A stretch of 64,000 nt of DNA from Streptomyces lincolnensis. GTDB taxonomy: Bacteria; Actinomycetota; Actinomycetes; Streptomycetales; Streptomycetaceae. Positions within the stretch are counted from its first letter, which is position 1, and each line of letters opens with the position of its first letter. Made by a program: the position numbers and the translations under genes. Below the pieces are notes generated by a model. It saw only the letters and a program-made list of their open reading frames with translations. It did not search any database and had not been told where the DNA came from. Positions 1-64,000 of this stretch are shown in pieces. The stretch is taken from NCBI RefSeq assembly GCF_001685355.1, contig NZ_CP016438.1, forward strand, positions 8,928,001 to 8,992,000, given 5' to 3'.

Positions 1-2
1 TC

Positions 3-185
3 GACGAAGCCCGGCCCCAGCCGCTCCGCACCGGCCTCACGGTGATCGACACCGGCTGGATCCCGGGCCTGCCGGCCCTGCCCGGCGGCGGTCTGCTGGG
101 GCTTGGCGGCACGCTTCCCGCTCTCCTCGACGGCCTGCCGACACTCGGCGGGGACGTGGCCGTGGCCGGCCGCAGCTCCTCCTGA
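3..185 (+). CDS. C-terminal end of an unidentified protein (5' end outside window)
   Basis: An open frame enters from the left edge and stops at TGA 183-185, giving about 60 residues. The tail is rich in Gly, Leu and Pro (for example GLPALPGGGLLGLGG) and ends AGRSSS. No family is recognisable from this fragment. Codon third positions are strongly G/C and a strong hairpin lies 26 bp after the stop, which together support a real gene end. It converges on the M15-like gene. Confidence 0.5.
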   Translation, partial: DEARPQPLRTGLTVIDTGWIPGLPALPGGGLLGLGGTLPALLDGLPTLGGDVAVAGRSSS

Positions 186-210
186 GACACGAGGCGGGCG
201 ATCCCGAAGT

Positions 211-245
211 TCCGGGGCACCGGTGCTCAACACCGGTGCCCCGGA
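211..245. terminator. Strong hairpin between convergent genes
   Basis: Perfect 15-bp inverted repeat (TCCGGGGCACCGGTG at 211-225, complement at 231-245) with a 5-nt loop, lacking a T-tract, as is usual for Streptomyces terminators. It can serve both the gene ending at 185 and the minus-strand gene ending at 390. The remaining bases from 246 to 389 show nothing I recognise. Confidence 0.75.
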
Positions 246-389
246 CACCCGGCAGCGCATGGAAGCCTCCCCCGTCCAACAGGGAGAAGGGGCGCCCTGC
301 GTTCCACGAGCACGGGCACATGGCTGCCGAACGGGCACGGCTTCAAGGCACGCGCAGGCCGTGGCGACCTCGGCCTCGCAGACACTCCT

Positions 390-1082
390 TCAGCTGTTCT
401 GGGCGCGCTCAAGGCGGCGTGCCTTGACGCGTCTGGAGGGGTGGGCCGGGTCTCGGACCGCCCCCGCTCCGCGGGTCCGCCCGACGCCGGGCAGAGGGGA
501 GAGCCGCTCGGCGACGCCGGCGAGGGTATCGCTGTCCGGTCCGGGGGCGATGTGGAAGTGCGACCGCTTGACCGGATCGAGGTCGCCACCCCATACGACC
601 GTGCCTTCGCAGTCCAGGAGGATGTCCCGCACGATCCGTTCGTGGTGGGGCCAGAGCCCCTCGGAGCCGCCGAGGGGGTAGGCGGTGGGGTGCAGGCACA
701 GTGCGGTGCCGGAGAGGTAGGTCGACTCGAACTCCGCGGCGACCGTCCGGCTGGTGGTGTGGCCGCTGATGCCACCGCCCTGGCCGGTGTCGAGTGGTGC
801 GATCTCGTAGTGCCAGCGTCGCGCGATGTGCAGGAGCACGGTTGCCACCGGGCCGTCACGCAAGTCCACGGAGGCTCTCGAGCCCTCCACCAGGTGGGTG
901 CTGACGGCGTCGGGGGTGATGGGCCAGCCGTTCACGGATCTGTCCCGGGTCCACTCGGCGCTCTTCCCGTTCGATACGGCGCCCGGGGCGGCGGCAGCCG
1001 GGCCGGCGTGGGTGATCCAGGCGGCCACGGCGGTGGCGGCCCCGGCGGCGAGGACGCCCCGGCGCGTGATGGTGCGGCTCAC
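390..1082 (-). CDS. Secreted M15-peptidase-like protein with lost metal ligands
   Basis: 230 residues. The N-terminus has a twin-arginine signal (TRRGVLAAGAA, residues 7-17) followed by an AAAA cleavage region. The rest resembles the M15 D-Ala-D-Ala carboxypeptidase fold: SGTALCLHPTAYPLGG (about 124-139), a helix with IVRDILLDCEG, then VVWGGDLDP and SHFHI (164-168). In active members the first block is usually H-x-S-G-T-A-x-D. Here Tyr122 and Cys129 sit where the zinc His and Asp are expected, while the final His motif is kept. It may bind rather than cut peptidoglycan. The GTG start at 1082 lies one base after the stop of the upstream gene and has a GGAAGGGGA ribosome site, so the two are translationally coupled. 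The family assignment is by motif order only. Confidence 0.65.
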   Translation of the reverse strand: MSRTITRRGVLAAGAATAVAAWITHAGPAAAAPGAVSNGKSAEWTRDRSVNGWPITPDAVSTHLVEGSRASVDLRDGPVATVLLHIARRWHYEIAPLDTGQGGGISGHTTSRTVAAEFESTYLSGTALCLHPTAYPLGGSEGLWPHHERIVRDILLDCEGTVVWGGDLDPVKRSHFHIAPGPDSDTLAGVAERLSPLPGVGRTRGAGAVRDPAHPSRRVKARRLERAQNS

Positions 1083-1083
1083 G

Positions 1084-3516
1084 CTATTCCCCTTCCATAC
1101 GTCGGGTGATGACGGTGTGCAGTCCATCGACGAACGAGGCGAGCTGCTCCGAGGGAATCCTGTCCGGCCGCTGGTCCTCGTCGTCGGGCAGGAAGAACTT
1201 CTTGCCCCAGTCGAACGCGGAGAAGAGGTCGAAATCCAGCAGGACGTTCCGCACGGTCTCCCGGAACGTGCTGGGGCTGCCGCCGAACCGGTTCTCGTAG
1301 AAGTGGGTGAACCGCTTCGCCGAGCGGTTCGCTCCGTCCCAGAAGTGGTACGTGAACAGCGCGTCGGACAGCAGCCTGTCGTCCCCGCCGCCGGACTCGC
1401 CGTCCAGGCCGTGCAGATAGTGGGAGATGTTGTAGGCGTCGACGTCGGCGATGAGGTTGTCACTGCTGAACCGGGATTCCACCGTGGCGGATCCGACGAC
1501 CTGGACGCAGAAGTCCTCGCCGGACATCGAGCGGTGGTTCTCACGCCACTGCGTGTAGGCGTTGAGGATGTCCCCCGCCCATCCGCAGGCCTCTCCCACA
1601 GTCACGTCGGTGCCGCTTCCGGGGTAGGCGAAGTGGCCCTCGGCGGCGGCGCCGAAGTGCGCGAGGGTGATGCGGTGGTTCGCCCGCGGATCATCGTATT
1701 TGAGCCTGTCGCCGGGCTCGATGCCCGCGGCCGCGCAGGCATCCAGGACCTCCTGCCAGATGGCGCCGAGGATGGCCGACCATTTCCAGTCGTGGTAATT
1801 GGGTTCGGCCCAGCGCAGGAAGGCGAGAGTGTTGTCGATCACTGACTGCCGGGGAGGTCCGTCGCCCATGGTGGAGATGACACCCTCGACGCGCTTCACG
1901 AAGTCGATGTAATTCCGCAGGCTCAGGTCGCCATTGTCCGTGGCGTCGAGGCGCCACACGCCGTCGTCGCTGTTCTTCCGATGGATGTTGTGGTCCAGGC
2001 CGTAGCCGGCCTGGAACTGGTACTCGCGGATCTGGTTGAACGACCAGTTGTGCGGCATCGGGTAGCCGAGGTTCCCGGAGTAGCCCCAGGACATGCCCGA
2101 GACGAACGACCAGCGGGCGCCGGCCTCGCGGGAGACCCGTTCGCATACGTTGCGCGTGCCGTACACGCCGAAGATGTAGCGGGCGCCGCTCTTCTCGAGT
2201 GCGGTGCGGACACCGTGGAAGTAGGGCACGACGTTCGAGGTGATGTGGTGGTCCTGGGCGTCGTAGTCCACGGCGAAGTAGATGCAGGATCCGTGCGGGA
2301 TGCCGTGCTCCCTGGCCTTGGCGTCGGCCTTGAGGCCCTGGTCGTACCCCTTCTCGTAGGTGAAGTTGAACAGCTGGGTGCCGTTGTACTGGAACAGCGG
2401 GAAGAGCCCGAGACCGCCGTCGATGATGTCCCGCGCCTCGCCGGGCTTGAGCGCCTTGCCGAGGTAGTGCTCGTCTTCGGGGTCGAGGTGCTCGTCCAAG
2501 TACCGGCCGATGAGCCTGTAGGGATTGCTCGGGTTGTTCTTGAGGGCCTGGGCGCGTTCTTTGCTCGTGTACGCGGCGGTGTCACAGCCTTCGGCGGCGC
2601 GGCTGGTGTCACCGCAGGAGACGAGCAACTGGGCCCAGGTCTGGAAGTTGTAGTTCTCGCCGCCGGTGGGGAGCTGGGAGAACGCCTGAAAGGTGCGCAC
2701 CCAGGGCTCGGTGACGGCCCAGAGGTCCTCGTCGAGCACATTCTCGGGGTGGAAGTGGACGGCGCTGCCGTTGCTGTCCCAGGTGGGGGAGTTGAACCAG
2801 CAGGCGGCACGGAACAGCAGCTCCAGTTCGGCGGTCAGGGTGTTGCCGGTGCCCTTGGTCTTCAGGGCCTGCTGCGTACCGTCGCCGAAATAGCCGTTGA
2901 TGGTGGCCTTGTCCAGACCGAGTTCGTACTGGACGGCCAGCATCAGCCCCTGCTGCACGTCGCGCGAGTAGACGCCGTCGGTCGGCACCAGGTTCATGGC
3001 GGGGATGCGGACAAGCTGGACGTAGCGCTGGTTGAGGTGCTGCTGGATGCGCTTGGTGGTGCCGTCGCCGCCGGGCACGGTACGGAACTGGTCCATGCGC
3101 AGCAGCGAACGGGTGATGCGGGCCCACATGTCGGCGTCGATGGGCGCGCGGGGGAGGAGACCGATGTCGAAGTAGAGCTCAGCGAGGGAGTCCTGGGCCG
3201 TCGAGTCCCATACGGCGGGATGCTCCGAGCCGTAGTAGCCCTTGCACCACAGCGCGGCGTTGTAGATGCGGATGATGTTCGCGTTGGTCTCCCGGTCGGG
3301 GAGCCGGAAGCGCTTCTTCACCGCTTCGACGGTTCCCGGCCCGAAGTTCTTGACGGTCGGGGAAATCCCCAGTTCGTGCTGGAGTGCCTGGGTGAGGCAG
3401 TCCACCGTCGCCCAGCCCGTACTGCCGTTCGGCGGGCACGGTTCGTACCCGGGCGCGTTCGCGTAGGTCGCGTTGAGCCACTGCTGAGCAGCCAGGATAT
3501 TCGGGTCCTTCGACAT
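1084..3516 (-). CDS. DUF1906 (Rv2525c-like) glycoside-hydrolase-like protein with peptidoglycan-binding repeats
   Basis: About 810 residues. Two peptidoglycan-binding-like modules occupy the first third (AAQQWLNATY near the start; a second with IQQHLNQRY near residue 160). A DUF1906 domain follows at about 335-540, with YRLIGRYLDEH, GLGLFPLFQY, CIYFAVDYDA and YIFGVYG, the TIM-barrel type seen in Rv2525c. The last 270 residues are unassigned. I see no signal peptide or membrane helix, which is odd for a wall-directed protein. The ATG at 3516 is preferred because GGAGG lies 6 nt upstream, whereas the ATG at 3522 abuts it. It is followed directly by the M15-like gene, so both probably act on cell wall or a phage/spore structure. 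Confidence 0.8.
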   Translation of the reverse strand: MSKDPNILAAQQWLNATYANAPGYEPCPPNGSTGWATVDCLTQALQHELGISPTVKNFGPGTVEAVKKRFRLPDRETNANIIRIYNAALWCKGYYGSEHPAVWDSTAQDSLAELYFDIGLLPRAPIDADMWARITRSLLRMDQFRTVPGGDGTTKRIQQHLNQRYVQLVRIPAMNLVPTDGVYSRDVQQGLMLAVQYELGLDKATINGYFGDGTQQALKTKGTGNTLTAELELLFRAACWFNSPTWDSNGSAVHFHPENVLDEDLWAVTEPWVRTFQAFSQLPTGGENYNFQTWAQLLVSCGDTSRAAEGCDTAAYTSKERAQALKNNPSNPYRLIGRYLDEHLDPEDEHYLGKALKPGEARDIIDGGLGLFPLFQYNGTQLFNFTYEKGYDQGLKADAKAREHGIPHGSCIYFAVDYDAQDHHITSNVVPYFHGVRTALEKSGARYIFGVYGTRNVCERVSREAGARWSFVSGMSWGYSGNLGYPMPHNWSFNQIREYQFQAGYGLDHNIHRKNSDDGVWRLDATDNGDLSLRNYIDFVKRVEGVISTMGDGPPRQSVIDNTLAFLRWAEPNYHDWKWSAILGAIWQEVLDACAAAGIEPGDRLKYDDPRANHRITLAHFGAAAEGHFAYPGSGTDVTVGEACGWAGDILNAYTQWRENHRSMSGEDFCVQVVGSATVESRFSSDNLIADVDAYNISHYLHGLDGESGGGDDRLLSDALFTYHFWDGANRSAKRFTHFYENRFGGSPSTFRETVRNVLLDFDLFSAFDWGKKFFLPDDEDQRPDRIPSEQLASFVDGLHTVITRRMEGE

Positions 3517-3543
3517 GCACATCCTCCACGGTTCAGGTCGTCT

Positions 3544-3566
3544 GCGCAGCGCGTGACGCGCTGCGC
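3544..3566. promoter_or_regulatory. 23-bp palindrome just upstream of the DUF1906 gene
   Basis: GCGCAGCGCGT and its exact complement flank a single G. It lies 28 bp upstream of the ATG at 3516 and downstream of the gene ending at 3686. It could be a terminator hairpin for the latter or an operator/5'-UTR stem for the former. Sequence alone does not decide. Confidence 0.45.
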
Positions 3567-3685
3567 GCCGGGCGGAGCGGGGGAGTCGCAGGGTGGCCGG
3601 CGGGCGGGAGCGGGAATCGATGGGGCTCGCGTTCCATGGCCGCGCTGAAGAGGCTCACTCTCGCTCCGCTCGGAGTCCCGACTCG

Positions 3686-4144
3686 TCAGAGCCGGCTGCA
3701 CTCGTCGGAGCCCATGGCGGTGACCGGCTTGTAGTACCACGTGAGCGCGTTGCGCGTCTGCGGGCCGTAGCCGCCGTCCACCGAGATGCGTTCCCTGGCC
3801 TGGGCTCGCTTGAGCGCGTCACGTGTCCGCGGCCCGAAGTCCCCGTCCACGTCCAGCGATTCGCCGTAGCACTCGTTGAGAGTCAGTTGCAGCGCCCTGA
3901 CACCAGCGCCGGAGGACCCCTCCTGCATCGAGCAGCTGAGACTCAGGTAGGTGCCGTCGCTCCAGGCCGGGATGCGTGCCTCCCCGCGCCACTCGACGAA
4001 GCTCTTGGCGCTGGTGTAGGCCGCGTTGCAGCCGCTCGCGGCCGCGGCCGGCCCGGCGGTGCCGACCACGGCGGCGCCGGACAGCAGGGTCACGCCTACG
4101 GCGAGAGCCGTCGCTCTGGTGCGGAAGGCGCGGTTGATCTCCAT
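3686..4144 (-). CDS. Secreted peptidoglycan-binding domain protein
   Basis: 152 residues. A basic start (MEINRAFRTRA) and hydrophobic core (TALAVGVTLLSGAAVVG) ending in AGPAAAASG form a Sec signal peptide of about 36 residues. The mature part has a PG_binding_1 module: VRALQLTLNECYG, then VDGDFGPRTRDALKRAQ, then VDGGYGPQTRNAL. Four cysteines (CNAAY, SCS, ECYG, DEC) may form disulfides. No catalytic domain is present, so it probably only binds wall. The ATG at 4144 is chosen because the upstream in-frame extension lacks a ribosome site and would bury the signal. It stands alone between two hairpins or palindromes. Confidence 0.75.
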   Translation of the reverse strand: MEINRAFRTRATALAVGVTLLSGAAVVGTAGPAAAASGCNAAYTSAKSFVEWRGEARIPAWSDGTYLSLSCSMQEGSSGAGVRALQLTLNECYGESLDVDGDFGPRTRDALKRAQARERISVDGGYGPQTRNALTWYYKPVTAMGSDECSRL

Positions 4145-4312
4145 GAAGTCTCGTCCCGTCGTGTCACGTCGCCTGGTGGCGGCGGCAGTTGTGGGAGAGA
4201 TCCTCATACGTGAACGAGGCGTGAGGAACCTGAAAGGTTCGAGGGTGGCTGAAGCCTGTCCCGCAACCACGGGCCATCCCCTCAACGACGGCTCGCTCCG
4301 CGCTCCCGGGGG

Positions 4313-4592
4313 TCAGCCGAAGATGAGCGCAACGTCCTTGTCCACGCAGAACCGCAGGGTCGAGAATCGCTTCCAGTCGGGGCAACATGGCCGCGCATTG
4401 AGCGGATGCGAGGTCGGGGCCATCGTCGTCCGGATGGTCGAGCAGGGGTGCCAGCGTGGTGGAGAGGCTGCACCACTGGCGCTCTCCGCCGAAGCCGTCC
4501 ATGTCGGTGAGGGTGACCCCCTCGGCCTGGGCCAACCACTTCCTGAACATGCTGAAGCCGGTGTAGGACCAGGAGGTGTCCGGGCTCGCCAC
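4313..4592 (-). pseudogene. Small Streptomyces hypothetical gene broken by an internal deletion and frameshift
   Basis: The first frame starts at GTG 4592 and encodes SPDTSWSYTGFSMFRKWL, DMDGFGG and CAAMLPRLEAI, a pattern I recall from small cytosolic proteins of Streptomyces. Right after LEAI the meaning jumps to another frame, which reads LRFCVDKDVALIFG and stops at 4313. That is the usual C-terminus of the family. The original frame runs on as junk to 4164. The helix normally lying between LEAI and LRFCV is missing, so a short deletion that shifted the frame is the simplest reading. No function is known. Confidence 0.6.
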
Positions 4593-4749
4593 GTCGTCGT
4601 CGGGAAGGATGTCGGCAACTGAAATGATCTCCGGAAGGCCGGCATGATCACGGCGGCGGAGCCGGCTGTCAGGGCATCGGACTCGTCATCCCGCACCGCC
4701 GCACCAAGGGCAAGGGCACGAGGGAAGCCGCACCAGCATTCCGTACGTG

Positions 4750-4781
4750 GCGGTGGGCGTCGTCAGTACGACGCCCACCGC
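4750..4781. terminator. Terminator hairpin after the DUF1996 gene
   Basis: Perfect 14-bp stem GCGGTGGGCGTCGT and its complement around a CAGT loop, 12 bp beyond the stop of the minus-strand gene ending at 4794. The other bases of 4593-4793 show nothing else. Confidence 0.8.
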
Positions 4782-4793
4782 TCGGTACCGGAC

Positions 4794-6248
4794 TCAGCTG
4801 CACTTACGTCCGGTGTTGATGCACTGGACAGCCTTGTTCATCAGCTTCGCGTCGAAGACGTTGATGAAGTCACCGTGGTCGGTGACCGGCTTGTGCTGCT
4901 GTTCGGGGAAGCTGTCCAACGAGAAGAACGGACGAGTCTTGCCGTTGTCCTTGATGCTGGGCGCGTCCACGTCGTACACCACACGCTGCACCAACTGCGG
5001 AACGGCCTTGAAGCCGGTCGGGCAGTTGCCGGCCGCGTCGGCGAAGGCCACGTGCGTACGGTGGTTGGCGCTGTCGATGTTCCTGCCGTCCCAGCAGCTC
5101 TGGAACTTGAAGGTGCGCACCACGTCCCTGCCGGACGGGCAGAGGGGGTACTTGTCCTTCAACTGCACCTTGTTCTCGAAGCCGGTGCAGCTCCAGGAGG
5201 CGTTGGCGTTGGCCGTGCCGTTGACGAACGCCTTGGCGTCACCGGTGATGATGCGCAGGAACCGGGGCATCGCCACCACCTTGCCGCGGGGGCTGCCCAC
5301 GAAGTTCAAGGTGGCCTGCTTGGCCGTCAGAATCCGGCCCGTGTTGCCCTCGGCGCCGCCGCCCTGCTTGTCGGCGTCGAACTCCTTGGTGCCGTCCTGC
5401 AGGCGCACCACCGGCCAGTAGTAGGTCGACTTGTCGCCCTTGTTCTGGCAGCTGGTCCCGGCCTTGGCGAAGTCCTGGTCGCTCGAGAAGGCGTCGTTGT
5501 CCTGGTTGCCGACGTAATCGTGCACGTGGTGTGCGCCGTTGGTGACGCCGGGCGCGACGATGACGTTGTCGCTGTTGTACAGCTTGTTGGCGTTCACCCC
5601 GCACTTGGTGACGAAGACACCCTTCGAAGCCTTGGCCGACCTGGCCGGCGTGCGCACATTGGGCTTCACCTTGGTGATGTCCACGAAGTCGGCGGCGACG
5701 GGGCCGTTGCCGGTCGCACCGGCATTGGTGTTGTTGCCCCCCTGGTTGTTGTTGCCGCCCTGACCGGGGTTGGCCTGGTTGCCGGTGGCGCGCAGCGTGC
5801 AGGCCGCCAGCGCGTCAAGGCCCTGCGGTTTGGCCGCCACCCGGCCTATGGCGGTGGCGATCCGGTCGATCGTCGCCTTCCGCTTGTCCTTCAGCGGACC
5901 CACGATCGCGTTCTGGGCGAAGTTGGGGTCCTGCTGAATCGCCTTCTGGGAGGTGGAAAGGCGCTGGTATGCCTCGGATATCTGCTTGTCGAGGAGTGCC
6001 AGTTCCTTGTCGACCTGGGCCTTCGCCTGAGCGGGCACTGATGTCAACTGCTGGCCGACGTCGGGGCAGTCGAGGGTGGAGGCTCCAGCCGCGAATACCT
6101 GGTTCTGGGCCGAGCCCTTCGCGCTGGTTTCGTCGGCCGAGGCGTAGATGTTGACCGCCACCAGCCCGCCGGCCCCCACGGCCAGTGCGGCCGCCGCGCC
6201 TACCGCCCGGCGGGCAGTCTTCGATCTTTTTCGCGTGTTGCGTCTCAT
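4794..6248 (-). CDS. Secreted DUF1996 domain protein
   Basis: 484 residues. A very basic start ([14 protein letters not shown]) precedes a membrane-spanning signal ([22 protein letters not shown]). Residues about 50-150 form a charged helical stalk, and a Gly/Asn-rich linker ([17 protein letters not shown]) leads to the DUF1996 domain. That domain shows [50 protein letters not shown] and [15 protein letters not shown]1996 is found in secreted fungal and actinobacterial proteins and its role is unknown. The ATG at 6248 has GAGAGG 4 nt upstream and is preferred over the ATG at 6266, where GGAG abuts the codon. It is monocistronic, with a strong terminator. Confidence 0.8.
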
Positions 6249-6748
6249 CAGGCCTCTCAAGGACATCTCCGTAGCCGGTAGGACTTCCGGCGTGGGTGAA
6301 GTGCGCCCTCAGATACGTATGTGAGCGTCGAATATTCAGCGAATCCCCAGGTTCGTACCTTCCTCCATCCGCAAACAGCGCATGAGCGCCCAATCCGGGC
6401 TGAGACGCTTCCAGTAATGGTGGTGACCAGTTCACTGGCTGTCATCGCCACGCCCACGGCCTGAAGTTCACGACGGTCGACGGGCAGCAGGCCGCCCAGG
6501 ACGGTGGCGCCAGCGTCCAGCACTGGTCACTCCAGCCGCACCCGGCCGGGTCGGCCTCCAACACCGCCGTCAGCGTGCGTAGTGGGGAATCGAGCTTGCA
6601 GCGGGCGCTACCGGGCCCCTTGGAGACCAGTGCCTGGCGGGCCGCCCGAGGCCAAGGCCCGGCGCCAGCGGTTCGCCGACATCGTTTTGGGTCCTGGCGC
6701 GTATTCCGCGAAGACGATCATGCTTCCGTACGCCGGTGACATGTCACG
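6249..6748. other. Gene-poor stretch with decayed coding traces
   Basis: No convincing gene. On the plus strand about 6466-6600 one frame reads VDGQQAAQDGGASVQHWSLQ, which weakly recalls a ricin-type repeat (GASVQQW), but it has neither start nor domain context. The bases immediately upstream of 6249 would carry the promoter of the DUF1996 gene. Confidence 0.35.
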
Positions 6749-7036
6749 TTGGGCGACAACTCGGCCTGCGCCAGAGTGACCTTCGCCGCACCCGCAGCGG
6801 TACTGACGCAGCTCGGCCGACGCGCCGTCGCCGTACACCTCAAGGACGGGCCAGGGGGCCACGGCGAGCAGCAGACCCCCATCGGCACCGGCGACCTCCA
6901 AGTCCCCGCACTTCTTGCTGCCGGCGAGCATCTGGCCTGGCACATCGCCGAGATCGACACCACCGAACTCGACGTCTTCGACCTCCTGGAGTCCAACCGC
7001 ACCGCCATTCCGGACCTTGGCCGCACGGTCGCCTGA
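6749..7036 (+). pseudogene. 3' remnant of a sugar phosphate isomerase/epimerase (TIM barrel)
   Basis: From about residue 20 the frame reads TQLGRRAVAVHLKDGPGG, QTPIGTGDL, VPALLAAGEHLAWHIAEID and TELDVFDLLESN. This is the order at the C-terminus of xylose-isomerase-like TIM-barrel proteins: the HLKDG metal loop, the GTGxLD loop, then WHIVExD. About 190 N-terminal residues are absent and no ribosome site precedes the frame. It is a remnant rather than a working enzyme. Confidence 0.6.
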
Positions 7037-7081
7037 CCAGTGGAAGGACAGGGCCCAGCGGATGCGGTGGCCCGCCCGGTG

Positions 7082-8302
7082 CTACGGCGAGGTGGCCGGA
7101 TGCGGGGAGCGGAGTACGAGCAGGGTGATCTCGCTGGGGGCGAAGACGCGGAACGGCGGGCCCCAGAAGCCGGTGCCGCGGCTGGTGTAGAGGAGGGTGC
7201 GGGTGCCGTGGTGGCTGAGACCGGCGACGGAGGGCTGGTCGAGGCGGACCAGGTGGTGGAAGGGCCAGATCTGGCCGCCGTGGGTGTGGCCGGAGAGTTG
7301 GAGGTCGATGCCGGCGGCCGCCGCACGGTCGACGAACTTGGGCTGATGGGCCAGGAGCAGGACGGGGAGGTCGGGGTCGGCGCCGTTCAACGCTCCGGCG
7401 AGGTGGGCGCGGTGGCCTGCCAGGCCCGAGGACTCGGCGGTGACGTCGTCCACGCCGGCGACCACGAGGGTGTCGCCTCCGCGTTCGAGCAGCAGATGGC
7501 GGTTGCGCAGCGGCTCCCAGCCCAGCTCGTCCATCAGGTCGACCCAGCCCTGGGCCTCGCTGTAGTACTCGTGGTTGCCGGTGACGTAGACCCGGGCCCG
7601 GGTGGCTTGCACGGTGCCGAGTGGGGCGGCCTGGGCGCGGCGGCGTTCGGCGGTGCCGTCCGCGATGTCGCCGGTGTGGCAGACCACGTCGGCTTCCAGG
7701 GTGTTCACCGTCTCGCACACCCGCGCCGACCAGCGGGCGCGGTCGAGCGGGCCGTAGTGGGTGTCGGTGATGAGGGCGACGCGGAGGCCGTCCAACCCGG
7801 CACCCAGCCGGGGGAGTTGTACGTCGAGGCGGCGCACGCGCGGTACGCGGCGAGCTTCGGCGTACCCCCAGGTGAGCAGTACGGCGGATATGCCGAGGAC
7901 GGCCCACGTGACGATCCGGGCCCGGTCCTGACTCTCGCCGACGCCGGCCACGGTCAGGGCGAGCCGCAGGAAGACGCCGAGCAGAACGGACCAGGTGAAC
8001 AGAACCCAGGTGGTGCCCAGCAGGGTGTCACCGACGATCGCCGCCCGGTCCTGCTGGCGTCGGCCGTGGCCGCGCATCATCGCGAGCGGCATCCCGACGA
8101 GGCCGAGGACGAACAGGGCGGTGCCGACCAGTGTGACGGGCAGTGGCCAGTGCTGGCCGGCGTGCAGGAGCACCCAGCAGGGCACGGCCCACAGCAGGAC
8201 GGGGGCGATCAGGGGGAGGTAGCGCATCACGCGGTGCAGTCGGCTCTGCCGCGGAGCCGGCGCTTCGCTGTCGGCGGGTCGGGTGTCGCTGGTGTCGGTC
8301 AC
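7082..8302 (-). CDS. Membrane-anchored metallophosphoesterase
   Basis: 406 residues. The first 150 contain four hydrophobic segments (for example YLPLIAPVLLWAVPCWVLL and VLFTWSVLLGVFLRLAL). A calcineurin-like domain then carries every metal motif: LITDTHYGPLD (D-x-H), CHTGDIADG (G-D), VTGNHEYY (G-N-H-E), LLLAHQP and LSGHTHGGQIWPF. This is the YkuE/YaeI type, which acts on phosphoester or lipid substrates at the membrane; the actual substrate is unknown. The GTG at 8302 is used because GAGGG lies about 6 nt upstream. It is divergent from the ABC exporter operon. Confidence 0.9.
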   Translation of the reverse strand: MTDTSDTRPADSEAPAPRQSRLHRVMRYLPLIAPVLLWAVPCWVLLHAGQHWPLPVTLVGTALFVLGLVGMPLAMMRGHGRRQQDRAAIVGDTLLGTTWVLFTWSVLLGVFLRLALTVAGVGESQDRARIVTWAVLGISAVLLTWGYAEARRVPRVRRLDVQLPRLGAGLDGLRVALITDTHYGPLDRARWSARVCETVNTLEADVVCHTGDIADGTAERRRAQAAPLGTVQATRARVYVTGNHEYYSEAQGWVDLMDELGWEPLRNRHLLLERGGDTLVVAGVDDVTAESSGLAGHRAHLAGALNGADPDLPVLLLAHQPKFVDRAAAAGIDLQLSGHTHGGQIWPFHHLVRLDQPSVAGLSHHGTRTLLYTSRGTGFWGPPFRVFAPSEITLLVLRSPHPATSP

Positions 8303-8619
8303 GCTCGCCCTCTCTGACCAGGCTGCCGTCTCACGCACTGTATCCGGTCGTCCCCGGGCCGGCCGGACGGGAGTTCATAGGTGCGGCTCCGCGGGGCGAA
8401 GGGTTCTCCGCGGGCGGGCAGAGGAGAGTTCCGACGCGGGGGAGCGGCGCCCTCCGTCTCTCGTGTACCCCTCACGGGAACCTCCCGTGGTACCGCGGTA
8501 CCACGCTCTTCGTCCGGGTTCGAACCCCGGTACCACCGGATCGGCCTTGCTCCGCGCCTAGCGTTTTCGGCGAGGCCACCAGGCCCTTCTGTGGTCGTAA
8601 GCCGGGAGAGGGAACACAC
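8303..8619. promoter_or_regulatory. Divergent promoter region with stacked palindromes
   Basis: The region separates the phosphoesterase from the ABC exporter operon. It holds a perfect 20-bp palindrome (8486-8505, CGTGGTACCGCGGTACCACG). A second structure follows at 8514-8530, a 5-bp stem CCGGG/CCCGG closing the 7-nt loop TTCGAAC, and then TACCACC. GGTACCAC occurs repeatedly. This probably includes an operator for a regulator of the exporter. Confidence 0.55.
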
Positions 8620-9558
8620 ATGATCGAGGCACATCAACTGACGAAGAGGTACGGGGAGAAGACGGCCGTCGACCAGCTGGACTTCGTCGTACGGCCGGGC
8701 TCTGTGACCGGCTTCCTCGGGCCCAACGGCGCGGGGAAGTCCACGACCATGCGCATGATCGTCGGGCTGGACGCCCCGACGAGCGGGTCCGTGAAGGTCA
8801 ACGGGCGCCACTACGCCCGGCATCGCGCGCCGCTCCAGGAGGTGGGCGCGCTGCTGGAGGCGAAGTCGATCCACCCGGGCCGTTCGGCGTACCAGCATCT
8901 CAATGCGCTCGCGCTGACGCACGGGATTCCGCGCCGGCGGGTGGAGGAGGTCATCGACCTCGCCGGGCTGGGCAGCGTGGCGAAGAAGCGGGCCGGTGCC
9001 TTCTCGCTCGGCATGGGCCAGCGGCTCGGCATCGCGGCGGCGCTGCTGGGTGATCCGCAGACGGTGATGCTGGACGAGCCGGTCAACGGGCTGGATCCCG
9101 AGGGGGTGTTGTGGATCCGGAATCTTCTGACGGGGCTCGCGGCCGAGGGCCGGACGGTGTTCGTGTCGTCGCATCTGATGAGCGAGATGGCGCTGGTCGC
9201 GGACCACCTGATCATCGTGGGGCGCGGCCGGCTGCTGGCGGACACCACCGTGCAGGACCTGGTCCGTGAGGCGGGCGGCAACACCGTGACGGTGGCCGCA
9301 CAGGATCCGGCCCGGCTGCGCGAGGTCCTGGTGGGGCATGGCGTCGAGATCACCGGTCGGGCCGGCTCCGAGGACCTGCACGTGACCGGCCTGACCGCCC
9401 GCGAGATCGGGCTGAAGGCGGCGGAACACGGGATCGCCCTGTTCGAGTTGAGCGCGCGGACGGTGTCGCTGGAGGAGGCGTTCATGGACCTGACGAGGGA
9501 TGCCGTGGAGTACCACGGTTCCACGACCGGCATCGAGACCCCTGAGAGGGCGGCATGA
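8620..9558 (+). CDS. ABC transporter ATP-binding protein (drug/antibiotic export type)
   Basis: 312 residues. It shows Walker A GPNGAGKST (about 37-45), the signature region FSLGMGQRLG, Walker B VMLDEPVNGLDP and the switch His in FVSSHLMSEM. The C-terminal 80 residues, with TVSLEEAFMDLT, are typical of the DrrA/BcrA-like ABC-2 ATPases. GGGAGAGGGA sits 7 nt before the ATG. It overlaps the permease gene by 4 bp (ATGA) and heads an operon with a histidine kinase and response regulator. That layout usually means the kinase senses a cell-envelope-active compound which the exporter removes. Confidence 0.92.
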   Translation: MIEAHQLTKRYGEKTAVDQLDFVVRPGSVTGFLGPNGAGKSTTMRMIVGLDAPTSGSVKVNGRHYARHRAPLQEVGALLEAKSIHPGRSAYQHLNALALTHGIPRRRVEEVIDLAGLGSVAKKRAGAFSLGMGQRLGIAAALLGDPQTVMLDEPVNGLDPEGVLWIRNLLTGLAAEGRTVFVSSHLMSEMALVADHLIIVGRGRLLADTTVQDLVREAGGNTVTVAAQDPARLREVLVGHGVEITGRAGSEDLHVTGLTAREIGLKAAEHGIALFELSARTVSLEEAFMDLTRDAVEYHGSTTGIETPERAA

Positions 9559-10397
9559 GCACGCTGACCGCGATACCGGAGACGCCCGAGACGGCCCCCG
9601 TTCGGCCTGCCTACCGGGTGACCGGACGGCGCGTACTGCGCGCTGAGTGGGCCAAGCTGTGGTCCCTGCGCTCGACGTGGATCACGCTGGGTCTGGCCCT
9701 GGTCTTCCTGGTGGCGGTCGGGGCGATCGCCGCCGTGCAGTACGAGTCCCAGGTCAGCGGCGGTCAACAGCCGGGCGAGGACTTCGTCGGCGCGACCTCC
9801 GTGAGTCTGGCCCTGTTCGGTGTGAACTTCGCCAAGATCGCCCTGGGCGTGCTCGGCGTGCTGGTCACGGCCGGTGAGTACTCGACCGGCATGATCCGCT
9901 CGACGCTGGCGGCGGTGCCGCGCCGGCTGCCCGTGCTGTGGTCCAAGGCGGCGATGTTCGGGCTGGTCTCCCTGGTGGTGGGCACGGTCGGCGTGTTCGT
10001 CGCCTTCCTCTTCACCGGCGCGATCGTGTCCGGCACGCCCGCGGCCGTCGGCATCTCGGACGCGGGTGTCGTACGCAGCCTGCTGGGAGCGGGGCTCTAC
10101 CTCGGTTTGGTCGGAGTGCTCGGCGCGGCCTTGGGCGCCTTGCTGCGGTCGGTCGCGGGCGGGATCTCGGTCCTGGTCGGCGCGTTGATGATGGTGTCGC
10201 TGCTGCTCTCACTGGTGCCCAGCTCCTGGCAGGACAACGTCGGCAAGTACCTGCCCGACGCCGCGGGGGAGTCGATCTTCGCCCTGACGCACGATGCCTC
10301 CACGTTGTCCCCGACGGGCGGGTTGCTGGTCTTCGTCGGCTGGACGGCGCTCGCGCTGGCGGGGGCGGCGTACCGGCTTGTGCGCCGGGACGTCTGA
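9555..10397 (+). CDS. ABC-2 type permease
   Basis: 280 residues with six hydrophobic spans: about 40-60, 90-110, 135-160, 175-200, 205-225 and 255-275. The N-terminal RVLRAEWAKLWSLRSTW is the standard amphipathic opening of ABC-2 permeases. It overlaps the ATPase gene by ATGA and is its membrane partner. The stop codon lies inside the first copy of an 18-bp tandem duplication (10391-10428) which separates it from the kinase gene. Confidence 0.9.
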   Translation: MSTLTAIPETPETAPVRPAYRVTGRRVLRAEWAKLWSLRSTWITLGLALVFLVAVGAIAAVQYESQVSGGQQPGEDFVGATSVSLALFGVNFAKIALGVLGVLVTAGEYSTGMIRSTLAAVPRRLPVLWSKAAMFGLVSLVVGTVGVFVAFLFTGAIVSGTPAAVGISDAGVVRSLLGAGLYLGLVGVLGAALGALLRSVAGGISVLVGALMMVSLLLSLVPSSWQDNVGKYLPDAAGESIFALTHDASTLSPTGGLLVFVGWTALALAGAAYRLVRRDV

Positions 10398-10428
10398 CGA
10401 CCCGCACTGACGTCTGACGACCCGCACT
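10391..10428 (+). repeat. Tandem 18-bp duplication at the permease stop codon
   Basis: CGTCTGACGACCCGCACT occurs at 10391-10408 and again at 10411-10428. The duplicated unit includes the permease stop TGA. It pushes the kinase start away from the permease end and so removes the overlap seen elsewhere in this operon. Confidence 0.85.
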
Positions 10429-10445
10429 ATGGACAGGTGACCTCC

Positions 10446-11726
10446 ATGACCACCGACGACCTGAGCGGGACGGGCCTGCTGCTCGCCCGCCTGGGCCGGA
10501 TCGGCCGGCGGCTGCGGCAGGCGGACCGGGCGCACCCGTGGGCGCTGGATGCCACCGTCGTAGGGCTGGTCTTCCTGATCTTCTGCCTGCCGGACGTGGT
10601 GGACGGGGGCGCGGTGGACGGTGACGCCCCGCGCGAGTTCCGCGTCCTGTTCACCGGGCTGCCCGTGGCGGAGATCCTCGCCCTTCAGGCCGGGCTGGTG
10701 CTGCCGTTGCTGTGGCGGCGTCGAAAGCCGCTGATGGCGTTCGGTGCCGTCGCGGGCGTGTTCGTCCTCCAGTGGTCGCTCCAGGTCGCGCTGCGCGCGG
10801 ATGTCGCCCTGTTCATCACCCTGTACAGCCTGGCTCTGCATGGGCGGCTACGGCACCTGCCGTGGGCCTGCGGGGTCGCGGCAGGTGCGATGGGGCTGGT
10901 CGCGGTGCGGGTCTCGGCGGCGATGCCGGTCTGGGACGCCTTGTTCTTCCTCCTGGCCACCACGACCGCCGCCGTCGCGCTCGGGCTGATGGTGCGGATC
11001 CGCCGGGCCCAGCTCGCCGGGCTGCGGGACCGGGCGGCCCGTCTGGAGATCGAGCGCGACCAGCGCAGCAGGCTGGCGACCGCCACCGAGCGCACAAGGG
11101 TGGCCCGCGAGATGCACGACATCGTCGGCCACAACCTGGCCGTCATCATCACCCTCGCCGACGCCGGCGCGTACGCCGCCGACATCGCCCCCGCACGGGG
11201 CAAGGAGACCCTGCTGATGATCGGAGACACCGGCCGTCAGGCACTGAGCGAGCTGCGGCGCGTGCTCGGCGTCCTGCGCGAGGAGAGCGACGGTCTCAAG
11301 AACGAGCCCGAACTCAGCCCGCAGCCCGGCATCGCGGACATCGACGCCCTGTGCGCCGGCATACGCACCGCCGGACCGGAGGTCGTCTACCGCACCAGCG
11401 GGGACATGGACGTACTGGACAGCGGAGTACAGCTGACGGTCTACCGCATCGTGCAGGAAGCTCTCACCAACACCCTCAAGCATGCCGGTGCCGCCACCCG
11501 GGTCGACCTTGAGATCGCCGCGCAGGACACGCAGTTGACCCTACGAGTTCGGGACACCGGCTCGTCCGGCCCGACCGGGCCGCCGAACGAGGAAGGACAT
11601 GGGCTGGTGGGTATGCGCGAGCGAGCAGCTCTCTACCGAGGAACCGTGAGCGCGGGACCCGTGCCGGGCGGCGGATGGAGCGTCGAGGCCACGCTCGACC
11701 TCACTCCGCGAGGGAGCGCCGGATGA
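10446..11726 (+). CDS. Histidine kinase (HisKA_3/NarL-type sensor)
   Basis: 426 residues. The N-terminal half has five or six hydrophobic helices (VVGLVFLIFCLP, LALQAGLVLPLLW, VAGVFVLQWSL and others) and no large extracytoplasmic loop, so it probably senses within the membrane. The dimerisation box REMHDIVGHNLAVI carries the phospho-accepting His near residue 224. The ATPase part has EALTNTLKHAG (N box), LRVRDTG and GHGLVGMRERAALY (G box). The ATG at 10446 has AGGTGA at 5 nt; a GTG at 10437 is a less likely start. It overlaps the response regulator by ATGA. Confidence 0.92.
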   Translation: MTTDDLSGTGLLLARLGRIGRRLRQADRAHPWALDATVVGLVFLIFCLPDVVDGGAVDGDAPREFRVLFTGLPVAEILALQAGLVLPLLWRRRKPLMAFGAVAGVFVLQWSLQVALRADVALFITLYSLALHGRLRHLPWACGVAAGAMGLVAVRVSAAMPVWDALFFLLATTTAAVALGLMVRIRRAQLAGLRDRAARLEIERDQRSRLATATERTRVAREMHDIVGHNLAVIITLADAGAYAADIAPARGKETLLMIGDTGRQALSELRRVLGVLREESDGLKNEPELSPQPGIADIDALCAGIRTAGPEVVYRTSGDMDVLDSGVQLTVYRIVQEALTNTLKHAGAATRVDLEIAAQDTQLTLRVRDTGSSGPTGPPNEEGHGLVGMRERAALYRGTVSAGPVPGGGWSVEATLDLTPRGSAG

Positions 11727-12391
11727 CCACCGTGCTCATCGTGGACGACCAGCAGCTCCAACGCTACGGCTTCCGCCTGCTGTTGGAATCCATCCCCGAG
11801 ACCGACGTGGTCGGCGAAGCCGCCCACGGAGCCGAGGCGGTGCGCATGACGGCCGACCTGCGCCCCGACGTCGTCCTCATGGACGTACGCATGCCGGGCA
11901 TGGACGGCATCGAGGCCACCCGGCGCATCATCGCCTCCGGGGGACGCTCCCGCGTCCTCGTCCTGACCACCTTCGACGTCGACGAATACGTCCACGACGC
12001 GCTGCGCGCCGGTGCGAGCGGCTTCCTCCTCAAGGACGCACGCCCCGACGAACTCCTCGCGGGTATCCGCGCGGTCGCCCACGGCGATGCCGTCATCGCC
12101 CCCGCCCTCACCCGCCGTCTCCTGGACGAGTTCACCCACCAGCTGCGGCACCGCACGGCCGATGCCGCCGAGGATCCGCAGCTCGCCTCGTTGACCGACC
12201 GCGAGCGCGAGATCCTCGTCGCCATCGGCAAGGGCTGGACCAACGGGGAGATCGCCGACCGCTTCGTGCTGTCCGAGTCCACCGTCAAGACCCACGTCGG
12301 CCGGGTCCTCGCCAAGATCGGCGCCCGCGACCGCATCCAGGCCGTGATCTTCGCCTACGACCTGGGGCTCGCCCGGCCCAGCCCGGGTTGA
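11723..12391 (+). CDS. NarL/LuxR-type response regulator
   Basis: 222 residues. The receiver domain has VDDQQ, the phospho-acceptor Asp in VVLMDVRMPGMDG (about residue 53), TTFD and the Lys in LLKDARP. The output domain has LTDREREILVAIGKGWTNGEIADRF and STVKTHVGRVLAKIGARDR, a LuxR-type helix-turn-helix. It is coupled to the kinase by a 4-bp overlap and most likely controls the exporter operon at 8620. Confidence 0.95.
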   Translation: MTTVLIVDDQQLQRYGFRLLLESIPETDVVGEAAHGAEAVRMTADLRPDVVLMDVRMPGMDGIEATRRIIASGGRSRVLVLTTFDVDEYVHDALRAGASGFLLKDARPDELLAGIRAVAHGDAVIAPALTRRLLDEFTHQLRHRTADAAEDPQLASLTDREREILVAIGKGWTNGEIADRFVLSESTVKTHVGRVLAKIGARDRIQAVIFAYDLGLARPSPG

Positions 12392-12417
12392 GCCGGTGGG
12401 AGAGCCGGGCCCATGGC

Positions 12418-13086
12418 TCAGCTCGCGTCGGCGGCGCCGGTGACCACGTCGACGGCGTGGCGGCGATGCGTGGCGAAGAGGCCGAGAGCCGTGTCGGTGT
12501 CCCGGGCGCGCAGCGCGGCGACGAGCTCGCGGTGTTCGCGCGGGACGCAGTCGAGATAGCCCTCGGTGCTGCGGCCGATCCGGGTCAGCAGGAACAGGTG
12601 GACCTGGCACCGGATGCCGTCCCACGCGTCGGCGAGACGCCGATGTCCCGCGGCCGCGAACACCGCGTCGTGGAAGGCGATGTCCCACCGCACCATCTCG
12701 TGCGCGTCCACAGCCCGTTCCATCATGTCGGCCGTCTTCGCCACGGACGCGAGGTCCTCGTCCGAAGCACGCGCGATCACCTCACGGACGGCGAGGTCCT
12801 CCAGCGCGCCGCGCAGGCTGTCGAGCTCGGCCACGTCCTCGGTGGACAGCGTCGTCACCGTCGTACCCCGATGCCACGCACAGCGGACCAGACCCTCGCG
12901 CTCCAGCACCCGCAGCGCCTCGCGCACCGGCCCGCGGCTGACGTCCATCTCGCCGGACAGTTCCACCTCGCGCAGCTGCTCGCCCGGGGCATAGGCCCCG
13001 CTGAAGATGGCTTCGCGGATGCGGTCCGCGACCTCGTCCGCGAGGCCCCGACGCCGAGCCGGGGACACCTTGCTCTGCTCGCTCAT
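12418..13086 (-). CDS. GntR/FadR-family regulator (FCD domain)
   Basis: 222 residues. A winged helix (residues 13-75) has REAIFSGAYAPGEQLREVEL and VSRGPVREALRVLEREGLV. The all-helical FCD domain follows, with the metal/ligand residues expected in WDIAFHDAVFAAAGHRRL and REHRELVAALRARD. It is divergent from a VOC-protein gene, and two inverted copies of an 18-bp operator lie between them. It therefore probably represses both itself and the VOC/NAD(P)-binding pair until a small organic acid or related ligand binds. Confidence 0.92.
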   Translation of the reverse strand: MSEQSKVSPARRRGLADEVADRIREAIFSGAYAPGEQLREVELSGEMDVSRGPVREALRVLEREGLVRCAWHRGTTVTTLSTEDVAELDSLRGALEDLAVREVIARASDEDLASVAKTADMMERAVDAHEMVRWDIAFHDAVFAAAGHRRLADAWDGIRCQVHLFLLTRIGRSTEGYLDCVPREHRELVAALRARDTDTALGLFATHRRHAVDVVTGAADAS

Positions 13087-13114
13087 GCCCGGTTGGCTCT
13101 CCCTCTTCCGTCAA

Positions 13115-13164
13115 TGTCCTCATGTTAACATTTGGTTTGTTGTCGCAATGTCAACATTAGGACA
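13115..13164. promoter_or_regulatory. Two inverted GntR operator copies
   Basis: TGTCCTCATGTTAACATT at 13115-13132 and, inverted, TGTCCTAATGTTGACATT (complement of 13147-13164) match at 16 of 18 positions. Each contains a near-perfect ATGTTAACAT core. They lie 32 bp apart centre to centre, three helix turns, between the divergent GntR gene and VOC gene. This is a strong candidate for cooperative binding by the GntR protein. Confidence 0.75.
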
Positions 13165-13215
13165 ACGGGTGGAGGCCGACTCCGCCACACCGTTCCCCGG
13201 CAGGAAGGCAATGCC

Positions 13216-13647
13216 ATGACCGTCCTCGACTCCCCGATCCCGCGGTTCCACCTGGCCATGCCCGTCGACGACCTGCCCGCCGCGCGCCGCTTCTACGGCG
13301 GCGTACTGGGCCTGGAGCAGGGCCGCAGCGCGGACACCTGGGTGGACTGGAATCTGCACGGCCACCAGGTGGTCACCCATCTGGCGCCGGAGCGCGCACA
13401 GCGCATACACAACCCGGTCGACGGCCATGACGTCCCGGTGCCGCACTTCGGGCTGATCCTGACGATCCCCGAGTTCCACAAGCTCGCTGAGCGGCTGCGC
13501 GCGGCGGGCACCGACTTCGTCATCGAGCCCTACGTGCGTTTCGCGGGCGAACAGGGCGAGCAGTGGACGATGTTCCTCCTCGACCCGGCCGGGAACGCAC
13601 TGGAGTTCAAGGCGTTCGCCGATGACTCCCAGGTGTTCGCCGCCTGA
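13216..13647 (+). CDS. VOC-family (glyoxalase/dioxygenase fold) protein
   Basis: 143 residues with two beta-alpha-beta-beta-beta units. Possible metal ligands are the His in RFHLAMPV, the His in PHFGLILTI and the Glu in GNALEFKAF. Small single-domain members act as lactoylglutathione lyase-like, dioxygenase or resistance proteins, and the exact reaction cannot be told. The ATG at 13216 has GCAGGAAGG upstream. It lies 59 bp before the NAD(P)-binding protein gene and downstream of the GntR operators, so the pair is probably one induced unit. Confidence 0.8.
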
Positions 13648-13706
13648 GAGGCGGACAGCACCCTCCCCTCACACCTCACCCCTCACACGAAAGACAGGAC
13701 GAGATC

Positions 13707-14360
13707 ATGAAGGTGTTCCAGATCGGCGCTGCCGGAGGGGTCGGCCACCGCCTCACCCGGCTTCTCACCGACCGCGGGGACTCGGTGACCGGCATGCACC
13801 GAGGGCCCGCTCAGGGCGAGACCGTGCGGGAGGCCGGGGGCACTCCGGTGACCGGTGATCTCATCGCCGACTCGGTCGACGACCTCGCGCAGAGGATGCG
13901 CGGCCATGACGCCGTGGTCTTCTCGGCCGGGGCGCACGGCACCGGCATGGACAAGACCACCCTGATCGACGGCAAGGGCCTCCAGAAGGCCGCCGACGCG
14001 GCCGTCCTGGCCGGAGCGGCGCGTTTCGTGCTCGTCTCGGTGTTCCCCGACGCGCTGCGCGGCGGCGCGGCCGGTGAGGGCTTCGAGCACTACATCAAGG
14101 TCAAGAAGACCGCCGACGTCTACCTGACGCGGACAGACCTCGACTGGCTGATCGTCCGCCCCGGGACCCTCCTGGACACCCCCGGCTCCGGCCGTGTCAC
14201 CGCCGGGCTCGCCGTCGAATACGGCGACGTGCACCGCGACGACGTCGCCGCCTTCATCGACGCCGCCCTCCACGAGCCCCGCCTGAGCCGCGTGATCGTG
14301 GAACTCACCTCCGGCGACACCGCCGTCGCCGAGGCCGTCGCACAGCTCGCGGCCGCCTGA
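13707..14360 (+). CDS. NAD(P)-binding SDR-type protein
   Basis: 217 residues. The start MKVFQIGAAGGVGHRLTRLL holds the GxxGxxG nucleotide-binding turn. VVFSAGAHGTG and LVSVFPDAL follow the atypical SDR (NmrA/YwnB-like) pattern, and YIKVKKTADVYL supplies the Tyr/Lys region. YwnB-type proteins reduce flavins or sense NADPH; the substrate is unknown. It is probably cotranscribed with the VOC protein. Between the two genes CCCCTCACAC is repeated. Confidence 0.85.
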   Translation: MKVFQIGAAGGVGHRLTRLLTDRGDSVTGMHRGPAQGETVREAGGTPVTGDLIADSVDDLAQRMRGHDAVVFSAGAHGTGMDKTTLIDGKGLQKAADAAVLAGAARFVLVSVFPDALRGGAAGEGFEHYIKVKKTADVYLTRTDLDWLIVRPGTLLDTPGSGRVTAGLAVEYGDVHRDDVAAFIDAALHEPRLSRVIVELTSGDTAVAEAVAQLAAA

Positions 14361-14525
14361 GCGGTGGAAACCAGCAGGGTCCCGCCAGGTCATGCCACCG
14401 ACGGAGAGCTCGACCTCCTGGGCGGGCGCGGGAGGCCGGGATGTACGGCGTCCGTATCAGCGGAGCGATACGTCCCGGCGCGGGGAGGGATGCGCGTTGC
14501 TGGGCCGGGATCCTCGGCGAGGTGG

Positions 14526-14813
14526 TCAGGCCCGGCCGGCGAGCTCGTAGCCGGCCTCGTCGACGGCGGCGCGGACGGCCTCCTCGTCGAGCGGGGCGGC
14601 GGACGTGACGGTCACCTCGCCGGTCTTGGCGACGGCCGTGACCGCGGTGACGCCGTCCAGCGCGGATATCTCCTGCGAGACCGCGCCCTCGCAGTGACCG
14701 CAGGTCATGCCGGACACCTTGTAGACGGCGGTGACGCCGACGCCCTGGACGTCGACCGTGGTGTCGGTGCCGCAGGAGCCGGAGCCGCAGCAGGAGTTCG
14801 TCTCGGTGGTCAT
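14526..14813 (-). CDS. copZ: Copper chaperone (heavy-metal-associated domain)
   Basis: 95 residues. The HMA fold carries the Cu(I)-binding motif GMTCGHC near residue 44 and the usual SAAPLDEEAVRAAVDEAGY ending. The N-terminal extension has extra thiols (NSCCGSGSCGTD), which could bind another copper. It hands copper to an exporting P-type ATPase, but no copA is in the window. The start at 14813 has GGAGGA 8 nt upstream. The CsoR-type operator about 80 bp upstream indicates induction by copper. Confidence 0.9.
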   Translation of the reverse strand: MTTETNSCCGSGSCGTDTTVDVQGVGVTAVYKVSGMTCGHCEGAVSQEISALDGVTAVTAVAKTGEVTVTSAAPLDEEAVRAAVDEAGYELAGRA

Positions 14814-14894
14814 CGCTTCTTCCTCCGAACGTGGGTGCATGGGTCGTCATCCGGGAGAGGTGGTGCCTCAGGCCTCTCGCCAGATGCCAACACT

Positions 14895-14911
14895 ATACCC
14901 CCTAGGGGTAT
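14895..14911. promoter_or_regulatory. CsoR-type copper operator upstream of copZ
   Basis: ATACCCCCTAGGGGTAT is a near-exact match to the known CsoR operator type (ATACCCC and GGGGTAT arms around CTA). It lies about 82 bp upstream of the copZ start. CsoR releases such sites when it binds Cu(I). No csoR gene is in the window. The rest of 14814-15130 shows nothing I can name. Confidence 0.85.
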
Positions 14912-15130
14912 TTGGTGGTGGGCCTGTGGTGCCGCTCACATGGGTCTGTCTACGAGGGGTCCGCCTGCTGCTGAGCGCCCGTGCGGGCCACGGGTGCGAC
15001 CGAGAGCACTCCGAGCCCGTCCGGGCACGTGGGTCACCTGCGCCCAGGGGCTCCGTTCCGGATGCCGCATGCGAAGCACCTGCTCCCCGCCCGGTGCGCG
15101 GCCGCCATGCTGCTCAGTCGGACCCGACGG

Positions 15131-16009
15131 TCACGCGGCCATCATCAGCAGCATCGCGGACATGGTCCCGCCCATGCCGATGTGCGCCGCGAGGGCCGCA
15201 TCCGGCGCCGCCCCGAGCTTGCGGCGTCGGCCGTGCCCGCGCCGCTCCGTCGTCCTGCTCCTGTCCCACACCGAGACCGTCAAGGACGCCAGGAAGACGA
15301 ACACCGTGTCCGGCATGGCGAGCAGCCAGCGCCCCAGGCCGAATCCGGAGCCGGCGCTGCGGCCGCCCCTGCCGACTCCCCGTGCCCTCGCCCACGCGGA
15401 TGCCCCGATGGACAGCAGGAAGTAGACGGCGAGCGCCACGATCACGAACCGCCACACGGAGCCGGACCCCGCAGAGGCAGTGGTACCGGCCGCGCTGTGC
15501 GCCGTGCCCTGCATGTCCATCCCGTGCGTGCCACCCGCGCCGTGCATGTCCACGCCGCCCATGTGGTGAGAGTCCGCCGTACTCGCCGTGCTCTCCATCC
15601 CCGGCATGTGTGCCATGGAATGTCCGCCGCCCAGCGCGAGGACCGGTCCGGACGACGTGCTCGTCATGGCCAGCGTCATGATCACCATGCCCGCGCTGCC
15701 GACGATGAGGTGGACCCAGTGGCGGCCGCGTTTCCACCCGCCCTCGCACGTGTGCCTGACCGCCACCGCCACGCCCCCGAGCCCCAGGACGCCGAACGCC
15801 ACCGCCCACCACATGCCGAGGCCCGCGTACCAGCCGACCGTCGCGGGCAGCGCCATGGCGGCCATGGACAGGCCCATCAACAGGTCGCCGCCCGCCGCGA
15901 ATCGGGCCTCACCGCGTGTGGTCACCACCCGGACCGCACTGACGGCGGCCACCAGGGCGGCGACCAGCGCGATGGCCCAACTGAGCGCCGTAACTGCCAT
16001 GTTCACCAT
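15131..16009 (-). CDS. DUF5134 membrane protein with His/Met-rich loop
   Basis: 292 residues with about seven hydrophobic helices (ALSWAIALVAALVAAVSAV, LMGLSMAAMALPATV, MWWAVAFGVLGLGGVAVAV, WVHLIVGSAGMVIMTLAM, FVIVALAVYFLLSIG and others). Between helices four and five lies a loop of about 50 residues dense in His and Met (GGGHSMAHMPGM, DSHHMGGVDMHGAGG, HGMDMQG), typical copper ligands. DUF5134 proteins occur beside copper genes in Streptomyces and their function is not established. It lies downstream of copZ's regulatory region but is transcribed in its own right. Confidence 0.8.
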   Translation of the reverse strand: MVNMAVTALSWAIALVAALVAAVSAVRVVTTRGEARFAAGGDLLMGLSMAAMALPATVGWYAGLGMWWAVAFGVLGLGGVAVAVRHTCEGGWKRGRHWVHLIVGSAGMVIMTLAMTSTSSGPVLALGGGHSMAHMPGMESTASTADSHHMGGVDMHGAGGTHGMDMQGTAHSAAGTTASAGSGSVWRFVIVALAVYFLLSIGASAWARARGVGRGGRSAGSGFGLGRWLLAMPDTVFVFLASLTVSVWDRSRTTERRGHGRRRKLGAAPDAALAAHIGMGGTMSAMLLMMAA

Positions 16010-16249
16010 CCCGATCGTCCGAACTGGGCGGGCCTGCGCTGCCGACTCCGCCTCCCCGTGCGGGGTGCCTGGGGAGGCGCGGCGTTCGCTTCAACTGCTA
16101 GTGCCCTTAGTACGTCGTGGGGTTGGGGAGCGTTCAGGTGAGCGGCGCGTACTGGCCGAGCGGATTGTCGCCGTCGGCCCGGAAGGTCTCATGCGGTGGG
16201 CCGTCGCGGCCCAGGGGGCGGCATCCCTCGAACGAGAGGACGAGTGGAG

Positions 16250-16590
16250 CTCATGAGAATCGGACAGCTCGCAGCGGCGGCACAGCCGTCCGCTGGGCGT
16301 ACGGGGTGTTCCTCACCCTGTGAGTCGCGCTGGCCGTACTCGTCCACAGCGCCGACGCCGGTGGCTGCGCCATGCCGGGCATGCAGCACTGCACCACGGC
16401 GAGCATCGACTCCGTACAGCTCGTCGCGCCCGGCCGGAGCGCGTTCGACCCGTCGGCGGACCTGCGGCAGGCCGTGGCCGGCCGCGCGCCCGGCGCTACG
16501 GTCGGCCGCTCCCCGCCCGACCTGTCCGTCCTGTCTCAACTGCGCATACAGGCAGCGCCGGACGGCGCGCGATGTGCCGTCCCTCCGTGA
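16250..16590 (+). pseudogene. DUF6153-like gene interrupted by TGA
   Basis: One frame reads TAVRWAYGVFLTL, then TGA at 16321-16323, then VALAVLVHSADAGG, AMPGMQHCTTASIDSVQL and SPPDLSVLSQLRI. Short secreted DUF6153 proteins of Streptomyces have this plan: a hydrophobic helix, Met/His/Cys-rich middle and conserved PPDLSVLSxLRI end. Here the helix is cut by the stop. No start codon with a ribosome site exists in this frame; the nearby ATG 16253 is in another frame. It is a broken member of the copper locus. Confidence 0.65.
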
Positions 16591-16627
16591 CCACATCGGC
16601 AGTTGCGACACAGAGGACACCCAGACG

Positions 16628-17612
16628 ATGAGCAGCGTCAACCGCCGCTCCCGCCGTGATCGACCTGGGCGGCGGCATCATGCCCAAGACCTGGGCCTTC
16701 GACGGCCGCACCCCCGGCAGGGAGGTCCGGTTCTCGGTCGGTGACACCCTGGTCGCCGAGCTGTCGAACCAGTTGCCGAACAAGACCACCACGTCGATCC
16801 ACTGGCATGGCATCGCGCTGCGCAACGACATGGACGGTGTGCCGCCTGCCACCCGGACCGCCGTCCGGGTCGGCTCCACCTTCACCTACCGCTTCATCGC
16901 CGACGCCCCGGGCACGTACTTCTTCCACCCGCACGTCGGCGTCCAGCTCGACCGCGGCCTGTACGCCCCGCTGATCGTCGAGGACCCCGAGGAGACCGTC
17001 GCGTACGACGACGAGTGGGTCGTCCTCCTCGACGACTGGATCGACGGCGTCACCGGCACCCCCGACGAGGTCTTCGCCGAGCATGCTCATGGGCGCCGAG
17101 AGCGACCTGCTCGGCGGTGACGCCGGCGACGTGAAGTACCCCGAGCCCGGCAAGAAGGTACGGCTCCGGATCATCAACGCCAGCGGGGGCACCGCCTACC
17201 GCGTCGCCCTCGGCGGCCACAAGCTGACCATCACCCACACCGACGGCTTCCCGGTACAGCAGCAGGAGGTGGACGCCCTGTTGGTGGGCATGGGCGAGCG
17301 TTATGACGTCCTCGTCACCCATGGCGACGGAGTCTTCCCGCGCGTTGCCCTTGCGGAGGGCAAGAACGCAGGCGGCCTACAACTGGGCCATCAGGCACGC
17401 CGTTCGACATGAAGGACCCCGAGGCGGGCCCGATCCTCATCGAGGAAGGCCAGCGCGTACGGCTCGACTTCTTCAACGATACCGACATGTGGCACCCCGA
17501 TGCACCTGCATGGCCACACGTACCAACTCGGCGCCCCGGGCCACGCAAGGACTGTCACAACGCGTACCACGGTGAGGCCGGGATGATGGCTAACGTGGCG
17601 TACCAGGCCTGA
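16628..17612 (+). pseudogene. Multicopper oxidase gene shattered by deletions and frameshifts
   Basis: Pieces of a CopA/CueO-like oxidase appear in order but in different frames: a twin-arginine-like start MSSVNRRSRR (16628); IDLGGGIMPKTWAFDG, SIHWHGIAL and YFFHPHVG (16656-17080); GAESDLLGGDAGDVKYP to DALLVGMGERYDVLV (17083-17340); MKDPEAGPILIEEGQRVRLDFFNDTDMWHP (17409-17500); MHLHGHTYQLGAPG in the next frame (17501-17545); and DCHNAYHGEAGMM back in the former frame. Copper-ligand motifs of all four clusters are still readable, so decay is recent. At least four indels, a missing signal peptide and a lost linker make it non-functional. Confidence 0.85.
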
Positions 17613-17619
17613 CCGTACT

Positions 17620-17659
17620 CATGCCGGAGGGCGAGGCGTCCCTTCAGCCCTCCGGCATG
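17620..17659. terminator. Strong hairpin after the oxidase remnant
   Basis: CATGCCGGAGGGC (17620-17632) and its perfect complement (17647-17659) enclose a 14-nt loop, 8 bp past the oxidase stop. It remains intact although the gene is broken. Confidence 0.75.
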
Positions 17660-17907
17660 TGCTCGCCCCCGATGGCGCGCGCTGAGCACGCCGATGCCGA
17701 ACGACAGCGGCAACGAAGCCGCGATGACGACGACCGCGACAGCGGACCCCGAGCCGGGAGATCAGGCCGCCGGGCTTGCTGTCAACTGACCCGGATACGG
17801 GCCCTGTTGCGTCGGGCTGTTCCCGAGTCCGCCCCCGTGAAGTACCCCCACCGGGTATGGTCGGTGGCCTGTTCGGACGACACCGTCCTGGGCTGCGGGG
17901 AGACGAC
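17660..17907. other. Intergenic stretch with a second CsoR-like sequence
   Basis: GTACCCCCACCGGGTAT at 17843-17859 matches the copZ operator at 13 of 17 positions and lies about 50 bp before the alpha/beta-hydrolase start. On the minus strand a short hydrophobic frame (AVAVVVIAASLPLSFGIGVLSA) may be the end of a lost membrane protein; support is weak. Confidence 0.35.
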
Positions 17908-18708
17908 ATGACGGACATCACCCATCGGGGCAGCGATGGATGCCCCCTGTATGCGGTGAGTATCGGAGCGGGCCCAACGGTGTTCCTGCTGCACGGCGGC
18001 GGTCCGGATCACCGCAGCCTCGTGTCCCTGGCGGGTCTGCTGGCCGACCGTTATCGGGTCGTGCTGCCGGACGTACGGGGATACGGCCGGTCGGTCTGTG
18101 CTGATCCGGCCCTCCACACGTGGTCCCGATACGCAGACGATGTCGTTGCGCTGATGGATCATCTCGGACTGGCAGGCGCCGCGGTCGGCGGTACCGGGAT
18201 GGGCGGCACCATCGCACTGCGCGCCGCCGCGGCCCACTCCGAGCGGGTGCAGGCGGCACTGGTGATCAGCCTGGAGGACATCGAGGACGACGCGGGCAAG
18301 CAGGCCGAGGCCGAGATGCTGGAGCGGTTCGCCGCCCGCGTGCGATCCAGTGGGCTCGGCGCCGCGTGGAGTGATCTACTGCCCTCCCTGGCCCCCGTCA
18401 TCGGGAACCTCGTACGCGAGGCCATTCCCCGCGCCGATCCCGCGAGCATCGTGGCCGCCTGCGCCATCGGTCGTGACCGGGCGTTCCGCACCGTTGACGA
18501 CCTGAAGGCCATCACCGTCCCGACCTTGATAGTGCCGGGCGCCGACGCGCGCCATCCCGGCGAACTCGCCGCGCTCGCCGTCCAGGCCCTGCCCCAGGGC
18601 GAACTCGCGCCCGCGGCCCCGTTCGACACGGTGGAGACTGCTGAGGAACTCGGGCACGCACTCGCTCCGGCCCTCAGGGCCTTCCTCGAATCCCGTATCC
18701 CGGCCTGA
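17908..18708 (+). CDS. Alpha/beta-hydrolase-fold protein lacking the nucleophilic serine
   Basis: 266 residues. The fold is clear: VFLLHGGGPDHRSL (oxyanion loop), VVLPDVRGYGRS, then VGGTGMGGTIALRAA where the nucleophile elbow should be G-x-S-x-G. The elbow reads G95-T-G97-M-G99, so Gly replaces Ser/Cys/Asp. VPTLIVPGADARHP is the acid strand, and the expected final His may be in ELGHALAP. It probably binds ligand or is a non-hydrolytic member. GGGGAGA precedes the ATG. A CsoR-like sequence lies just upstream. Confidence 0.8.
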   Translation: MTDITHRGSDGCPLYAVSIGAGPTVFLLHGGGPDHRSLVSLAGLLADRYRVVLPDVRGYGRSVCADPALHTWSRYADDVVALMDHLGLAGAAVGGTGMGGTIALRAAAAHSERVQAALVISLEDIEDDAGKQAEAEMLERFAARVRSSGLGAAWSDLLPSLAPVIGNLVREAIPRADPASIVAACAIGRDRAFRTVDDLKAITVPTLIVPGADARHPGELAALAVQALPQGELAPAAPFDTVETAEELGHALAPALRAFLESRIPA

Positions 18709-18788
18709 GCAGGCAGTTCCCCCTGCACCCCCGCACCCCCGCACCGCCAAGGTCTGCGCAGCGATACCGCGAAGTTGGTGCCGCCCCA

Positions 18789-19121
18789 TCAGGGGCTGAG
18801 TCTTCGCCTGAATGTCCGGCTGTCCGGTTGTCCGGCAACTGCCCTTCGGGCAGCGTCCGTTGGTCCCTCGACCGTCGGCCGTGTCACGACGCGAGCGGCG
18901 CGAGTCCGTCGCCGTGAGGACTCACCGCGAGGTCGAAGGCTTCCAACGTCGGCCGGATCGACGCCCAGGCCGTGTACACGGGACAGCGCCGTCGACGACT
19001 CCGAGGCGGCGGCTCCCGTATCGGGGGCCCCGCTTCCGCAGGCGGCGAGGGCGGGGGCGAGAGCCGCGAGTGCGGTCCCCTGCGCGGCGAACACGGTGCG
19101 GCCGGCCGGGTGTGGAGCCAC
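18789..19121 (-). pseudogene. Short lipoprotein-like fragment, probably decayed
   Basis: A GTG start at 19121 with AGGGG 7 nt upstream opens a lipoprotein signal (TALAALAPALAACGSG, lipobox LAAC) and then SRVHGLGVDPAD. That phrase opens the F510_1955-type beta-propeller proteins, but the frame then collapses into Arg-rich junk and stops after 110 residues. It could be a truncated secreted protein gene. It lies 33 bp downstream of the NlpC/P60 gene on the same strand. Confidence 0.4.
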
Positions 19122-19154
19122 GACAATTCCCCTGAGTGGTACGGGCGTTGGCGC

Positions 19155-20180
19155 TCAGGGCCTGCTCGCGGCGAAGAACGGCATGCTGTCGAGGGGGACG
19201 ATCTCGATGTTCTTTCCGGTGCGCGGCGCGTGGATGGCCTTGCCGTTTCCGACGTACATGCCGTTGTGCTGGTTGTCGTTGTACCAGTAGATGATGTCGC
19301 CGGGTTGCAGGTCCGACCTGGCCACCGTGCGGCCGGCGTCGTACATCTGCTTGACGGTGCGGGGGAGCGAGACGCCCGCCGATCGCCAGGCCGCGCCCAC
19401 AAGTCCTGAGCAGTCGTAGGAGTTGGGGCCGGTCGAACCCCACTCGTAGGGCTTGCCGAGCTGGGCGTACGCGAACTCGACGGCGGTCCTGCTGCGGCCG
19501 CCGGCCGGGCCGTTGTAGTCGGCCGGTGCGTCGCTGCTGCCCGAGGCGGCGTCCGCGCGCTCCTGGGCGGCCTCCATCCTGGCGCGCTGTTCGGCGGTGA
19601 GGCTGTTGAGGAGCGTGCGGGCCTGTCTGAGCTTGCCCTGGACCTCGTCCTTCTTCTCGCCGGCCTTGGTGCGCGCCTCCGCGAGGGCCTTCAGCCGCTG
19701 GGTGGCGGTCGCACGCTCCTGCGTGAGCTCGCGCTGCTTGCGCTCCAGCGCCCGCAGGGCGTCGGCCTGCCGGTCGCTCGTACGGCCGAGCATCTCGGCC
19801 TTGTCGAGGTAGTCGTCCGGGTCGCCGGACAGGAAGAGCTGCACGCTCGGGTCGATGGCGCCGCTGCGGTACTGCGCCGCCGCCAACGGGCCTGTCTTGC
19901 CGCGCAGTTCGTTGATCTCCTGCTGCTTGCCGGCCAGCCGGTCCTGTGCGCTGTCCACCTCGCCCTGGAGCTTCTTCTCCTCCTCGCGGACCTCGTTGTA
20001 CTCCTCGGTGGGAGCCTCGGCCTCCTCGTAGAGCTTCTCCACCTGCTTGCGCACCTCGTCCACCGTGGGCTTGGGGGCGGCCTGGCTCTGCGTCGGCAGG
20101 AGGCTGACGGCGCCGGCGGCCATGCCGAGGGTGGCTGTCAGGGCACGGCTGGGCGGCTTCGGCCGTCGGTGCGTTCCCAT
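19155..20180 (-). CDS. Secreted NlpC/P60 peptidoglycan endopeptidase with coiled-coil
   Basis: 341 residues. A signal peptide (ATLGMAAGAVSLLPTQSQA) is followed by a long coiled coil, about residues 38-215, rich in Glu, Lys and Gln (REEEKKLQGEVDSAQDRLAGKQQE). The C-terminal NlpC/P60 domain has Cys in NSYDCSGLVGAAWRSAG, His in NGMYVGNGKAIHAPR, and LQPGDIIYWY. This is the RipA/CwlO-like design that cuts the stem peptide between D-Glu and mDAP. The gene lies downstream of the BlaI/M56 pair with direct TTAGTAG repeats in its promoter region. Confidence 0.92.
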   Translation of the reverse strand: MGTHRRPKPPSRALTATLGMAAGAVSLLPTQSQAAPKPTVDEVRKQVEKLYEEAEAPTEEYNEVREEEKKLQGEVDSAQDRLAGKQQEINELRGKTGPLAAAQYRSGAIDPSVQLFLSGDPDDYLDKAEMLGRTSDRQADALRALERKQRELTQERATATQRLKALAEARTKAGEKKDEVQGKLRQARTLLNSLTAEQRARMEAAQERADAASGSSDAPADYNGPAGGRSRTAVEFAYAQLGKPYEWGSTGPNSYDCSGLVGAAWRSAGVSLPRTVKQMYDAGRTVARSDLQPGDIIYWYNDNQHNGMYVGNGKAIHAPRTGKNIEIVPLDSMPFFAASRP

Positions 20181-20284
20181 CGTGGAGTGGCTCCTCTGCG
20201 CGTCTGTGGACCGAGCGACGGGCTCCGGCCGTCGAGTCGACGCCCCGGTGTGACCAGGCGTCAGCGATCCAAACACTTTTGAAC

Positions 20285-20299
20285 TTAGTAGATTAGTAG
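20285..20299. promoter_or_regulatory. Candidate BlaI-type operator before the NlpC/P60 gene
   Basis: TTAGTAG occurs twice in tandem at 20285-20291 and 20293-20299, within a larger GAACT/AGTTC inverted repeat. BlaI/MecI proteins bind TAGTA/TACTA-type sites. It lies about 105 bp upstream of the NlpC/P60 start and directly after the BlaI/M56 unit. It is AT-rich against a very GC-rich background. Confidence 0.4.
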
Positions 20300-20371
20300 T
20301 TCGTATCGCAAGCAAGTCCGCAGCACACCGGTCTCGCAAGTAGCGGCACCCCGGTCTCACAGGTGATCGGG

Positions 20372-21283
20372 TCAGCCGAGAGCGGGCGGGCAGGCGAACA
20401 GCAGCGGCAGCAGCGGTACGGCCGCGGCCACGGCGGCGACACTGCCCCGGAGGGCGGGATGCGGCGCCGTGCACGGGCCGAGAACCCGCTTCATCCGGAT
20501 CAGGACCGTGTGCCCGCCCGCCGCGAGCGCGCCCCTGGGTGCCCGGGCCGCCGCCATCTCGTACATGGCCGTGGCCAGCACCTCGCGGGACTGGCTGCGC
20601 AGTGCGCGATCGTCCGCGACCATCTCCAGCAGCAGTGCCGTCTGCTCCCGGGCATGCCGGGCCAGCGGCAGCCACCGGAACACCGAGTGGAACGCCTCCA
20701 CGGCAGCCAGAACCAAGTGGTGACGCCCCGCGATGTGTGCCTGCTCGTGTTCCAGTACAGCGTCCAGCTGTTCCGGTGTCAGGTGGTCCACGGCGCCGTC
20801 ACTGATCACGATCCGGGGGCGGCGGCCGGGCAGGCAGTACACCGCGGGTACGGCGTACGGCATGACAGTGGCGCACAGCCGGGCCGAGTGGCGGCCCACG
20901 AGGTCCACGGCCTTCCGGTGCCGCTCCCGGGCCCGCCGGGCTCGTACGACGTGGAAGGAGAAGCCGGCGAGCAGGGCGACCGCGATGACGGCGGGCACGC
21001 CGAGAGCGAGCCTGTCCGCCGTGTGCGGGTCGGGGTGACCCGCGCCCGTGCCCAGGCCGCAGGAGTGCAGCAGACCCACGAGGCCCGCGTGCAGGTGCTC
21101 GGCCGGCATGGCCAGGTTGTACGCGGCGAGCGCGGCTCCGATCGAGAACGACACCGCCAGGGTGTGCCACACCGCCGCCGCAAGGGCGGGAGCCCGGTGC
21201 GGCCAGCGGCTGCGCAGCATGACGTGAGGCGCGACGAATCCCACCGCTGCCGTGTAGCCGATGAGGACGGGGGCCGCGTTCAC
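20372..21283 (-). CDS. M56-family (BlaR1-like) membrane metallopeptidase
   Basis: 303 residues. Hydrophobic helices lie at about 5-25, 35-55, 90-110 and at the C-terminal end (SVAAVAAAVPLLPLLFACP). The zinc motif HEQAH in LDAVLEHEQAHIAGRHHLVL (about 180) is of the HExxH type, preceded by PRIVISDGAVDHLTPEQL. There is no penicillin-binding sensor domain, so it is the short form common in actinobacteria. It overlaps the BlaI gene by GTGA and probably cleaves BlaI after sensing an envelope signal. Confidence 0.88.
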   Translation of the reverse strand: MNAAPVLIGYTAAVGFVAPHVMLRSRWPHRAPALAAAVWHTLAVSFSIGAALAAYNLAMPAEHLHAGLVGLLHSCGLGTGAGHPDPHTADRLALGVPAVIAVALLAGFSFHVVRARRARERHRKAVDLVGRHSARLCATVMPYAVPAVYCLPGRRPRIVISDGAVDHLTPEQLDAVLEHEQAHIAGRHHLVLAAVEAFHSVFRWLPLARHAREQTALLLEMVADDRALRSQSREVLATAMYEMAAARAPRGALAAGGHTVLIRMKRVLGPCTAPHPALRGSVAAVAAAVPLLPLLFACPPALG

Positions 21284-21648
21284 GACTTGGCCTGTCGTCC
21301 CACGCTCCGCAGGGCCTTGCGCAGGGCGGCGACCTCTTCCTCGGACATGTTCTCCACGAAGTGGACGAGCGCGGACGAACGGTCCTTACTTTCCCCGAGG
21401 CCGTCCTCCATGAGGGCGGCGGCGTACGCCTCGCGGCTGCGGACGGGGGTGTAGAGCCAGGCGCGGCCCTGCTTTCCGCGCAGCAGCCATCCCTTCGTGT
21501 ACAGGATGTTGGTGACGGTCATCACCGTGGTGTAGGCGACAGGTCGGGTCTCGTTTATGTCGTCGACGACCTCACGCACCGTCGCCGGACGGTTCCACGT
21601 CCACAGACGATCCATGATCTCCGCCTCGAGATCCCCCAGCCGCCGCAT
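21280..21648 (-). CDS. BlaI/MecI-family repressor
   Basis: 122 residues. A winged helix includes MRRLGDLEAEIMDRLW, TVREVVDDI and AYTTVMTVTNILYTKGWL, with the typical recognition helix YTTVMT. The C-terminal dimerisation helix has SALVHFVENMSEEEVAALRKAL. The ATG at 21648 is preferred to the upstream in-frame ATG because AGGAG lies 8 nt before it. It is coupled to the M56 peptidase, which would inactivate it by proteolysis. Confidence 0.92.
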   Translation of the reverse strand: MRRLGDLEAEIMDRLWTWNRPATVREVVDDINETRPVAYTTVMTVTNILYTKGWLLRGKQGRAWLYTPVRSREAYAAALMEDGLGESKDRSSALVHFVENMSEEEVAALRKALRSVGRQAKS

Positions 21649-21942
21649 GCCCCCGACTCCTTTTCGCCGCCGAATACGCAAGGTCATAGTAGGCGGCCAT
21701 GTCGGTCAGGCTTTCGGGGCGGAGGGGAGATGCCGGACCTGTCCCGTGCGTTCGCGGCCCGCCCGCCTCGCGGATCGCCCGCTGTTCACGGGTCGGGTGA
21801 GCTGTTTGCAATCAGTGAAGTGACCCAGCGATTCCCGGCAGTTGGTCCGGTCGGCGGCGGGTCTGCGCGCCCGTGGCTTGTTCACGCAGTGTTCCCGTCG
21901 GTCGAAGAGCCGGGGCCTTCTGGATCAGGTTAGGATCACGCC

Positions 21943-22410
21943 GTGATTACGGCCTGGTCTCCCTCTCGCGTGCAGCGGAGCCGCTCATCAGCGGCTCTGT
22001 GGCGCGTGCTGGGAATGGCCCTGCTCCTCTTCGGCCTGCTGTATGCGCATGCGGTCAGCCCCGATGCGACGGTGAGTCACGTCACTTCGGGGAAAGCCGT
22101 CCCGGTGTCGGACGTGCTGATCGAGCCAACTGCCGAACCCGAGAGGGTTGCAAGCGTCACGCAAGCCCTGTCGGCGAGCGACTCTTCGGAAGGCCATCAC
22201 CCTGGCCACGGGGAGCACCTCACCTCAGGGGAATGCGCACTGGGGCAGCCTTCGCAGGGTCCTGGCGTGGGAATGCCCAGCCTTTGGCTGCTGAGTACGG
22301 CCACCGACGACAGCATGGCCGTCCCCGTGCACGCCCGTCCCTCCGCCGCACGGGACTTCGCGGTGCCGCTGGCGCACCATGCGGCGGAAACCGCGGTTCT
22401 TCGCATCTAG
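21943..22410 (+). CDS. Small secreted/membrane His-rich protein (DUF6153-like)
   Basis: 155 residues from a GTG start. One hydrophobic helix (VLGMALLLFGLLYAHAV, about 21-37) is followed by a loop with EGHHPGHGEH and a Cys (GECALG), and the protein ends AVLRI. This plan matches DUF6153-type proteins, which carry possible metal ligands outside the membrane. Its role is unknown. It precedes a second protein of the same general plan and a cysteine-synthase-like gene, all on the plus strand. Confidence 0.6.
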   Translation: MITAWSPSRVQRSRSSAALWRVLGMALLLFGLLYAHAVSPDATVSHVTSGKAVPVSDVLIEPTAEPERVASVTQALSASDSSEGHHPGHGEHLTSGECALGQPSQGPGVGMPSLWLLSTATDDSMAVPVHARPSAARDFAVPLAHHAAETAVLRI

Positions 22411-22633
22411 GTCAGCGCTCTCACGAACCGGTCGATACGGCCCGGGAATCGCACCGACTCGGCCCGAAGTCGCAGTCGTGCCCACTCTCCGGTCAGTCGG
22501 TTCATCGGCGTCTGACCTCCTGCGTACAGCCCACAGTGCGGCGCGGGGTGGTCGACGGATCTCCACCCCCCCCACTGATCGCTGTCCCGTGCCGTGAGTC
22601 TTCCGGCGGGGGCGGCTGCCGCGCGGAGGACTT

Positions 22634-23080
22634 GTGCCGCTTTGCCCTGCCACCTCTCATGCTCCTGCCACGAAGGCGGGTTCGCTCCCACAGTGCGGAT
22701 TCGTCCGCACCACGCTCTACGTCCTGCTGTTCTTGGTGCTGGCGTGCACCGGCGATCTGCTCCACGCCTCGGAGCGGTCGCACGGGTCGCACGGGTCACA
22801 CGGTCGCTCAGCCGCCACCGCGAGCGACGTCCCGTCATCGGCGGCGAGCTTCGAGGAGGACATCCTCGACGGCACTGAATTCCCGCACCACTGCCATACG
22901 TCCGGTTCCGGACCTGCCACAGCCACCCCATCTGCTGCCCGCATCCTGCCGCTCGCCCTCACCACCGGGTCGGCGGTGGACCCGACGGACAACCCCGCGT
23001 CCGTCCCCTCCAGGGCGTCACAAGTGCCGCCGAGCGGCGGCCGGCCCGCTCTCATCGCCATCTGCCGGTGGCGCATATAG
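22634..23080 (+). CDS. Second small His-rich secreted protein
   Basis: 148 residues from GTG. A hydrophobic helix (TLYVLLFLVLACTGDLLHA, about 27-45) leads to RSHGSHGSHGRS and later EFPHHCHTS, which look like metal-binding clusters. It ends ICRWRI, like the LxRI end of DUF6153 proteins. It lies 106 bp before the cysteine-synthase-like gene and may be in the same operon. The start codon is not certain, since no strong ribosome site is visible. Confidence 0.5.
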   Translation: MPLCPATSHAPATKAGSLPQCGFVRTTLYVLLFLVLACTGDLLHASERSHGSHGSHGRSAATASDVPSSAASFEEDILDGTEFPHHCHTSGSGPATATPSAARILPLALTTGSAVDPTDNPASVPSRASQVPPSGGRPALIAICRWRI

Positions 23081-23186
23081 ACGCCGCCCCGGCGGTCGGC
23101 TCCGTCGACCTGCCGCGCACCGCGCCCTTTGACGGTGCGCGAGATGAACATCCGCACGCGTCCACACCGAATGAGAGCGAACAGAG

Positions 23187-24296
23187 ATGCACTCTCTGAC
23201 CACGAGTGATTCCATACCCGCCGGCTCCACCCTCCAAGGGCTGGTCGGCAACACCCCCGTACTGCAGGTCGCCCAGCCCTTCACCCCGGCCGACCGAGGC
23301 TTCTGGGCCAAGCTGGAGGGATTCAACCCCGGCGGAATCAAGGACCGCCCCGGACTGCACATGGTCGAACGGGCGCGGAGCCGGGGGGACTTGCGACCGG
23401 GACGCCCGATCATCGAGTCGACCAGCGGCACCCTCGGCCTCGGCCTCGCCCTGGCCGGGATGGTCTACGGACATCCCGTCACCCTCGTCACCGACCCGGG
23501 CCTGGAAGGGTCCATGACCCGCCTGCTCACCGCCTACGGCGCCACCGTCGACATGGTCCGCGCACCGCATCCCACCGGTGGCTGGCAGCAGGCCCGTCGC
23601 GACCGCGTCGCCGAACTGCTGGCACAGCAGCCCGGAGCCTGGTGCCCGGACCAGTACAACAACCCCGACAACGTCACCGCCTACACCCCGCTCGCCCTCG
23701 AACTCGCCTCGCAGATGGGGCACATCGACATGCTGGTGTGCAGCGTCGGCACCGGCGGGCACTCCGCGGGCATCTCGCGCGTCCTGCGCCAGCTCTACCC
23801 CGGGATGCGGCTGGTAGGCGTGGACACCATCGGCTCGACCATCTTCGGCCAGCCCGCCCGGCCCCGCCTCATGCGCGGCCTCGGCTCCAGCATCTACCCG
23901 CGCAACGTCGCGTACGACAACTTCAGTGAGGTGCACTGGGTGGCGCCCGCCGAATCCGTCTGGGCCTGCCGACAGCTGGCCACCTCGCACTACGCCACCG
24001 GCGGCTGGAGTGTCGGAGCGGTCGCGCTCGTGGCCGGCTGGCTCGCCCGTACGGAACCGCCGAGCACCCGCATCGCGGCGATCTTCCCGGACGGACCCCA
24101 GCGATATCTGGAGACCGTCTACGACGACCAGTACTGCGCGGAGCACGGGCTGTTGGAGGCGCCCCCGGCGCCCGAACCGGAGGTCATCGGACGCCCCGAC
24201 GAAAAGGAGGTCACCCGCTGGACCCGCTGCGCGACGGTCGGCGACCCGCTCTCCGCGCCGGCCGAGACGGCCGGTGCCGAAGGCGGGGCGCTGTGA
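23187..24296 (+). CDS. PLP-dependent cysteine synthase/beta-replacement family enzyme
   Basis: 369 residues of fold type [15 protein letters not shown] opens the domain. The PLP lysine is in [18 protein letters not shown] (about residue 52), the substrate loop in [15 protein letters not shown], and the phosphate cup in [13 protein letters not shown]. In CysK the lysine motif is NPxxSVKDR; here the serine position is missing, which suggests another substrate, for example O-phospho- or O-acetylserine with an unusual nucleophile. The C-terminal 50 residues are a low-complexity extension. It is coupled by GTGA overlap to an MFS transporter, suggesting the product is exported. Confidence 0.85.
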
Positions 24297-25591
24297 AGGC
24301 GACACTCACGCAGGTCCGCTCCTACGACCGAAGCGTCCAGCTGTTGATGGTGAATCAGTTCACCATCAATCTCGGCTTCTACATGCTGATGCCGTACCTG
24401 GCCGCCCATCTTTCGGGCACCCTCGGTCTGGCCGGCTGGGTCGTCGGGCTCGTGCTGGGCGTACGCAACTTCAGCCAGCAGGGCATGTTCCTGGTCGGCG
24501 GCACGCTCGCCGACCGGCTCGGCTACAAGCCGATGATCGTGGCTGGATGCGTGTTGCGTACGGTCGGCTTCGCGACGCTCGGCCTGGTCGACTCACTGGC
24601 CGCGCTGATCGCCGCCTCTGCGGCGACCGGGCTGGCCGGGGCGCTGTTCAACCCGGCGGTCCGGGCCTATCTCGCCGCGGACGCGGGGGAGCGCAGGGTC
24701 GAAGCGTTCGCGCTGTTCAACGTCTTCTACCAGGCGGGGATCCTGCTCGGCCCCCTGGCCGGGATGGTGCTGACCGGGGTGGACTTCCGCATCACCTGCC
24801 TGGGGGCCGCCGGAATCTTCGCGCTGCTGTCCGTCGTACAGATCCGTGCGCTGCCCGCCAGGCGGAAGGAGGACGGCGAGGGGCAGCGCGGCGAGGGCCG
24901 GGAGTCGGTGCTGGCGCAGTGGCGCGGCATCCTGGCCAACCGGCCGTTCCTGCTCTTCTCCGCGGCCATGATCGGCTCGTACGTCCTGACCTTCCAGGTC
25001 TATCTGTCGCTGCCTCTGGAGGTGCGCCGGCTCGGCGGCGACGGCGAGTTCGGTACGGCCGCGGTGGCGATGCTGTTCGCGGTCTCCGGACTGAGCACGA
25101 TCCTGGGCCAGACCAGGGTGACCGCCTGGTGCAAGGCCCGCTACGAGCCAGGTCAGGCAATCGTCCGGGGCCTGGCGGTCATGGGCCTGGCGTTCGTGCC
25201 GCTGCTGCTCGCGACGGCGATGCCCGTACCCGAGCCGGGCGTGGGACTCTGGCTGCTCGCGGCGCTGCCACCGACGCTCGCCGCGCTGCTGTTGGCCGTG
25301 GGCACGATGATCGCCTATCCCTTCGAGATGGACACGATCGTCCGCCTGGCCGGTGACCGGCTCGTCGCCACCCACTACGGTCTGTACAACACCATCTGCG
25401 GCATCGGCATCACGCTCGGAAACCTACTCACCGGCGCCGCACTTGACGCGGCCCGCACCGCGGGGATGCCGGCACTGCCGTGGATCTCCCTGACCGCGCT
25501 CGGTCTGGCCTGCGCCGCCGCGCTGTACGGCTTGCACAGCACCGGCCGTCTGCGGGCTCCTGTCCCCGAACGGCAAACCACCACGGTCTGA
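24293..25591 (+). CDS. MFS transporter
   Basis: 432 residues and twelve hydrophobic helices. The typical loop between helices 2 and 3 is [17 protein letters not shown]. The central cytoplasmic loop is charged ([16 protein letters not shown]). The start GTG at 24293 overlaps the stop of the upstream enzyme gene. It probably exports the product of the cysteine-synthase-like enzyme or works with the His-rich proteins upstream; the substrate is unknown. Confidence 0.9.
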
Positions 25592-25609
25592 CCCGCGGCG
25601 ACAGGCCCA

Positions 25610-25637
25610 GGGGCGGGCACCGTTCGGTGCTCGCCCC
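25610..25637. terminator. Terminator between convergent genes
   Basis: GGGGCGGGCACCG (25610-25622) pairs with CGGTGCTCGCCCC (25625-25637) with one G-T wobble and a very short loop. It lies between the MFS stop at 25591 and the permease stop at 25660. Confidence 0.65.
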
Positions 25638-25659
25638 CGCAGGCGGGGGAGCCCCTACG

Positions 25660-26514
25660 TTATCCGCGCCAGGTGGTGTCCCTGACCCAGGGCAGCGCGA
25701 ACCGTTCCAGCACCACCAGAGCAAAGTAGAGAAGGATGCTCATCAATCCGATCAGGATGATCGCGGCCCAGGCGGTGGCGGTGTCGCCCACCCCGCCGGC
25801 TTGCACGATCAGATAACCCAACCCGGCCTCACCGGCCTGGAACTCGCCGATGACCGCACCGATCGCGGCGAGAGGCATGGCCACCTTCAACCCGACGAAG
25901 ATCTGCGGAAGCGCGGCGGGTAGCCGTACCTTCCGGAATGCCTGCCAGCGAGAGGCATCCAGCGAGCGCACCAACTCGGCCAGGTCCGCCGGAGTCGAGG
26001 TGAGGCCGGTCGCGGTGGACAGCACGATCGGGAAGAAGCAGAGCAGGAAGACCATGGTCAGGACCGGCTTCTGCCCCCAACCGAGCGCCCCGACCAGCAG
26101 TGGCCCCAGCGCGATCTTCGGAACCGCGTTGACGGCGACCAGCAGCGGTGTGAACATGCGCTCCAATACGCGCGAGGCGGCCAGGGACAGTCCGATCAGA
26201 ACTCCGCAGACGCTGGAGAGAACGAACCCGACAACCGTCTCCACCGTGGTGTCACCGGTGTGTTCCAGGAACCGGGCCGGGGCCGCGGTGAACGCCGAGA
26301 GCACAGCACCCGGGGGAGGCAGTACTGCCGGGTGGATCACCTCCAGCACTGACGTGAGAAGCCACCACACGCCGAGCGCGACCAGCAGCCCGGCCATGGG
26401 CAGCAGCACGACGCCGACGCCCGTCCCGCGACGTGGACCGACTCGTGGCACGGGCACGGGCACCGGCTCCGGGCCCGTCGTGGGGGACTGGTGCGGCCTC
26501 GGCAGTTCGGTCAT
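25660..26514 (-). CDS. NitT/TauT-type ABC transporter permease
   Basis: 284 residues. A Pro-rich cytosolic start is followed by six helices. The EAA-type loop is DLAELVRSLDASRWQAFRKVRLPAALPQIFVGLK, as in SsuC/TauC/ThiX. The start ATG has AGGATGGG upstream. It is cotranscribed with the substrate-binding protein gene 41 bp upstream and works with the ATPase encoded divergently at 27896. Confidence 0.92.
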   Translation of the reverse strand: MTELPRPHQSPTTGPEPVPVPVPRVGPRRGTGVGVVLLPMAGLLVALGVWWLLTSVLEVIHPAVLPPPGAVLSAFTAAPARFLEHTGDTTVETVVGFVLSSVCGVLIGLSLAASRVLERMFTPLLVAVNAVPKIALGPLLVGALGWGQKPVLTMVFLLCFFPIVLSTATGLTSTPADLAELVRSLDASRWQAFRKVRLPAALPQIFVGLKVAMPLAAIGAVIGEFQAGEAGLGYLIVQAGGVGDTATAWAAIILIGLMSILLYFALVVLERFALPWVRDTTWRG

Positions 26515-26555
26515 CCCATCCTTGTCCAGGGTGGCTCCTCTCCAGCGTGGCGCGG

Positions 26556-27590
26556 TCAGGCCTTCGGCACCAGGTCGAAGTCGATGATCTGCTCAGGGGT
26601 CATCCCTTTCGGCAGCGTGCCCGCCTCCTCCAGAATCTTGATGCTCTTCGCCACCCGCCCGGAGTCCAGCGTTCCGATCGCCGTACCGGAACCGTCCTTC
26701 GGTGCGACGTACGCGGCCATCGACTCCAACTCGGCTGCCGCAGCGGTCGGGTTCGTGGTGTCCACGTTCCGCTTCAGGATCTCGGAGGCTTCCTTCGAGT
26801 GGGCGAGGCTGTACTCCAGGCCCTTGAGCAGCGCGGCGGTGAACCGCCGCACCATCTCCGGATCCTGCTCGGCGATCTTCGTCGACGTGATCAGCACGTT
26901 TCCGTACAGGTCGGGGATCACGTCGCTGTACGGCAGCAGCACGGCCTTCTTCTTCGTCACCGCCTCGACGGTCGGCTTGCCCACCACGAACTGGCCGATG
27001 CCGTCCACCGAGCCGCCGGCCAGCGTGCCCATCAGGGTCTGTGCCTCGCCGTTGACCCAGGTCACCTTGTCGGCGTCCACACCGGCCAGCCGGGCGTACG
27101 TAGGGAAGAGGTTGCGCACGACAGAGCCGGGGGTGTCGGCGAGCCGTTTGCCCTCAAGGTCCTTCGGCGTGGCGATGCCGTTGCCCTCGGTGGTGGCGAT
27201 CGCGGCCATGGTGCGCTGCTGGATGGCGGCCACCGCGACGAAGTCCTTCGACTGACCGTTGCCCATGTGGAGCAGACCACCCGTCAGGTCGATGGGGCCG
27301 AACTGCGCCTGACCACTCACGACGGCCGGAATCACACCGCCGGTGCCCTGGCCCGGCCTGATCCGCACGTCGAAGCCGGCCTCTTCGAAGAACCCCTTGT
27401 CCTTCGCGACCCAGGCGTACGCGTCCCGGCCGAAGCTGCCGAAGGAGGTCAGGTAGGTCACCTTCTTCAGCGCCTTGCCGTCCTCACCGGCATCCGTGTC
27501 GGAATCCGAGCCGCCGCACCCCGCCACCAGCGCCAGCGCTGTGGTCAGGGCCGCCGCGGCGACCGTACGGGCGAAGCTGATCATGCGCAC
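26556..27590 (-). CDS. ABC transporter substrate-binding lipoprotein (NMT1/SsuA-like)
   Basis: 344 residues. The lipoprotein signal is VAAAALTTALALVAGCGG, with lipobox VAGC. The mature part shows KKVTYLTSFGSFGRDAYAWVAKDKGFFEEAGFDVRI, VVSGQAQFGPIDL and DLEGKRLADTPGS, as in thiamine-precursor, sulfonate and nitrate binding proteins. GTG at 27590 has AAGGA at 7 nt, better than ATG 27584. The ligand cannot be told. The LLM oxidoreductase in the partner operon suggests a compound oxidised after uptake, such as a sulfonate or heterocycle. Confidence 0.9.
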   Translation of the reverse strand: MRMISFARTVAAAALTTALALVAGCGGSDSDTDAGEDGKALKKVTYLTSFGSFGRDAYAWVAKDKGFFEEAGFDVRIRPGQGTGGVIPAVVSGQAQFGPIDLTGGLLHMGNGQSKDFVAVAAIQQRTMAAIATTEGNGIATPKDLEGKRLADTPGSVVRNLFPTYARLAGVDADKVTWVNGEAQTLMGTLAGGSVDGIGQFVVGKPTVEAVTKKKAVLLPYSDVIPDLYGNVLITSTKIAEQDPEMVRRFTAALLKGLEYSLAHSKEASEILKRNVDTTNPTAAAAELESMAAYVAPKDGSGTAIGTLDSGRVAKSIKILEEAGTLPKGMTPEQIIDFDLVPKA

Positions 27591-27649
27591 AGTGGTGTCC
27601 TTTCCGACCGCCGAACGCGCCGGCGGAGGGGCGTCGAGACAGACGAGGC

Positions 27650-27700
27650 GGAACGGAACGGAACGCGACGGAACGGAACGCGACGGAACGGAACGGCGGC
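27650..27700. repeat. Short tandem GGAACGGAACGCGAC array
   Basis: Three degenerate units of about 15-20 bp lie in the promoter region between the divergent binding protein and ATPase operons. Copy number could vary by slippage and alter expression. Confidence 0.7.
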
Positions 27701-27895
27701 ACGGAGCTGCCGAGGGCATGACACTTGGTGCGGACAACAGCGTACGAGGGACGGGTAGTTGTGGGCCAGGTGTGGGGCATGGGGGCATGAGCCGACAGGA
27801 CGACGGGTACCGCCGATCGGCCTGCTGCGGGTAGCCTGATCGGGCGTTACGACCCGGTCGGCATGACGATTGCCAGGGGATGGGGAGACCGCCGG

Positions 27896-28681
27896 ATGAT
27901 CGGACTCACCGGTGTGTCCCGGAGCTTCACCAGCCGGTCCGGTTCGACGGTGGCGCTCCAGGACATCGGCCTTCACATCACCGAGGGCGAGTTCGTGGCG
28001 GTGGTGGGCCGGTCCGGGTGCGGAAAGTCCACGCTGCTCCGGCTGATCGCCGGTCTCCTGCCGGTCACCGAGGGCGAGATCACCATCGGCGGCGAGCGGG
28101 TCACCGGAGCCCGGCGGGATGTCGCCATGCTGTTCCAGCGGTCGGCACTGCTGCCCTGGCGGTCCGTCCTCGACAACGTCCTGCTGCCCGTGGAGATCTT
28201 CGGCTGGAACAAGGCGAAGCACCGCGATCGGGCGTACCGGCTGCTGGAGACGGCCGGACTGAACGGCTTCGAGAAACACCGGCCGCACGAACTCTCCGGC
28301 GGTATGCAGCAGCGTGTCGCGCTGTGCCGGTCACTGATGGGCGAGCCGCGGGTGCTGCTCATGGACGAGCCGTTCTCCGCGCTCGACGCGCTGACCCGCG
28401 CGGACCTCGCGGTGGAGCTCCAGCGCATCCACCTAGAGAACTCGTCCACCGTCGTCTTTGTCACGCACTCGATAGACGAGGCCGTGCTGCTCGCCGACCG
28501 GGTGGTGGTGCTCACCCCGCGCCCGGGCCGGATCCGCAAGATCGTCGACATCGCCATACCCCGGCCGAGGACACTGGGCCGAACCGAGCACCTGGGCGAA
28601 GTGGCCCGGTGCAGCGCCGATCTGCACGAGCTGCTGATGGAACGGGACATGTCCAGGGCGGTCGAAACGGAGGGGCGATGA
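27896..28681 (+). CDS. NitT/TauT-type ABC transporter ATPase
   Basis: 261 residues. Walker A GRSGCGKST, Q-loop MLFQRSALLPW, signature LSGGMQQRVALCRSL, Walker B VLLMDEPFSALD and H-loop FVTHSIDEAV are all intact. The ATG at 27896 is chosen for its GGGGAGA site. It overlaps the LLM oxidoreductase gene by ATGA and pairs with the permease at 25660. Confidence 0.95.
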   Translation: MIGLTGVSRSFTSRSGSTVALQDIGLHITEGEFVAVVGRSGCGKSTLLRLIAGLLPVTEGEITIGGERVTGARRDVAMLFQRSALLPWRSVLDNVLLPVEIFGWNKAKHRDRAYRLLETAGLNGFEKHRPHELSGGMQQRVALCRSLMGEPRVLLMDEPFSALDALTRADLAVELQRIHLENSSTVVFVTHSIDEAVLLADRVVVLTPRPGRIRKIVDIAIPRPRTLGRTEHLGEVARCSADLHELLMERDMSRAVETEGR

Positions 28682-29622
28682 GCCTGCGGATCTGCGTCTT
28701 CACCGAGCCGCACCGCGGCGCCGACTACGAGGACCAGCGGCGCTTCGCGCAACTCGTCGAGGCCGGCGGCTTCGAGGGCTTCTTCCGGGCCGACCACTTT
28801 CAGGCGATGGGTGCCGATCCCGGCCTGCCCGGCCCCACCGACGCCTGGTTGACGCTCGCCGCGCTCGCCCGGGAGACCTCCACGATCCGACTGGGCACCC
28901 TGGTCACGTCGGCCACCTTCCGGCTGCCGGGACCGCTCGCCGTGATGGTGGCGCAGGTCGACCGGATGAGCGGGGGGCGGGTCGAGCTGGGCCTCGGCGC
29001 GGGTTGGTACGAACGCGAACACACCTCGTACGGCATCCCGTTCCCGCCCGCCCCGGAGCGCTTCGATCGGCTGGAGGAGCAGCTGGCGGTGATCACCGGC
29101 CTGTGGCGGACACCGGTCGGCGAGAGCTTCACCTACCGCGGCGACCACTACCAGCTCGTCGACGCGCCCGCTCTCCCGAAGCCCGTGCAGGTGCCGGGGC
29201 CGCCGATCATCGTCGGGGGCCGTGGCCCCAAGCGCACCCCGGAGCTGGCAGCCCGGTACGCCGACGAGTTCAACATGCCCTTCAAGTCGGTGGCGGAGAC
29301 CGCTCGGGCGTACCGACGCGTTGCCGAGGCGTGCGACCGGACCGGGCGGACCGACGCCGGCCGGCCACCCCTGGTGCTCTCGGCCGGTGTCGTGGCGGCC
29401 ATCGGCCGTACGGACACGGAGGCGCAACTGCGGGCCGCCCCGCTGCACGTCAAGAGCGCGCTGCCGCCGGAGGATGCGGTGGTCGGATCCCCGGCCCAAC
29501 TCGTGGAGCGGATCGGCGAGTTCGCCGCGATCGGCGCCGGCCGTATCCATCTGCGGCTGATCGACTTCAATGACCTCGACCACCTGGAACTCATCGCCGG
29601 CGAGGTGCTCCCGCAGCTGTAG
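28678..29622 (+). CDS. LLM-class (luciferase-like) F420/FMN-dependent oxidoreductase
   Basis: 314 residues, a TIM-barrel of the bacterial luciferase family. Seen are LRICVFTEPHRGADYEDQ, FRADHFQAMG, TSTIRLGTLVTSATFRLPGPLAVMVAQVDRMSGGRVELGLGAGWYEREH and PPIIVGGRGPKRTPELAARYADEFN. The last pattern is common in TIGR03560-type F420-dependent enzymes. It is translationally coupled to the ABC ATPase, so it probably acts on the imported compound. Confidence 0.9.
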   Translation: MSLRICVFTEPHRGADYEDQRRFAQLVEAGGFEGFFRADHFQAMGADPGLPGPTDAWLTLAALARETSTIRLGTLVTSATFRLPGPLAVMVAQVDRMSGGRVELGLGAGWYEREHTSYGIPFPPAPERFDRLEEQLAVITGLWRTPVGESFTYRGDHYQLVDAPALPKPVQVPGPPIIVGGRGPKRTPELAARYADEFNMPFKSVAETARAYRRVAEACDRTGRTDAGRPPLVLSAGVVAAIGRTDTEAQLRAAPLHVKSALPPEDAVVGSPAQLVERIGEFAAIGAGRIHLRLIDFNDLDHLELIAGEVLPQL

Positions 29623-29705
29623 AGCGCGAAGCCCGCAGCACGCTGCGGTGCCGGAAGCGGTCGGTGTCAGCTACGGCTCGGCCTGGTCTGCCCGTTCACC
29701 ACCTC

Positions 29706-29734
29706 TTGACGTGGCCGTGAGATGTCAGTAACGT
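29706..29734 (+). promoter_or_regulatory. Vegetative-type promoter of the truncated rhamnosidase gene
   Basis: TTGACG at 29706-29711 and TAACGT at 29729-29734 are 17 bp apart. They match the main sigma factor consensus well and lie about 45 bp upstream of the remnant's start. Confidence 0.65.
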
Positions 29735-29750
29735 CCAGGCAACCTGACTG

Positions 29751-29766
29751 ATTGAAACGATTCAAT
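29751..29766 (+). promoter_or_regulatory. LacI-type operator at the truncated rhamnosidase gene
   Basis: ATTGAA-ACGA-TTCAAT is a palindrome just downstream of the promoter, like sugar-regulon LacI sites. A related sequence (GTGAAACGATTTAG, 11 of 14) lies at 58604-58617 upstream of the intact rhamnosidase gene. Confidence 0.6.
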
Positions 29767-29779
29767 TCGGAGTCACCAT

Positions 29780-30853
29780 GTGATGATCACCGTGCCGTAC
29801 TCGGTGTGGCGCGCCTACGACGACACCCGCATCCTACGGGAGAACTACCCCGCCATGCAGAAGTTCTTCCAGTTCGTGCACGACAGCGCCGGCCCGGACC
29901 TGCTCGAACCCGGCCGCACCACCTTCTTCACGAACGACTGGCTGCACCTGGACGACCCGACCGAGCAGGGCATCCTGGGCACGGCCTACTACGCCGAGAA
30001 CGCCCGCATGATGGCCGAGGTGGCCAAGGCCCTGGGCGACGACACGGCGGCCTCCGACTACGGCAAGCTCTCCGCCGATATCCGCACCGCCTTCACCAAG
30101 GCCTACGTCGCGGCCGACGGCACCGTCACGGGGAACTCGCAGACCGGGTACGCCATGGCCCTCGGCATGGACCTGGTCACGGAACCGGCACTGGTCGAGA
30201 AGGCCGGCGAGAAGTTCGTGGCCAAACTGGCGCTCACCGACCACCACCTGCGGACCGGCTTCATCGGCACGCCGCTGCTGCTGCCCGCTCTGAGCAGGAT
30301 CGGCCGGGACGACCTGGCCTACAAGACGCTGCTGCACAAGGACTACCCGTCCTGGGGCTACGAGGTCGCCAACGGTGCCACCACCATGTGGGAACGCTGG
30401 AACTCGATCATGCCCAACGGCGACTTCGGCCCGGGCGACATGAACTCCTTCAACCACTACGCCTACGGCGCCGTGGGCGACTGGATGTTCCAGAACCTCG
30501 GCGGCCTCTCCGCGATCGAGCCCGGCTACAAGCGCTCCCGGATCGCTCCGGTGCCCGGCGGGAACCTGACGGAGGGCTCCGGGAGCCTCAAGACCGTCTA
30601 CGGCCTCCTGTCATCGAAGTGGAGCAGCCGCGACGGCGCTTTCGACCTGAAGGTGACGGTGCCGGTCAACACCGTCGCGGAGGTTCACGTGCCGGCGAAG
30701 ACCCGCTGGGCGGTCACCGAGAACGGTCGGCGCGCCGACACTGCCAAGGGTGTCCGGTTCCTGCGCATGGAGGACGGGGCCGCCGTGTTCGAGGTCGGGT
30801 CGGGGGCCTACAGCTTCGGCGCCGCCGCTCCGGACGTGCCGACGGCGGGCTGA
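29780..30853 (+). pseudogene. C-terminal third of a GH78 alpha-L-rhamnosidase
   Basis: 357 residues corresponding to the end of a protein normally near 1000. TVPYSVWRAYDDTRILRENYPAM, DWLHLDDP, GTAYYAENARMM, GATTMWERWNSI (carrying the likely general base Glu), FNHYAYGAVGDWMF and APVPGGNLTEGSGSLKT follow the order of GH78 catalytic and C-terminal domains. The N-terminal beta domains and the RExxxWxGD-type acid region are gone. Upstream promoter, operator and GGAG site are intact; the original ATG (29778) is followed at once by TGA. The frame could still be read from GTG 29780. An internal deletion from the start codon is the simplest history. Confidence 0.85.
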
Positions 30854-30865
30854 CAGGTCCGGCAA

Positions 30866-31272
30866 GTCCAGACCTCCGTCAAGGGCGCCCGGGCCGCCTG
30901 CGTAACGGATGGTGCGCAGCGCTCCGACGAACTCGTGGACCAGGCCCGGACACGGTTGGGCCGGTTGTCCACGGGTCAGACCCTGACCCCGGTCGGTGCC
31001 CCATGAGTCTCACGGTTGTCCCACACCAAGACCATCGGGGCGGCGGGTTGTCGGTGGGCGGCGGACAGCAGGTCGCGGTAGTCGGCTCAGGTGAAACTGT
31101 GCCGGTACGTGCGCTTGTGATCGCCTGCCGTGTCAGCCGGCAGGCGAGGCGGGATCGGCTCCCTGGCCGACAGCAGGCCAAAGCGGCCAGAGAGGTGCGG
31201 CGTTGGGAACGTCCGCGCGAGGGCCCGGTCCAGCTGGGCGGGCAGGAGGCCGCTGTGGTGATCGCACATCAT
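30866..31272 (-). mobile_element. IS630-family transposase remnant
   Basis: Read on the minus strand, one frame from 31272 to 30976 gives LSGRFGLLSAREPIPPRL, KRTYRHSFT, an in-frame TGA at 31087-31089 where Trp is usual, ADYRDLLSAAHRQ and PMVLVWDNRETH. This is the DDE-domain stretch of IS630-like transposases (DYRDLL, LVWDN). It ends at TGA 30976-30978; a further piece in another frame reads PGLVHEFVGALRTI. There are no intact ends or inverted repeats that I can see. It is inactive. Confidence 0.65.
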
Positions 31273-31359
31273 GCTGGCGAAGTCGCGGGCATGGGGCGTG
31301 CGGCGGCGTCGAGTCAGGGGCGGCCGGTCCGGATCTCCTTGAGCCAGCTCGGCTTCTGC

Positions 31360-31570
31360 GCCGGGTTGCGATGGCGAGCTCTCCGGCCTTCATCGCCACC
31401 GCACCCACCAGCGCCGCTGTACGTGGCCCAGCATCTCCTCGGCCACGAAGGCCTCCAGACCACCGAGAGCTACGCGCACCTGCGGCCGGGACGCCCACAA
31501 GGCTGTCCTCGGGGCTTGGGAGCGGCTGGACTCTGCGCCGGCCATCGTTGCGTGGACCCGGCCTTCGGCC
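31360..31570 (+). mobile_element. Tyrosine-recombinase (phage-type integrase) C-terminal remnant
   Basis: LYVAQHLLGHEGLQTTESYAHLRP (31417-31490) is the end of an integrase catalytic domain with the LGH His and the TTESYAH tyrosine. A +1 shift continues it as DAHKAVLGAWERLD. The rest of the gene, including the RHxLR part, is absent. The bases between here and 31698 hold nothing recognisable. Confidence 0.6.
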
Positions 31571-31698
31571 GGGCCAATCGCAGAACCGCTGCCCCTTCGC
31601 GCGCGTCCGGCAGTTCCTGTGCCCGGGCGGGTTCCTCGGCAGGGCGTGAGCAGAGCGGGGTGCCAGTACGGCCGCGAAGTGTGATGCCCCGCCAGAGT

Positions 31699-32211
31699 TC
31701 ACGACTCCGTCGTCGGATGCGTGGCGCGAGTCCGTGGCCGTGACGTGGCCAGGCCGGTTTCCATGGCGCCGAGCAGGGTGAGGGCGGCGTCGAGGCGGGT
31801 GGCGTCGTGGTTGGCCGCTGCTGAGACGGCGGCGGCCCATTCCCGGCGGACGAGGGCGTAGTTGGCGCGTCCGTGGTCGGTGACGTGGACGGTGACGCCG
31901 CGGCGGTCGCCCGGGTCGGCGCGTCGCTCGATGAGGCCCTTCTGCTCCAGTCCGCGCAGGACGGTGGAGAGGTTGGTGCGTTGCAGTCCGGTCGCCGCGG
32001 CGATGTGGCTGGGTGGGGCGGGGGGCTCGTGCTGGAGGTAGCGCATCACCATGCCCTCGGACGGGGAGAGGGGGATGGCCCGCTCGTCGGTGTAGCCGCG
32101 GAACTGGATCTCCCGGCTGATGATCAGGACGAGGTCGGCCAGCTCGGCCCACCGCTGCTCATCGTCCGGCGCGGTCATCGGGCCCGTTGGGTGTGTCTGC
32201 TCCTCCGTCAC
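31699..32211 (-). CDS. MarR-family regulator
   Basis: 170 residues. The winged helix runs LSPSEGMVMRYLQHEP, PSHIAAATGLQRTNLSTVLRGLEQKGLI and RRADPGDRRGVTVHVTDHGR, the last being the MarR wing with its DxRxxxV pattern. It starts at GTG 32211 next to GGAG. It is divergent from an MFS drug-efflux gene with two palindromic operators between, the usual arrangement in which the regulator represses the pump until a phenolic or drug ligand binds. Confidence 0.92.
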   Translation of the reverse strand: MTEEQTHPTGPMTAPDDEQRWAELADLVLIISREIQFRGYTDERAIPLSPSEGMVMRYLQHEPPAPPSHIAAATGLQRTNLSTVLRGLEQKGLIERRADPGDRRGVTVHVTDHGRANYALVRREWAAAVSAAANHDATRLDAALTLLGAMETGLATSRPRTRATHPTTES

Positions 32212-32241
32212 GACTCCAGGGTACGGGGTTGCCCGAAAGTG

Positions 32242-32288
32242 GTTATGACCTCATACTCATCATGAAGCATGTAGTTATGACCTCATAA
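32242..32288. promoter_or_regulatory. Paired MarR operators
   Basis: GTTATGACCTCATA occurs at 32242-32255 and 32274-32287, 32 bp apart (three helix turns). The second extends to the perfect palindrome TTATGA-CC-TCATAA. They lie in the 101-bp gap between the divergent MarR and MFS genes. Confidence 0.85.
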
Positions 32289-32312
32289 TCTCTCTGTCTT
32301 CTGGAGACTGCC

Positions 32313-33791
32313 ATGTCAACGATCACTTCCTCCCGGCATGCCAGGGCGAGCAGGCTCTCGCCCCATGCCGCGGCCCGCGCCGGCGGGCTGCACCCGGCCG
32401 GGGTGTTCATCCTGCTGGCCGGCGCGTTCCTGCCGATCATGGACTTCTTCATCACCAACGTGGCCCTGCCCAGCATCGACGCCTCGCTGCATGCCTCGGC
32501 CTCGTCGCTGGAGCTGGTGATCGCCGGGTACGGCGTCGCGTACGCGACGTTGCTGGTTCTCGGCGGCCGGCTGGGCGACCGCTACGGCCGCCGTCGCGTC
32601 TTTCTCGGCGCGTTGGTGGGCTTCGTACTGGCCTCACTGGCCTGCGGAGCCGCTTCCGACGTGGGCGTGCTGATCGGGGCCCGCATAGTCCAGGGCGCCA
32701 CCGCAGCCCTGCTCGTTCCGCAGGTACTGGCGACCTTCCATCACGTCCTGGAAGGGGAACGCAGGGCGCGCGCCGTGGCGTTGTACGGCGCCACCTCCGG
32801 AATCGCCGCCGTGGTCGGGCAGTTGGTGGGCGGGCTACTGGTCAGCGCCGACATCGCCGGCACCTCCTGGCGGCCGATCTTCCTGGTCAACGTGCCCATA
32901 GGTGTGCTGGTGCTGGTCGTCGCGGCCCGCGTCGTGCCCGACACCCGTTCGCACCATCCGGTCGGCATCGACCTGCCCGGCACCGTACTGTTCGCCGCCA
33001 CGCTGACCGCCCTGCTGGTTCCCCTGACCGAGGGCCACTCGCTGGGCTGGCCGTGGTGGACCTGGCTGTCGCTCGCCGCCGCGGTCGTCCTCGGCGCCGT
33101 CACCTACGTCGTGGAGAAGCGCGCCGAGCAGCGTGGCGAGGTGCCGCTGCTGCCGCCGTCCGTGCTGCGCCTGCCGTCGATGTCGCGTGGCCTCGTCATG
33201 GTGTTCGCCTTCAGCGTCGGCTTCGGCGCGTTCATGTTCGTCTTCGCCCTCACCGTCCAGAACGGCCTGCACGCCGACGCCCTGCACGGCGGCCTGGCCA
33301 TTCTGCCCATGGCCCTGCTGTTCTTCGCCGGCTCCCTTCTCGCGCCTCGCGTCATCGGGCGATACGGCAGGGCCGCGCTGTCCGCCGGGGCCGTCGTCCA
33401 ACTCGTCGGCCTGGCCCTGCTGGTGACGGTCCTGGTCGCGAACTGGCCGCATGTCGGTCTCTGGGTCATGGCCGGGCCTCTCGCCCTGGTGGGCGCCGGG
33501 CAGTCGATGCTGTTCGCCGGTCTGTTCCGCAGCGTGCTCGCCGATGTCCCCGCCCACCTCGGCGGGATCGGCAGCGGAGTCCTGATCACCCTTCAGCAGA
33601 GCGGACTCGCCCTCGGCGTGGCCACGCTCGGCACCCTCTACCTGACCCTGGCTCCGCACGACGTCGCGCACGGCTTCGCCGACGTCGAGTACGTGCAGAT
33701 GGGCATCGTGGCCCTGCTCGCGGTCGGCGCCGCCGCCCTGCCGCGATTCGCCGGAGGTGCCTCGGCGGCCTCTCCGGTCGTCGACGCCTGA
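32313..33791 (+). CDS. MFS drug efflux transporter (DHA2/EmrB type)
   Basis: 492 residues with fourteen predicted helices. Motif A is GGRLGDRYGRRRVFLGAL and motif C-like sequence is ATSGIAAVVGQLVGGLLV in the fifth helix. MDFFITNVALPSI near the start is the D-type signature of DHA2 pumps. It is regulated with the divergent MarR gene. The substrate is a drug or other hydrophobic compound, not determinable here. Confidence 0.92.
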   Translation: MSTITSSRHARASRLSPHAAARAGGLHPAGVFILLAGAFLPIMDFFITNVALPSIDASLHASASSLELVIAGYGVAYATLLVLGGRLGDRYGRRRVFLGALVGFVLASLACGAASDVGVLIGARIVQGATAALLVPQVLATFHHVLEGERRARAVALYGATSGIAAVVGQLVGGLLVSADIAGTSWRPIFLVNVPIGVLVLVVAARVVPDTRSHHPVGIDLPGTVLFAATLTALLVPLTEGHSLGWPWWTWLSLAAAVVLGAVTYVVEKRAEQRGEVPLLPPSVLRLPSMSRGLVMVFAFSVGFGAFMFVFALTVQNGLHADALHGGLAILPMALLFFAGSLLAPRVIGRYGRAALSAGAVVQLVGLALLVTVLVANWPHVGLWVMAGPLALVGAGQSMLFAGLFRSVLADVPAHLGGIGSGVLITLQQSGLALGVATLGTLYLTLAPHDVAHGFADVEYVQMGIVALLAVGAAALPRFAGGASAASPVVDA

Positions 33792-33844
33792 GCCACCCCA
33801 TCCCGTCGCGGGCCGCGCCATGAGAGTAGCGCCAGGAAACCGGC

Positions 33845-33906
33845 TCTGACCTCAGCGAATAGAACGCCTTCCGCGCACAAAGATGCGTCAGCTCGTCGTT
33901 GACCGG
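33845..33906 (+). promoter_or_regulatory. Conserved element upstream of the acyl-CoA operon
   Basis: TCTGACCT at 33845, 21 bp of weaker similarity, then a 33-bp block 33874-33906 containing ACAAAGATGCGTC and TCGTTGACCGG. The same arrangement at identical spacing is found at 40013-40074 upstream of the 3-hydroxyacyl-CoA dehydrogenase gene; the 33-bp block matches at 28 positions. Probably a shared regulator site; the nearby LysR protein is the natural candidate. Confidence 0.65.
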
Positions 33907-33993
33907 CGCTCTGCGACAGGGCCAGGGTGGTGGAGCCGGATCGGATTCCGATCTCCCGTTTTCCGGTCACCGAACTGCGTGCAGGAGGCCGTG

Positions 33994-34425
33994 ATGCTCC
34001 GGACAGACACCCGTGAAACCGCCGTGCCGGGGGAAGACCGCGAGGCGGCTGCCATGGCCACGACAGCACCCGTCACACCGAACACCCCGGAGGATCGCGG
34101 CGCGCTGCTCTTCCAGCGCTGCCGCTGGTGCGGCACTCCGGCCTACCGCCGTTCGTTCTGCCGTGCCTGTGGGGCCACCGCCTTCCAACGGGAGCGCAGC
34201 GCGGGTGCCGGGGTCCTCGTGCGCCGTATCGGACAGGCCCCGCTCAACACCTGGTTCGTGGCGATGGACGAGGGGTTCACCCTGCTGTGTCAGATCACCA
34301 GGACGGCGCCGGTCGTGGTCGCGGTCGGGGCGAGGGTGCGTGTCGTGCGGGCCGTCGCGCCTCTCGACCAGGGGCTTCCCCTCGTCGAACTCACCTACCG
34401 TGCAACGGCGTTGGAACGCTGGTGA
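33994..34425 (+). CDS. DUF35/zinc-ribbon OB-fold acyl-CoA-associated protein
   Basis: 143 residues. The zinc ribbon is CRWCGTPAYRRSFCRACG (C-x2-C, C-x2-C) at about 47-64. An OB-fold follows (GAGVLVRRIGQAPLNTWFVAMDEGFTLLCQITR, VVVAVGARVRVVRAV). Such proteins usually partner thiolases or acyl-CoA enzymes. AGGAGG lies 5 nt before ATG 33994. It heads a five-gene plus-strand operon with CoA-transferase, acyl-CoA dehydrogenase and both ETF subunits. Confidence 0.8.
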   Translation: MLRTDTRETAVPGEDREAAAMATTAPVTPNTPEDRGALLFQRCRWCGTPAYRRSFCRACGATAFQRERSAGAGVLVRRIGQAPLNTWFVAMDEGFTLLCQITRTAPVVVAVGARVRVVRAVAPLDQGLPLVELTYRATALERW

Positions 34426-34488
34426 TGACGGGAAGCGGCTCCGGCCATGTCACGTTCGCGTAGGCGGCACGATCAGAGGGGAGGGTGC

Positions 34489-35706
34489 GTGGGCACCCAG
34501 TACAACGCGCCGGACGGATGGGCCGGTGTCGTGGACGGAGCGGGACGGGGCGCGCTGGAGGGTGTGCGTATCGCCGACTTCTCCCGGGTTCTCGCGGGCC
34601 CCTACGCCACGATGCTCCTCGCCGACCTCGGCGCCGACGTGGTGAAGGTGGAGCGGCCGGGGACCGGGGACGACACCCGGGCCTGGCACCCGCCCGCGGA
34701 CCACGACGGAACGTCGACGTACTTCCTGAGCGTCAACCGGAACAAGAGGTCCGTCGTCCTGGACCTGACGACCGAGGCGGACCGGGAACAGGCACGTGCC
34801 CTGGCCGCCGAGTCCGACGTGCTGGTGGAGAACTTCCGGCCCGGCACGATGGAACGGCTGGGGCTCGGACATCAGGAGCTCCGTGCCCGGCACCCTGAGC
34901 TGGTCTACTGCTCGATCAGCGGTTTCGGCGGCGGAGCGGGGGCCGCGATCCCCGGATACGACCTGCTCGTGCAGGCCGTCGGCGGCCTGATGAGCGTGAC
35001 CGGAGACGTGCACGGGGAGCCGGTGAAGGCGGGCGTGGCCCTGGTCGACGTGATCACCGGACTGCACGCCTCGCTGGGCATCCTGGCTGCCCTACGGCAC
35101 CGGGACGCCACCGGAGAGGGGCAGCTCGTGGAGGTGAACCTGCTCGGCTCGCTGCTGTCGGCCATGGTCAACCAGGCATCGGCCTTCGCTGTCGCCGGTG
35201 TCGTCCCGGGGCGCATGGGCAACGCCCACCCGAGCATCGCCCCGTACGAGACCTTCCCCACCGCCGACCGTCCGCTCGCCCTCGCGGTGGGCACCGACCG
35301 GCAGTTCGCGGCGCTCGCCGAGGCCGTCGGGGATCCCGGTCTCGCTCTCGACGATCGCTTCCGCACCAACGCCGACCGGGTGGCCCACCGTCCCGAACTC
35401 CGGGACCTCCTGGTCGAGCGGCTCAGCGCCGCAGGCGCCGACCACTGGTCGGCCGTCCTGCTGGCCGCCGGGGTGCCCGCCGGACCGGTCAACACCCTCG
35501 ACGACGCCTTCGCCTTCGCGCGAAAGCTCGGCCTTCCCGGCATCGTCGACATCCCCGCCGCCCCGGCCGACGGAGAAGCGGGCAGGCCCTCCCGCCAGGT
35601 CGCGCACCCCATCGCGCTGAGCGGGACACCCGCGCGGTACCGCCTGCCACCGCCCCGCCTGGGCCAGCACACGGCGGAGATCCTCCACGGCCCTCAACTC
35701 ACCTGA
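34489..35706 (+). CDS. Family III CoA-transferase
   Basis: 405 residues. LEGVRIADFSRVLAGPYATMLLADLGADVVKVERPGTGDDTR is the standard opening. The catalytic Asp region is PGYDLLVQAVGGLMSVTG, followed by VDVITGLHASLGILAALRHRDATGEGQ. It moves CoA between carboxylic acids. The next gene is glutaryl-CoA-dehydrogenase-like, so glutarate activation (as in SUGCT) is a reasonable inference. GTG 34489 has a GGGGAGGG site; ATG 34447 has none. Confidence 0.9.
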   Translation: MGTQYNAPDGWAGVVDGAGRGALEGVRIADFSRVLAGPYATMLLADLGADVVKVERPGTGDDTRAWHPPADHDGTSTYFLSVNRNKRSVVLDLTTEADREQARALAAESDVLVENFRPGTMERLGLGHQELRARHPELVYCSISGFGGGAGAAIPGYDLLVQAVGGLMSVTGDVHGEPVKAGVALVDVITGLHASLGILAALRHRDATGEGQLVEVNLLGSLLSAMVNQASAFAVAGVVPGRMGNAHPSIAPYETFPTADRPLALAVGTDRQFAALAEAVGDPGLALDDRFRTNADRVAHRPELRDLLVERLSAAGADHWSAVLLAAGVPAGPVNTLDDAFAFARKLGLPGIVDIPAAPADGEAGRPSRQVAHPIALSGTPARYRLPPPRLGQHTAEILHGPQLT

Positions 35707-35736
35707 TGTCCCACCCCTGACGACAAGGAGCCCAGC

Positions 35737-36912
35737 ATGAACAGCAAGCCGATGAAGGACCCCCTCGAACTGCTCGACATCGCCTCCGTCCTCACCGACG
35801 AGGAGCGCGAGATCCAGGCCACCGTCGCCAAGTTCCTCGCCGACCGGGTGCGCCCGCATATCGGCGAGTGGTTCGAGAACGCCCACTTCGCCCGCGAACT
35901 CGCGCCGGAACTGGGGAAGTTGGGAGTTCTCGGAATGCACCTCGAAGGCTACGGCTGTGCCGGCACGAACGCGGTCAGCTACGGCCTGGCCTGCCTGGAA
36001 CTGGAAGCGGCCGACTCCGGCTTCCGCAGCTTCGTCTCCGTACAGGGTTCGCTGTCCATGTTCTCCATCTGGAAGTGGGGTTCGGAGGAGCAGAAGCAGG
36101 AGTGGCTGCCCCGGCTCGCCGCCGGTGAGGCGATCGGCTGCTTCGGCCTGACCGAAACCGACTTCGGCAGCAACCCCTCCGGGATGCGCACCAGGGCCGT
36201 CCGCGACGGCGACGACTGGATCCTGAACGGCTCCAAGATGTGGATCACCAACGGCGGCATCGCGGATGTGGCCACCGTCTGGGCGCAGACCGAGGACGGC
36301 ATCCGCGGCTTCCTCGTACCGCGCGGCACGCCGGGCTTCACCACGCAGGACATCAAGCAGAAGATGTCGCTGCGCGCCTCGATCACCTCGGAGCTGTACT
36401 TCGACAACGTACGGCTGCCCGACGCGGCGCGCCTGCCGCTCGCGGAGGGCCTGCGCGGACCGCTGTCCTGCCTCAACGAGGCACGCTTCGGCATCCTGTT
36501 CGGCGCGGTCGGCGCGGCCCGCGACTGCATCCAGACGGCCATCGAGTACGCCGACTCCCGCGTGCAGTTCGACAAGCCGATCAGCGCGTTCCAGCTCACC
36601 CAGAAGAAGCTCGCCGACATGAGCGTGTCCCTCGGCAACGCCGCGCTGCTCGCCCTCCACCTGGGCCGGCTCAAGGACCAGCACCGCATCCGGCCCGAGC
36701 AGATCAGCGTCGGCAAGCTCAACAACGTCCGGGAGGCGATCGCCATCGCCCGCGAGTGCCGCACCGTCCTCGGGGCCAACGGCATCTCCCTGGAGTACTC
36801 GCCGCTGCGCCACGCCAACAACCTGGAGTCCGTGCTCACCTACGAAGGCACCAGCGAGATGCACACGCTGGTCGTCGGTCAGACGATCACCGGATATCCG
36901 GCGTTCCGCTGA
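35737..36912 (+). CDS. Acyl-CoA dehydrogenase of the glutaryl-CoA dehydrogenase type
   Basis: 391 residues. DSGFRSFVSVQGSL contains the Arg that in glutaryl-CoA dehydrogenase binds the second carboxylate. GCFGLTETDFGSNPSGM binds FAD/substrate. The catalytic Glu is in LTYEGTSEMHTLVVGQTITG near the end, at the position used by GCDH. It would convert glutaryl-CoA to crotonyl-CoA and CO2, passing electrons to the ETF encoded next. AAGGAG precedes the ATG, and it lies 30 bp after the CoA-transferase. Confidence 0.9.
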   Translation: MNSKPMKDPLELLDIASVLTDEEREIQATVAKFLADRVRPHIGEWFENAHFARELAPELGKLGVLGMHLEGYGCAGTNAVSYGLACLELEAADSGFRSFVSVQGSLSMFSIWKWGSEEQKQEWLPRLAAGEAIGCFGLTETDFGSNPSGMRTRAVRDGDDWILNGSKMWITNGGIADVATVWAQTEDGIRGFLVPRGTPGFTTQDIKQKMSLRASITSELYFDNVRLPDAARLPLAEGLRGPLSCLNEARFGILFGAVGAARDCIQTAIEYADSRVQFDKPISAFQLTQKKLADMSVSLGNAALLALHLGRLKDQHRIRPEQISVGKLNNVREAIAIARECRTVLGANGISLEYSPLRHANNLESVLTYEGTSEMHTLVVGQTITGYPAFR

Positions 36913-36935
36913 CCACCGGCCGAAGGAATACGCCC

Positions 36936-37718
36936 GTGAACATCGTCGTACTCGTCAAGCAGGTCCCCGACACCAGCGCCGAACGCACCCTGTCCCGGGC
37001 CGACCACCTTCTCGACCGCGAGGACGCCGATCTCGTCCTGGACGAGATCAACGAACGCGCCGCCGAAGAGGCCCTGACGCTGAAGGAGACCGCGGACGCC
37101 CACATCACCGTCGTCTCCATGGGACCCGACTCCGCACTGGATGCCATCCGCAAGGTCCTGGCGATGGGCGCCGACCGCGCCATCCACATCTGCGACGACC
37201 GGCTGCGCGGCGCGGACCTGCTGACCACCGCCACAGTCCTGGCGGCCGCCGTGCGGACGGTGCAGGACGTCGACCTGGTCCTGGCGGGCAACGCGACCAC
37301 CGACGGACAGGCCGGCGCGGTCCCGGCCGTCATCGCCGAACTGCTCGGCCTGCCGCAGCTCACGCAGGTCCGGCAGCTGACCGTGGAGGCGGGACAGGTG
37401 AGCGCCGAGCGCGAGACCGAGAACGGCGAGGCGACGCTGAAGGCGCCACTGCCCGCGCTGGTCAGCGTCACGGAGAAGATCAACGAGCCGCGCTACCCCT
37501 CCTTCAAGGGCATCATGGCCGCCAAGAAGAAGCCGGTGGACACGGTCGACCTCGACGACCTGTTCCCCGGCGCGGACGGCGCCGGGTTCCTCGTGACCCG
37601 CACCCGCGTCGTGGAGGCCGTCCTGCGTCCGCCGCGGTCCGCCGGAATCCGCATCACGGACGACGGCTCGGCAGGCCGACAGCTCGTCGAACATCTCATC
37701 GCCCAGAACCTGGTCTGA
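36936..37718 (+). CDS. etfB: Electron transfer flavoprotein beta subunit
   Basis: 260 residues. MNIVVLVKQVPDTS, DEINERAAEEAL and LAGNATTDGQAGAVPAVIAELLGLPQ are the AMP/FAD-domain signatures. TEKINEPRYPSFKGIMAAKKKPV is the ETF-beta recognition loop that docks on acyl-CoA dehydrogenases. The start is GTG 36936 with GAAGGA upstream. It lies 23 bp after the dehydrogenase, so this ETF copy is probably dedicated to it. Confidence 0.95.
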   Translation: MNIVVLVKQVPDTSAERTLSRADHLLDREDADLVLDEINERAAEEALTLKETADAHITVVSMGPDSALDAIRKVLAMGADRAIHICDDRLRGADLLTTATVLAAAVRTVQDVDLVLAGNATTDGQAGAVPAVIAELLGLPQLTQVRQLTVEAGQVSAERETENGEATLKAPLPALVSVTEKINEPRYPSFKGIMAAKKKPVDTVDLDDLFPGADGAGFLVTRTRVVEAVLRPPRSAGIRITDDGSAGRQLVEHLIAQNLV

Positions 37719-37814
37719 ACCGCCCCGCCCCCTGTCTCGACCGAACAACGCGATCGAACAGCGCGGCCAAGAAGCACGACACGACTAAGAAGCGCGACCA
37801 AGAAGCAGGCACCC

Positions 37815-38780
37815 ATGCCCGATGTCCTCGTCCTCGTCGACCACGACGGGGAACGTGTCCACAAGTCCACCTACGAACTCCTGGCTGCCGCCCGGCGACT
37901 GGGGGACCCGGCCGCCGTCGTCGTGGGAACTCCCGGTACCGCGGCGCGACTCAAGGAATCCCTCGCCCGCCACGGTGCCACCAGCGTCTACGTGGCCGAG
38001 TCGGACGAAGCCGGCGAGTTCCTCGCCACGCCCGCCGTCGACGTCCTGGAACTCGCGGTTCGGGACGCCTGTCCCGCCGCCGTTCTGGTCTCGGCGACGA
38101 CGGACGGCAGGGAGGTGGCGGGGCGCCTCGCCGTGCGGCTGGACGCCGGGCTGCTGATCGACGCGGTCGACCTGGACTCCTCCGGGGTGGTCACCCAGAT
38201 CGTCTTCGGCGGGGCGTACACCGTGCGCTCCGAAGTCACCCACGGCACGCCGGTGATCGCCCTGCGTCCGGGTGCCGTCGAGCCGGAGGAGCACCCGGTC
38301 GCGGCGATGGTACGGGAACTCGTGGTGCCGTCGGTCGACCCGGCGACCTCCGCCCGTATCACCGATCGGCGCGCCTCACCCGCGGGCGACCGTCCCGCGC
38401 TCACCGAGGCGGCCGTCGTCGTCTCCGGAGGGCGCGGTGTCGGAGGAGCGGAGGGCTTCACGGTGGTGGAAGAGCTGGCGGACGCCCTGGGAGGTGCGGT
38501 GGGTGCCTCGCGCGCCGCGGTCGATGCCGGCTACTACCCGCACCGGTTCCAGGTCGGGCAGACCGGCAAGACCGTCTCCCCCCAGCTGTACATCGCGCTG
38601 GGCATCTCCGGGGCCATCCAGCACCTCGCCGGAATGCAGACCTCCAGGACGATCGTCGCGGTCAACAAGGACGCGGAGGCACCCGTCTTCGGCCTCGCCG
38701 ACTACGGCGTGGTGGGCGACCTGTTCGCGGTGGCCCCCCAGCTCACGGAGGAAGTGACCGCCCGCCGCGCAGCCCCCTGA
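37815..38780 (+). CDS. etfA: Electron transfer flavoprotein alpha subunit
   Basis: 321 residues. [29 protein letters not shown] opens domain I. The FAD-binding part has [64 protein letters not shown] and [16 protein letters not shown], all standard. It is last in the operon and is followed by a strong hairpin. Confidence 0.95.
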
Positions 38781-39087
38781 CGCGCTTCGCGGCCTGAGCG
38801 GTTCGCAGGCCCGGACCGCACCGGCACGCGACTGTCGACCCCCGCTGCATGCGCGTCGGGGGTCGAGCGCTTCCCACGGGGCAGCCAACGGCCCATCACG
38901 GGTTCGGCCTCAGCATCGGCCAGGTCGACGAGGTGCCCTGGGCGCAGACCGACACCAAGGGGGAGGCGCGCGCGGCGCGTGTATGACGTCGGCCGGCGGG
39001 CGAAGGCCGTGCCGGGGCCGGTCGGCGGTAGGCGTACGGCAGCCGTCTGCTCGGCGGCGGCCGTACGCCCCGCTGGAGCGCCGGCCC
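38781..39087. other. Intergenic region between convergent genes
   Basis: Apart from the terminator at 38835-38866 it carries a short plus-strand frame (GLSIGQVDEVPWAQTDTKGEARAARV, about 38901-38980) of no recognisable family. I see no gene here. Confidence 0.5.
38835..38866. terminator. Terminator after the ETF operon
   Basis: TCGACCCCCG (38835-38844) and CGGGGGTCGA (38857-38866), a perfect 10-bp stem with a 12-nt loop, 55 bp after the etfA stop. Confidence 0.75.
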
Positions 39088-39951
39088 TCAGGCTGCCCGG
39101 TAGGTGAAGAACCCCTGTCCCGACTTCCGGCCCAGCAGACCCGATTCGACCATCCGGCGCAGCAACGGGGGAGGGGCGTACAGAGGTTCCCGGTACTCCT
39201 CGTACAGCGCCTCGCCTATCGCCGCCACGGTGTCCAGGCCGATGAGGTCGGCGAGGTGCAGCGGGCCCATGGGGTGGGCGCAGCCGGCGGTCATCCCGGT
39301 GTCGATGTCCTCCGCCGTCGCCGTGCCCGAGCTGACCATCCGGACTGCCGCCAACAGGTAGGGAACCAGCAGGGAGTTCACGACGAAGCCCGCGCGGTCC
39401 TCGGCGACGATGGTCTTCTTGCCCAGGATCTCGCCGGCGAAGGCACGCACGCGCAGTTCCGTGGCCTTCGAGGTGTGCAGTGACGGGATCACCTCGACCA
39501 GCGGCAGGACCGGGACCGGGTTGAAGAAGTGCAGGCCGACCACCGCCTCCGGCCGCCCGGTGGCCGCGGCGAGCCGGGCGATGGGGATCGAGGAGGTGTT
39601 GCTGGCCAGCACGGCAGCAGGGCCGGTGACCTTGTCCAACTGCCGGAACAGCGCCGTCTTGGCCTGCTCGTCCTCTACTGCGGCCTCGATGACCAGGTCC
39701 GCCCCGGACAGGCCGGTGAGATCCGCGGTGACCGAGATCCCGGCCAGGGCACGAGCGCGGTCGTCCGGGGTGATGGCGCCGCGCTTCTCCGCCTTGAGCA
39801 GGGAGTCCGCCACGCCGGCCAGACCGGTACGGGCCCTGTCCTCGGTCACGTCGCACAAGATGACGCGCAGCCCGGCCCGGGCGCAGACCTCGGTGATGCC
39901 CCGGCCCATCTGTCCGGCGCCGACGACGCCCACGCGCTTGATCGATGTCAT
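39088..39951 (-). CDS. 3-hydroxyacyl-CoA (3-hydroxybutyryl-CoA) dehydrogenase
   Basis: 287 residues. The Rossmann start KRVGVVGAGQMGRGITEVCARAG is followed by SNTSSIPIARLAAATGRPEAVVGLHFFNPVPVLPLVEVI, carrying the catalytic Ser and His, and AEDRAGFVVNSLLVPYLL. It oxidises (S)-3-hydroxybutyryl-CoA to acetoacetyl-CoA with NAD(P). That is the last step expected after glutaryl-CoA dehydrogenase and an enoyl-CoA hydratase; no hydratase is in the window. Its upstream region carries the same 33-bp element as the acyl-CoA operon. GGAGGA precedes the ATG. Confidence 0.92.
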   Translation of the reverse strand: MTSIKRVGVVGAGQMGRGITEVCARAGLRVILCDVTEDRARTGLAGVADSLLKAEKRGAITPDDRARALAGISVTADLTGLSGADLVIEAAVEDEQAKTALFRQLDKVTGPAAVLASNTSSIPIARLAAATGRPEAVVGLHFFNPVPVLPLVEVIPSLHTSKATELRVRAFAGEILGKKTIVAEDRAGFVVNSLLVPYLLAAVRMVSSGTATAEDIDTGMTAGCAHPMGPLHLADLIGLDTVAAIGEALYEEYREPLYAPPPLLRRMVESGLLGRKSGQGFFTYRAA

Positions 39952-40012
39952 GTGTTCCTCCGCCTGCCCTCTCCGTCTGGTGCAGTGTCGAGCGTAGGCT
40001 TCGTACACCCCC

Positions 40013-40074
40013 TCTGACCTGCTCAGATGGTGCGTATTCGGCGTACAAACATGCGTCGGTTCGGCGTTGACCGG
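40013..40074 (-). promoter_or_regulatory. Second copy of the conserved acyl-CoA element
   Basis: TCTGACCT at 40013 and the 33-bp block 40042-40074 (ACAAACATGCGTC and CGGCGTTGACCGG) repeat 33845-33906 at identical spacing. It lies upstream of the 3-hydroxyacyl-CoA dehydrogenase gene in opposite orientation relative to the gene, and next to the end of the LysR gene. Confidence 0.65.
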
Positions 40075-40127
40075 ACAGCGGCCGCGATGGGCGTGGGGAG
40101 GCGACCTGTCGGTGGGGCGTCGCCGCT

Positions 40128-41036
40128 TCAGCCGGCAGTGACCGTGGCGGCGGCCGCCTCGCGCAGCCGGCGGATCACAGCACGGACCGCGGGCGAGGTC
40201 TCGCCCCTGCGGTAGGCGCCCACCAGCCGGGTGGTCAGCGGTACGTCCGCCAGCGAACGGTAGGCCACACCCGGGATCTGCACGCGGCGCAGTGAATCGG
40301 GGACCAGGGCGACCGCGAGACCACCGCCCACGAGTGTCAGGGCGGCGATGAAGTCCCGCACCGGGGGAGCGCAGCGCGGGCTGAAGCCCCCCTGCTCCGC
40401 CACCTCCAGGATCTGGTCGCGGCAGCCGTACTCCTCGTCGAAGTGCGGGGCCACGAACTGCTCGTCGCGCAGCTTCGCCGCCGGTATCGCCTCGTACGCC
40501 GCGAGCGGCGCGTCGGCCGGAAGCGCCAGGACGACCTTCTCGGTGAGCAGACAGGTGGCCGTGACGTCGGGCGGGTACTCGGGCCGCCAGCGCAGGAAAC
40601 CGACGTCGATGTCCCCGCAGGCCAGTGCTTCCAGCTGCGCCGGTGTCTCCAACTCGCGTACCTGCACGGTGAGGTGAGTGCCGGGGGCCGCGCAGCGGGT
40701 GAGGACGTCGGTCAGTACTCCGGAGAACGCGGCCGAGGCGACGTACGCGATCTGGGCGTGCCCCAGCTCCCCGCGACCGGCACGGCGGCCCACCGCCTCG
40801 GCCCGGGCGACCTGGGCGAGCGTCAGCCGTGCCTCGTCGAGAAACAGCTGCCCGGCACTGGTCAGTGCCGGGCGGGTGCGTCGTCCGCGGTCGATGAGGC
40901 GGACGCCGAGGTGTGACTCCAGCGCTCTGATCTGGGCGCTGAGGGCCGACGGGGCGAGATGCAGACGGTCCGAGGCCCGCGCGAAGTGCAGTTCCTCCGC
41001 GACGACGACGAACGATTCCAGCCAGCGCAGTTCCAT
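40128..41036 (-). CDS. LysR-family regulator
   Basis: 302 residues. The helix-turn-helix is LRWLESFVVVAEELHFARASDRLHLAPSALSAQIRALESHLGVRLIDR. The effector domain follows with LGHAQIAYVASAAFSGVLTDVLTRC. It starts at ATG 41036 after GGAGGA. LysR proteins usually activate a nearby gene. The adjacent 3-hydroxyacyl-CoA dehydrogenase and the acyl-CoA operon share an upstream element, so they are its likely targets. Confidence 0.92.
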   Translation of the reverse strand: MELRWLESFVVVAEELHFARASDRLHLAPSALSAQIRALESHLGVRLIDRGRRTRPALTSAGQLFLDEARLTLAQVARAEAVGRRAGRGELGHAQIAYVASAAFSGVLTDVLTRCAAPGTHLTVQVRELETPAQLEALACGDIDVGFLRWRPEYPPDVTATCLLTEKVVLALPADAPLAAYEAIPAAKLRDEQFVAPHFDEEYGCRDQILEVAEQGGFSPRCAPPVRDFIAALTLVGGGLAVALVPDSLRRVQIPGVAYRSLADVPLTTRLVGAYRRGETSPAVRAVIRRLREAAAATVTAG

Positions 41037-41058
41037 CGGCTCCTCCGTCCTGCTGGGG

Positions 41059-41102
41059 CACCCCGCGGCGGCGTCAGGGCAGGACAGGGCCGCCGCGGGG
41101 TG
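41059..41102. terminator. Terminator after the enolase-to-dehydrogenase operon
   Basis: CACCCCGCGGCGGC (41059-41072) and its perfect complement (41089-41102), loop 16 nt, just past the minus-strand stop at 41122. Confidence 0.75.
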
Positions 41103-41121
41103 AGTATGGACGATCCGCCGT

Positions 41122-42231
41122 TCAGGGCGTCACGACGTAGTTGCTGAATCCGCCGTCGCTGTCCGTGGCGCGTCCCGAGATCGCCTCGTTGACGTTCGAC
41201 AGGGGGAAGGGCTTGGTGATCAGGTAGGACAGGTCCAGGGCTCCGGTGGCCACCATGTCGGCGACTTCCTGGCCCTGCGCGGTGGTGAACCAGTTGGAGC
41301 CGATCAGCTGGACCTGCTCGTCCATGAGCCACTTCACGTCCACGGGCAACCGGTCGGACACGCCACCGACGTTGACCACCTTGCCGCCCCGGCGGACGCC
41401 CTGCATCGAGTCGAGCATCGTCTCGACCGGCGCCTTGGCCCCCAGGGCGCTGATGACGAAGTCCGCTCCCTCGCCGCCGGTGCGGGACTTGGCCCATGCG
41501 CCGGTGGAGCCCTCGCCCAGTCGCATGACCTCGATGCGGTCCGGGGCGAGTTCCTTGACGCGCTTGAGCAACTCCTCGTTGCGGCCGGTTCCGAGGACCT
41601 TGGAGACACCCGAGGCCAGTGCGAGGAGGGTGGAGGCGACGCCGAGGGTGCCGGTGATGCCGTCGATCAGCGCGACCTGGCCGGGGCCGGCGGCGGCGTG
41701 CTTGAGGGCTCCGTAGGAGGTGCCGATGTAGCCGAGCTTGCCGGCCTGCTCGAACGTCATGGTGTCGGGGATGTTGACGATCGAGTGCTGCGGGGCGGTC
41801 ATGTACTCGCAGAACCCGCCGTAGGGGTAGAGATCGAAGATCCGCTGCCCGTCACGGGAGGTGCTGAAGTAGCCGTTCAGGGTGAAGTAGCGGCACCGGC
41901 TCAGCTCGCCGCCGCGGCAGACCTGGCAGCTGCCGCAGGAGCGCAGAGGGCTCACGTAGACCCGGTCGCCGGGCTTGGTGCTGAGCACCGCCTCGCCGAC
42001 CGCCTCGACCACACCCGCGGGGTCCAGACCGAAGATCGCGGGGAGCTTGGGCAGCGGCTGGTGCGGGTACCAGGTGGGCCAGTTGTTGATCACGTTGGCC
42101 ATGTTCGGCACGATCCCGCACGCCTTGACCCGCACCAGTACGTCGGTCGGCCGTGGGGTGGGAACGTCGATCGTGTCCACGGACATCGGCTCACCGAGGG
42201 CGTGCAGTCGTGCAGCGAGCATTTTCGCCAT
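41122..42231 (-). CDS. Zinc-type medium-chain alcohol dehydrogenase
   Basis: 369 residues. The structural zinc site is CGSCQVCRGGELSRC. The catalytic Cys is in RVKACGIVPNMANV, but the usual G-H-E is GLDPAG, so the catalytic zinc may be lost or differently bound. The cofactor fold has GQVALIDGITGTLGVASTLLALASGVSKVLGTGRNEE. It is the last gene of the LacI-controlled operon and probably oxidises or reduces an intermediate of the unknown pathway. The ribosome site lies in a small hairpin (42235-42248, AATAC/GTATT). Confidence 0.88.
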   Translation of the reverse strand: MAKMLAARLHALGEPMSVDTIDVPTPRPTDVLVRVKACGIVPNMANVINNWPTWYPHQPLPKLPAIFGLDPAGVVEAVGEAVLSTKPGDRVYVSPLRSCGSCQVCRGGELSRCRYFTLNGYFSTSRDGQRIFDLYPYGGFCEYMTAPQHSIVNIPDTMTFEQAGKLGYIGTSYGALKHAAAGPGQVALIDGITGTLGVASTLLALASGVSKVLGTGRNEELLKRVKELAPDRIEVMRLGEGSTGAWAKSRTGGEGADFVISALGAKAPVETMLDSMQGVRRGGKVVNVGGVSDRLPVDVKWLMDEQVQLIGSNWFTTAQGQEVADMVATGALDLSYLITKPFPLSNVNEAISGRATDSDGGFSNYVVTP

Positions 42232-42271
42232 TGAAATACTCCGGTATTGATGGGCGGTACGGTGCCGAGAA

Positions 42272-42823
42272 CTAAGAATTCGGGAACGGGTTCGGGTAAT
42301 TGTCCTCAAGGTCGATGTCCAGCAGGCCCATGATGCGAACGCCGGAGTTGTACCAGGCGATGGACAACGACAGTTCGACCATCTGCCGGTCCGTCAGATA
42401 GGCGGCGGCAGCACGCCAGGTCTCCTGCGAGACCTCGACCTGGAGTGTCGACTCCTTGGCGAGGCGCATGATCGCCTTCTCCGTCGAGTCGAACAGGTGG
42501 GACGACTCGAAGTCGGCCACCGCCGCGAGCTGTTCCTCGGTCAGCCCGGCCTTGAGTCCGTGCGACTGGTGGTGCGCGACCTCGTACGAGGACCGGGTCG
42601 CGTGCCCCACCGTCAGGATCGCCAGCTCGCGCAGCTTGGGACTGAGGTCGGCGGCCCGCAGCGAGTTGGCATAGGTCAGGAAGGCGTCCAGCTGGGCCGG
42701 TGCGTTGGCCAGCGCGAGGAAGATGTTCGCCGTCGGCACCTTGCGCTCGGCTTCCAGCCGGTCGTACAGGGGCTTGTGCGACTCTTTCGCGTCCTCGCGG
42801 CGCAGATAGGGAACTCGTGTCAT
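42272..42823 (-). CDS. AhpD/carboxymuconolactone-decarboxylase-fold protein
   Basis: 183 residues, all helical. LSPKLRELAILTVGHATRSSYEVAHHQSHGLKAGLTEEQLAAV is the CMD core. The Cys-x-x-Cys of peroxidase-type AhpD is missing (ATRSSYEVAHH), as in the decarboxylase-like branch. It lies between the ADH and dioxygenase genes in the operon. A decarboxylase or isomerase role on a ring-cleavage product is possible; the reaction is not known. Confidence 0.82.
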   Translation of the reverse strand: MTRVPYLRREDAKESHKPLYDRLEAERKVPTANIFLALANAPAQLDAFLTYANSLRAADLSPKLRELAILTVGHATRSSYEVAHHQSHGLKAGLTEEQLAAVADFESSHLFDSTEKAIMRLAKESTLQVEVSQETWRAAAAYLTDRQMVELSLSIAWYNSGVRIMGLLDIDLEDNYPNPFPNS

Positions 42824-42854
42824 GGCGTCTCCTTGGGGACGGACATACGAACGG

Positions 42855-43859
42855 TCAGGGGAGGGGCTGTTCGAGCAGGAACCGCTCCAGTGACATGGGC
42901 TTCGGCAGTTCGGCCGGCGGGATCTGGGGCGTGCCGACGAAGGGGGATGCCTCGAAGTACCACTTCTCCAGGGCCGGCAGGCCCCAGCGGGCGTTGGTGC
43001 TCAGCGATGCCGCGTCCCAGCGGACGGGCTCGATTTCCGTGTCGATCGTCTGGTAGTGGCTGTTGAAGACCTCCACCCGGTGACCGTCGGGATCGCGGAG
43101 GTAGACGAAGAGCATCCCGCCCGGACCGTGCCGTCCGGGGCCGCGCTCCACGCCGTCGCCGTAGCCGAGGATGCCCGCCCAGTCGCAGGCGGTGAAGATG
43201 TCATGGCTCTCGGAGACGGTGTAGGCGAAGTGGTGCAGGGCCGGCCCGGTGTTCTCCACGATCGCCAGGTCCAGACAGGTGCCCTTGCGGTACATGAACG
43301 CACCCAGCAGCTTGTCGCCGTGCTCCAGGTACTCCGAGTTGCGGAAGCCGAGCTCGCTGTAGAACGCGCACAGCTCGAAGGTGTCGGGCGCGAAGATCTG
43401 GTAGTGGTCCAGCCGCTGCGCGTGGGCACCCTTGTACCGCTCGAAGTCGATGTGCAGCCGCGGCCGGGTCTCCATGTGCGCGCACAGTTCCAGTGGTGTG
43501 CCGATGGGGTCGCTGACGTGCAGGGTGCGGCCCTGGTACGGGACGTCGACCCACTCGGCGGGCAGCCCCCGCTCACGGAACCAGGCGTACGCGAGATCCA
43601 GGTCCTCGTCGAAGAAGACCCGGAAACCGATCCTCCGGCACGAGCCCGCGCCCTCCTCGTCCAGCTCCAGCACGAGACTGTGGTGACAGGCTTCGGCCAG
43701 GCCGCGCAGATAGCAGGTGCGCTCGTCCTCGTCGCTGACGACGAGCCCCAGCGCTTTCACATAGAAGTTCCGGCTCTCGGCCAGGTCGGCGACCGTGAGA
43801 CGGACGTGGCTGGAGCGGGTGATGTTGAAACTCGGGCGCAGATTGACGGGTGGCAGCAT
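42855..43859 (-). CDS. Extradiol ring-cleavage dioxygenase (two-domain VOC type)
   Basis: 334 residues in two VOC domains, as in catechol 2,3-dioxygenase and homoprotocatechuate 2,3-dioxygenase. Probable iron ligands are the His in RLDHYQIFAPD (about 152), the His in ALHHFAYTV (about 212) and the Glu in GHRVEVFNSHY (about 263). The C-terminal lid has WGLPALEKWYFEASPFVG. It opens a catecholic ring next to one hydroxyl. It lies 60 bp downstream of the enolase-like gene and 31 bp upstream of the AhpD-like gene. Confidence 0.88.
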   Translation of the reverse strand: MLPPVNLRPSFNITRSSHVRLTVADLAESRNFYVKALGLVVSDEDERTCYLRGLAEACHHSLVLELDEEGAGSCRRIGFRVFFDEDLDLAYAWFRERGLPAEWVDVPYQGRTLHVSDPIGTPLELCAHMETRPRLHIDFERYKGAHAQRLDHYQIFAPDTFELCAFYSELGFRNSEYLEHGDKLLGAFMYRKGTCLDLAIVENTGPALHHFAYTVSESHDIFTACDWAGILGYGDGVERGPGRHGPGGMLFVYLRDPDGHRVEVFNSHYQTIDTEIEPVRWDAASLSTNARWGLPALEKWYFEASPFVGTPQIPPAELPKPMSLERFLLEQPLP

Positions 43860-43919
43860 GCGGGCCTCCGTGCTCCGATCGGCTCTGGAATGCGATGACT
43901 GTAATACTTCGATGCCGTT

Positions 43920-45230
43920 TTACGGCTTGGTCGTAATGGACCCTGATCCGGCGAATGCGAGGGCGGACCACCCGCTGAATTCCGCGGATTCACCGAGGGA
44001 CTCCTCGATGCGCAGAACCTCGTTCCATTTCGCCATGCGCTCGGAGCGCGTGAACGAGCCCACCTTCAGCTGGCCCGCGTCCCATCCGACGCTCAGGTGG
44101 GCGATGGTGATGTCCTCGGTCTCCCCGGAACGCGCCGAGACGATCGTGCCGAAGCCGGCGTCCTTTCCGGCCCGCAGCGCCTGGAACGCCTCGGTGACCG
44201 TTCCGGCCTGGTTCGGCTTGATGAGAACGGCGTTCACCGTTCCGGAGGTGGCCGCCGCCTCCACCCGCTTGGCGTTCGTGACCAGGTAGTCGTCGCCGAT
44301 CACCTGGCAGCGGTGGCCGTAGCGCCGGGTGAACTCCAGCATGCCGTCATGGTCGTCCTCGCCCACCGGGTCCTCGACGGACAGGATCGGATACTGCTCG
44401 ATCCAGCCGCCCAGCATGTCGATCAGCGCTTCGGTGCCGAGTGTGCGGTCGTCCAGGGCCAGCGTGTACCGCCCGCCACTGCCGAACTGCGAGGCGGCGA
44501 CGTCCAGTGAGATTCCCACCTGGGTCGAGGGAGCGAAGCCCGCGGTCTCGATGGCGCGCGTGAGCGTCTCCAGCGCTTCCTCGTTGGAGTCGAACGCGGG
44601 CCAGAATCCACCCTCGTCGGCCACGCCCTGCGCCTTGCCCGCCCGTCGCATGAGGCTTCCGGCCGCCCGGTAGATCTCCGCGGTCCAGTCCAGGGCTTCC
44701 GAGAAGCTCGCTGCCGCGGGGCACATCACCATGAAGTCCTGCACGTCGACCCGGCGGTCCGCGTGGGCGCCGCCGCCGAAGATCTGGATCTCCGGCAGCG
44801 GGATGCGGACCGGCCGGCCGCCCGCCAGGTGCTGCCACAGCGGTACGCGAGCCGACGCGGCGGTGGCGTGCAGGACGGCCATGGACGTGGCCACGATCGC
44901 GTTTCCGCCGAGACGGCTGCGGTCGGGGGTTCCGTCGAGGTCCACCAGGAGCCGGTCGACGGTCTCCTGGTCGGTCGCGTCGAGGTCCAGGAGGGCGGGC
45001 GCGATCTCCTGGTTCACCGAGCCCACCGCGCGGTGGACGTCGTACCCGCCGAAGCGGTCGCCGCCGTCGCGCAGGTCGAGCGCCTCGCCCAGGCCCGTCG
45101 AGGCCCCCGCCGGTGCGATGGCCCGCCCGATCGCGCCGTCCGCCAGGTGGGCTTCGACCTCGACGGTCGGCCGACCACGTGAATCCCACACCCTGCGGCC
45201 GTGGAGTTTGGCGATCCGCGCGTCTGTCAT
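43920..45230 (-). CDS. Enolase paralogue with altered active site
   Basis: 436 residues, full enolase length. Conserved features are WDSRGRPTVEVEA, GGAHAD, ADEGGF (Glu206), SLDVAASQF (Asp243), SVEDP (Glu286), IGDDYLVTN (Asp313), LIKPNQ (Lys338) and GQLKVG (Lys389). Two active-site positions differ from all ordinary enolases: VQDFM has Asp165 where QEFM carries Glu168 (yeast numbering), and VSARSGETED has Ala366 in place of His373. Mg ligands and catalytic lysine are kept, so it may dehydrate or enolise another acid. It heads a catabolic operon under a LacI-type operator. Housekeeping enolase is expected elsewhere. Confidence 0.9.
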   Translation of the reverse strand: MTDARIAKLHGRRVWDSRGRPTVEVEAHLADGAIGRAIAPAGASTGLGEALDLRDGGDRFGGYDVHRAVGSVNQEIAPALLDLDATDQETVDRLLVDLDGTPDRSRLGGNAIVATSMAVLHATAASARVPLWQHLAGGRPVRIPLPEIQIFGGGAHADRRVDVQDFMVMCPAAASFSEALDWTAEIYRAAGSLMRRAGKAQGVADEGGFWPAFDSNEEALETLTRAIETAGFAPSTQVGISLDVAASQFGSGGRYTLALDDRTLGTEALIDMLGGWIEQYPILSVEDPVGEDDHDGMLEFTRRYGHRCQVIGDDYLVTNAKRVEAAATSGTVNAVLIKPNQAGTVTEAFQALRAGKDAGFGTIVSARSGETEDITIAHLSVGWDAGQLKVGSFTRSERMAKWNEVLRIEESLGESAEFSGWSALAFAGSGSITTKP

Positions 45231-45396
45231 GGCGGTGCAACCTTTCGGAGTTCGGACGATCGGGGGAGGACGGGGCCCGTACCCGGGCCGGTCACTGCGG
45301 CGAGGACGGGGTGGGGTCGCATCAGCGGTGCGGCTTCCGGACGGGCACCGGGGGCAAAGGGCGATGACGAGGGTTGCTCATTCATCGCGGCAGGAA

Positions 45397-45410
45397 TGCT
45401 AACGATAGCG
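45397..45410. promoter_or_regulatory. LacI operator 1 (enolase operon)
   Basis: TGCTAACGATAGCG, 12 of 14 to the perfect palindrome TGCTAACGTTAGCA found at 47465. It lies about 165 bp upstream of the enolase-like gene. Confidence 0.75.
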
Positions 45411-45511
45411 CAATCGTGCGAAGCGCCGGCGTGGATGTCAAGGGGGCAGGTAGCGCTATGTGCCTGTGGGCGGGCAGTTTGCGCCCCCTTGTTGGCTCAC
45501 CGCCGGGCCGG

Positions 45512-45525
45512 TGCTATCGTTCGCA
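45512..45525. promoter_or_regulatory. LacI operator 2 (FMN reductase)
   Basis: TGCTATCGTTCGCA, 12 of 14 to the palindrome, about 115 bp upstream of the FMN reductase start. Confidence 0.75.
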
Positions 45526-45641
45526 CAATTCCGTTCCGGCGATGACTCCGACGGACCCGCGCTCTTCCTGGACGGACGGACAGCACAGGAAGAGGCGGGT
45601 CCGCCGGGCCGGGCCGCGGCCGAAGAGAAAGTGAGCCCGAT

Positions 45642-46235
45642 ATGGCACCCGAGCCTTCTGCGGCGCCGATGACCCTCACCACCGTGGTGGCCAGTACGCG
45701 TCCCGGACGGGTGGGCAGGTCCGTCGCGGACTGGTTCTCTGCCCGGGCGGCCGAGTGCGACGAGTTCGAGTCGCACACCGTCGACCTGCGGGAACTCGCC
45801 CTGCCCTTCTTCGACGAGCCGCATCCGCCCGCCCTGCGTCAGTACACGAAGAGCCACACCCGTGAGTGGAGCCGGATCGTCGACGCGTCGGACGCGTTCG
45901 TGTTCGTCACCCCGGAGTACAACGGCGGTTTCCCCGCCCCGTTGAAGAACGCGTGGGACTACCTCGTCGTGGAGTGGCGGCACAAGCCGGCCGGCTTCGT
46001 GAGCTACGGAGGTGTCTCGGCGGGCACCCGGGCGGTTCAGATGGGCAAGCAGGTCGTCGCGAACCTGAGGATGCTGCCGATCGGTCCGACCGTGAGCATC
46101 CCGTTCGTCAACGAGTGCGTCGAGGAAGGGGCCTTCCGGCCCGGCAAGATTCACGAGGCCGCTGCCGAGCAGGTGCTCGACGAGCTGGTGCGCACCGCCC
46201 GCGTCATGCGCCGGCTGCGCAGCGGAACGTACTGA
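45642..46235 (+). CDS. NAD(P)H-dependent FMN reductase/flavodoxin-fold protein
   Basis: 197 residues. VVASTRPGRVGRSVADWF is the FMN phosphate loop, and FVTPEYNGGFPAPLKNAWDYL is the family signature (PEYNxxxPxxLKNAxD). FVSYGGVSAGTRAVQMGKQV binds the ring. It could reduce flavin for an oxygenase or act as a quinone reductase in the pathway. It has its own LacI operator and is followed by an 18-bp-stem terminator. Confidence 0.92.
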   Translation: MAPEPSAAPMTLTTVVASTRPGRVGRSVADWFSARAAECDEFESHTVDLRELALPFFDEPHPPALRQYTKSHTREWSRIVDASDAFVFVTPEYNGGFPAPLKNAWDYLVVEWRHKPAGFVSYGGVSAGTRAVQMGKQVVANLRMLPIGPTVSIPFVNECVEEGAFRPGKIHEAAAEQVLDELVRTARVMRRLRSGTY

Positions 46236-46249
46236 AAGCCCCTGGATGT

Positions 46250-46290
46250 GCGAAGGCGCCCGGAGCACGCGGCTCCGGGCGCCTTCGCAT
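46250..46290. terminator. Bidirectional terminator
   Basis: Perfect 18-bp stem (TGCGAAGGCGCCCGGAGC at 46250-46267; complement 46273-46290) with a 5-nt loop, between the convergent FMN reductase and LacI genes. Confidence 0.9.
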
Positions 46291-46314
46291 GTACGGCGGG
46301 TCGGCGCCCGCGGT

Positions 46315-47346
46315 TCAGCGGGGCCTGGACGGAGCCGGGCCACCGGGAGCTGCCGTGCTGCCGCGCAGAACCAGTGATCCGGGGGAGACCGAGGTGTACG
46401 GGCCGTCGTTGGTCGGCTTGGTCTTGAGGCGGCGCATCATCCACAGGGCGCAGCCGGTGGCCATCTCCTGGATCGGCAGGCCGACCGTGGTCAGCCCCGG
46501 GCCCCACCAGGAGAACCCCGGCTCGTCGCCGAACCCGACCACGGACAGTTCCCCGGGCACCTTCACGCCCTGCTGGGACAGCTCCTCCAGGACGCCGAGG
46601 GTGAGCTGGATCGATCCCAGTACGAGCGCGGTGGGCGCATCCGGCTCCTTGAGCAGCCGCCGTACCGCCTGGCGGCCGTGGTCCACGGACGACGGCGGCC
46701 CCAGTTCCGCGCGTCCGGCGTCGTCGGGGAGGCCGCCTTCCTGAAGGGCGCTGCGGAAGCCCTCCAGGCGCTCCGCACCCGTGGGCAGTTCGACCGGGCC
46801 GCCCAGGTAGGCGATGCGGGTGTGCCCCAGCTCCACGAGATGGGCGGTGGCCCGGCGCAGTGCCTCACGGTCGTCCACGCCGAACCACTGGGCGCCGAGC
46901 GACGGGTGGCGGCGCAGCAGCTGAAGGTGCGGCATCGCGCGCAGGAGCTTGACGGAGTCGCTGTGCGGGCGCGCGGTGGGGACGATGATGACGCCCGCCA
47001 CGCGGGTCGCGGACAGCTCCCGCAGATGGCGAAGCTCCACCATCCGGTCGTCGTCGGTCTCCGAGAGCATCAGCTGGTAGCCCTCGGCCTCCATGTTCTT
47101 GGACAGCTCGTGCGCGATGGTCGAGTAGAAGCTGTTGCGGATGTCCGGGATCACCAGCGCGACCACGTTGCTGGACGCGCCGCGCATCATCCGCGCCGCG
47201 CGGTTGCCGACGTAGCCCATCTCGGAAGCGGCCTGGCGGACCCGGAACTTGGTCTCCTCGCTGATGCGGGAGTCGTCGGAGAGCGCCCGGCCGACCGTCG
47301 AGACGGACAGTCCGAGGCGTTCGGCGATGTCCTTGGTGGTGATCAC
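46315..47346 (-). CDS. LacI-family regulator of the catabolic island
   Basis: 343 residues. The helix-turn-helix and hinge are TTKDIAERLGLSVSTVGRALSDDSRISEETKFRVRQAASEMGYVGN. The ligand domain starts VVALVIPDIRNSFYSTIAHELSKNMEAEGYQL, with WFGVDDREALRRATAHLVELGHTRIAYLGG. The C-terminal tail VSPGSLVLRGST is normal. The recognition helix SVSTVGRAL fits an operator with a central CG. It lies in the middle of five matching palindromes, one upstream of its own GTG start, so it very likely controls the whole island and itself. Confidence 0.93.
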   Translation of the reverse strand: MITTKDIAERLGLSVSTVGRALSDDSRISEETKFRVRQAASEMGYVGNRAARMMRGASSNVVALVIPDIRNSFYSTIAHELSKNMEAEGYQLMLSETDDDRMVELRHLRELSATRVAGVIIVPTARPHSDSVKLLRAMPHLQLLRRHPSLGAQWFGVDDREALRRATAHLVELGHTRIAYLGGPVELPTGAERLEGFRSALQEGGLPDDAGRAELGPPSSVDHGRQAVRRLLKEPDAPTALVLGSIQLTLGVLEELSQQGVKVPGELSVVGFGDEPGFSWWGPGLTTVGLPIQEMATGCALWMMRRLKTKPTNDGPYTSVSPGSLVLRGSTAAPGGPAPSRPR

Positions 47347-47394
47347 GTACTGGGCCCCCTGGGGTGACTGGTCCCGTGCCGCTTACTTTCCGTG

Positions 47395-47408
47395 TGCCAA
47401 CGATAGCG
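47395..47408. promoter_or_regulatory. LacI operator 3 (autoregulation)
   Basis: TGCCAACGATAGCG, 11 of 14 to the palindrome, 49 bp upstream of the lacI-family start. Confidence 0.7.
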
Positions 47409-47464
47409 TTCGCGTCGCGCTCGGTGGTCGGAGCGGAGTGACTCCGGGATGACCTTTATTGCTG

Positions 47465-47478
47465 TGCTAACGTTAGCA
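47465..47478. promoter_or_regulatory. LacI operator 4 (FAH hydrolase), perfect palindrome
   Basis: TGCTAACGTTAGCA is a perfect 14-bp palindrome 54 bp upstream of the FAH-family gene. Confidence 0.8.
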
Positions 47479-47531
47479 TTGCTGGATGGGCCGTGCAGCC
47501 GTCCCTGGCTGCCTAGTTGCGGAGGTATTCC

Positions 47532-48311
47532 GTGCGGATCGTCAGGTACGCCGTCGACGGTGTGCGTCACTACGGTGAACTGGAAGCCGGTGACGCCCGA
47601 ATCGCCAGATTCGAGGGTGATCCCTTCACCGGGCTGTCCCCTACGGGGCGCATCGACAAAGCCGGCGACGTGGTCGTCCTATCGCCGCTGGAGCGGCCCC
47701 GGATCTTCGGCTTCGCCTACAACTACGCCTCACACGTCGACGAGACCGACCGTGAGATTCCGGAAGTTCCCGTGTGTTTCATGAAACCGAGCACCGCGGT
47801 GGTGGGGCCGGGTGACGCCATCGTCTATCCGGCGGACGGCGAACTGGTTCATTTCGAGGGCGAGTTGGTCGTCGTCATTGGAAAGGAAGCCCGCCATGTG
47901 AAGCCTGCCGAGGCCCATGAGTACATCCTCGGCTATACGTGCGGCAATGATGTCAGCGATCGCATCGTCCAGCGCAAGGAAAGCAAATACGGCACGCTTC
48001 TGATCGGAAAGGGGCAGGATACCTTCGCGCCCCTCGGGCCCGTCATCGCCACCGAACTCGACCCCTCGGGACTGTCGCTGACGACGCGGGTGAACGGCAC
48101 CGTCGTGCAGTCGGCGAGCACGGCCGACCTGCTGCTCGCCGTCCCCGACATCGTCAGCTACCTCAGCCGCCGTCTGACGCTGCTGCCCGGCGACGTGATC
48201 ATGACCGGTACGCCTTCCGGAGTCGGGCCGATCCGTCCGGGCGACGAGGTCGAGGTCGAGATCGAGGGCATCGGTGTCCTGCGGAACCCGGTCGTGGCCG
48301 AGAACCTCTGA
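47532..48311 (+). CDS. Fumarylacetoacetate hydrolase (FAH) family protein
   Basis: 259 residues. RIFGFAYNYASHVDETD, VCFMKPSTAVVGPGDAIVYP, HFEGELVVVIGKEARHV (the E-x-E metal ligands), YILGYTCGNDVSDRIVQRKE (Asp ligand) and LLPGDVIMTGTPSGVGPIRPGDEVEVEIEGIG are all family signatures. Members hydrolyse or decarboxylate acylpyruvates and oxo-acids made by ring cleavage. That fits the extradiol dioxygenase in the same regulon. GTG 47532 follows GGAGG at 6 nt. Confidence 0.93.
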   Translation: MRIVRYAVDGVRHYGELEAGDARIARFEGDPFTGLSPTGRIDKAGDVVVLSPLERPRIFGFAYNYASHVDETDREIPEVPVCFMKPSTAVVGPGDAIVYPADGELVHFEGELVVVIGKEARHVKPAEAHEYILGYTCGNDVSDRIVQRKESKYGTLLIGKGQDTFAPLGPVIATELDPSGLSLTTRVNGTVVQSASTADLLLAVPDIVSYLSRRLTLLPGDVIMTGTPSGVGPIRPGDEVEVEIEGIGVLRNPVVAENL

Positions 48312-48325
48312 CCCGGGACGCCCAC

Positions 48326-48360
48326 GGGGCCCGCCCACCGCTCGGCGGTGGGCGGGCCCC
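48326..48360. terminator. Terminator after the FAH gene
   Basis: 16-bp perfect stem GGGGCCCGCCCACCGC and complement with a TCG loop, 14 bp after the stop. Confidence 0.9.
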
Positions 48361-48466
48361 TCGGCATGTCGGCGGTGCGCCACCGTGTCCTGCCCATGGA
48401 GTGTCGCCGTGTCGCACCGGCATGGCCGGATGCGGCACGGCGACAGATGCGCGCCGGACGGGCCCG

Positions 48467-49735
48467 CTAGCGGACCGCGTCGCTGAACTGCGATGTGCGG
48501 ACGAAGACGAGAGCGGCGACGGCCACCAGCGGCAGCACCGTGACCTGGAGCAGCCCGGCCCGGCCCCAGCCGAAGGAGTCCACCAGGGCGGCGAAGAGCA
48601 GGCCCGAGAACGCCGCCGGCCCGTAGTAGCTGGAGACGAAGAGTCCGGAGGCTCGGCCGATCTGTTCGGGGCGGACGGCCCGCTGGATCGCGCTGTTGGT
48701 GTTCGGGTAGATGAAGCCCAGCCCGAAGGCGCCCATGAGGAAGGCGTACACGCACTGGACGCCGACGCCGGCCTGCGTTGTGTAGATGCACAAGCTGATG
48801 GCGGACACGGCCAGCAGGCTCACTGCCAGCAGGGTGCGCTGGTTGACGCGGTCTCCGAGCCAGCCGCCGAAGATGGCCGTCATCCCGCCGAACCCGAGCA
48901 GGCTCATGGCCAGCGCGGCCTGGTCGGTGCTGTAGTGCAGCGAGGTGATGAGGTACGTCGGATAGAGACCGAGGAACCCGTAGATGGCCACACCGCTGAC
49001 GACGGAGTGGACGGCCAGGGCGATGGTGTTGCGGTTGTAGGCGGAGGCCGGCATGTGCTCGTAGGTCTTCGTCGCGACGACCTTTGCCACGGACGTCTCG
49101 GTCAGGCCGGTCTTCACGAGGAACAGGGAGGCGGCCGCGATCAGCAGCCCGGCCGCGCCGAACACGTAGAAGGGCGAGTGCCAGGTGCCGTGCGTGCTCA
49201 TGAGCCGGACGCCGATCAGCGGGGCGATGAAGACGCCGATGGAGTAGCCCGCACCGATGACACCGAAGGCGAGGCCGCGCCGGTGGGCGAAGAAGGCGCC
49301 CATCGCCGCGAAGATGGCGGCGGACTGCATGCCCTCCCCGAAGCCCGAGACGACCCGGTACGCACTCATGTCGGCGAAGCCGGTCGCCAGCGGCGTGGCC
49401 ATCGTGCCCAGGGAGTAGATCACGATGCTGACCAGCAGCACGGTCTTGCGGCGGAAGCGGTCCAGGAGGTAGCCCGCGGGAAGGCCGGCCAGGGCCATGC
49501 CGAGGGTGAAGTTGGTGGCCAGCAGTCCGCCCTGCTCCAGCGAGAACCCGTAATCCGCACGGATGTTGGGCAGCAGGGGAGGGAAGACCTGGCGGTCCAT
49601 GGCGTTGACCATGTAGGAGAGGACGATCAGCAGGAAGCCCACCGTGATCATGGGGCGGGAAATGCGAGGCCGGTTGCGTTCCTGTGTTTCACCGGCGGGC
49701 ACCGCCGTGGTGTCGACTTGCGCTGCGTGAGTCAT
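48467..49735 (-). CDS. MFS transporter (probable uptake for the island)
   Basis: 422 residues with twelve helices. MITVGFLLIVLSYMVNAMDRQVFPPLLPNIRADYGFSLEQGGLL is the opening of the ACS/metabolite-H+ symporter branch used for aromatic and organic acids. GLPAGYLLDRFRRKTVLLVSI is motif A. ATG 49735 has AGGAG at 6 nt. It is divergent from the hydroxyacid dehydrogenase operon and shares its upstream LacI operator, so it most likely imports the pathway substrate. Confidence 0.88.
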   Translation of the reverse strand: MTHAAQVDTTAVPAGETQERNRPRISRPMITVGFLLIVLSYMVNAMDRQVFPPLLPNIRADYGFSLEQGGLLATNFTLGMALAGLPAGYLLDRFRRKTVLLVSIVIYSLGTMATPLATGFADMSAYRVVSGFGEGMQSAAIFAAMGAFFAHRRGLAFGVIGAGYSIGVFIAPLIGVRLMSTHGTWHSPFYVFGAAGLLIAAASLFLVKTGLTETSVAKVVATKTYEHMPASAYNRNTIALAVHSVVSGVAIYGFLGLYPTYLITSLHYSTDQAALAMSLLGFGGMTAIFGGWLGDRVNQRTLLAVSLLAVSAISLCIYTTQAGVGVQCVYAFLMGAFGLGFIYPNTNSAIQRAVRPEQIGRASGLFVSSYYGPAAFSGLLFAALVDSFGWGRAGLLQVTVLPLVAVAALVFVRTSQFSDAVR

Positions 49736-50496
49736 AGCGGCTCCTGAAGAGGAATGGGCCGCGGCAGGCCGCGGCGGATCCATCGCCGGCACGGGGCTGT
49801 ACGGGCGATGACGAGAAGCGGTGAGCTGAACACGGACTCGATTCGGCGACGGCGAGGTTTTCGCCGTTCGGCGGAATGCGGGAGGTGGGCTGCCGCGCGG
49901 TCGGACACCGCATGCGAATTCAGCCGTATACCGCCCGTCGGGACGTCCGTGGCTATGGCGTCTTCGACAGCCGGACCTCGTGCGGACACTCATTGGTCAC
50001 ACGGTCGGCGCTGGCAGAAACCATGAAGGGAAGTTCTCGGCCCGTCAAGATGTGAGCAGCGGATTTCTTCGGCGGTCCTCGATTTCCTGCGGTGACGGGC
50101 TTCTCCGCTTCCGAAACAGGTGCTGCCGCCCGGTGTCAATGGGTGCTGCCGCCCGATGTCGAGGATCAGGAGAGCGCCGCACTCTTGACGTGTCGAAGGA
50201 CGTGAATGCTATCGTTAGCACCGCGTGGCTGTGACAGAGTGACTCGACATGCCCCGGCACCTCGTGACCCGTTCCAGGGGCGTACCGCCGCGCCCGCCCC
50301 GACCACAAGTCGGCGAGCGTCGGCTACACCCGACCGAGCCCAGCGACCCCCTCCCTTCCACTCGTGGCGGGGCGGCCCATCGGACAGGCCGTCCACCGCC
50401 TTTCAGGGTGGCAACCAGAACCCGCTCACCGGACACGACCGAGCCCGACGCCCGGCCGTCCGCCGCGGCCGCACGATCATGCGAGGACGACCTGCT
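49736..50496. promoter_or_regulatory. Long divergent control region
   Basis: No convincing gene. It contains a near-perfect 19-bp direct repeat (GGTGCTGCCGCCCGGTGTC at 50119-50137 and 50142-50160), the promoter and LacI operator 5, and a plus-strand leader of about 275 nt before the hydroxyacid dehydrogenase. A GC-rich frame in the leader (50249-50500) has no homology I know. Confidence 0.55.
50185..50220 (+). promoter_or_regulatory. Promoter overlapped by LacI operator 5
   Basis: TTGACG at 50185-50190 and TATCGT at 50210-50215 (spacing 19). The operator TGCTATCGTTAGCA (50207-50220), 13 of 14 to the perfect palindrome, covers the -10 region, so binding would block polymerase. Confidence 0.75.
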
Positions 50497-51498
50497 ATGA
50501 ACCCATCGAGCCGCCCGGCAACTGTGCTGCTCACCGACTACGCCTGGCCCGACGACTCCGTCGAGCGAGCGGTCATCGAAGGCGCGGGCCACACCCTCGT
50601 GACCGGCCCCGCCGAACCCGCCTCCGCCGAGGCCATCGAGGAACTGGTGGCCGAACACCGGCCGGCCGGGATCCTGACCTGCTGGGCGCCCGTCTCCGCC
50701 ACCGCGATCGGCGCCTCGCCGGACCTGCGGATCGTGGCCAGGCTCGGCGTCGGCCTCGACAACATCGCCGTGGACGCCGCCACCGAGCGGGGCGCGTGGG
50801 TCACCAACGTTCCGGACTACTGCGTCGAGGAGGTCTCGGACCACGCCGTCGGCATGGTGCTGGCCTGGACGCGCGGCCTGGCGGTGTTCGACCGGGAGGT
50901 CCGTGCGGGCCACTGGGACCCCGCGAGCGCCCGGCTGCGCCGGCTGTCGGCGCTGACCTGCGGCGTCGTCGGGTACGGACGGATCGGGCGCGCCACAGTA
51001 CGCAAGCTCGGCGGGTTCGGCTGCCGGATCCTGGCACATGACCCGCACCCGCCGAAGGATGCCCCCGGCGTGGAGATGGTGGGCCTGGAGGAACTGCTCC
51101 GCCGCAGTGACGTGGTGATCCTGCACGTGCCGCTCACACCCGGCACGCACCACATCGTCGGAGCCGAGCAACTGGCGCTGATGAAGCCCGGCGGCCTGCT
51201 GGTCAACGTCAGCCGGGGCGGCCTGGTGGACACCGACGCGGTGACCAAGGCGCTCGACAGCGGGCACCTGGACGGGGCCGCCCTCGACGTGCTGGAAACC
51301 GAGCCGCACGTCCCCGACGAACTGCTGGACCAGCCGGGCGCGCTCCTCACCCCGCACGTGGCCTTCTCCTCCGACGCGTCGGTCACCGAACTGCGCCGCC
51401 GCGCCGCCGAGGAGGTCGTACGGATCCTCGCGGGCGAGGCGCCGGCCCACGCCTGCAACACCCCCCGTGGCCCGAGCGCCGGTGCGGGTGACCGGTGA
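50497..51498 (+). CDS. D-isomer-specific 2-hydroxyacid dehydrogenase
   Basis: 333 residues. RLGVGLDNIAVDAA, the NAD fold CGVVGYGRIGRATVRKLGGFG, the catalytic Arg in VNVSRGGLVDTDA, the Glu in ALDVLETEP and the His in LLTPHVAF are all present. This is the CtBP/phosphoglycerate dehydrogenase branch. It reduces or oxidises a 2-oxo/2-hydroxy acid. The ATG at 50497 follows GAGGA. It overlaps the kinase gene by one base and is first in a three-gene operon. Confidence 0.92.
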   Translation: MNPSSRPATVLLTDYAWPDDSVERAVIEGAGHTLVTGPAEPASAEAIEELVAEHRPAGILTCWAPVSATAIGASPDLRIVARLGVGLDNIAVDAATERGAWVTNVPDYCVEEVSDHAVGMVLAWTRGLAVFDREVRAGHWDPASARLRRLSALTCGVVGYGRIGRATVRKLGGFGCRILAHDPHPPKDAPGVEMVGLEELLRRSDVVILHVPLTPGTHHIVGAEQLALMKPGGLLVNVSRGGLVDTDAVTKALDSGHLDGAALDVLETEPHVPDELLDQPGALLTPHVAFSSDASVTELRRRAAEEVVRILAGEAPAHACNTPRGPSAGAGDR

Positions 51499-52550
51499 TG
51501 AGCACGGCCGCCGCGCAGGTCGGCCCGGATCCCGCACTGGCCGACTTCCTGCTCGCCCACAAGCTGGCCGAGCCCGGCGAAGCCGCGCACTGGACACCGC
51601 TGGCCGGTGGCGTCTCGTCCGACCTGTGGCGGGTGGACCTGCCGGGACGGTCGCTGTGCGTCAAGCGCGCCCTGGCCCGGCTCCGCGTCGCCGCCGACTG
51701 GCAGGCGCCGGTGTCGCGCAACGCCTACGAGTGGGCGTGGATGCGGTTCGCAGCCTGGCACGAGCCGGACAGCGTGCCCGAGCCGCTGGCCCACGACGCC
51801 GAAGCCGGTCTCTTCGCGATGGCCTTCCTGCCCCCCGAGCAGTACCCGGTGTGGAAGGCACAGCTGTTCGCCGGACAGGTGGAGGCGGCGACCGCCGGGG
51901 CCGTCGGACAGCTGCTCGGCACCCTGCACGCGGCGAGCGCGGGCGATGTCACCCTCGCCGAGGAGTTCGCCACCGACGACAACTTCCACGCGCTGCGCAT
52001 CGAGCCGTACCTGCTGGCCACCGCCGCCGCACATCCCGACCTCGGCGACATCCTCCAGGGCCTCGCCGCCCGCACGGCCGGCACACACCTGGCCCTGGTG
52101 CACGGCGACGTCAGCCCCAAGAACATCCTTGTCGGCACCTCGGGGCCCGTGCTGCTGGACGCCGAGTGCGCCTGGTACGGAGACCCGGCCTTCGATCTGG
52201 CCTTCTGCGTCAACCACCTGCTCCTCAAGAGCCTCGTCGTACCCGGCCACCGAGCCGATCTCCTCGACTCCGCCCGGGTGTTGGCCGAGGAGTACGTCCG
52301 TTGCGTCGACTGGGAACCCGTGCCCGTCCTTGAGGCGCGGGCCGCATCACTGCTGCCGGCGCTGCTGCTGGCGCGCGTGGACGGCAAGTCCCCGGTCGAG
52401 TACCTCACGGACGACCCGCACCGGCAGTTCGTACGGACAGTGGCGTCGTCCCTGCTCCGGGCACCTGCACTCACCATGGCGGACGTCCTGGACGCCTGGG
52501 CGACCGCGCTCAAGTCGCAGACCGAACCCGACAGCCGTATACGCGACTGA
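51498..52550 (+). CDS. Aminoglycoside-phosphotransferase-fold small-molecule kinase
   Basis: 350 residues. The N-lobe has LAGGVSSDLWRVDLPGRSLCVKRAL, with the ATP-binding Lys in CVKRAL. The catalytic loop is LVHGDVSPKNILV (HGDxxxxN) and the metal loop LLDAECAWYGDPAFDLAF. Such kinases phosphorylate hydroxyls of sugars, choline, homoserine or antibiotics. Here, in a catabolic operon, it may phosphorylate the substrate or an intermediate. An enolase paralogue in the same regulon makes a phosphorylated intermediate plausible. TGATG overlap with the upstream stop sets the start. Confidence 0.88.
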   Translation: MSTAAAQVGPDPALADFLLAHKLAEPGEAAHWTPLAGGVSSDLWRVDLPGRSLCVKRALARLRVAADWQAPVSRNAYEWAWMRFAAWHEPDSVPEPLAHDAEAGLFAMAFLPPEQYPVWKAQLFAGQVEAATAGAVGQLLGTLHAASAGDVTLAEEFATDDNFHALRIEPYLLATAAAHPDLGDILQGLAARTAGTHLALVHGDVSPKNILVGTSGPVLLDAECAWYGDPAFDLAFCVNHLLLKSLVVPGHRADLLDSARVLAEEYVRCVDWEPVPVLEARAASLLPALLLARVDGKSPVEYLTDDPHRQFVRTVASSLLRAPALTMADVLDAWATALKSQTEPDSRIRD

Positions 52551-52615
52551 CCCAGCCGACTCGACGGATCGGGCGGTTCCGCCGGAACCGCCCGAGGAGA
52601 ACCGAGGAGACACAC

Positions 52616-53146
52616 ATGCGCAGAGTCGTCACCGGCCATGACGAGAACGGGAAGTCGGTCGTCGTCAGCGACGGCCCCGTGCCGCGCAGCCGGGAGTTCA
52701 CCAGCCTGCCGGGCTGGGTGTCCCGCCTGCCCTGGGCCACCGAACCCGGCGAGCGGGTCAGCCGGACCGGGGAGGACCCCACGCCGAAGGTCACCAGCCT
52801 GCTCCCGGCGCCCGGCGGCACACGCTTCATCGTGCTGACCTTCCCGCCGCACACCGCGATGGCCGACCCGGCTTTCGACCCCGTCGCCTTCGACCGCGAA
52901 CAACGGGCCGACTCACCCGGCCTCGCCGAACTCATCGAACCCGACGGCATGCACACCACACCGACCGTCGACTACGGCATCGTGCTCCAGGGCGAGATCG
53001 CCCTCGAACTCGACGACGGCCACCGCACCCTGCTCTCGGCAGGCGACATCGTGATCCAGAACGGCACCCGCCACGCCTGGCGCAACCACGGCGACCAACC
53101 CGTCACGATGGCCTTCGTCCTCGTCGGCGCGGAGTGCGGCCGCTGA
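52616..53146 (+). CDS. Cupin-domain protein
   Basis: 176 residues. The beta-barrel core is VDYGIVLQGEIALELDDGHRTLLSAGDIVIQNGTRHAWRNHGDQPVTMAFVLVG, that is, G(x)5Hx-type motif 1 altered (no His pair; YGIVLQGEIALEL) and motif 2 with His in RHAWRN. HTTPTVDYG supplies a possible upstream His. Cupins of this kind occur beside ring-cleavage and oxo-acid pathways as isomerases or dioxygenases. GAGGAG precedes the ATG. It is the last gene of the operon. Confidence 0.85.
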   Translation: MRRVVTGHDENGKSVVVSDGPVPRSREFTSLPGWVSRLPWATEPGERVSRTGEDPTPKVTSLLPAPGGTRFIVLTFPPHTAMADPAFDPVAFDREQRADSPGLAELIEPDGMHTTPTVDYGIVLQGEIALELDDGHRTLLSAGDIVIQNGTRHAWRNHGDQPVTMAFVLVGAECGR

Positions 53147-53171
53147 CGGAGCGGGGCCACGATGCTTGAGC

Positions 53172-53993
53172 TCACCTGTTGCCCTGCTTGTCGGTGAGGT
53201 CGGCGCGGAAGGAGACGGACCTGTTCACGGCAGGGTTCCTGATCGTGATGCGGCCGTCGTGCACAGGGGTTCGCTGCCAGGTGGCACCCCGGTCGTAGGA
53301 GACGTACACGGCGAGGGATCCGAGGTTGCCGTTAGCCGCGGCGCCGGTCCGGATGGGTCGCGTCGATACCCGAGTCCAGTACGGCGATCCTGACGCCCCT
53401 GCCGTCGTAGCCGGACGCCCATGCCCTGTCCGCGCCGATCTGCGCAACGGATGTGTCGAGGCTCGTCCTGCGGACACCGTCGAGCCATACGTGGGCGATC
53501 CCGGAGGCGGTCCTCGCGGTGCCGCCGGGCGTGTCGGTCAGCGCGGCCCACAGGTCGGCGGGGTCCCGGGTGCTGACCGCTTGGCGTTCAGGGACGTCAG
53601 CGTCCGGCGGACCTCGGTGCCGTCCGTCTCGCGCCCGTCGGCCTTCGCGGCCCCGGCCGCACCCTGGTAGCCGACGATCACCTTCAGACCCTGCCCGTGG
53701 GAGTCGCGGACCGCCCTCCCGCTCAGCTCCGTGACGTCGAAGAGCCGCCGGTCGAGCCTGCCGGCCGCGATCAGACGCTGCGCGTCGGCGGGGACGACGC
53801 GCGTGTGACCGCCCTCCCTGACCGTACGCATCGCGATGTGCTCGCGGCCCGGGAGGCGGCCGTTCCCGTTCCCGTGCCCGTCTCCTTGCCCTGTTCGGTG
53901 GAGGTCCCTCGCCGACACCGGCCCGGCCGTGCCCACCATCAGCGCCACCGCGGCGACTGCGGCGGCGTATGCCCTCTTCATGTGTCTGTTCAC
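53172..53993 (-). pseudogene. Subtilisin-like (S8) protease gene reduced to its two ends
   Basis: Beginning at 53993 the first frame gives a signal peptide (AAAVAAVALMVGTAGPVSA) and a propeptide (EHIAMRTVREGGHTRVVPADAQRLIAAGRLDRRLFDV). A frameshift near 53570 leads to DPADLWAALTDTPGG, then DTSVAQIGADRAWASGYDGRGVRIAVLDSGIDATHPD with the catalytic Asp. After another shift the text jumps to SLAVYVSYDRGATWQRTPV, the extreme C-terminus of 1000-residue Streptomyces S8 proteins, ending at 53172. The catalytic His, Ser and hundreds of residues are deleted. Confidence 0.85.
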
Positions 53994-54226
53994 GTCTCCC
54001 TCTGGAGATGACAGCTCCCGCCGACTCGGGTCGCCGGTAAGGAAGTTGGTGCCTCTGGGGGGTCGTGAGTGACCGGGAGGAGAGTTGAGGTGCGGGGGAA
54101 AGGTCCGGCGCGGGTACCGGTCGGTCCCGGCCGGAGGTACACGAGGGGGAGCAGTTGGCGGGCCCGGTCATGGGGGCGAGGTGAGCCTGACGGGAAGCGC
54201 CATGCAGGTCCCCGGTCCCGTCGAGT

Positions 54227-54667
54227 TCAGCCGACAGTGTCCTGGGTCCTGTCGAGAACACGCTTGATGCCGATCAAGACCCGATAGCGCTGCCGCTTCA
54301 CGAACTCCGTCATCTCCCAGACCACCGGGCGCCCTATCTCTGCACACAGATGCAGCACTCGACCCTCGTTCACCCAGACTCCTACGTGGGCGCCATAGGC
54401 GTCGTCAGTGGCGTTGAACAACACCAGGTCAAGAGGCTGAGCAGCCGATACACGGGCTGTGGCCCGTGTATCGGCCCATAGTTCACTCGAACGCAGATCA
54501 GGCGCAGCCAAGCCGAAGTGCCGAAGCACCTCGTAGGCGAACAGCTGGCAGTTTGCACCTTCCTCCAGGCTGGGAAGGGCAGCCACCTCCGACGACCCCG
54601 GAAACCGGGAGCCCACGTACGGAACGGTCCAGAAAGGAGCCGGTAGTTGGTGCAGTACTGGATCCAT
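54227..54667 (-). CDS. NlpC/P60-like cysteine-peptidase-fold protein
   Basis: 146 residues with no signal peptide. EGANCQLFAYEVLRHFG has the Cys at the start of a helix, and DDAYGAHVGVWVNEGRVLHLCAEIGRPVVWEMTEF has the His strand. This resembles the small NlpC/P60-like hydrolase fold. Substrate and role are unknown. The ATG at 54667 has GGAGG 9 nt upstream. It lies 59 bp downstream of a secreted small protein gene on the same strand. Confidence 0.65.
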   Translation of the reverse strand: MDPVLHQLPAPFWTVPYVGSRFPGSSEVAALPSLEEGANCQLFAYEVLRHFGLAAPDLRSSELWADTRATARVSAAQPLDLVLFNATDDAYGAHVGVWVNEGRVLHLCAEIGRPVVWEMTEFVKRQRYRVLIGIKRVLDRTQDTVG

Positions 54668-54726
54668 GGCCCCATCCTCCCTGAGGACGCGCTGGGGCTC
54701 GTTGCTTGCCTGGCGCCGGGTGGGTG

Positions 54727-55110
54727 CTAGAGCTTGTCGCAGTTCGGGGTGGAACCAACGCCAAAGCCGTAGCGCCACACGCAGACTTCGGCCCAGGAGC
54801 CGTTGCGGTCGAAATCTGTCTTGTCACCCTTGCCACTGGCGACGGCCACCTTCGACTCCGTGCCGCCATAGGTGAGGAACGAGACCCGCGCGTCCCTCCC
54901 GTCCTTCTTGGTGTCTTCCACGTAACCCTTGGCGTCGCCGCACCCGTACCTGAACTCGGCCTTCACGCCGGTGTCGGTAATGGTCTTGTACTTCGGCTTG
55001 CAGGCGGCGTTGGCAGCGGGAGCCTCCGCCAGAGCCAGCACGGAGCACGCCAGCCCAAGAGCGGCAGCCAGGGCGAAACCGGCGGACGTGCGAGCTTTGA
55101 TGAGGTGCAT
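54727..55110 (-). CDS. Small secreted cysteine-containing protein
   Basis: 127 residues. A signal peptide (GFALAAALGLACSVLALAEAPAANA) is followed by about 90 residues with four cysteines (ACKPKYK, YGCGDAK, EVCVWRYG, PNCDKL), suggesting two disulfides. No family is recognised. It is probably secreted. It may be cotranscribed with the P60-like gene that follows. Confidence 0.7.
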   Translation of the reverse strand: MHLIKARTSAGFALAAALGLACSVLALAEAPAANAACKPKYKTITDTGVKAEFRYGCGDAKGYVEDTKKDGRDARVSFLTYGGTESKVAVASGKGDKTDFDRNGSWAEVCVWRYGFGVGSTPNCDKL

Positions 55111-55167
55111 GATCTTCCTTGAGTGGGGGGCGAGAGTCGGGGCAGTGGCCCCGAAGGCGAGGACGGT

Positions 55168-55200
55168 ACAGGGGCGGTTCTGAAACGAACGCGCCCCTGT
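55168..55200. terminator. Hairpin between the rhamnosidase and small secreted gene
   Basis: ACAGGGGCG (55168-55176) and CGCCCCTGT (55192-55200), 9-bp stem, 15-nt loop. It follows the rhamnosidase stop (55294) on the minus strand. Confidence 0.6.
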
Positions 55201-55293
55201 GCTCGCCTTGCATGCGCAGCCCCAGTCTCTCGGACGTCCGCCGCCCGGCGTACCTATAACGTTTCAGGGTGAGGCCATGCACACCCCATGAGG

Positions 55294-58200
55294 TCAGGAG
55301 CGGACACGCTCGACCTTCGTCGTGCCGGAGCCGACCGGCCCGATCCGCAGCACGGTGCCGGTGAGGTCGGTGAGTGGCCGGACCTCCACTCGTCCTCGTC
55401 CGCCGGGTGCCTTCGCCGTGATCCGGTAGTCCGCCGGGCGGGCGTCCCCGATCTCCACCTCCAGCACCGCGCGGGAGTTGGGCGGCACCGTCACCCGCGT
55501 CGTATGGGCGTCGGCCGACCGGTGTACGGCGACCTCCACCGGGCCGCGCATGGACGGCACCCTTCCCTCGGCGTCGGTCAGCGGGCCGGTCCTGGGGCGG
55601 ATCAGGAACTCGGCGGCTCCCGGGGCGGTGACGCGGACACCGAGCACGTGCCGGGGGATCGCGTTGGCCGGAGCGGACGCCCAGGCGTGGGAGAGCGTCA
55701 TGTTGGACTTCAGCGCGGGGTCCCAGGCCTCGGTGACGATGGTGGCCTTCAGCGCGTCGAGCATGTGCAGCCAGGAGTTGGTGGCTGTGGAGGTCAGCAG
55801 CGCGAGCGCGGCATCGGAGCGGCCGAGGCGGAAGAGGGCGTCGAGGAGGAACTGCGCCCCGTACACGCTCATCCGCATGCCGCCCGTGGCGAGGGTGTTC
55901 CCGAGCCGGGCGCGCACCTCGTCGCCGAGGGCGTCCGCGACGCCGAGCGCGACGGGGAAGGCGCTGGCGTGCTGGGCGCTGTGCGTGGTGCCCTCGCCGT
56001 CGAGGAACCGGCCGGCGGTGCTGTCGAGCAGGGTGGCGCGCATGGCGGTGGCGAGGGTGTCGGCGCGTGAGCGCAGGGACTTCGCGTCGCCGTCCTTGCC
56101 CAGGACCGCCGCGCACCTGGCCAGGGCGTCGAACGCCGCGTACTGGAAGGCGTTCACCACGGTGTTGACGTTCGTGAAGACGTAGCCGTCGCGGCTGGCG
56201 GTGGGCCAGTCGACGAGGTCGCCCAGGTCCTGGCTGGTGCTGCCGGGGGCCTTGCGGACCAGGCCCCGGGAGTCCAGATGGGCGGTGAGGTTCTTAGCGG
56301 CGAGCAGGGCGTAGTCCTTGGCGAGTTGCCGGTCGTCGCCGGTGGCGAGGTAGTCCTCCCAGGCGGACAGTGCGCACATCAGCCGGTACTCGGTGGGCCA
56401 GGTGCCCTTGCGGACCAGGTAGTCGTCGGACCAGCGGGCCAGGGCGTAGGAGCGCTGGACGCCGTACTCGGAGAGCTGGTTGATCAGCGCGTCGCCCTCG
56501 TAGGGGCCGCGTTCCCGGGTGGGGGTGTCGGTGTAGAGGTCGCCGCGGGTGGCCTCGATGGAGTACCGGCACAGTTCCCAGACCCGGTCCAGAGCGGGGT
56601 CGGAGCTGCGGAAGGAGGCGTCGGTGTCGTTCCAGTCGAGCTTCCAGGCCCGCCCGGTGACGACGGCGCCGGACAGGTCGAGCGTGGTGCGCAGTTCGGC
56701 CCAGCGGAAGCCGCGGTAGCCCCAGTGCTCGAAGGACTGCTTGCCGTCGCGCAGGGTCCACACCTCGCGGTAGGTGTTGGTGGCGCGCAGTTGGTACCTG
56801 ACGGTGCCGTCGGAGTTCAGCTCCTCGCCGAGGCGCACCTCGACGGTGTCGCCCGCGCTCCCGGTGACCTCAAGGGACAGCCCGCCGACGATCTCCCGGC
56901 CGAGGTCCACCAGCCAGCGGCCGTCGGCGACCTTCGTGACGGAGGCGGGGGTGACGTCGTGCAGCCGCGGCGCCTCGATCGGGGCCGGGACGAGCGGGGT
57001 GATCGCCGTACGTACCACCGGAGTGTGCCAGTCGCTGTCGTCGAAGCCGGGCCGGGTCCAGCCGACGGGTTCCTGCCGCAGATCCCAGTACTCCTGCGGG
57101 ACGGTGAAGTAGCTGCTGCCCGCGCTGCCCTTCGAAGGCAGCAACCCGGCCTGGCGGCGCGCCTTCCAGTGGTCTCCCGAGGCGACGGTGGTCCGGCTGC
57201 CGTCGGTGTACGTGATCTCCAGCTGGGCCAGGAACTTCTGCTGCGAGGTGGTCCAGCACAGCGCGGCGAGCGCGTTCGGCCCGCCGTCGGCCCGCAGGGT
57301 CGAAGTGACGTCGAACGCCTGGTACGCGGTCCCGGTGCCGGAGCGCACGGACGCGTGCCCGACCACCGTGCCGTTGCTCCACACCTTGGCCACGTACTGC
57401 CGGGCCGGGTCGGGCGAGGTGGCGGCTGCGTAGAGGACGGCGGCGGCTATCTCCTTGCCCGCGGCCGTGTCGTACTCGTGGCGGAGCAGCGCCCAGGTGT
57501 CGTCGGCGCCGTAGGAGGAGAGCGAGGAGGCGCCGGTGGGGAAGGTGAGCGTGCCGCCGGAGACCGTGCCGGTCGAGAAGGTGCCCTTGTCGGAGGCGAA
57601 GTCGTCGTCGAGGAGGACGGCGCCGTCGGCGGCGGTGAAGGTGACGCGGTCGTAGACCTGGGACTCGGTGACGCCGTTGCGCAGGCCGATGTTGCCGGCG
57701 GCGTGGCGGGTGTCGGTGGTGGTGTCGACGACGGTGCCGTTGACGCTGGTGGTGAAGGTGGAGCCGGTCATGGTGACGGCGAGGTCCAGCCACTCCCCGG
57801 TGGTGACCGCGGTCGGCAGGCGGACCTCGCCGAGGACGCTGTACGTGCCGTTCACGCAGACGTGCTTGCGCAGGATGCCGGGACTGCCGGCGCGCAGCTG
57901 CCACATGTAGTTGTTGGCGGTGTTCGCGGCGCGGAACCACACCCCGGCGGCCACCGTGGTGATCCTCAGCCGGGCGGCGAAGGTGCCGTCGGTCATGACC
58001 GGCCCGGCCGGCGCCCAGATCGGTTCGGCCTCCCACTTGTCCTCGACCGAGGTGGCGAGCAAGGCGGGCTCCGACCAGGCCGATCGCTTCTCGCCCCAGC
58101 TGGCGACCCGCCACCAGTAGGCGGTACGGGGCTTCAGGGCCGGCCCTTCGTACGGTACGGCGGTGGAGTCGGCGGACGTGCGCTTCCCCGAGTCCCAGAC

Positions 58201-58500
58201 GAGCCGCTCGTCCTCGAAACCGCCCGGAGCGGTGGCCAGTTGGAGCTGGTACGCGCGCTGGAGGGTGCCGGCGCCGAAGTCGGGCACCTGCCAGCTGAAC
58301 CGGGGGCGCTGCCCGGCGCTCGTCACGAGCGCCTGCGGCAGCAGATCGGCGAGCATCCCGGTCGGCGCGGGCGGTTTGCCGAGAGGCGTGGGGACGCCCG
58401 CGCCCGCGGCGGCGAGGGCCCGGGGCCCGGTCAGCACGACCGAGGCGGCCGTGGCGCCACCGAGGTGGAGAAGTCTTCGACGCGACAGGTCCCAGGACAT
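55294..58500 (-). CDS. Secreted GH78 alpha-L-rhamnosidase
   Basis: 1068 residues. Twin-arginine signal SRRRLLHLGGATAASVVLTG. The N-terminal beta domain has AYQLQLAT, WDSGKRTSADS and Bac_rhamnosid-type repeats, and a laminin-G/3-keto-disaccharide-like insert spans about 160-310. The (alpha/alpha)6 barrel has YTDTPTRERGPYEGDALINQLSEYG (general acid region) and TIVTEAWDPALKSNMTLSHAWASAPANAIPRHVLGV (general base Glu). It removes terminal L-rhamnose from plant glycosides or polysaccharides. The start at 58500 follows GAAGGTG. Operator-like palindromes lie at 58518-58529 and 58604-58617. Confidence 0.93.
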   Translation of the reverse strand: MSWDLSRRRLLHLGGATAASVVLTGPRALAAAGAGVPTPLGKPPAPTGMLADLLPQALVTSAGQRPRFSWQVPDFGAGTLQRAYQLQLATAPGGFEDERLVWDSGKRTSADSTAVPYEGPALKPRTAYWWRVASWGEKRSAWSEPALLATSVEDKWEAEPIWAPAGPVMTDGTFAARLRITTVAAGVWFRAANTANNYMWQLRAGSPGILRKHVCVNGTYSVLGEVRLPTAVTTGEWLDLAVTMTGSTFTTSVNGTVVDTTTDTRHAAGNIGLRNGVTESQVYDRVTFTAADGAVLLDDDFASDKGTFSTGTVSGGTLTFPTGASSLSSYGADDTWALLRHEYDTAAGKEIAAAVLYAAATSPDPARQYVAKVWSNGTVVGHASVRSGTGTAYQAFDVTSTLRADGGPNALAALCWTTSQQKFLAQLEITYTDGSRTTVASGDHWKARRQAGLLPSKGSAGSSYFTVPQEYWDLRQEPVGWTRPGFDDSDWHTPVVRTAITPLVPAPIEAPRLHDVTPASVTKVADGRWLVDLGREIVGGLSLEVTGSAGDTVEVRLGEELNSDGTVRYQLRATNTYREVWTLRDGKQSFEHWGYRGFRWAELRTTLDLSGAVVTGRAWKLDWNDTDASFRSSDPALDRVWELCRYSIEATRGDLYTDTPTRERGPYEGDALINQLSEYGVQRSYALARWSDDYLVRKGTWPTEYRLMCALSAWEDYLATGDDRQLAKDYALLAAKNLTAHLDSRGLVRKAPGSTSQDLGDLVDWPTASRDGYVFTNVNTVVNAFQYAAFDALARCAAVLGKDGDAKSLRSRADTLATAMRATLLDSTAGRFLDGEGTTHSAQHASAFPVALGVADALGDEVRARLGNTLATGGMRMSVYGAQFLLDALFRLGRSDAALALLTSTATNSWLHMLDALKATIVTEAWDPALKSNMTLSHAWASAPANAIPRHVLGVRVTAPGAAEFLIRPRTGPLTDAEGRVPSMRGPVEVAVHRSADAHTTRVTVPPNSRAVLEVEIGDARPADYRITAKAPGGRGRVEVRPLTDLTGTVLRIGPVGSGTTKVERVRS

Positions 58501-58517
58501 GGTGCACCTTCGGCTCG

Positions 58518-58529
58518 TGAAAGGTTTCA
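58518..58529 (-). promoter_or_regulatory. Operator-like inverted repeats before the rhamnosidase
   Basis: TGAAA-GG-TTTCA at 58518-58529 is a LacI-type half-site pair 18 bp upstream of the start. GTGAAACGATTTAG at 58604-58617 resembles the operator of the truncated GH78 gene at 29751. Both suggest rhamnose- or sugar-responsive control. Confidence 0.45.
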
Positions 58530-58659
58530 ACGCGATTGCCCGGACATTAAGGTCCGGTCATCCGGCGGTCAATGCCTGTGTCGACAATGGTTCCATCGCG
58601 AAAGTGAAACGATTTAGCCAGAAGTGATGTAGTCCAGAGGCGATGTACGTCCACCGGGA

Positions 58660-60102
58660 TCACATAGTGGCGCGCAGGTGGCTGACCGTGACGAAGTGGT
58701 AGCCGCGGGCGCTGAGAGTGCGCAGGATCTCGGGGATCGCGGCCACGGACGTCGCGTGGATGTCGTGCATGAGGACGACGTCATTGGGCTTCACCTTGCC
58801 GACGACGCTCTGCGCGACCTTCGCGGCGTCGGGGTACTTCCAGTCCTCGGTGTCCAGGGTCCACAGCACGGGGGAGAGCTTGGTGGCGTGGCGGACGGTG
58901 TCGTTGACGGCGCCGTAGGGCGGGCGGAAGAGGGTGGGGGCCTTGCCGGTCGCGGCCTTGATGGCGGCGCTCGTGCGGTTCAGCTGGTAGGTGACCTGCT
59001 CCGCGGTGAGCTTGGTGAGGTCGGGATGGCTCCAGGAGTGGTTGCCCACCTCGTTGCCGGCACGTGCCTCGGCGCGGACCAGATCCGGGTGGGCGGCGAC
59101 GTTCTGGCCGACGGTGAAGAAGGTGGCCCGGGCCCGGTACTGCGCCAGGTACGTCAGCAGGGTCGCCGTCTCCTGGGCGGCGGGCCCGTCGTCGAAGGTC
59201 AGAGCGACGCACCTGACCCTCTTGCAGTCGGTGTCGTCGTCACCGGAGGCCGTGTGGGTGGGCACGGCGGGAGTGGGGGTGGCGGCCGCCCCGAGATCGA
59301 GCGAGCCGGACGGCCGTACGGTCTGCTGCTGGGCGCGCTTGCCGAAGGCGGACAGCCAGGGGGTGACCGTCGCCCGGGAGAGGGTCACGACGTAGGAGCC
59401 GGCGGCGGGGGCGCCGATGTCGCCCCGGTCGAAGGTCACCCGCAGTCCGCCGTCGGCGGTGAAGGCCATGTCGTCCAGGACGGCGGCCAGGCTCGACGGG
59501 TCGGTGAACGCCGCGTCCATGGTGTCCGCGTCCGTGCCGTCGCGTCCCTTGAGCTGCTTCTTCAGGGCGGAGACGAAGGCGTCCCGGGAGCCGCCACCGA
59601 TGAGTCCGAGCGCGGTGCGGTACGCGCCCGCTTTCCCGTCGTACCAGTAGGTGCGCACACTCAGTCCACTGCCTGCCGCGGAGCCGTCCTGGGTGGTGAG
59701 CCGGACGCCGAGGACGTCCCCGGAGGCGACCAGGAACTGGTGGCTGATGTTGAGTTCGCCGACGTTGCCGGCCCCGCCGCCGTCGTCGCACGCCGAGCGG
59801 AAGGTGGCCAGGCGCCCGTCCACGTCCTTCTTCATCGCCGCTGTCATCGCCTGGGCGCCGGGCACGTCCGGGTAGCCGGCCGCGAAGGGGCAGGAGCTGT
59901 CCTCGCTGCCGGCGTTGACGATCCGCAGACCCTTGATCTTCGAGGGATCCACCGGCTGCACCGGCCCGGTGCCGGGAGACGGTTCGGGCCGCACCCCGGC
60001 GGTCGACGCGTCCGACGTCCCGGAGGATCCGGACGAACAGGCAGCCGTCAGGGAGAGCGATCCGAGCAGCAGGAGGGAGGGAAAAAGGAGGTGTGTACGC
60101 AT
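58660..60102 (-). CDS. Lipoprotein polysaccharide deacetylase (NodB domain)
   Basis: 480 residues. The lipoprotein signal is LLLGSLSLTAACSSG. About residues 50-270 form an extracytoplasmic domain resembling RsiV/DUF3298-type sensors or spacers. The NodB domain from about 295 has VALTFDDGPAAQETATLLTYL, NHSWSHPDLTKL, FRPPYGAVND, LWTLDTEDWKYPD and DVVLMHDIHATSVAAIPEIL, covering the Asp, two His, Arg and final His. It deacetylates N-acetylglucosamine or related sugars in wall or exopolysaccharide. Confidence 0.92.
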   Translation of the reverse strand: MRTHLLFPSLLLLGSLSLTAACSSGSSGTSDASTAGVRPEPSPGTGPVQPVDPSKIKGLRIVNAGSEDSSCPFAAGYPDVPGAQAMTAAMKKDVDGRLATFRSACDDGGGAGNVGELNISHQFLVASGDVLGVRLTTQDGSAAGSGLSVRTYWYDGKAGAYRTALGLIGGGSRDAFVSALKKQLKGRDGTDADTMDAAFTDPSSLAAVLDDMAFTADGGLRVTFDRGDIGAPAAGSYVVTLSRATVTPWLSAFGKRAQQQTVRPSGSLDLGAAATPTPAVPTHTASGDDDTDCKRVRCVALTFDDGPAAQETATLLTYLAQYRARATFFTVGQNVAAHPDLVRAEARAGNEVGNHSWSHPDLTKLTAEQVTYQLNRTSAAIKAATGKAPTLFRPPYGAVNDTVRHATKLSPVLWTLDTEDWKYPDAAKVAQSVVGKVKPNDVVLMHDIHATSVAAIPEILRTLSARGYHFVTVSHLRATM

Positions 60103-60203
60103 GAGACCAGAACCTGGGGTAGAGGACTTTCCGGAGTCCGATAGTCCAGGTCAGGGGCGTTTTTCAGCGACCGTCGAAGTCACTGTGAACAAAAGAATCC
60201 CGC

Positions 60204-63950
<3,747 letters not shown>

Positions 63951-64000
63951 CGGGCCGTACCTTTCGCCCTGCAAACACACCAGTGATCGGCGCCCAACCT

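Follow-up and report, generated by a model that had tools for sequence, protein, structure and literature searches.

A predicted aromatic catabolic island of Streptomyces lincolnensis with shared LacI-type operators and an altered enolase

Gene content of the island

The window analysed here – 64,000 nucleotides of the Streptomyces lincolnensis genome (contig NZ_CP016438.1, positions 8,928,001 to 8,992,000; window positions are used below unless stated otherwise) – contains a group of catabolic genes of which the initial annotation described the part from 41122 rightwards. That part was described correctly, and its gene list holds for the ten proteins scanned by profile, but the left edge of the island lies at about 34447.

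The reported part begins with a zinc-type medium-chain alcohol dehydrogenase (41122..42231, minus strand), assigned by family profile and by homologues, which is 74-82% identical to the copies in proteobacterial clusters. It is followed on the same strand by an AhpD-like/carboxymuconolactone decarboxylase family protein (42272..42823; PF02627), an extradiol-type ring-cleavage dioxygenase resembling homoprotocatechuate 2,3-dioxygenase (42855..43859), and an enolase (43920..45230; TIGR01060, 478.9 bits against a cut-off of 300). To its right lie an NADPH-dependent FMN reductase family protein (45642..46235, plus; PF03358), possibly a quinone reductase, a LacI-family regulator (46315..47346, minus), and a fumarylacetoacetate-hydrolase (FAH)-family protein (47532..48311, plus; PF01557) whose start was inferred within an open reading frame beginning at 47517. 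The FAH-family protein is HpaG-like, although below cut-off, and is proposed to be an acylpyruvate hydrolase. An MFS transporter assigned by family profile (48467..49735, minus) has the aromatic acid:H+ symport family as its best NCBIfam match, far below cut-off (114 of 419 bits).

The right end carries a D-2-hydroxyacid dehydrogenase (50497..51498, plus; start inferred) which profile and similarity searches place nearest to phosphoglycerate dehydrogenase and to glyoxylate/hydroxypyruvate reductases, followed by an APH-fold kinase (51495..52550, plus; PF01636, 68.8 bits), a proposed 2-hydroxyacid 2-kinase whose translation contains the motifs HGDVSPKN and DAE. No kinase of known substrate matches it above cut-off, MTR kinase scoring 46 of 275 bits and corramycin phosphotransferase 35 bits. 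The last gene (52616..53146, plus), called a cupin in the initial annotation, has no NCBIfam match and is co-conserved with the module.

The dioxygenase departs from its closest solved family, HpaD/HPCD, at the active site. In 31/31 aligned rows it keeps the 2-His-1-Glu triad, and it retains the Arg243/His248-type motif and the Tyr257 position, but His200 is replaced by Leu, Trp192 by Phe and Asn157 by Gln, again in 31/31 rows; these positions follow the HPCD numbering, in which His200 is the acid-base residue. The protein scores below the NCBIfam HpaD cut-off (292.3 of 321.4 bits), and with His200 lost, ordinary catechols may not be among its substrates.

The additional genes at the left (34447-41036) travel together with the rest. 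On the plus strand are a class III CoA-transferase (34447..35706; 46% identical to a CoA_transf_3 protein of locus L050, true start probably further down), a glutaryl-CoA dehydrogenase (35737..36912), and the beta (36936..37721; named by reading the frame, end approximate) and alpha (37815..38780; named by reading the translation) subunits of an electron-transfer flavoprotein (ETF); on the minus strand are a 3-hydroxybutyryl-CoA dehydrogenase (39088..39951; NF005875, 423 bits, cut-off 319) and a LysR-family regulator (40128..41036; named by reading the translation). The solved chains closest to the 35737..36912 product are glutaryl-CoA dehydrogenases (3swo, 644 bits); one 'acyl-CoA dehydrogenase' chain (4w9u) scores 350 bits, and the top match from a different named class is acyl-CoA oxidase 4 (216 bits). 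The CoA-transferase accompanies the island in 11/11 genomes and occurs without it in 3/199 Streptomyces genomes, and the LysR gene is present in 13/199, including all 11 island holders. This second block, with its own LysR and no LacI operators, is thus part of the unit.

Two known pathways resemble parts of this set. The homoprotocatechuate (hpa) meta-cleavage pathway shares the HpaD-like and HpaG-like proteins, but in place of HpaE, HpaF, HpaH and HpaI – none of which was found among the ten scanned island proteins, the cupin and the 3-hydroxybutyryl-CoA dehydrogenase (HADH) – the island has a dehydrogenase, a kinase, an enolase and a glutaryl-CoA-type tail. The lower pathway of glutarate and lysine uses a CoA-transferase, glutaryl-CoA dehydrogenase and 3-hydroxybutyryl-CoA dehydrogenase; the two island dehydrogenases are members of it by sequence and the CoA-transferase by similarity, but the island's version is co-inherited with ring-cleavage genes.

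Operators and co-inheritance

Five palindromes resembling TGCTAWCGTTAGCA are spread over three divergent promoter regions. Operator 1 (CGCTATCGTTAGCA, 45397..45410, minus as the better strand, 1 mismatch) and operator 2 (TGCTATCGTTCGCA, 45512..45525, plus, 1 mismatch), 115 bp apart, lie between the leftward enolase and the rightward FMN reductase genes; operator 3 (CGCTATCGTTGGCA, 47395..47408, minus, 2 mismatches) and operator 4 (TGCTAACGTTAGCA, 47465..47478, plus, a perfect palindrome with 0 mismatches) lie between the leftward LacI and the rightward FAH-family genes; and operator 5 (TGCTATCGTTAGCA, 50207..50220, plus, 0 mismatches) lies between the leftward MFS and the rightward hydroxyacid dehydrogenase genes. 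The long open reading frame 50206-51498 has its first ATG partly inside operator 5, so the dehydrogenase probably starts further down. Other Streptomyces have a like sequence at the place of operator 1. All five sites and their divergent settings had been noted initially, with one site given as perfect; there are two (47465 and 50207).

When up to 3 mismatches are allowed, the window contains 11 strand matches to the motif, whereas 100 shuffles average 1.6 and never exceed 8; the sole match outside the locus, at 14995, has 3 mismatches. In a genome-wide scan at up to 2 mismatches, every match with 0 or 1 mismatch is confined to the island locus, in keeping with the initial placement of the motif at this locus only. 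Matches with 2 mismatches occur elsewhere, at genome positions 4661241, 5834134 and 9808219; since the backward motif used as a control is commoner at this setting (19 strand matches against 14), only 0 to 1 mismatches are informative and the 2-mismatch counts were dropped.

The family profile search identifies both a helix-turn-helix and a periplasmic-binding-like domain in the regulator (Pfam LacI and Peripla_BP_3), and the STVGRAL segment of its helix-turn-helix is retained in relatives with the same operator. All loci with this LacI (38/38) have at least one operator at no more than 1 mismatch, whereas only 5/42 of those without it in the stretch do. We infer that LacI is a local repressor acting through the conserved palindrome, its binding, repression and ligand being predictions from sequence. 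The proposal of one LacI switch stands for the LacI-side genes, which the operators would control, but not for the second block.

A perfect match to the motif occurs in 12 out of 199 Streptomyces genomes, and the kinase is found in just these 12. The motif is not scattered: all of its exact strand matches (34/34) are on the kinase contig within about 4.1 kb of the kinase, while the backward control gives one match. The ring-cleavage enzyme is found in 11 of these 12 at an identity of at least 88%. Beta- and Alphaproteobacteria share a core with the same operator – LacI, hydroxyacid dehydrogenase, kinase, enolase, ring-cleavage enzyme, AhpD-like protein and alcohol dehydrogenase – and LacI, operator and genes recur jointly in several Proteobacteria, so that the genes assigned to one system at the outset are indeed co-conserved. 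The enolase-kinase module extends over Actinomycetota, Pseudomonadota (alpha, beta and Pseudomonas) and Acidobacteriota. In phylum-wide searches at strict thresholds the window's own genome was the single match among 396; the island is therefore rare and patchy, and has probably spread horizontally. Gene calls in the fetched loci were mechanical, based on GC bias and homology, with names from family searches, and they include errors in some starts and small genes.

The altered enolase

The island enolase shares with phosphopyruvate hydratase the fold, the metal ligands, the base lysine, the phosphate-binding Arg-Ser and Glu209, but carries Asp for Glu168 and Ala for His367 (S. elongatus numbering). 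In the S. elongatus enzyme, Glu168 and His367 hold a water 3.5 A from C3 of phosphoenolpyruvate (PEP) (PMC8996150), and it is this pair that the window's copy lacks.

The APH-fold kinase is linked to this altered enolase across loci. Asp occupies the Glu168 position in 65/65 kinase-locus enolases spanning three phyla and Ala the His367 position in 64/64 (one row gapped), and ten other metal, base and phosphate positions are invariant (one row gapped at some); all 65 were reached through the kinase, and the count is thus no proof that the two always occur together. Asp/Ala enolases apart from the kinase were surveyed in the window's genome and ten further genomes: in an enolase-family search of the ten, 12/12 Asp/Ala copies lie in module loci and 12/12 ordinary copies elsewhere. 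Ordinary enolases in the same genomes retain both Glu168 and His367, and the window's genome has two further enolases with normal residues. Judged by its residues and by a tree, the island enolase is a member of an altered subfamily, not a spare glycolytic copy. The fixed active-site change at the predicted leaving-group site goes beyond the initial observation of an enolase paralogue. Our best guess is that what the altered enzyme expels is not water but another group, which may be methanol.

A proposed pathway and its alternatives

The compact gene set of this soil bacterium probably serves to degrade an aromatic compound of plant origin. We give about an even chance to the reading that the island's substrate is an aromatic acid which is oxygenated and probably methoxylated, with a module making PEP by way of the altered enolase. 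LacI would bind TGCTAWCGTTAGCA and keep the operons for uptake, ring cleavage and the pyruvate side silent as long as no intermediate is present. Once the dioxygenase had opened the ring, the FAH-type enzyme would split the product, yielding a short dicarboxylic acid and a pyruvate that bears a substituent at C3. The D-2-hydroxyacid dehydrogenase would then reduce the pyruvate, the APH-fold kinase would phosphorylate the 2-hydroxyl of the resulting hydroxyacid, and the altered enolase would form PEP while expelling the 3-substituent instead of water, with methanol from a methoxyl as the best guess. The dicarboxylic half would pass to the CoA-transferase, glutaryl-CoA dehydrogenase and 3-hydroxybutyryl-CoA dehydrogenase. 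The operators, the co-inheritance, the active-site change and the gene families in this scheme are seen in the sequences, whereas repression and its ligand, the order of steps, the substrate and the leaving group are inferred. A narrower version, in which the enolase is ether-cleaving and, with the kinase and dehydrogenase, salvages 3-methoxypyruvate from meta-cleavage of a 3-methoxycatechol-type compound by eliminating methanol to give PEP, is possible but doubtful.

The window's own island has no recognised O-demethylase or aromatic hydroxylase, and the methoxyl argument is thus borrowed from relatives, which belong to the other enolase clade. A second type of cluster combines dehydrogenase, kinase and enolase with FAH and VOC proteins and has the same operator. 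In locus L113 an FAD hydroxylase preceded by an operator is followed by a CYP199-type P450 and a reductase, and in Pseudomonas locus L072 a VanA-like Rieske oxygenase and a glutathione-independent formaldehyde dehydrogenase adjoin the module. A few sister clusters thus hold candidate O-demethylases and a formaldehyde dehydrogenase, a methoxyl theme; the P450 and the formaldehyde dehydrogenase each had close relatives at one locus, and the VanA-like protein at three, one at only 32%. Several Burkholderiales have the enolase-kinase pair but neither a ring-cleavage enzyme nor a LacI homologous to those of the window, and in some Alphaproteobacteria TRAP transporters, a sugar-acid dehydratase, or a lyase of the methylisocitrate lyase/PEP mutase family lies near the pair. 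As substrates, syringate, 3-O-methylgallate, homovanillate, methoxyhydroquinone, benzoxazinoids, 4-O-methylglucuronate and pinitol were each considered, and each leaves some gene unexplained, so that we propose none of them.

The glycerate branch of the serine cycle converts hydroxypyruvate to PEP, and the proposed route has the same order of reduction, phosphorylation and elimination, but with an enolase altered at the leaving-group site and with an APH-fold kinase in place of the known glycerate kinases. A plain glycerate route, in which ring cleavage gives 3-hydroxypyruvate and the dehydrogenase, kinase and enolase in turn form D-glycerate, 2-phosphoglycerate and PEP plus water, with the enolase a co-regulated spare copy bearing tolerated changes, would suit the nearest relatives of the dehydrogenase and the enolase's score above the phosphopyruvate hydratase cut-off. 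We think it rather unlikely, since two enolases with normal residues exist elsewhere in the genome and neutral decay would not give identical replacement of both water-holding residues in every kinase-locus enolase compared, across three phyla. The same module might instead have an enlarged pocket for a carbon substituent on C3 (a 2-phospho-3-hydroxy acid longer than C3), water leaving to give a longer enol phosphate; the two side chains shortened on the C3 side and the longer diketo acids used by FAH-family relatives are consistent with this, but the genes recognised include none for a longer 2-oxoacid and dehydrations of the sugar-acid type normally proceed without ATP, which leaves this reading a low probability.

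A further alternative is a non-aromatic substrate, a methylated cyclitol or sugar acid, whose enediol the dioxygenase-like protein would cut. LacI-type control, the loss of His200, one relative with a sugar-type ABC transporter next to a perfect operator, the IlvD/EDD and PfkB genes that lie close to the enolase-kinase pair in L080, and scyllo-inosose 3-dehydrogenase as the best named NCBIfam match of the alcohol dehydrogenase, far below cut-off (132 of 450 bits), all point this way. Sister clusters, however, hold the FAD aromatic-ring hydroxylase, P450 and VanA-like oxygenase, and the nearest family of the MFS transporter is of the aromatic-acid type, though far below cut-off; we regard such a substrate as distinctly improbable. 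Enolase paralogues also occur in antibiotic pathways, carboxyphosphonoenolpyruvate synthase being one, but membership of a biosynthetic cluster, for instance with phosphonate-like chemistry, is extremely improbable for an island with transporter, ring-cleavage and acyl-CoA genes, no recognised biosynthetic enzymes and a spread over three phyla.

The initial annotation had found the gene combination unfamiliar from described pathways, and our searches of open-licence literature for an enolase with ring cleavage, methoxyhydroquinone, methoxypyruvate, syringol/3-methoxycatechol or methanol elimination likewise found no described pathway. Enolase ranks with the most conserved of all enzymes, and its genes are nearly always interpreted as glycolytic. 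If the altered role of this clade is true, phosphopyruvate hydratase is the wrong name for its genes – one that the NCBIfam model gives to the window's copy – and a route from an aromatic ring to PEP is absent from pathway maps. We know of no precedent in catabolism for a methanol-eliminating enolase reaction; if methanol is the leaving group, methoxylated lignin fragments would be usable without oxidative O-demethylation of that methoxyl, and the ether-cleaving reading, if true, would give lignin-type methoxyl groups a new oxygen-independent fate after ring opening. The conserved operator is a direct way into the regulon and, through it, to the substrate. The altered enolase and its unusual kinase together point to an as yet undescribed route by which ring fragments become central metabolites.

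The operator and its co-occurring LacI protein

The initial annotation had described five copies of the 14-nt palindrome in the divergent promoter regions of the island. Scanning the window shows both their number and their placement to be correct, although two of the five are perfect rather than one. Across the complete 10.3-Mb genome every match with 0-1 mismatch lies within this locus, such that the motif is not scattered. Allowing two mismatches adds three places (4661241, 5834134 and 9808219), but at this level the reversed motif, used as a control, is commoner than the motif itself, and the level is therefore uninformative. Among 199 Streptomyces genomes the exact motif yields 34 strand matches in 12 genomes (reversed control, one match), and all 34 are on the contig carrying the kinase gene, at most ~4.1 kb from it.

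Ten relatives were scanned genome-wide on both strands at up to one mismatch. The motif exceeds the control in seven of them: G001 (motif 7+8, control 3+3), G002 (10+7, 2+0), G003 (4+4, 0+2), G004 (5+5, 1+2), G007 (6+6, 0+1), G008 (9+7, 2+3) and G009 (8+7, 1+1). In the same scan the excess is small or absent in G005 (2+2, 2+2), G006 (1+1, 1+0) and G010 (0+1, 1+1).

Searching the genome collection with the kinase gave 474 related stretches, the best 80 of which (31 from Streptomyces and 49 from elsewhere) were examined as loci. A LacI protein of at least 54% identity is encoded in 38 of these best 80, and all 38 have at least one operator with no more than one mismatch, as do five of the 42 loci lacking such a LacI in the stretch (L001, L005, L013, L039 and L048). 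The sites in relatives are intergenic and adjoin homologues of the window genes, with the exception of one within the LacI frame of L041; some further sites overlap over-long, mechanically called ORFs. LacI proteins from operator-holding loci keep the sequence STVGRAL in the helix-turn-helix, whereas that of L071 (46% identity) has ATVSRAL instead, and no operator was found in the L071 locus at up to two mismatches. A Pseudomonas module (L072:3402-10984) adjoins a LysR gene, and neither a LacI homologue nor an operator with up to one mismatch was found in that stretch; this module may have changed its regulator.

Extent and conservation of the island

The predicted co-conservation is borne out: the kinase gene (E <=1e-60) is present in 12 of the 199 Streptomyces genomes, the identical set to those with the exact motif (raw counts, related strains included). 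Eleven of these 12 also encode the ring-cleavage enzyme at 88% identity or more; the other, G024, carries the second cluster type, with FAH and VOC proteins. Ring-cleavage relatives at only 40-41% are found in G041 and G164 and as a second gene of G150. The G024 kinase match has one TGA in frame, and that of G120 (G120:C1:6620089-6621114) one in-frame TAG, which may mark a gene in decay or stem from an end effect.

Gene order is repeated in most Streptomyces kinase loci uncut by a contig end, with members missing in L015 and L018, a reduced L019, and rearrangements in L027 and L028. Variovorax, Ramlibacter, Duganella/Pseudoduganella, Trinickia and Bradyrhizobium keep an enolase - dioxygenase - AhpD - ADH block, with other genes interspersed and in some loci cut by ends; these five groups also have the dehydrogenase and kinase, and most have LacI, in arrangements differing from Streptomyces. 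Among the 49 non-Streptomyces loci of the best 80, the enolase is present in 42, the dehydrogenase in 19, and the dioxygenase, ADH and LacI in 13 each; the enolase and kinase genes are less than 150 bp apart in 27 of the 42 having both. The enolase was not found in the fetched stretch of 14 of the 80 loci (L001, L005, L013, L016, L018, L019, L023, L031, L033, L035, L055, L065, L066 and L079). In the case of L031 and L035 the gene sits at another place in the genome (G001, and G008 in locus L112); L018, L019 and L065 show none despite 10-kb flanks on either side, and further stretches run into a contig end.

The interval initially assigned to the island, 41122..53146, holds island members yet is too short, as genes for a CoA-transferase, an acyl-CoA dehydrogenase, ETF (subunits assigned by reading the frame), a 3-hydroxybutyryl-CoA dehydrogenase and a LysR protein stand to its left. 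Long ORFs overlie the 3-hydroxyacyl-CoA dehydrogenase gene in other frames (window:38702-40048 and 39410-39997) and were set aside as GC-rich artefacts. Ten other Streptomyces genomes of the draw carry the island. All ten have the 3-hydroxyacyl-CoA dehydrogenase and LysR genes next to ADH, with those for the CoA-transferase and acyl-CoA dehydrogenase in the same 13-kb stretch, and seven of them gave an ETF alpha match. LysR occurs in 13 of the 199 genomes and the CoA-transferase in 14, both including all 11 ring-cleavage gene holders; three CoA-transferase genomes (G116, G158 and G162) lack the ring-cleavage gene, and the CoA-transferase is a non-core gene of the island.

The nearest solved relatives of the window acyl-CoA dehydrogenase are glutaryl-CoA dehydrogenases. 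The window pair of CoA-transferase and acyl-CoA dehydrogenase is 46% identical to that of the Bradyrhizobium locus L050, to which the Burkholderia, Paraburkholderia and Trinickia proteins are closer (68-72% for the CoA-transferase and, where covered, 83-84% for the dehydrogenase). The L050 CoA-transferase scores 520 bits on a succinate-glutarate CoA-transferase model, below the cut-off of 750, and its acyl-CoA dehydrogenase reaches no cut-off but fits FadE-type models somewhat better than the model for glutaryl-CoA dehydrogenase. On these grounds, the second product in Streptomyces is likely to be a five-carbon dicarboxylic acid or a relative.

An altered enolase paired with the kinase

Aligned on the Synechococcus elongatus enzyme, 65 kinase-locus enolases (the window copy and 64 from loci; alignments under 300 residues, L022, L032 and L056, were dropped) all have Asp at position 168, and 64 of 64 have Ala at 367, where the L015 row is gapped. 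Glu209, Lys339, Asp246, Glu287, Asp314, Arg368, Ser369, Lys390, Ser48 and His157 are invariant save for the L015 gap. The two other enolases of the window genome have Glu/His, and ten further module-carrying genomes give the same division, with 12 ordinary enolases Glu/His and 12 module copies Asp/Ala; the marginal match L161 and the divergent L163 were excluded from these groups. L163 (G024:C1:30268-31065), a strongly diverged enolase-like protein, has Gln at 168 and keeps the His.

A maximum-likelihood tree was built from 44 rows, among them a subset of the kinase-locus enolases. One branch parts the Asp/Ala (28 rows) from the Glu/His enolases (15 rows), with support of 91/96, and it recurs in all 200 bootstrap trees (100%). 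Two deep clades make up the Asp/Ala side, at about 41-46% and 58-96% identity to the window enolase, and these proteins may have a single origin. The third enolase of the window genome (L082, G000:C1:9884952-9885806) is a normal Glu/His protein that shares 59% identity with the S. elongatus enzyme; in the tree it falls together with L148 and L149, and the main Streptomyces copy branches elsewhere.

Several loci hold the pair in other company. Eight from Burkholderiales or Betaproteobacteria (L030, L034, L036, L038, L057, L063, L068 and L075) pair an altered enolase with the kinase, and homologues of the window ring-cleavage enzyme or LacI were not found in these stretches, as if the lone pair serves a general salvage step. 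In L080:3474-15245 the pair adjoins genes for an IlvD/EDD dehydratase, a PfkB kinase, a ferredoxin reductase, a P450 and a VOC protein, which gives the module a sugar-acid flavour. L060:6153-12267 has a TRAP transporter and a lyase of the petal-death-protein/methylisocitrate lyase family, followed by the kinase and altered enolase.

Proposed chemistry

The closest match of the window ring-cleavage enzyme is homoprotocatechuate 2,3-dioxygenase. Among sequences aligning over at least 250 residues, one from the window and 30 from loci, the iron triad is retained in 31 of 31, whereas the acid-base His200 is replaced by Leu in all 31, and Trp192 and Asn157 by Phe and Gln, respectively; the enzyme may thus act on a substrate other than plain catechol.

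Among the twelve enolase positions compared, change is confined to the leaving-group side, and both replacements are smaller. On the usual enolase mechanism, the altered enzyme would most likely accept a 2-phospho-acid as before, abstract the C2 proton and protonate the leaving group via Glu209. Because only the leaving-group side is altered, with smaller replacements, its substrate would most likely carry a C3 group other than a bare hydroxyl, or an extra group on C3. In the S. elongatus enzyme, His367 and Glu168 hydrogen-bond a water 3.5 A from PEP C3, and the water thought to add to PEP is bound by Glu209 and Glu168 (PMC8996150).

Some sister clusters suggest a methoxyl group. In L113 (Streptomyces sp. 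LUP47B) perfect operators precede three gene groups: FAD aromatic hydroxylase - ADH - quinone-reductase-like - P450 - reductase; LacI - FAH - dehydrogenase - enolase - kinase; and a polysaccharide-deacetylase-family protein with FAH. This P450 is nearest to CYP199 enzymes (313 bits), of which CYP199A4 demethylates 4-methoxybenzoate. A Rhodococcus P450, PbdA, is an O-demethylase acting on para-methoxylated benzoates (PMC11530827). The same LUP47B genome (G007) has several operator-holding loci (L113, L121 and L027), with two altered enolases of the 41-46% type, one of window type, the P450/FAD-hydroxylase block and a sugar-type ABC transporter. In L072 (Pseudomonas viridiflava) a VanA-type Rieske oxygenase gene is followed by one scoring 767 bits on a glutathione-independent formaldehyde dehydrogenase model (cut-off 637) and a divergent LysR, beyond which lie FAH - VOC - FAH - dehydrogenase - enolase - kinase - FAD monooxygenase. 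Across the fetched loci the only further matches are at 26-32% for the CYP199-like protein (L028 and L080), 68% (L069) and 32% (L027) for the VanA-like protein, and 30% for the formaldehyde dehydrogenase (L006, L020 and L025), and none of the three was recognised within the window's own island.

In principle, any 3-methoxycatechol-type ring meta-cleaved away from the methoxyl would leave that group on C3 of the freed pyruvate. The hydroxypyruvate-reductase-type dehydrogenase and the kinase, under the same operators, would convert the substituted pyruvate to a 2-phospho-acid.

As initially suggested, no described pathway explaining the island was found in the literature searched. The island is real and co-conserved; at the sequence level, both the association of operator and genes and the module of altered enolase and kinase are solid, and we hypothesize that the substrate is aromatic and that methanol is the leaving group.
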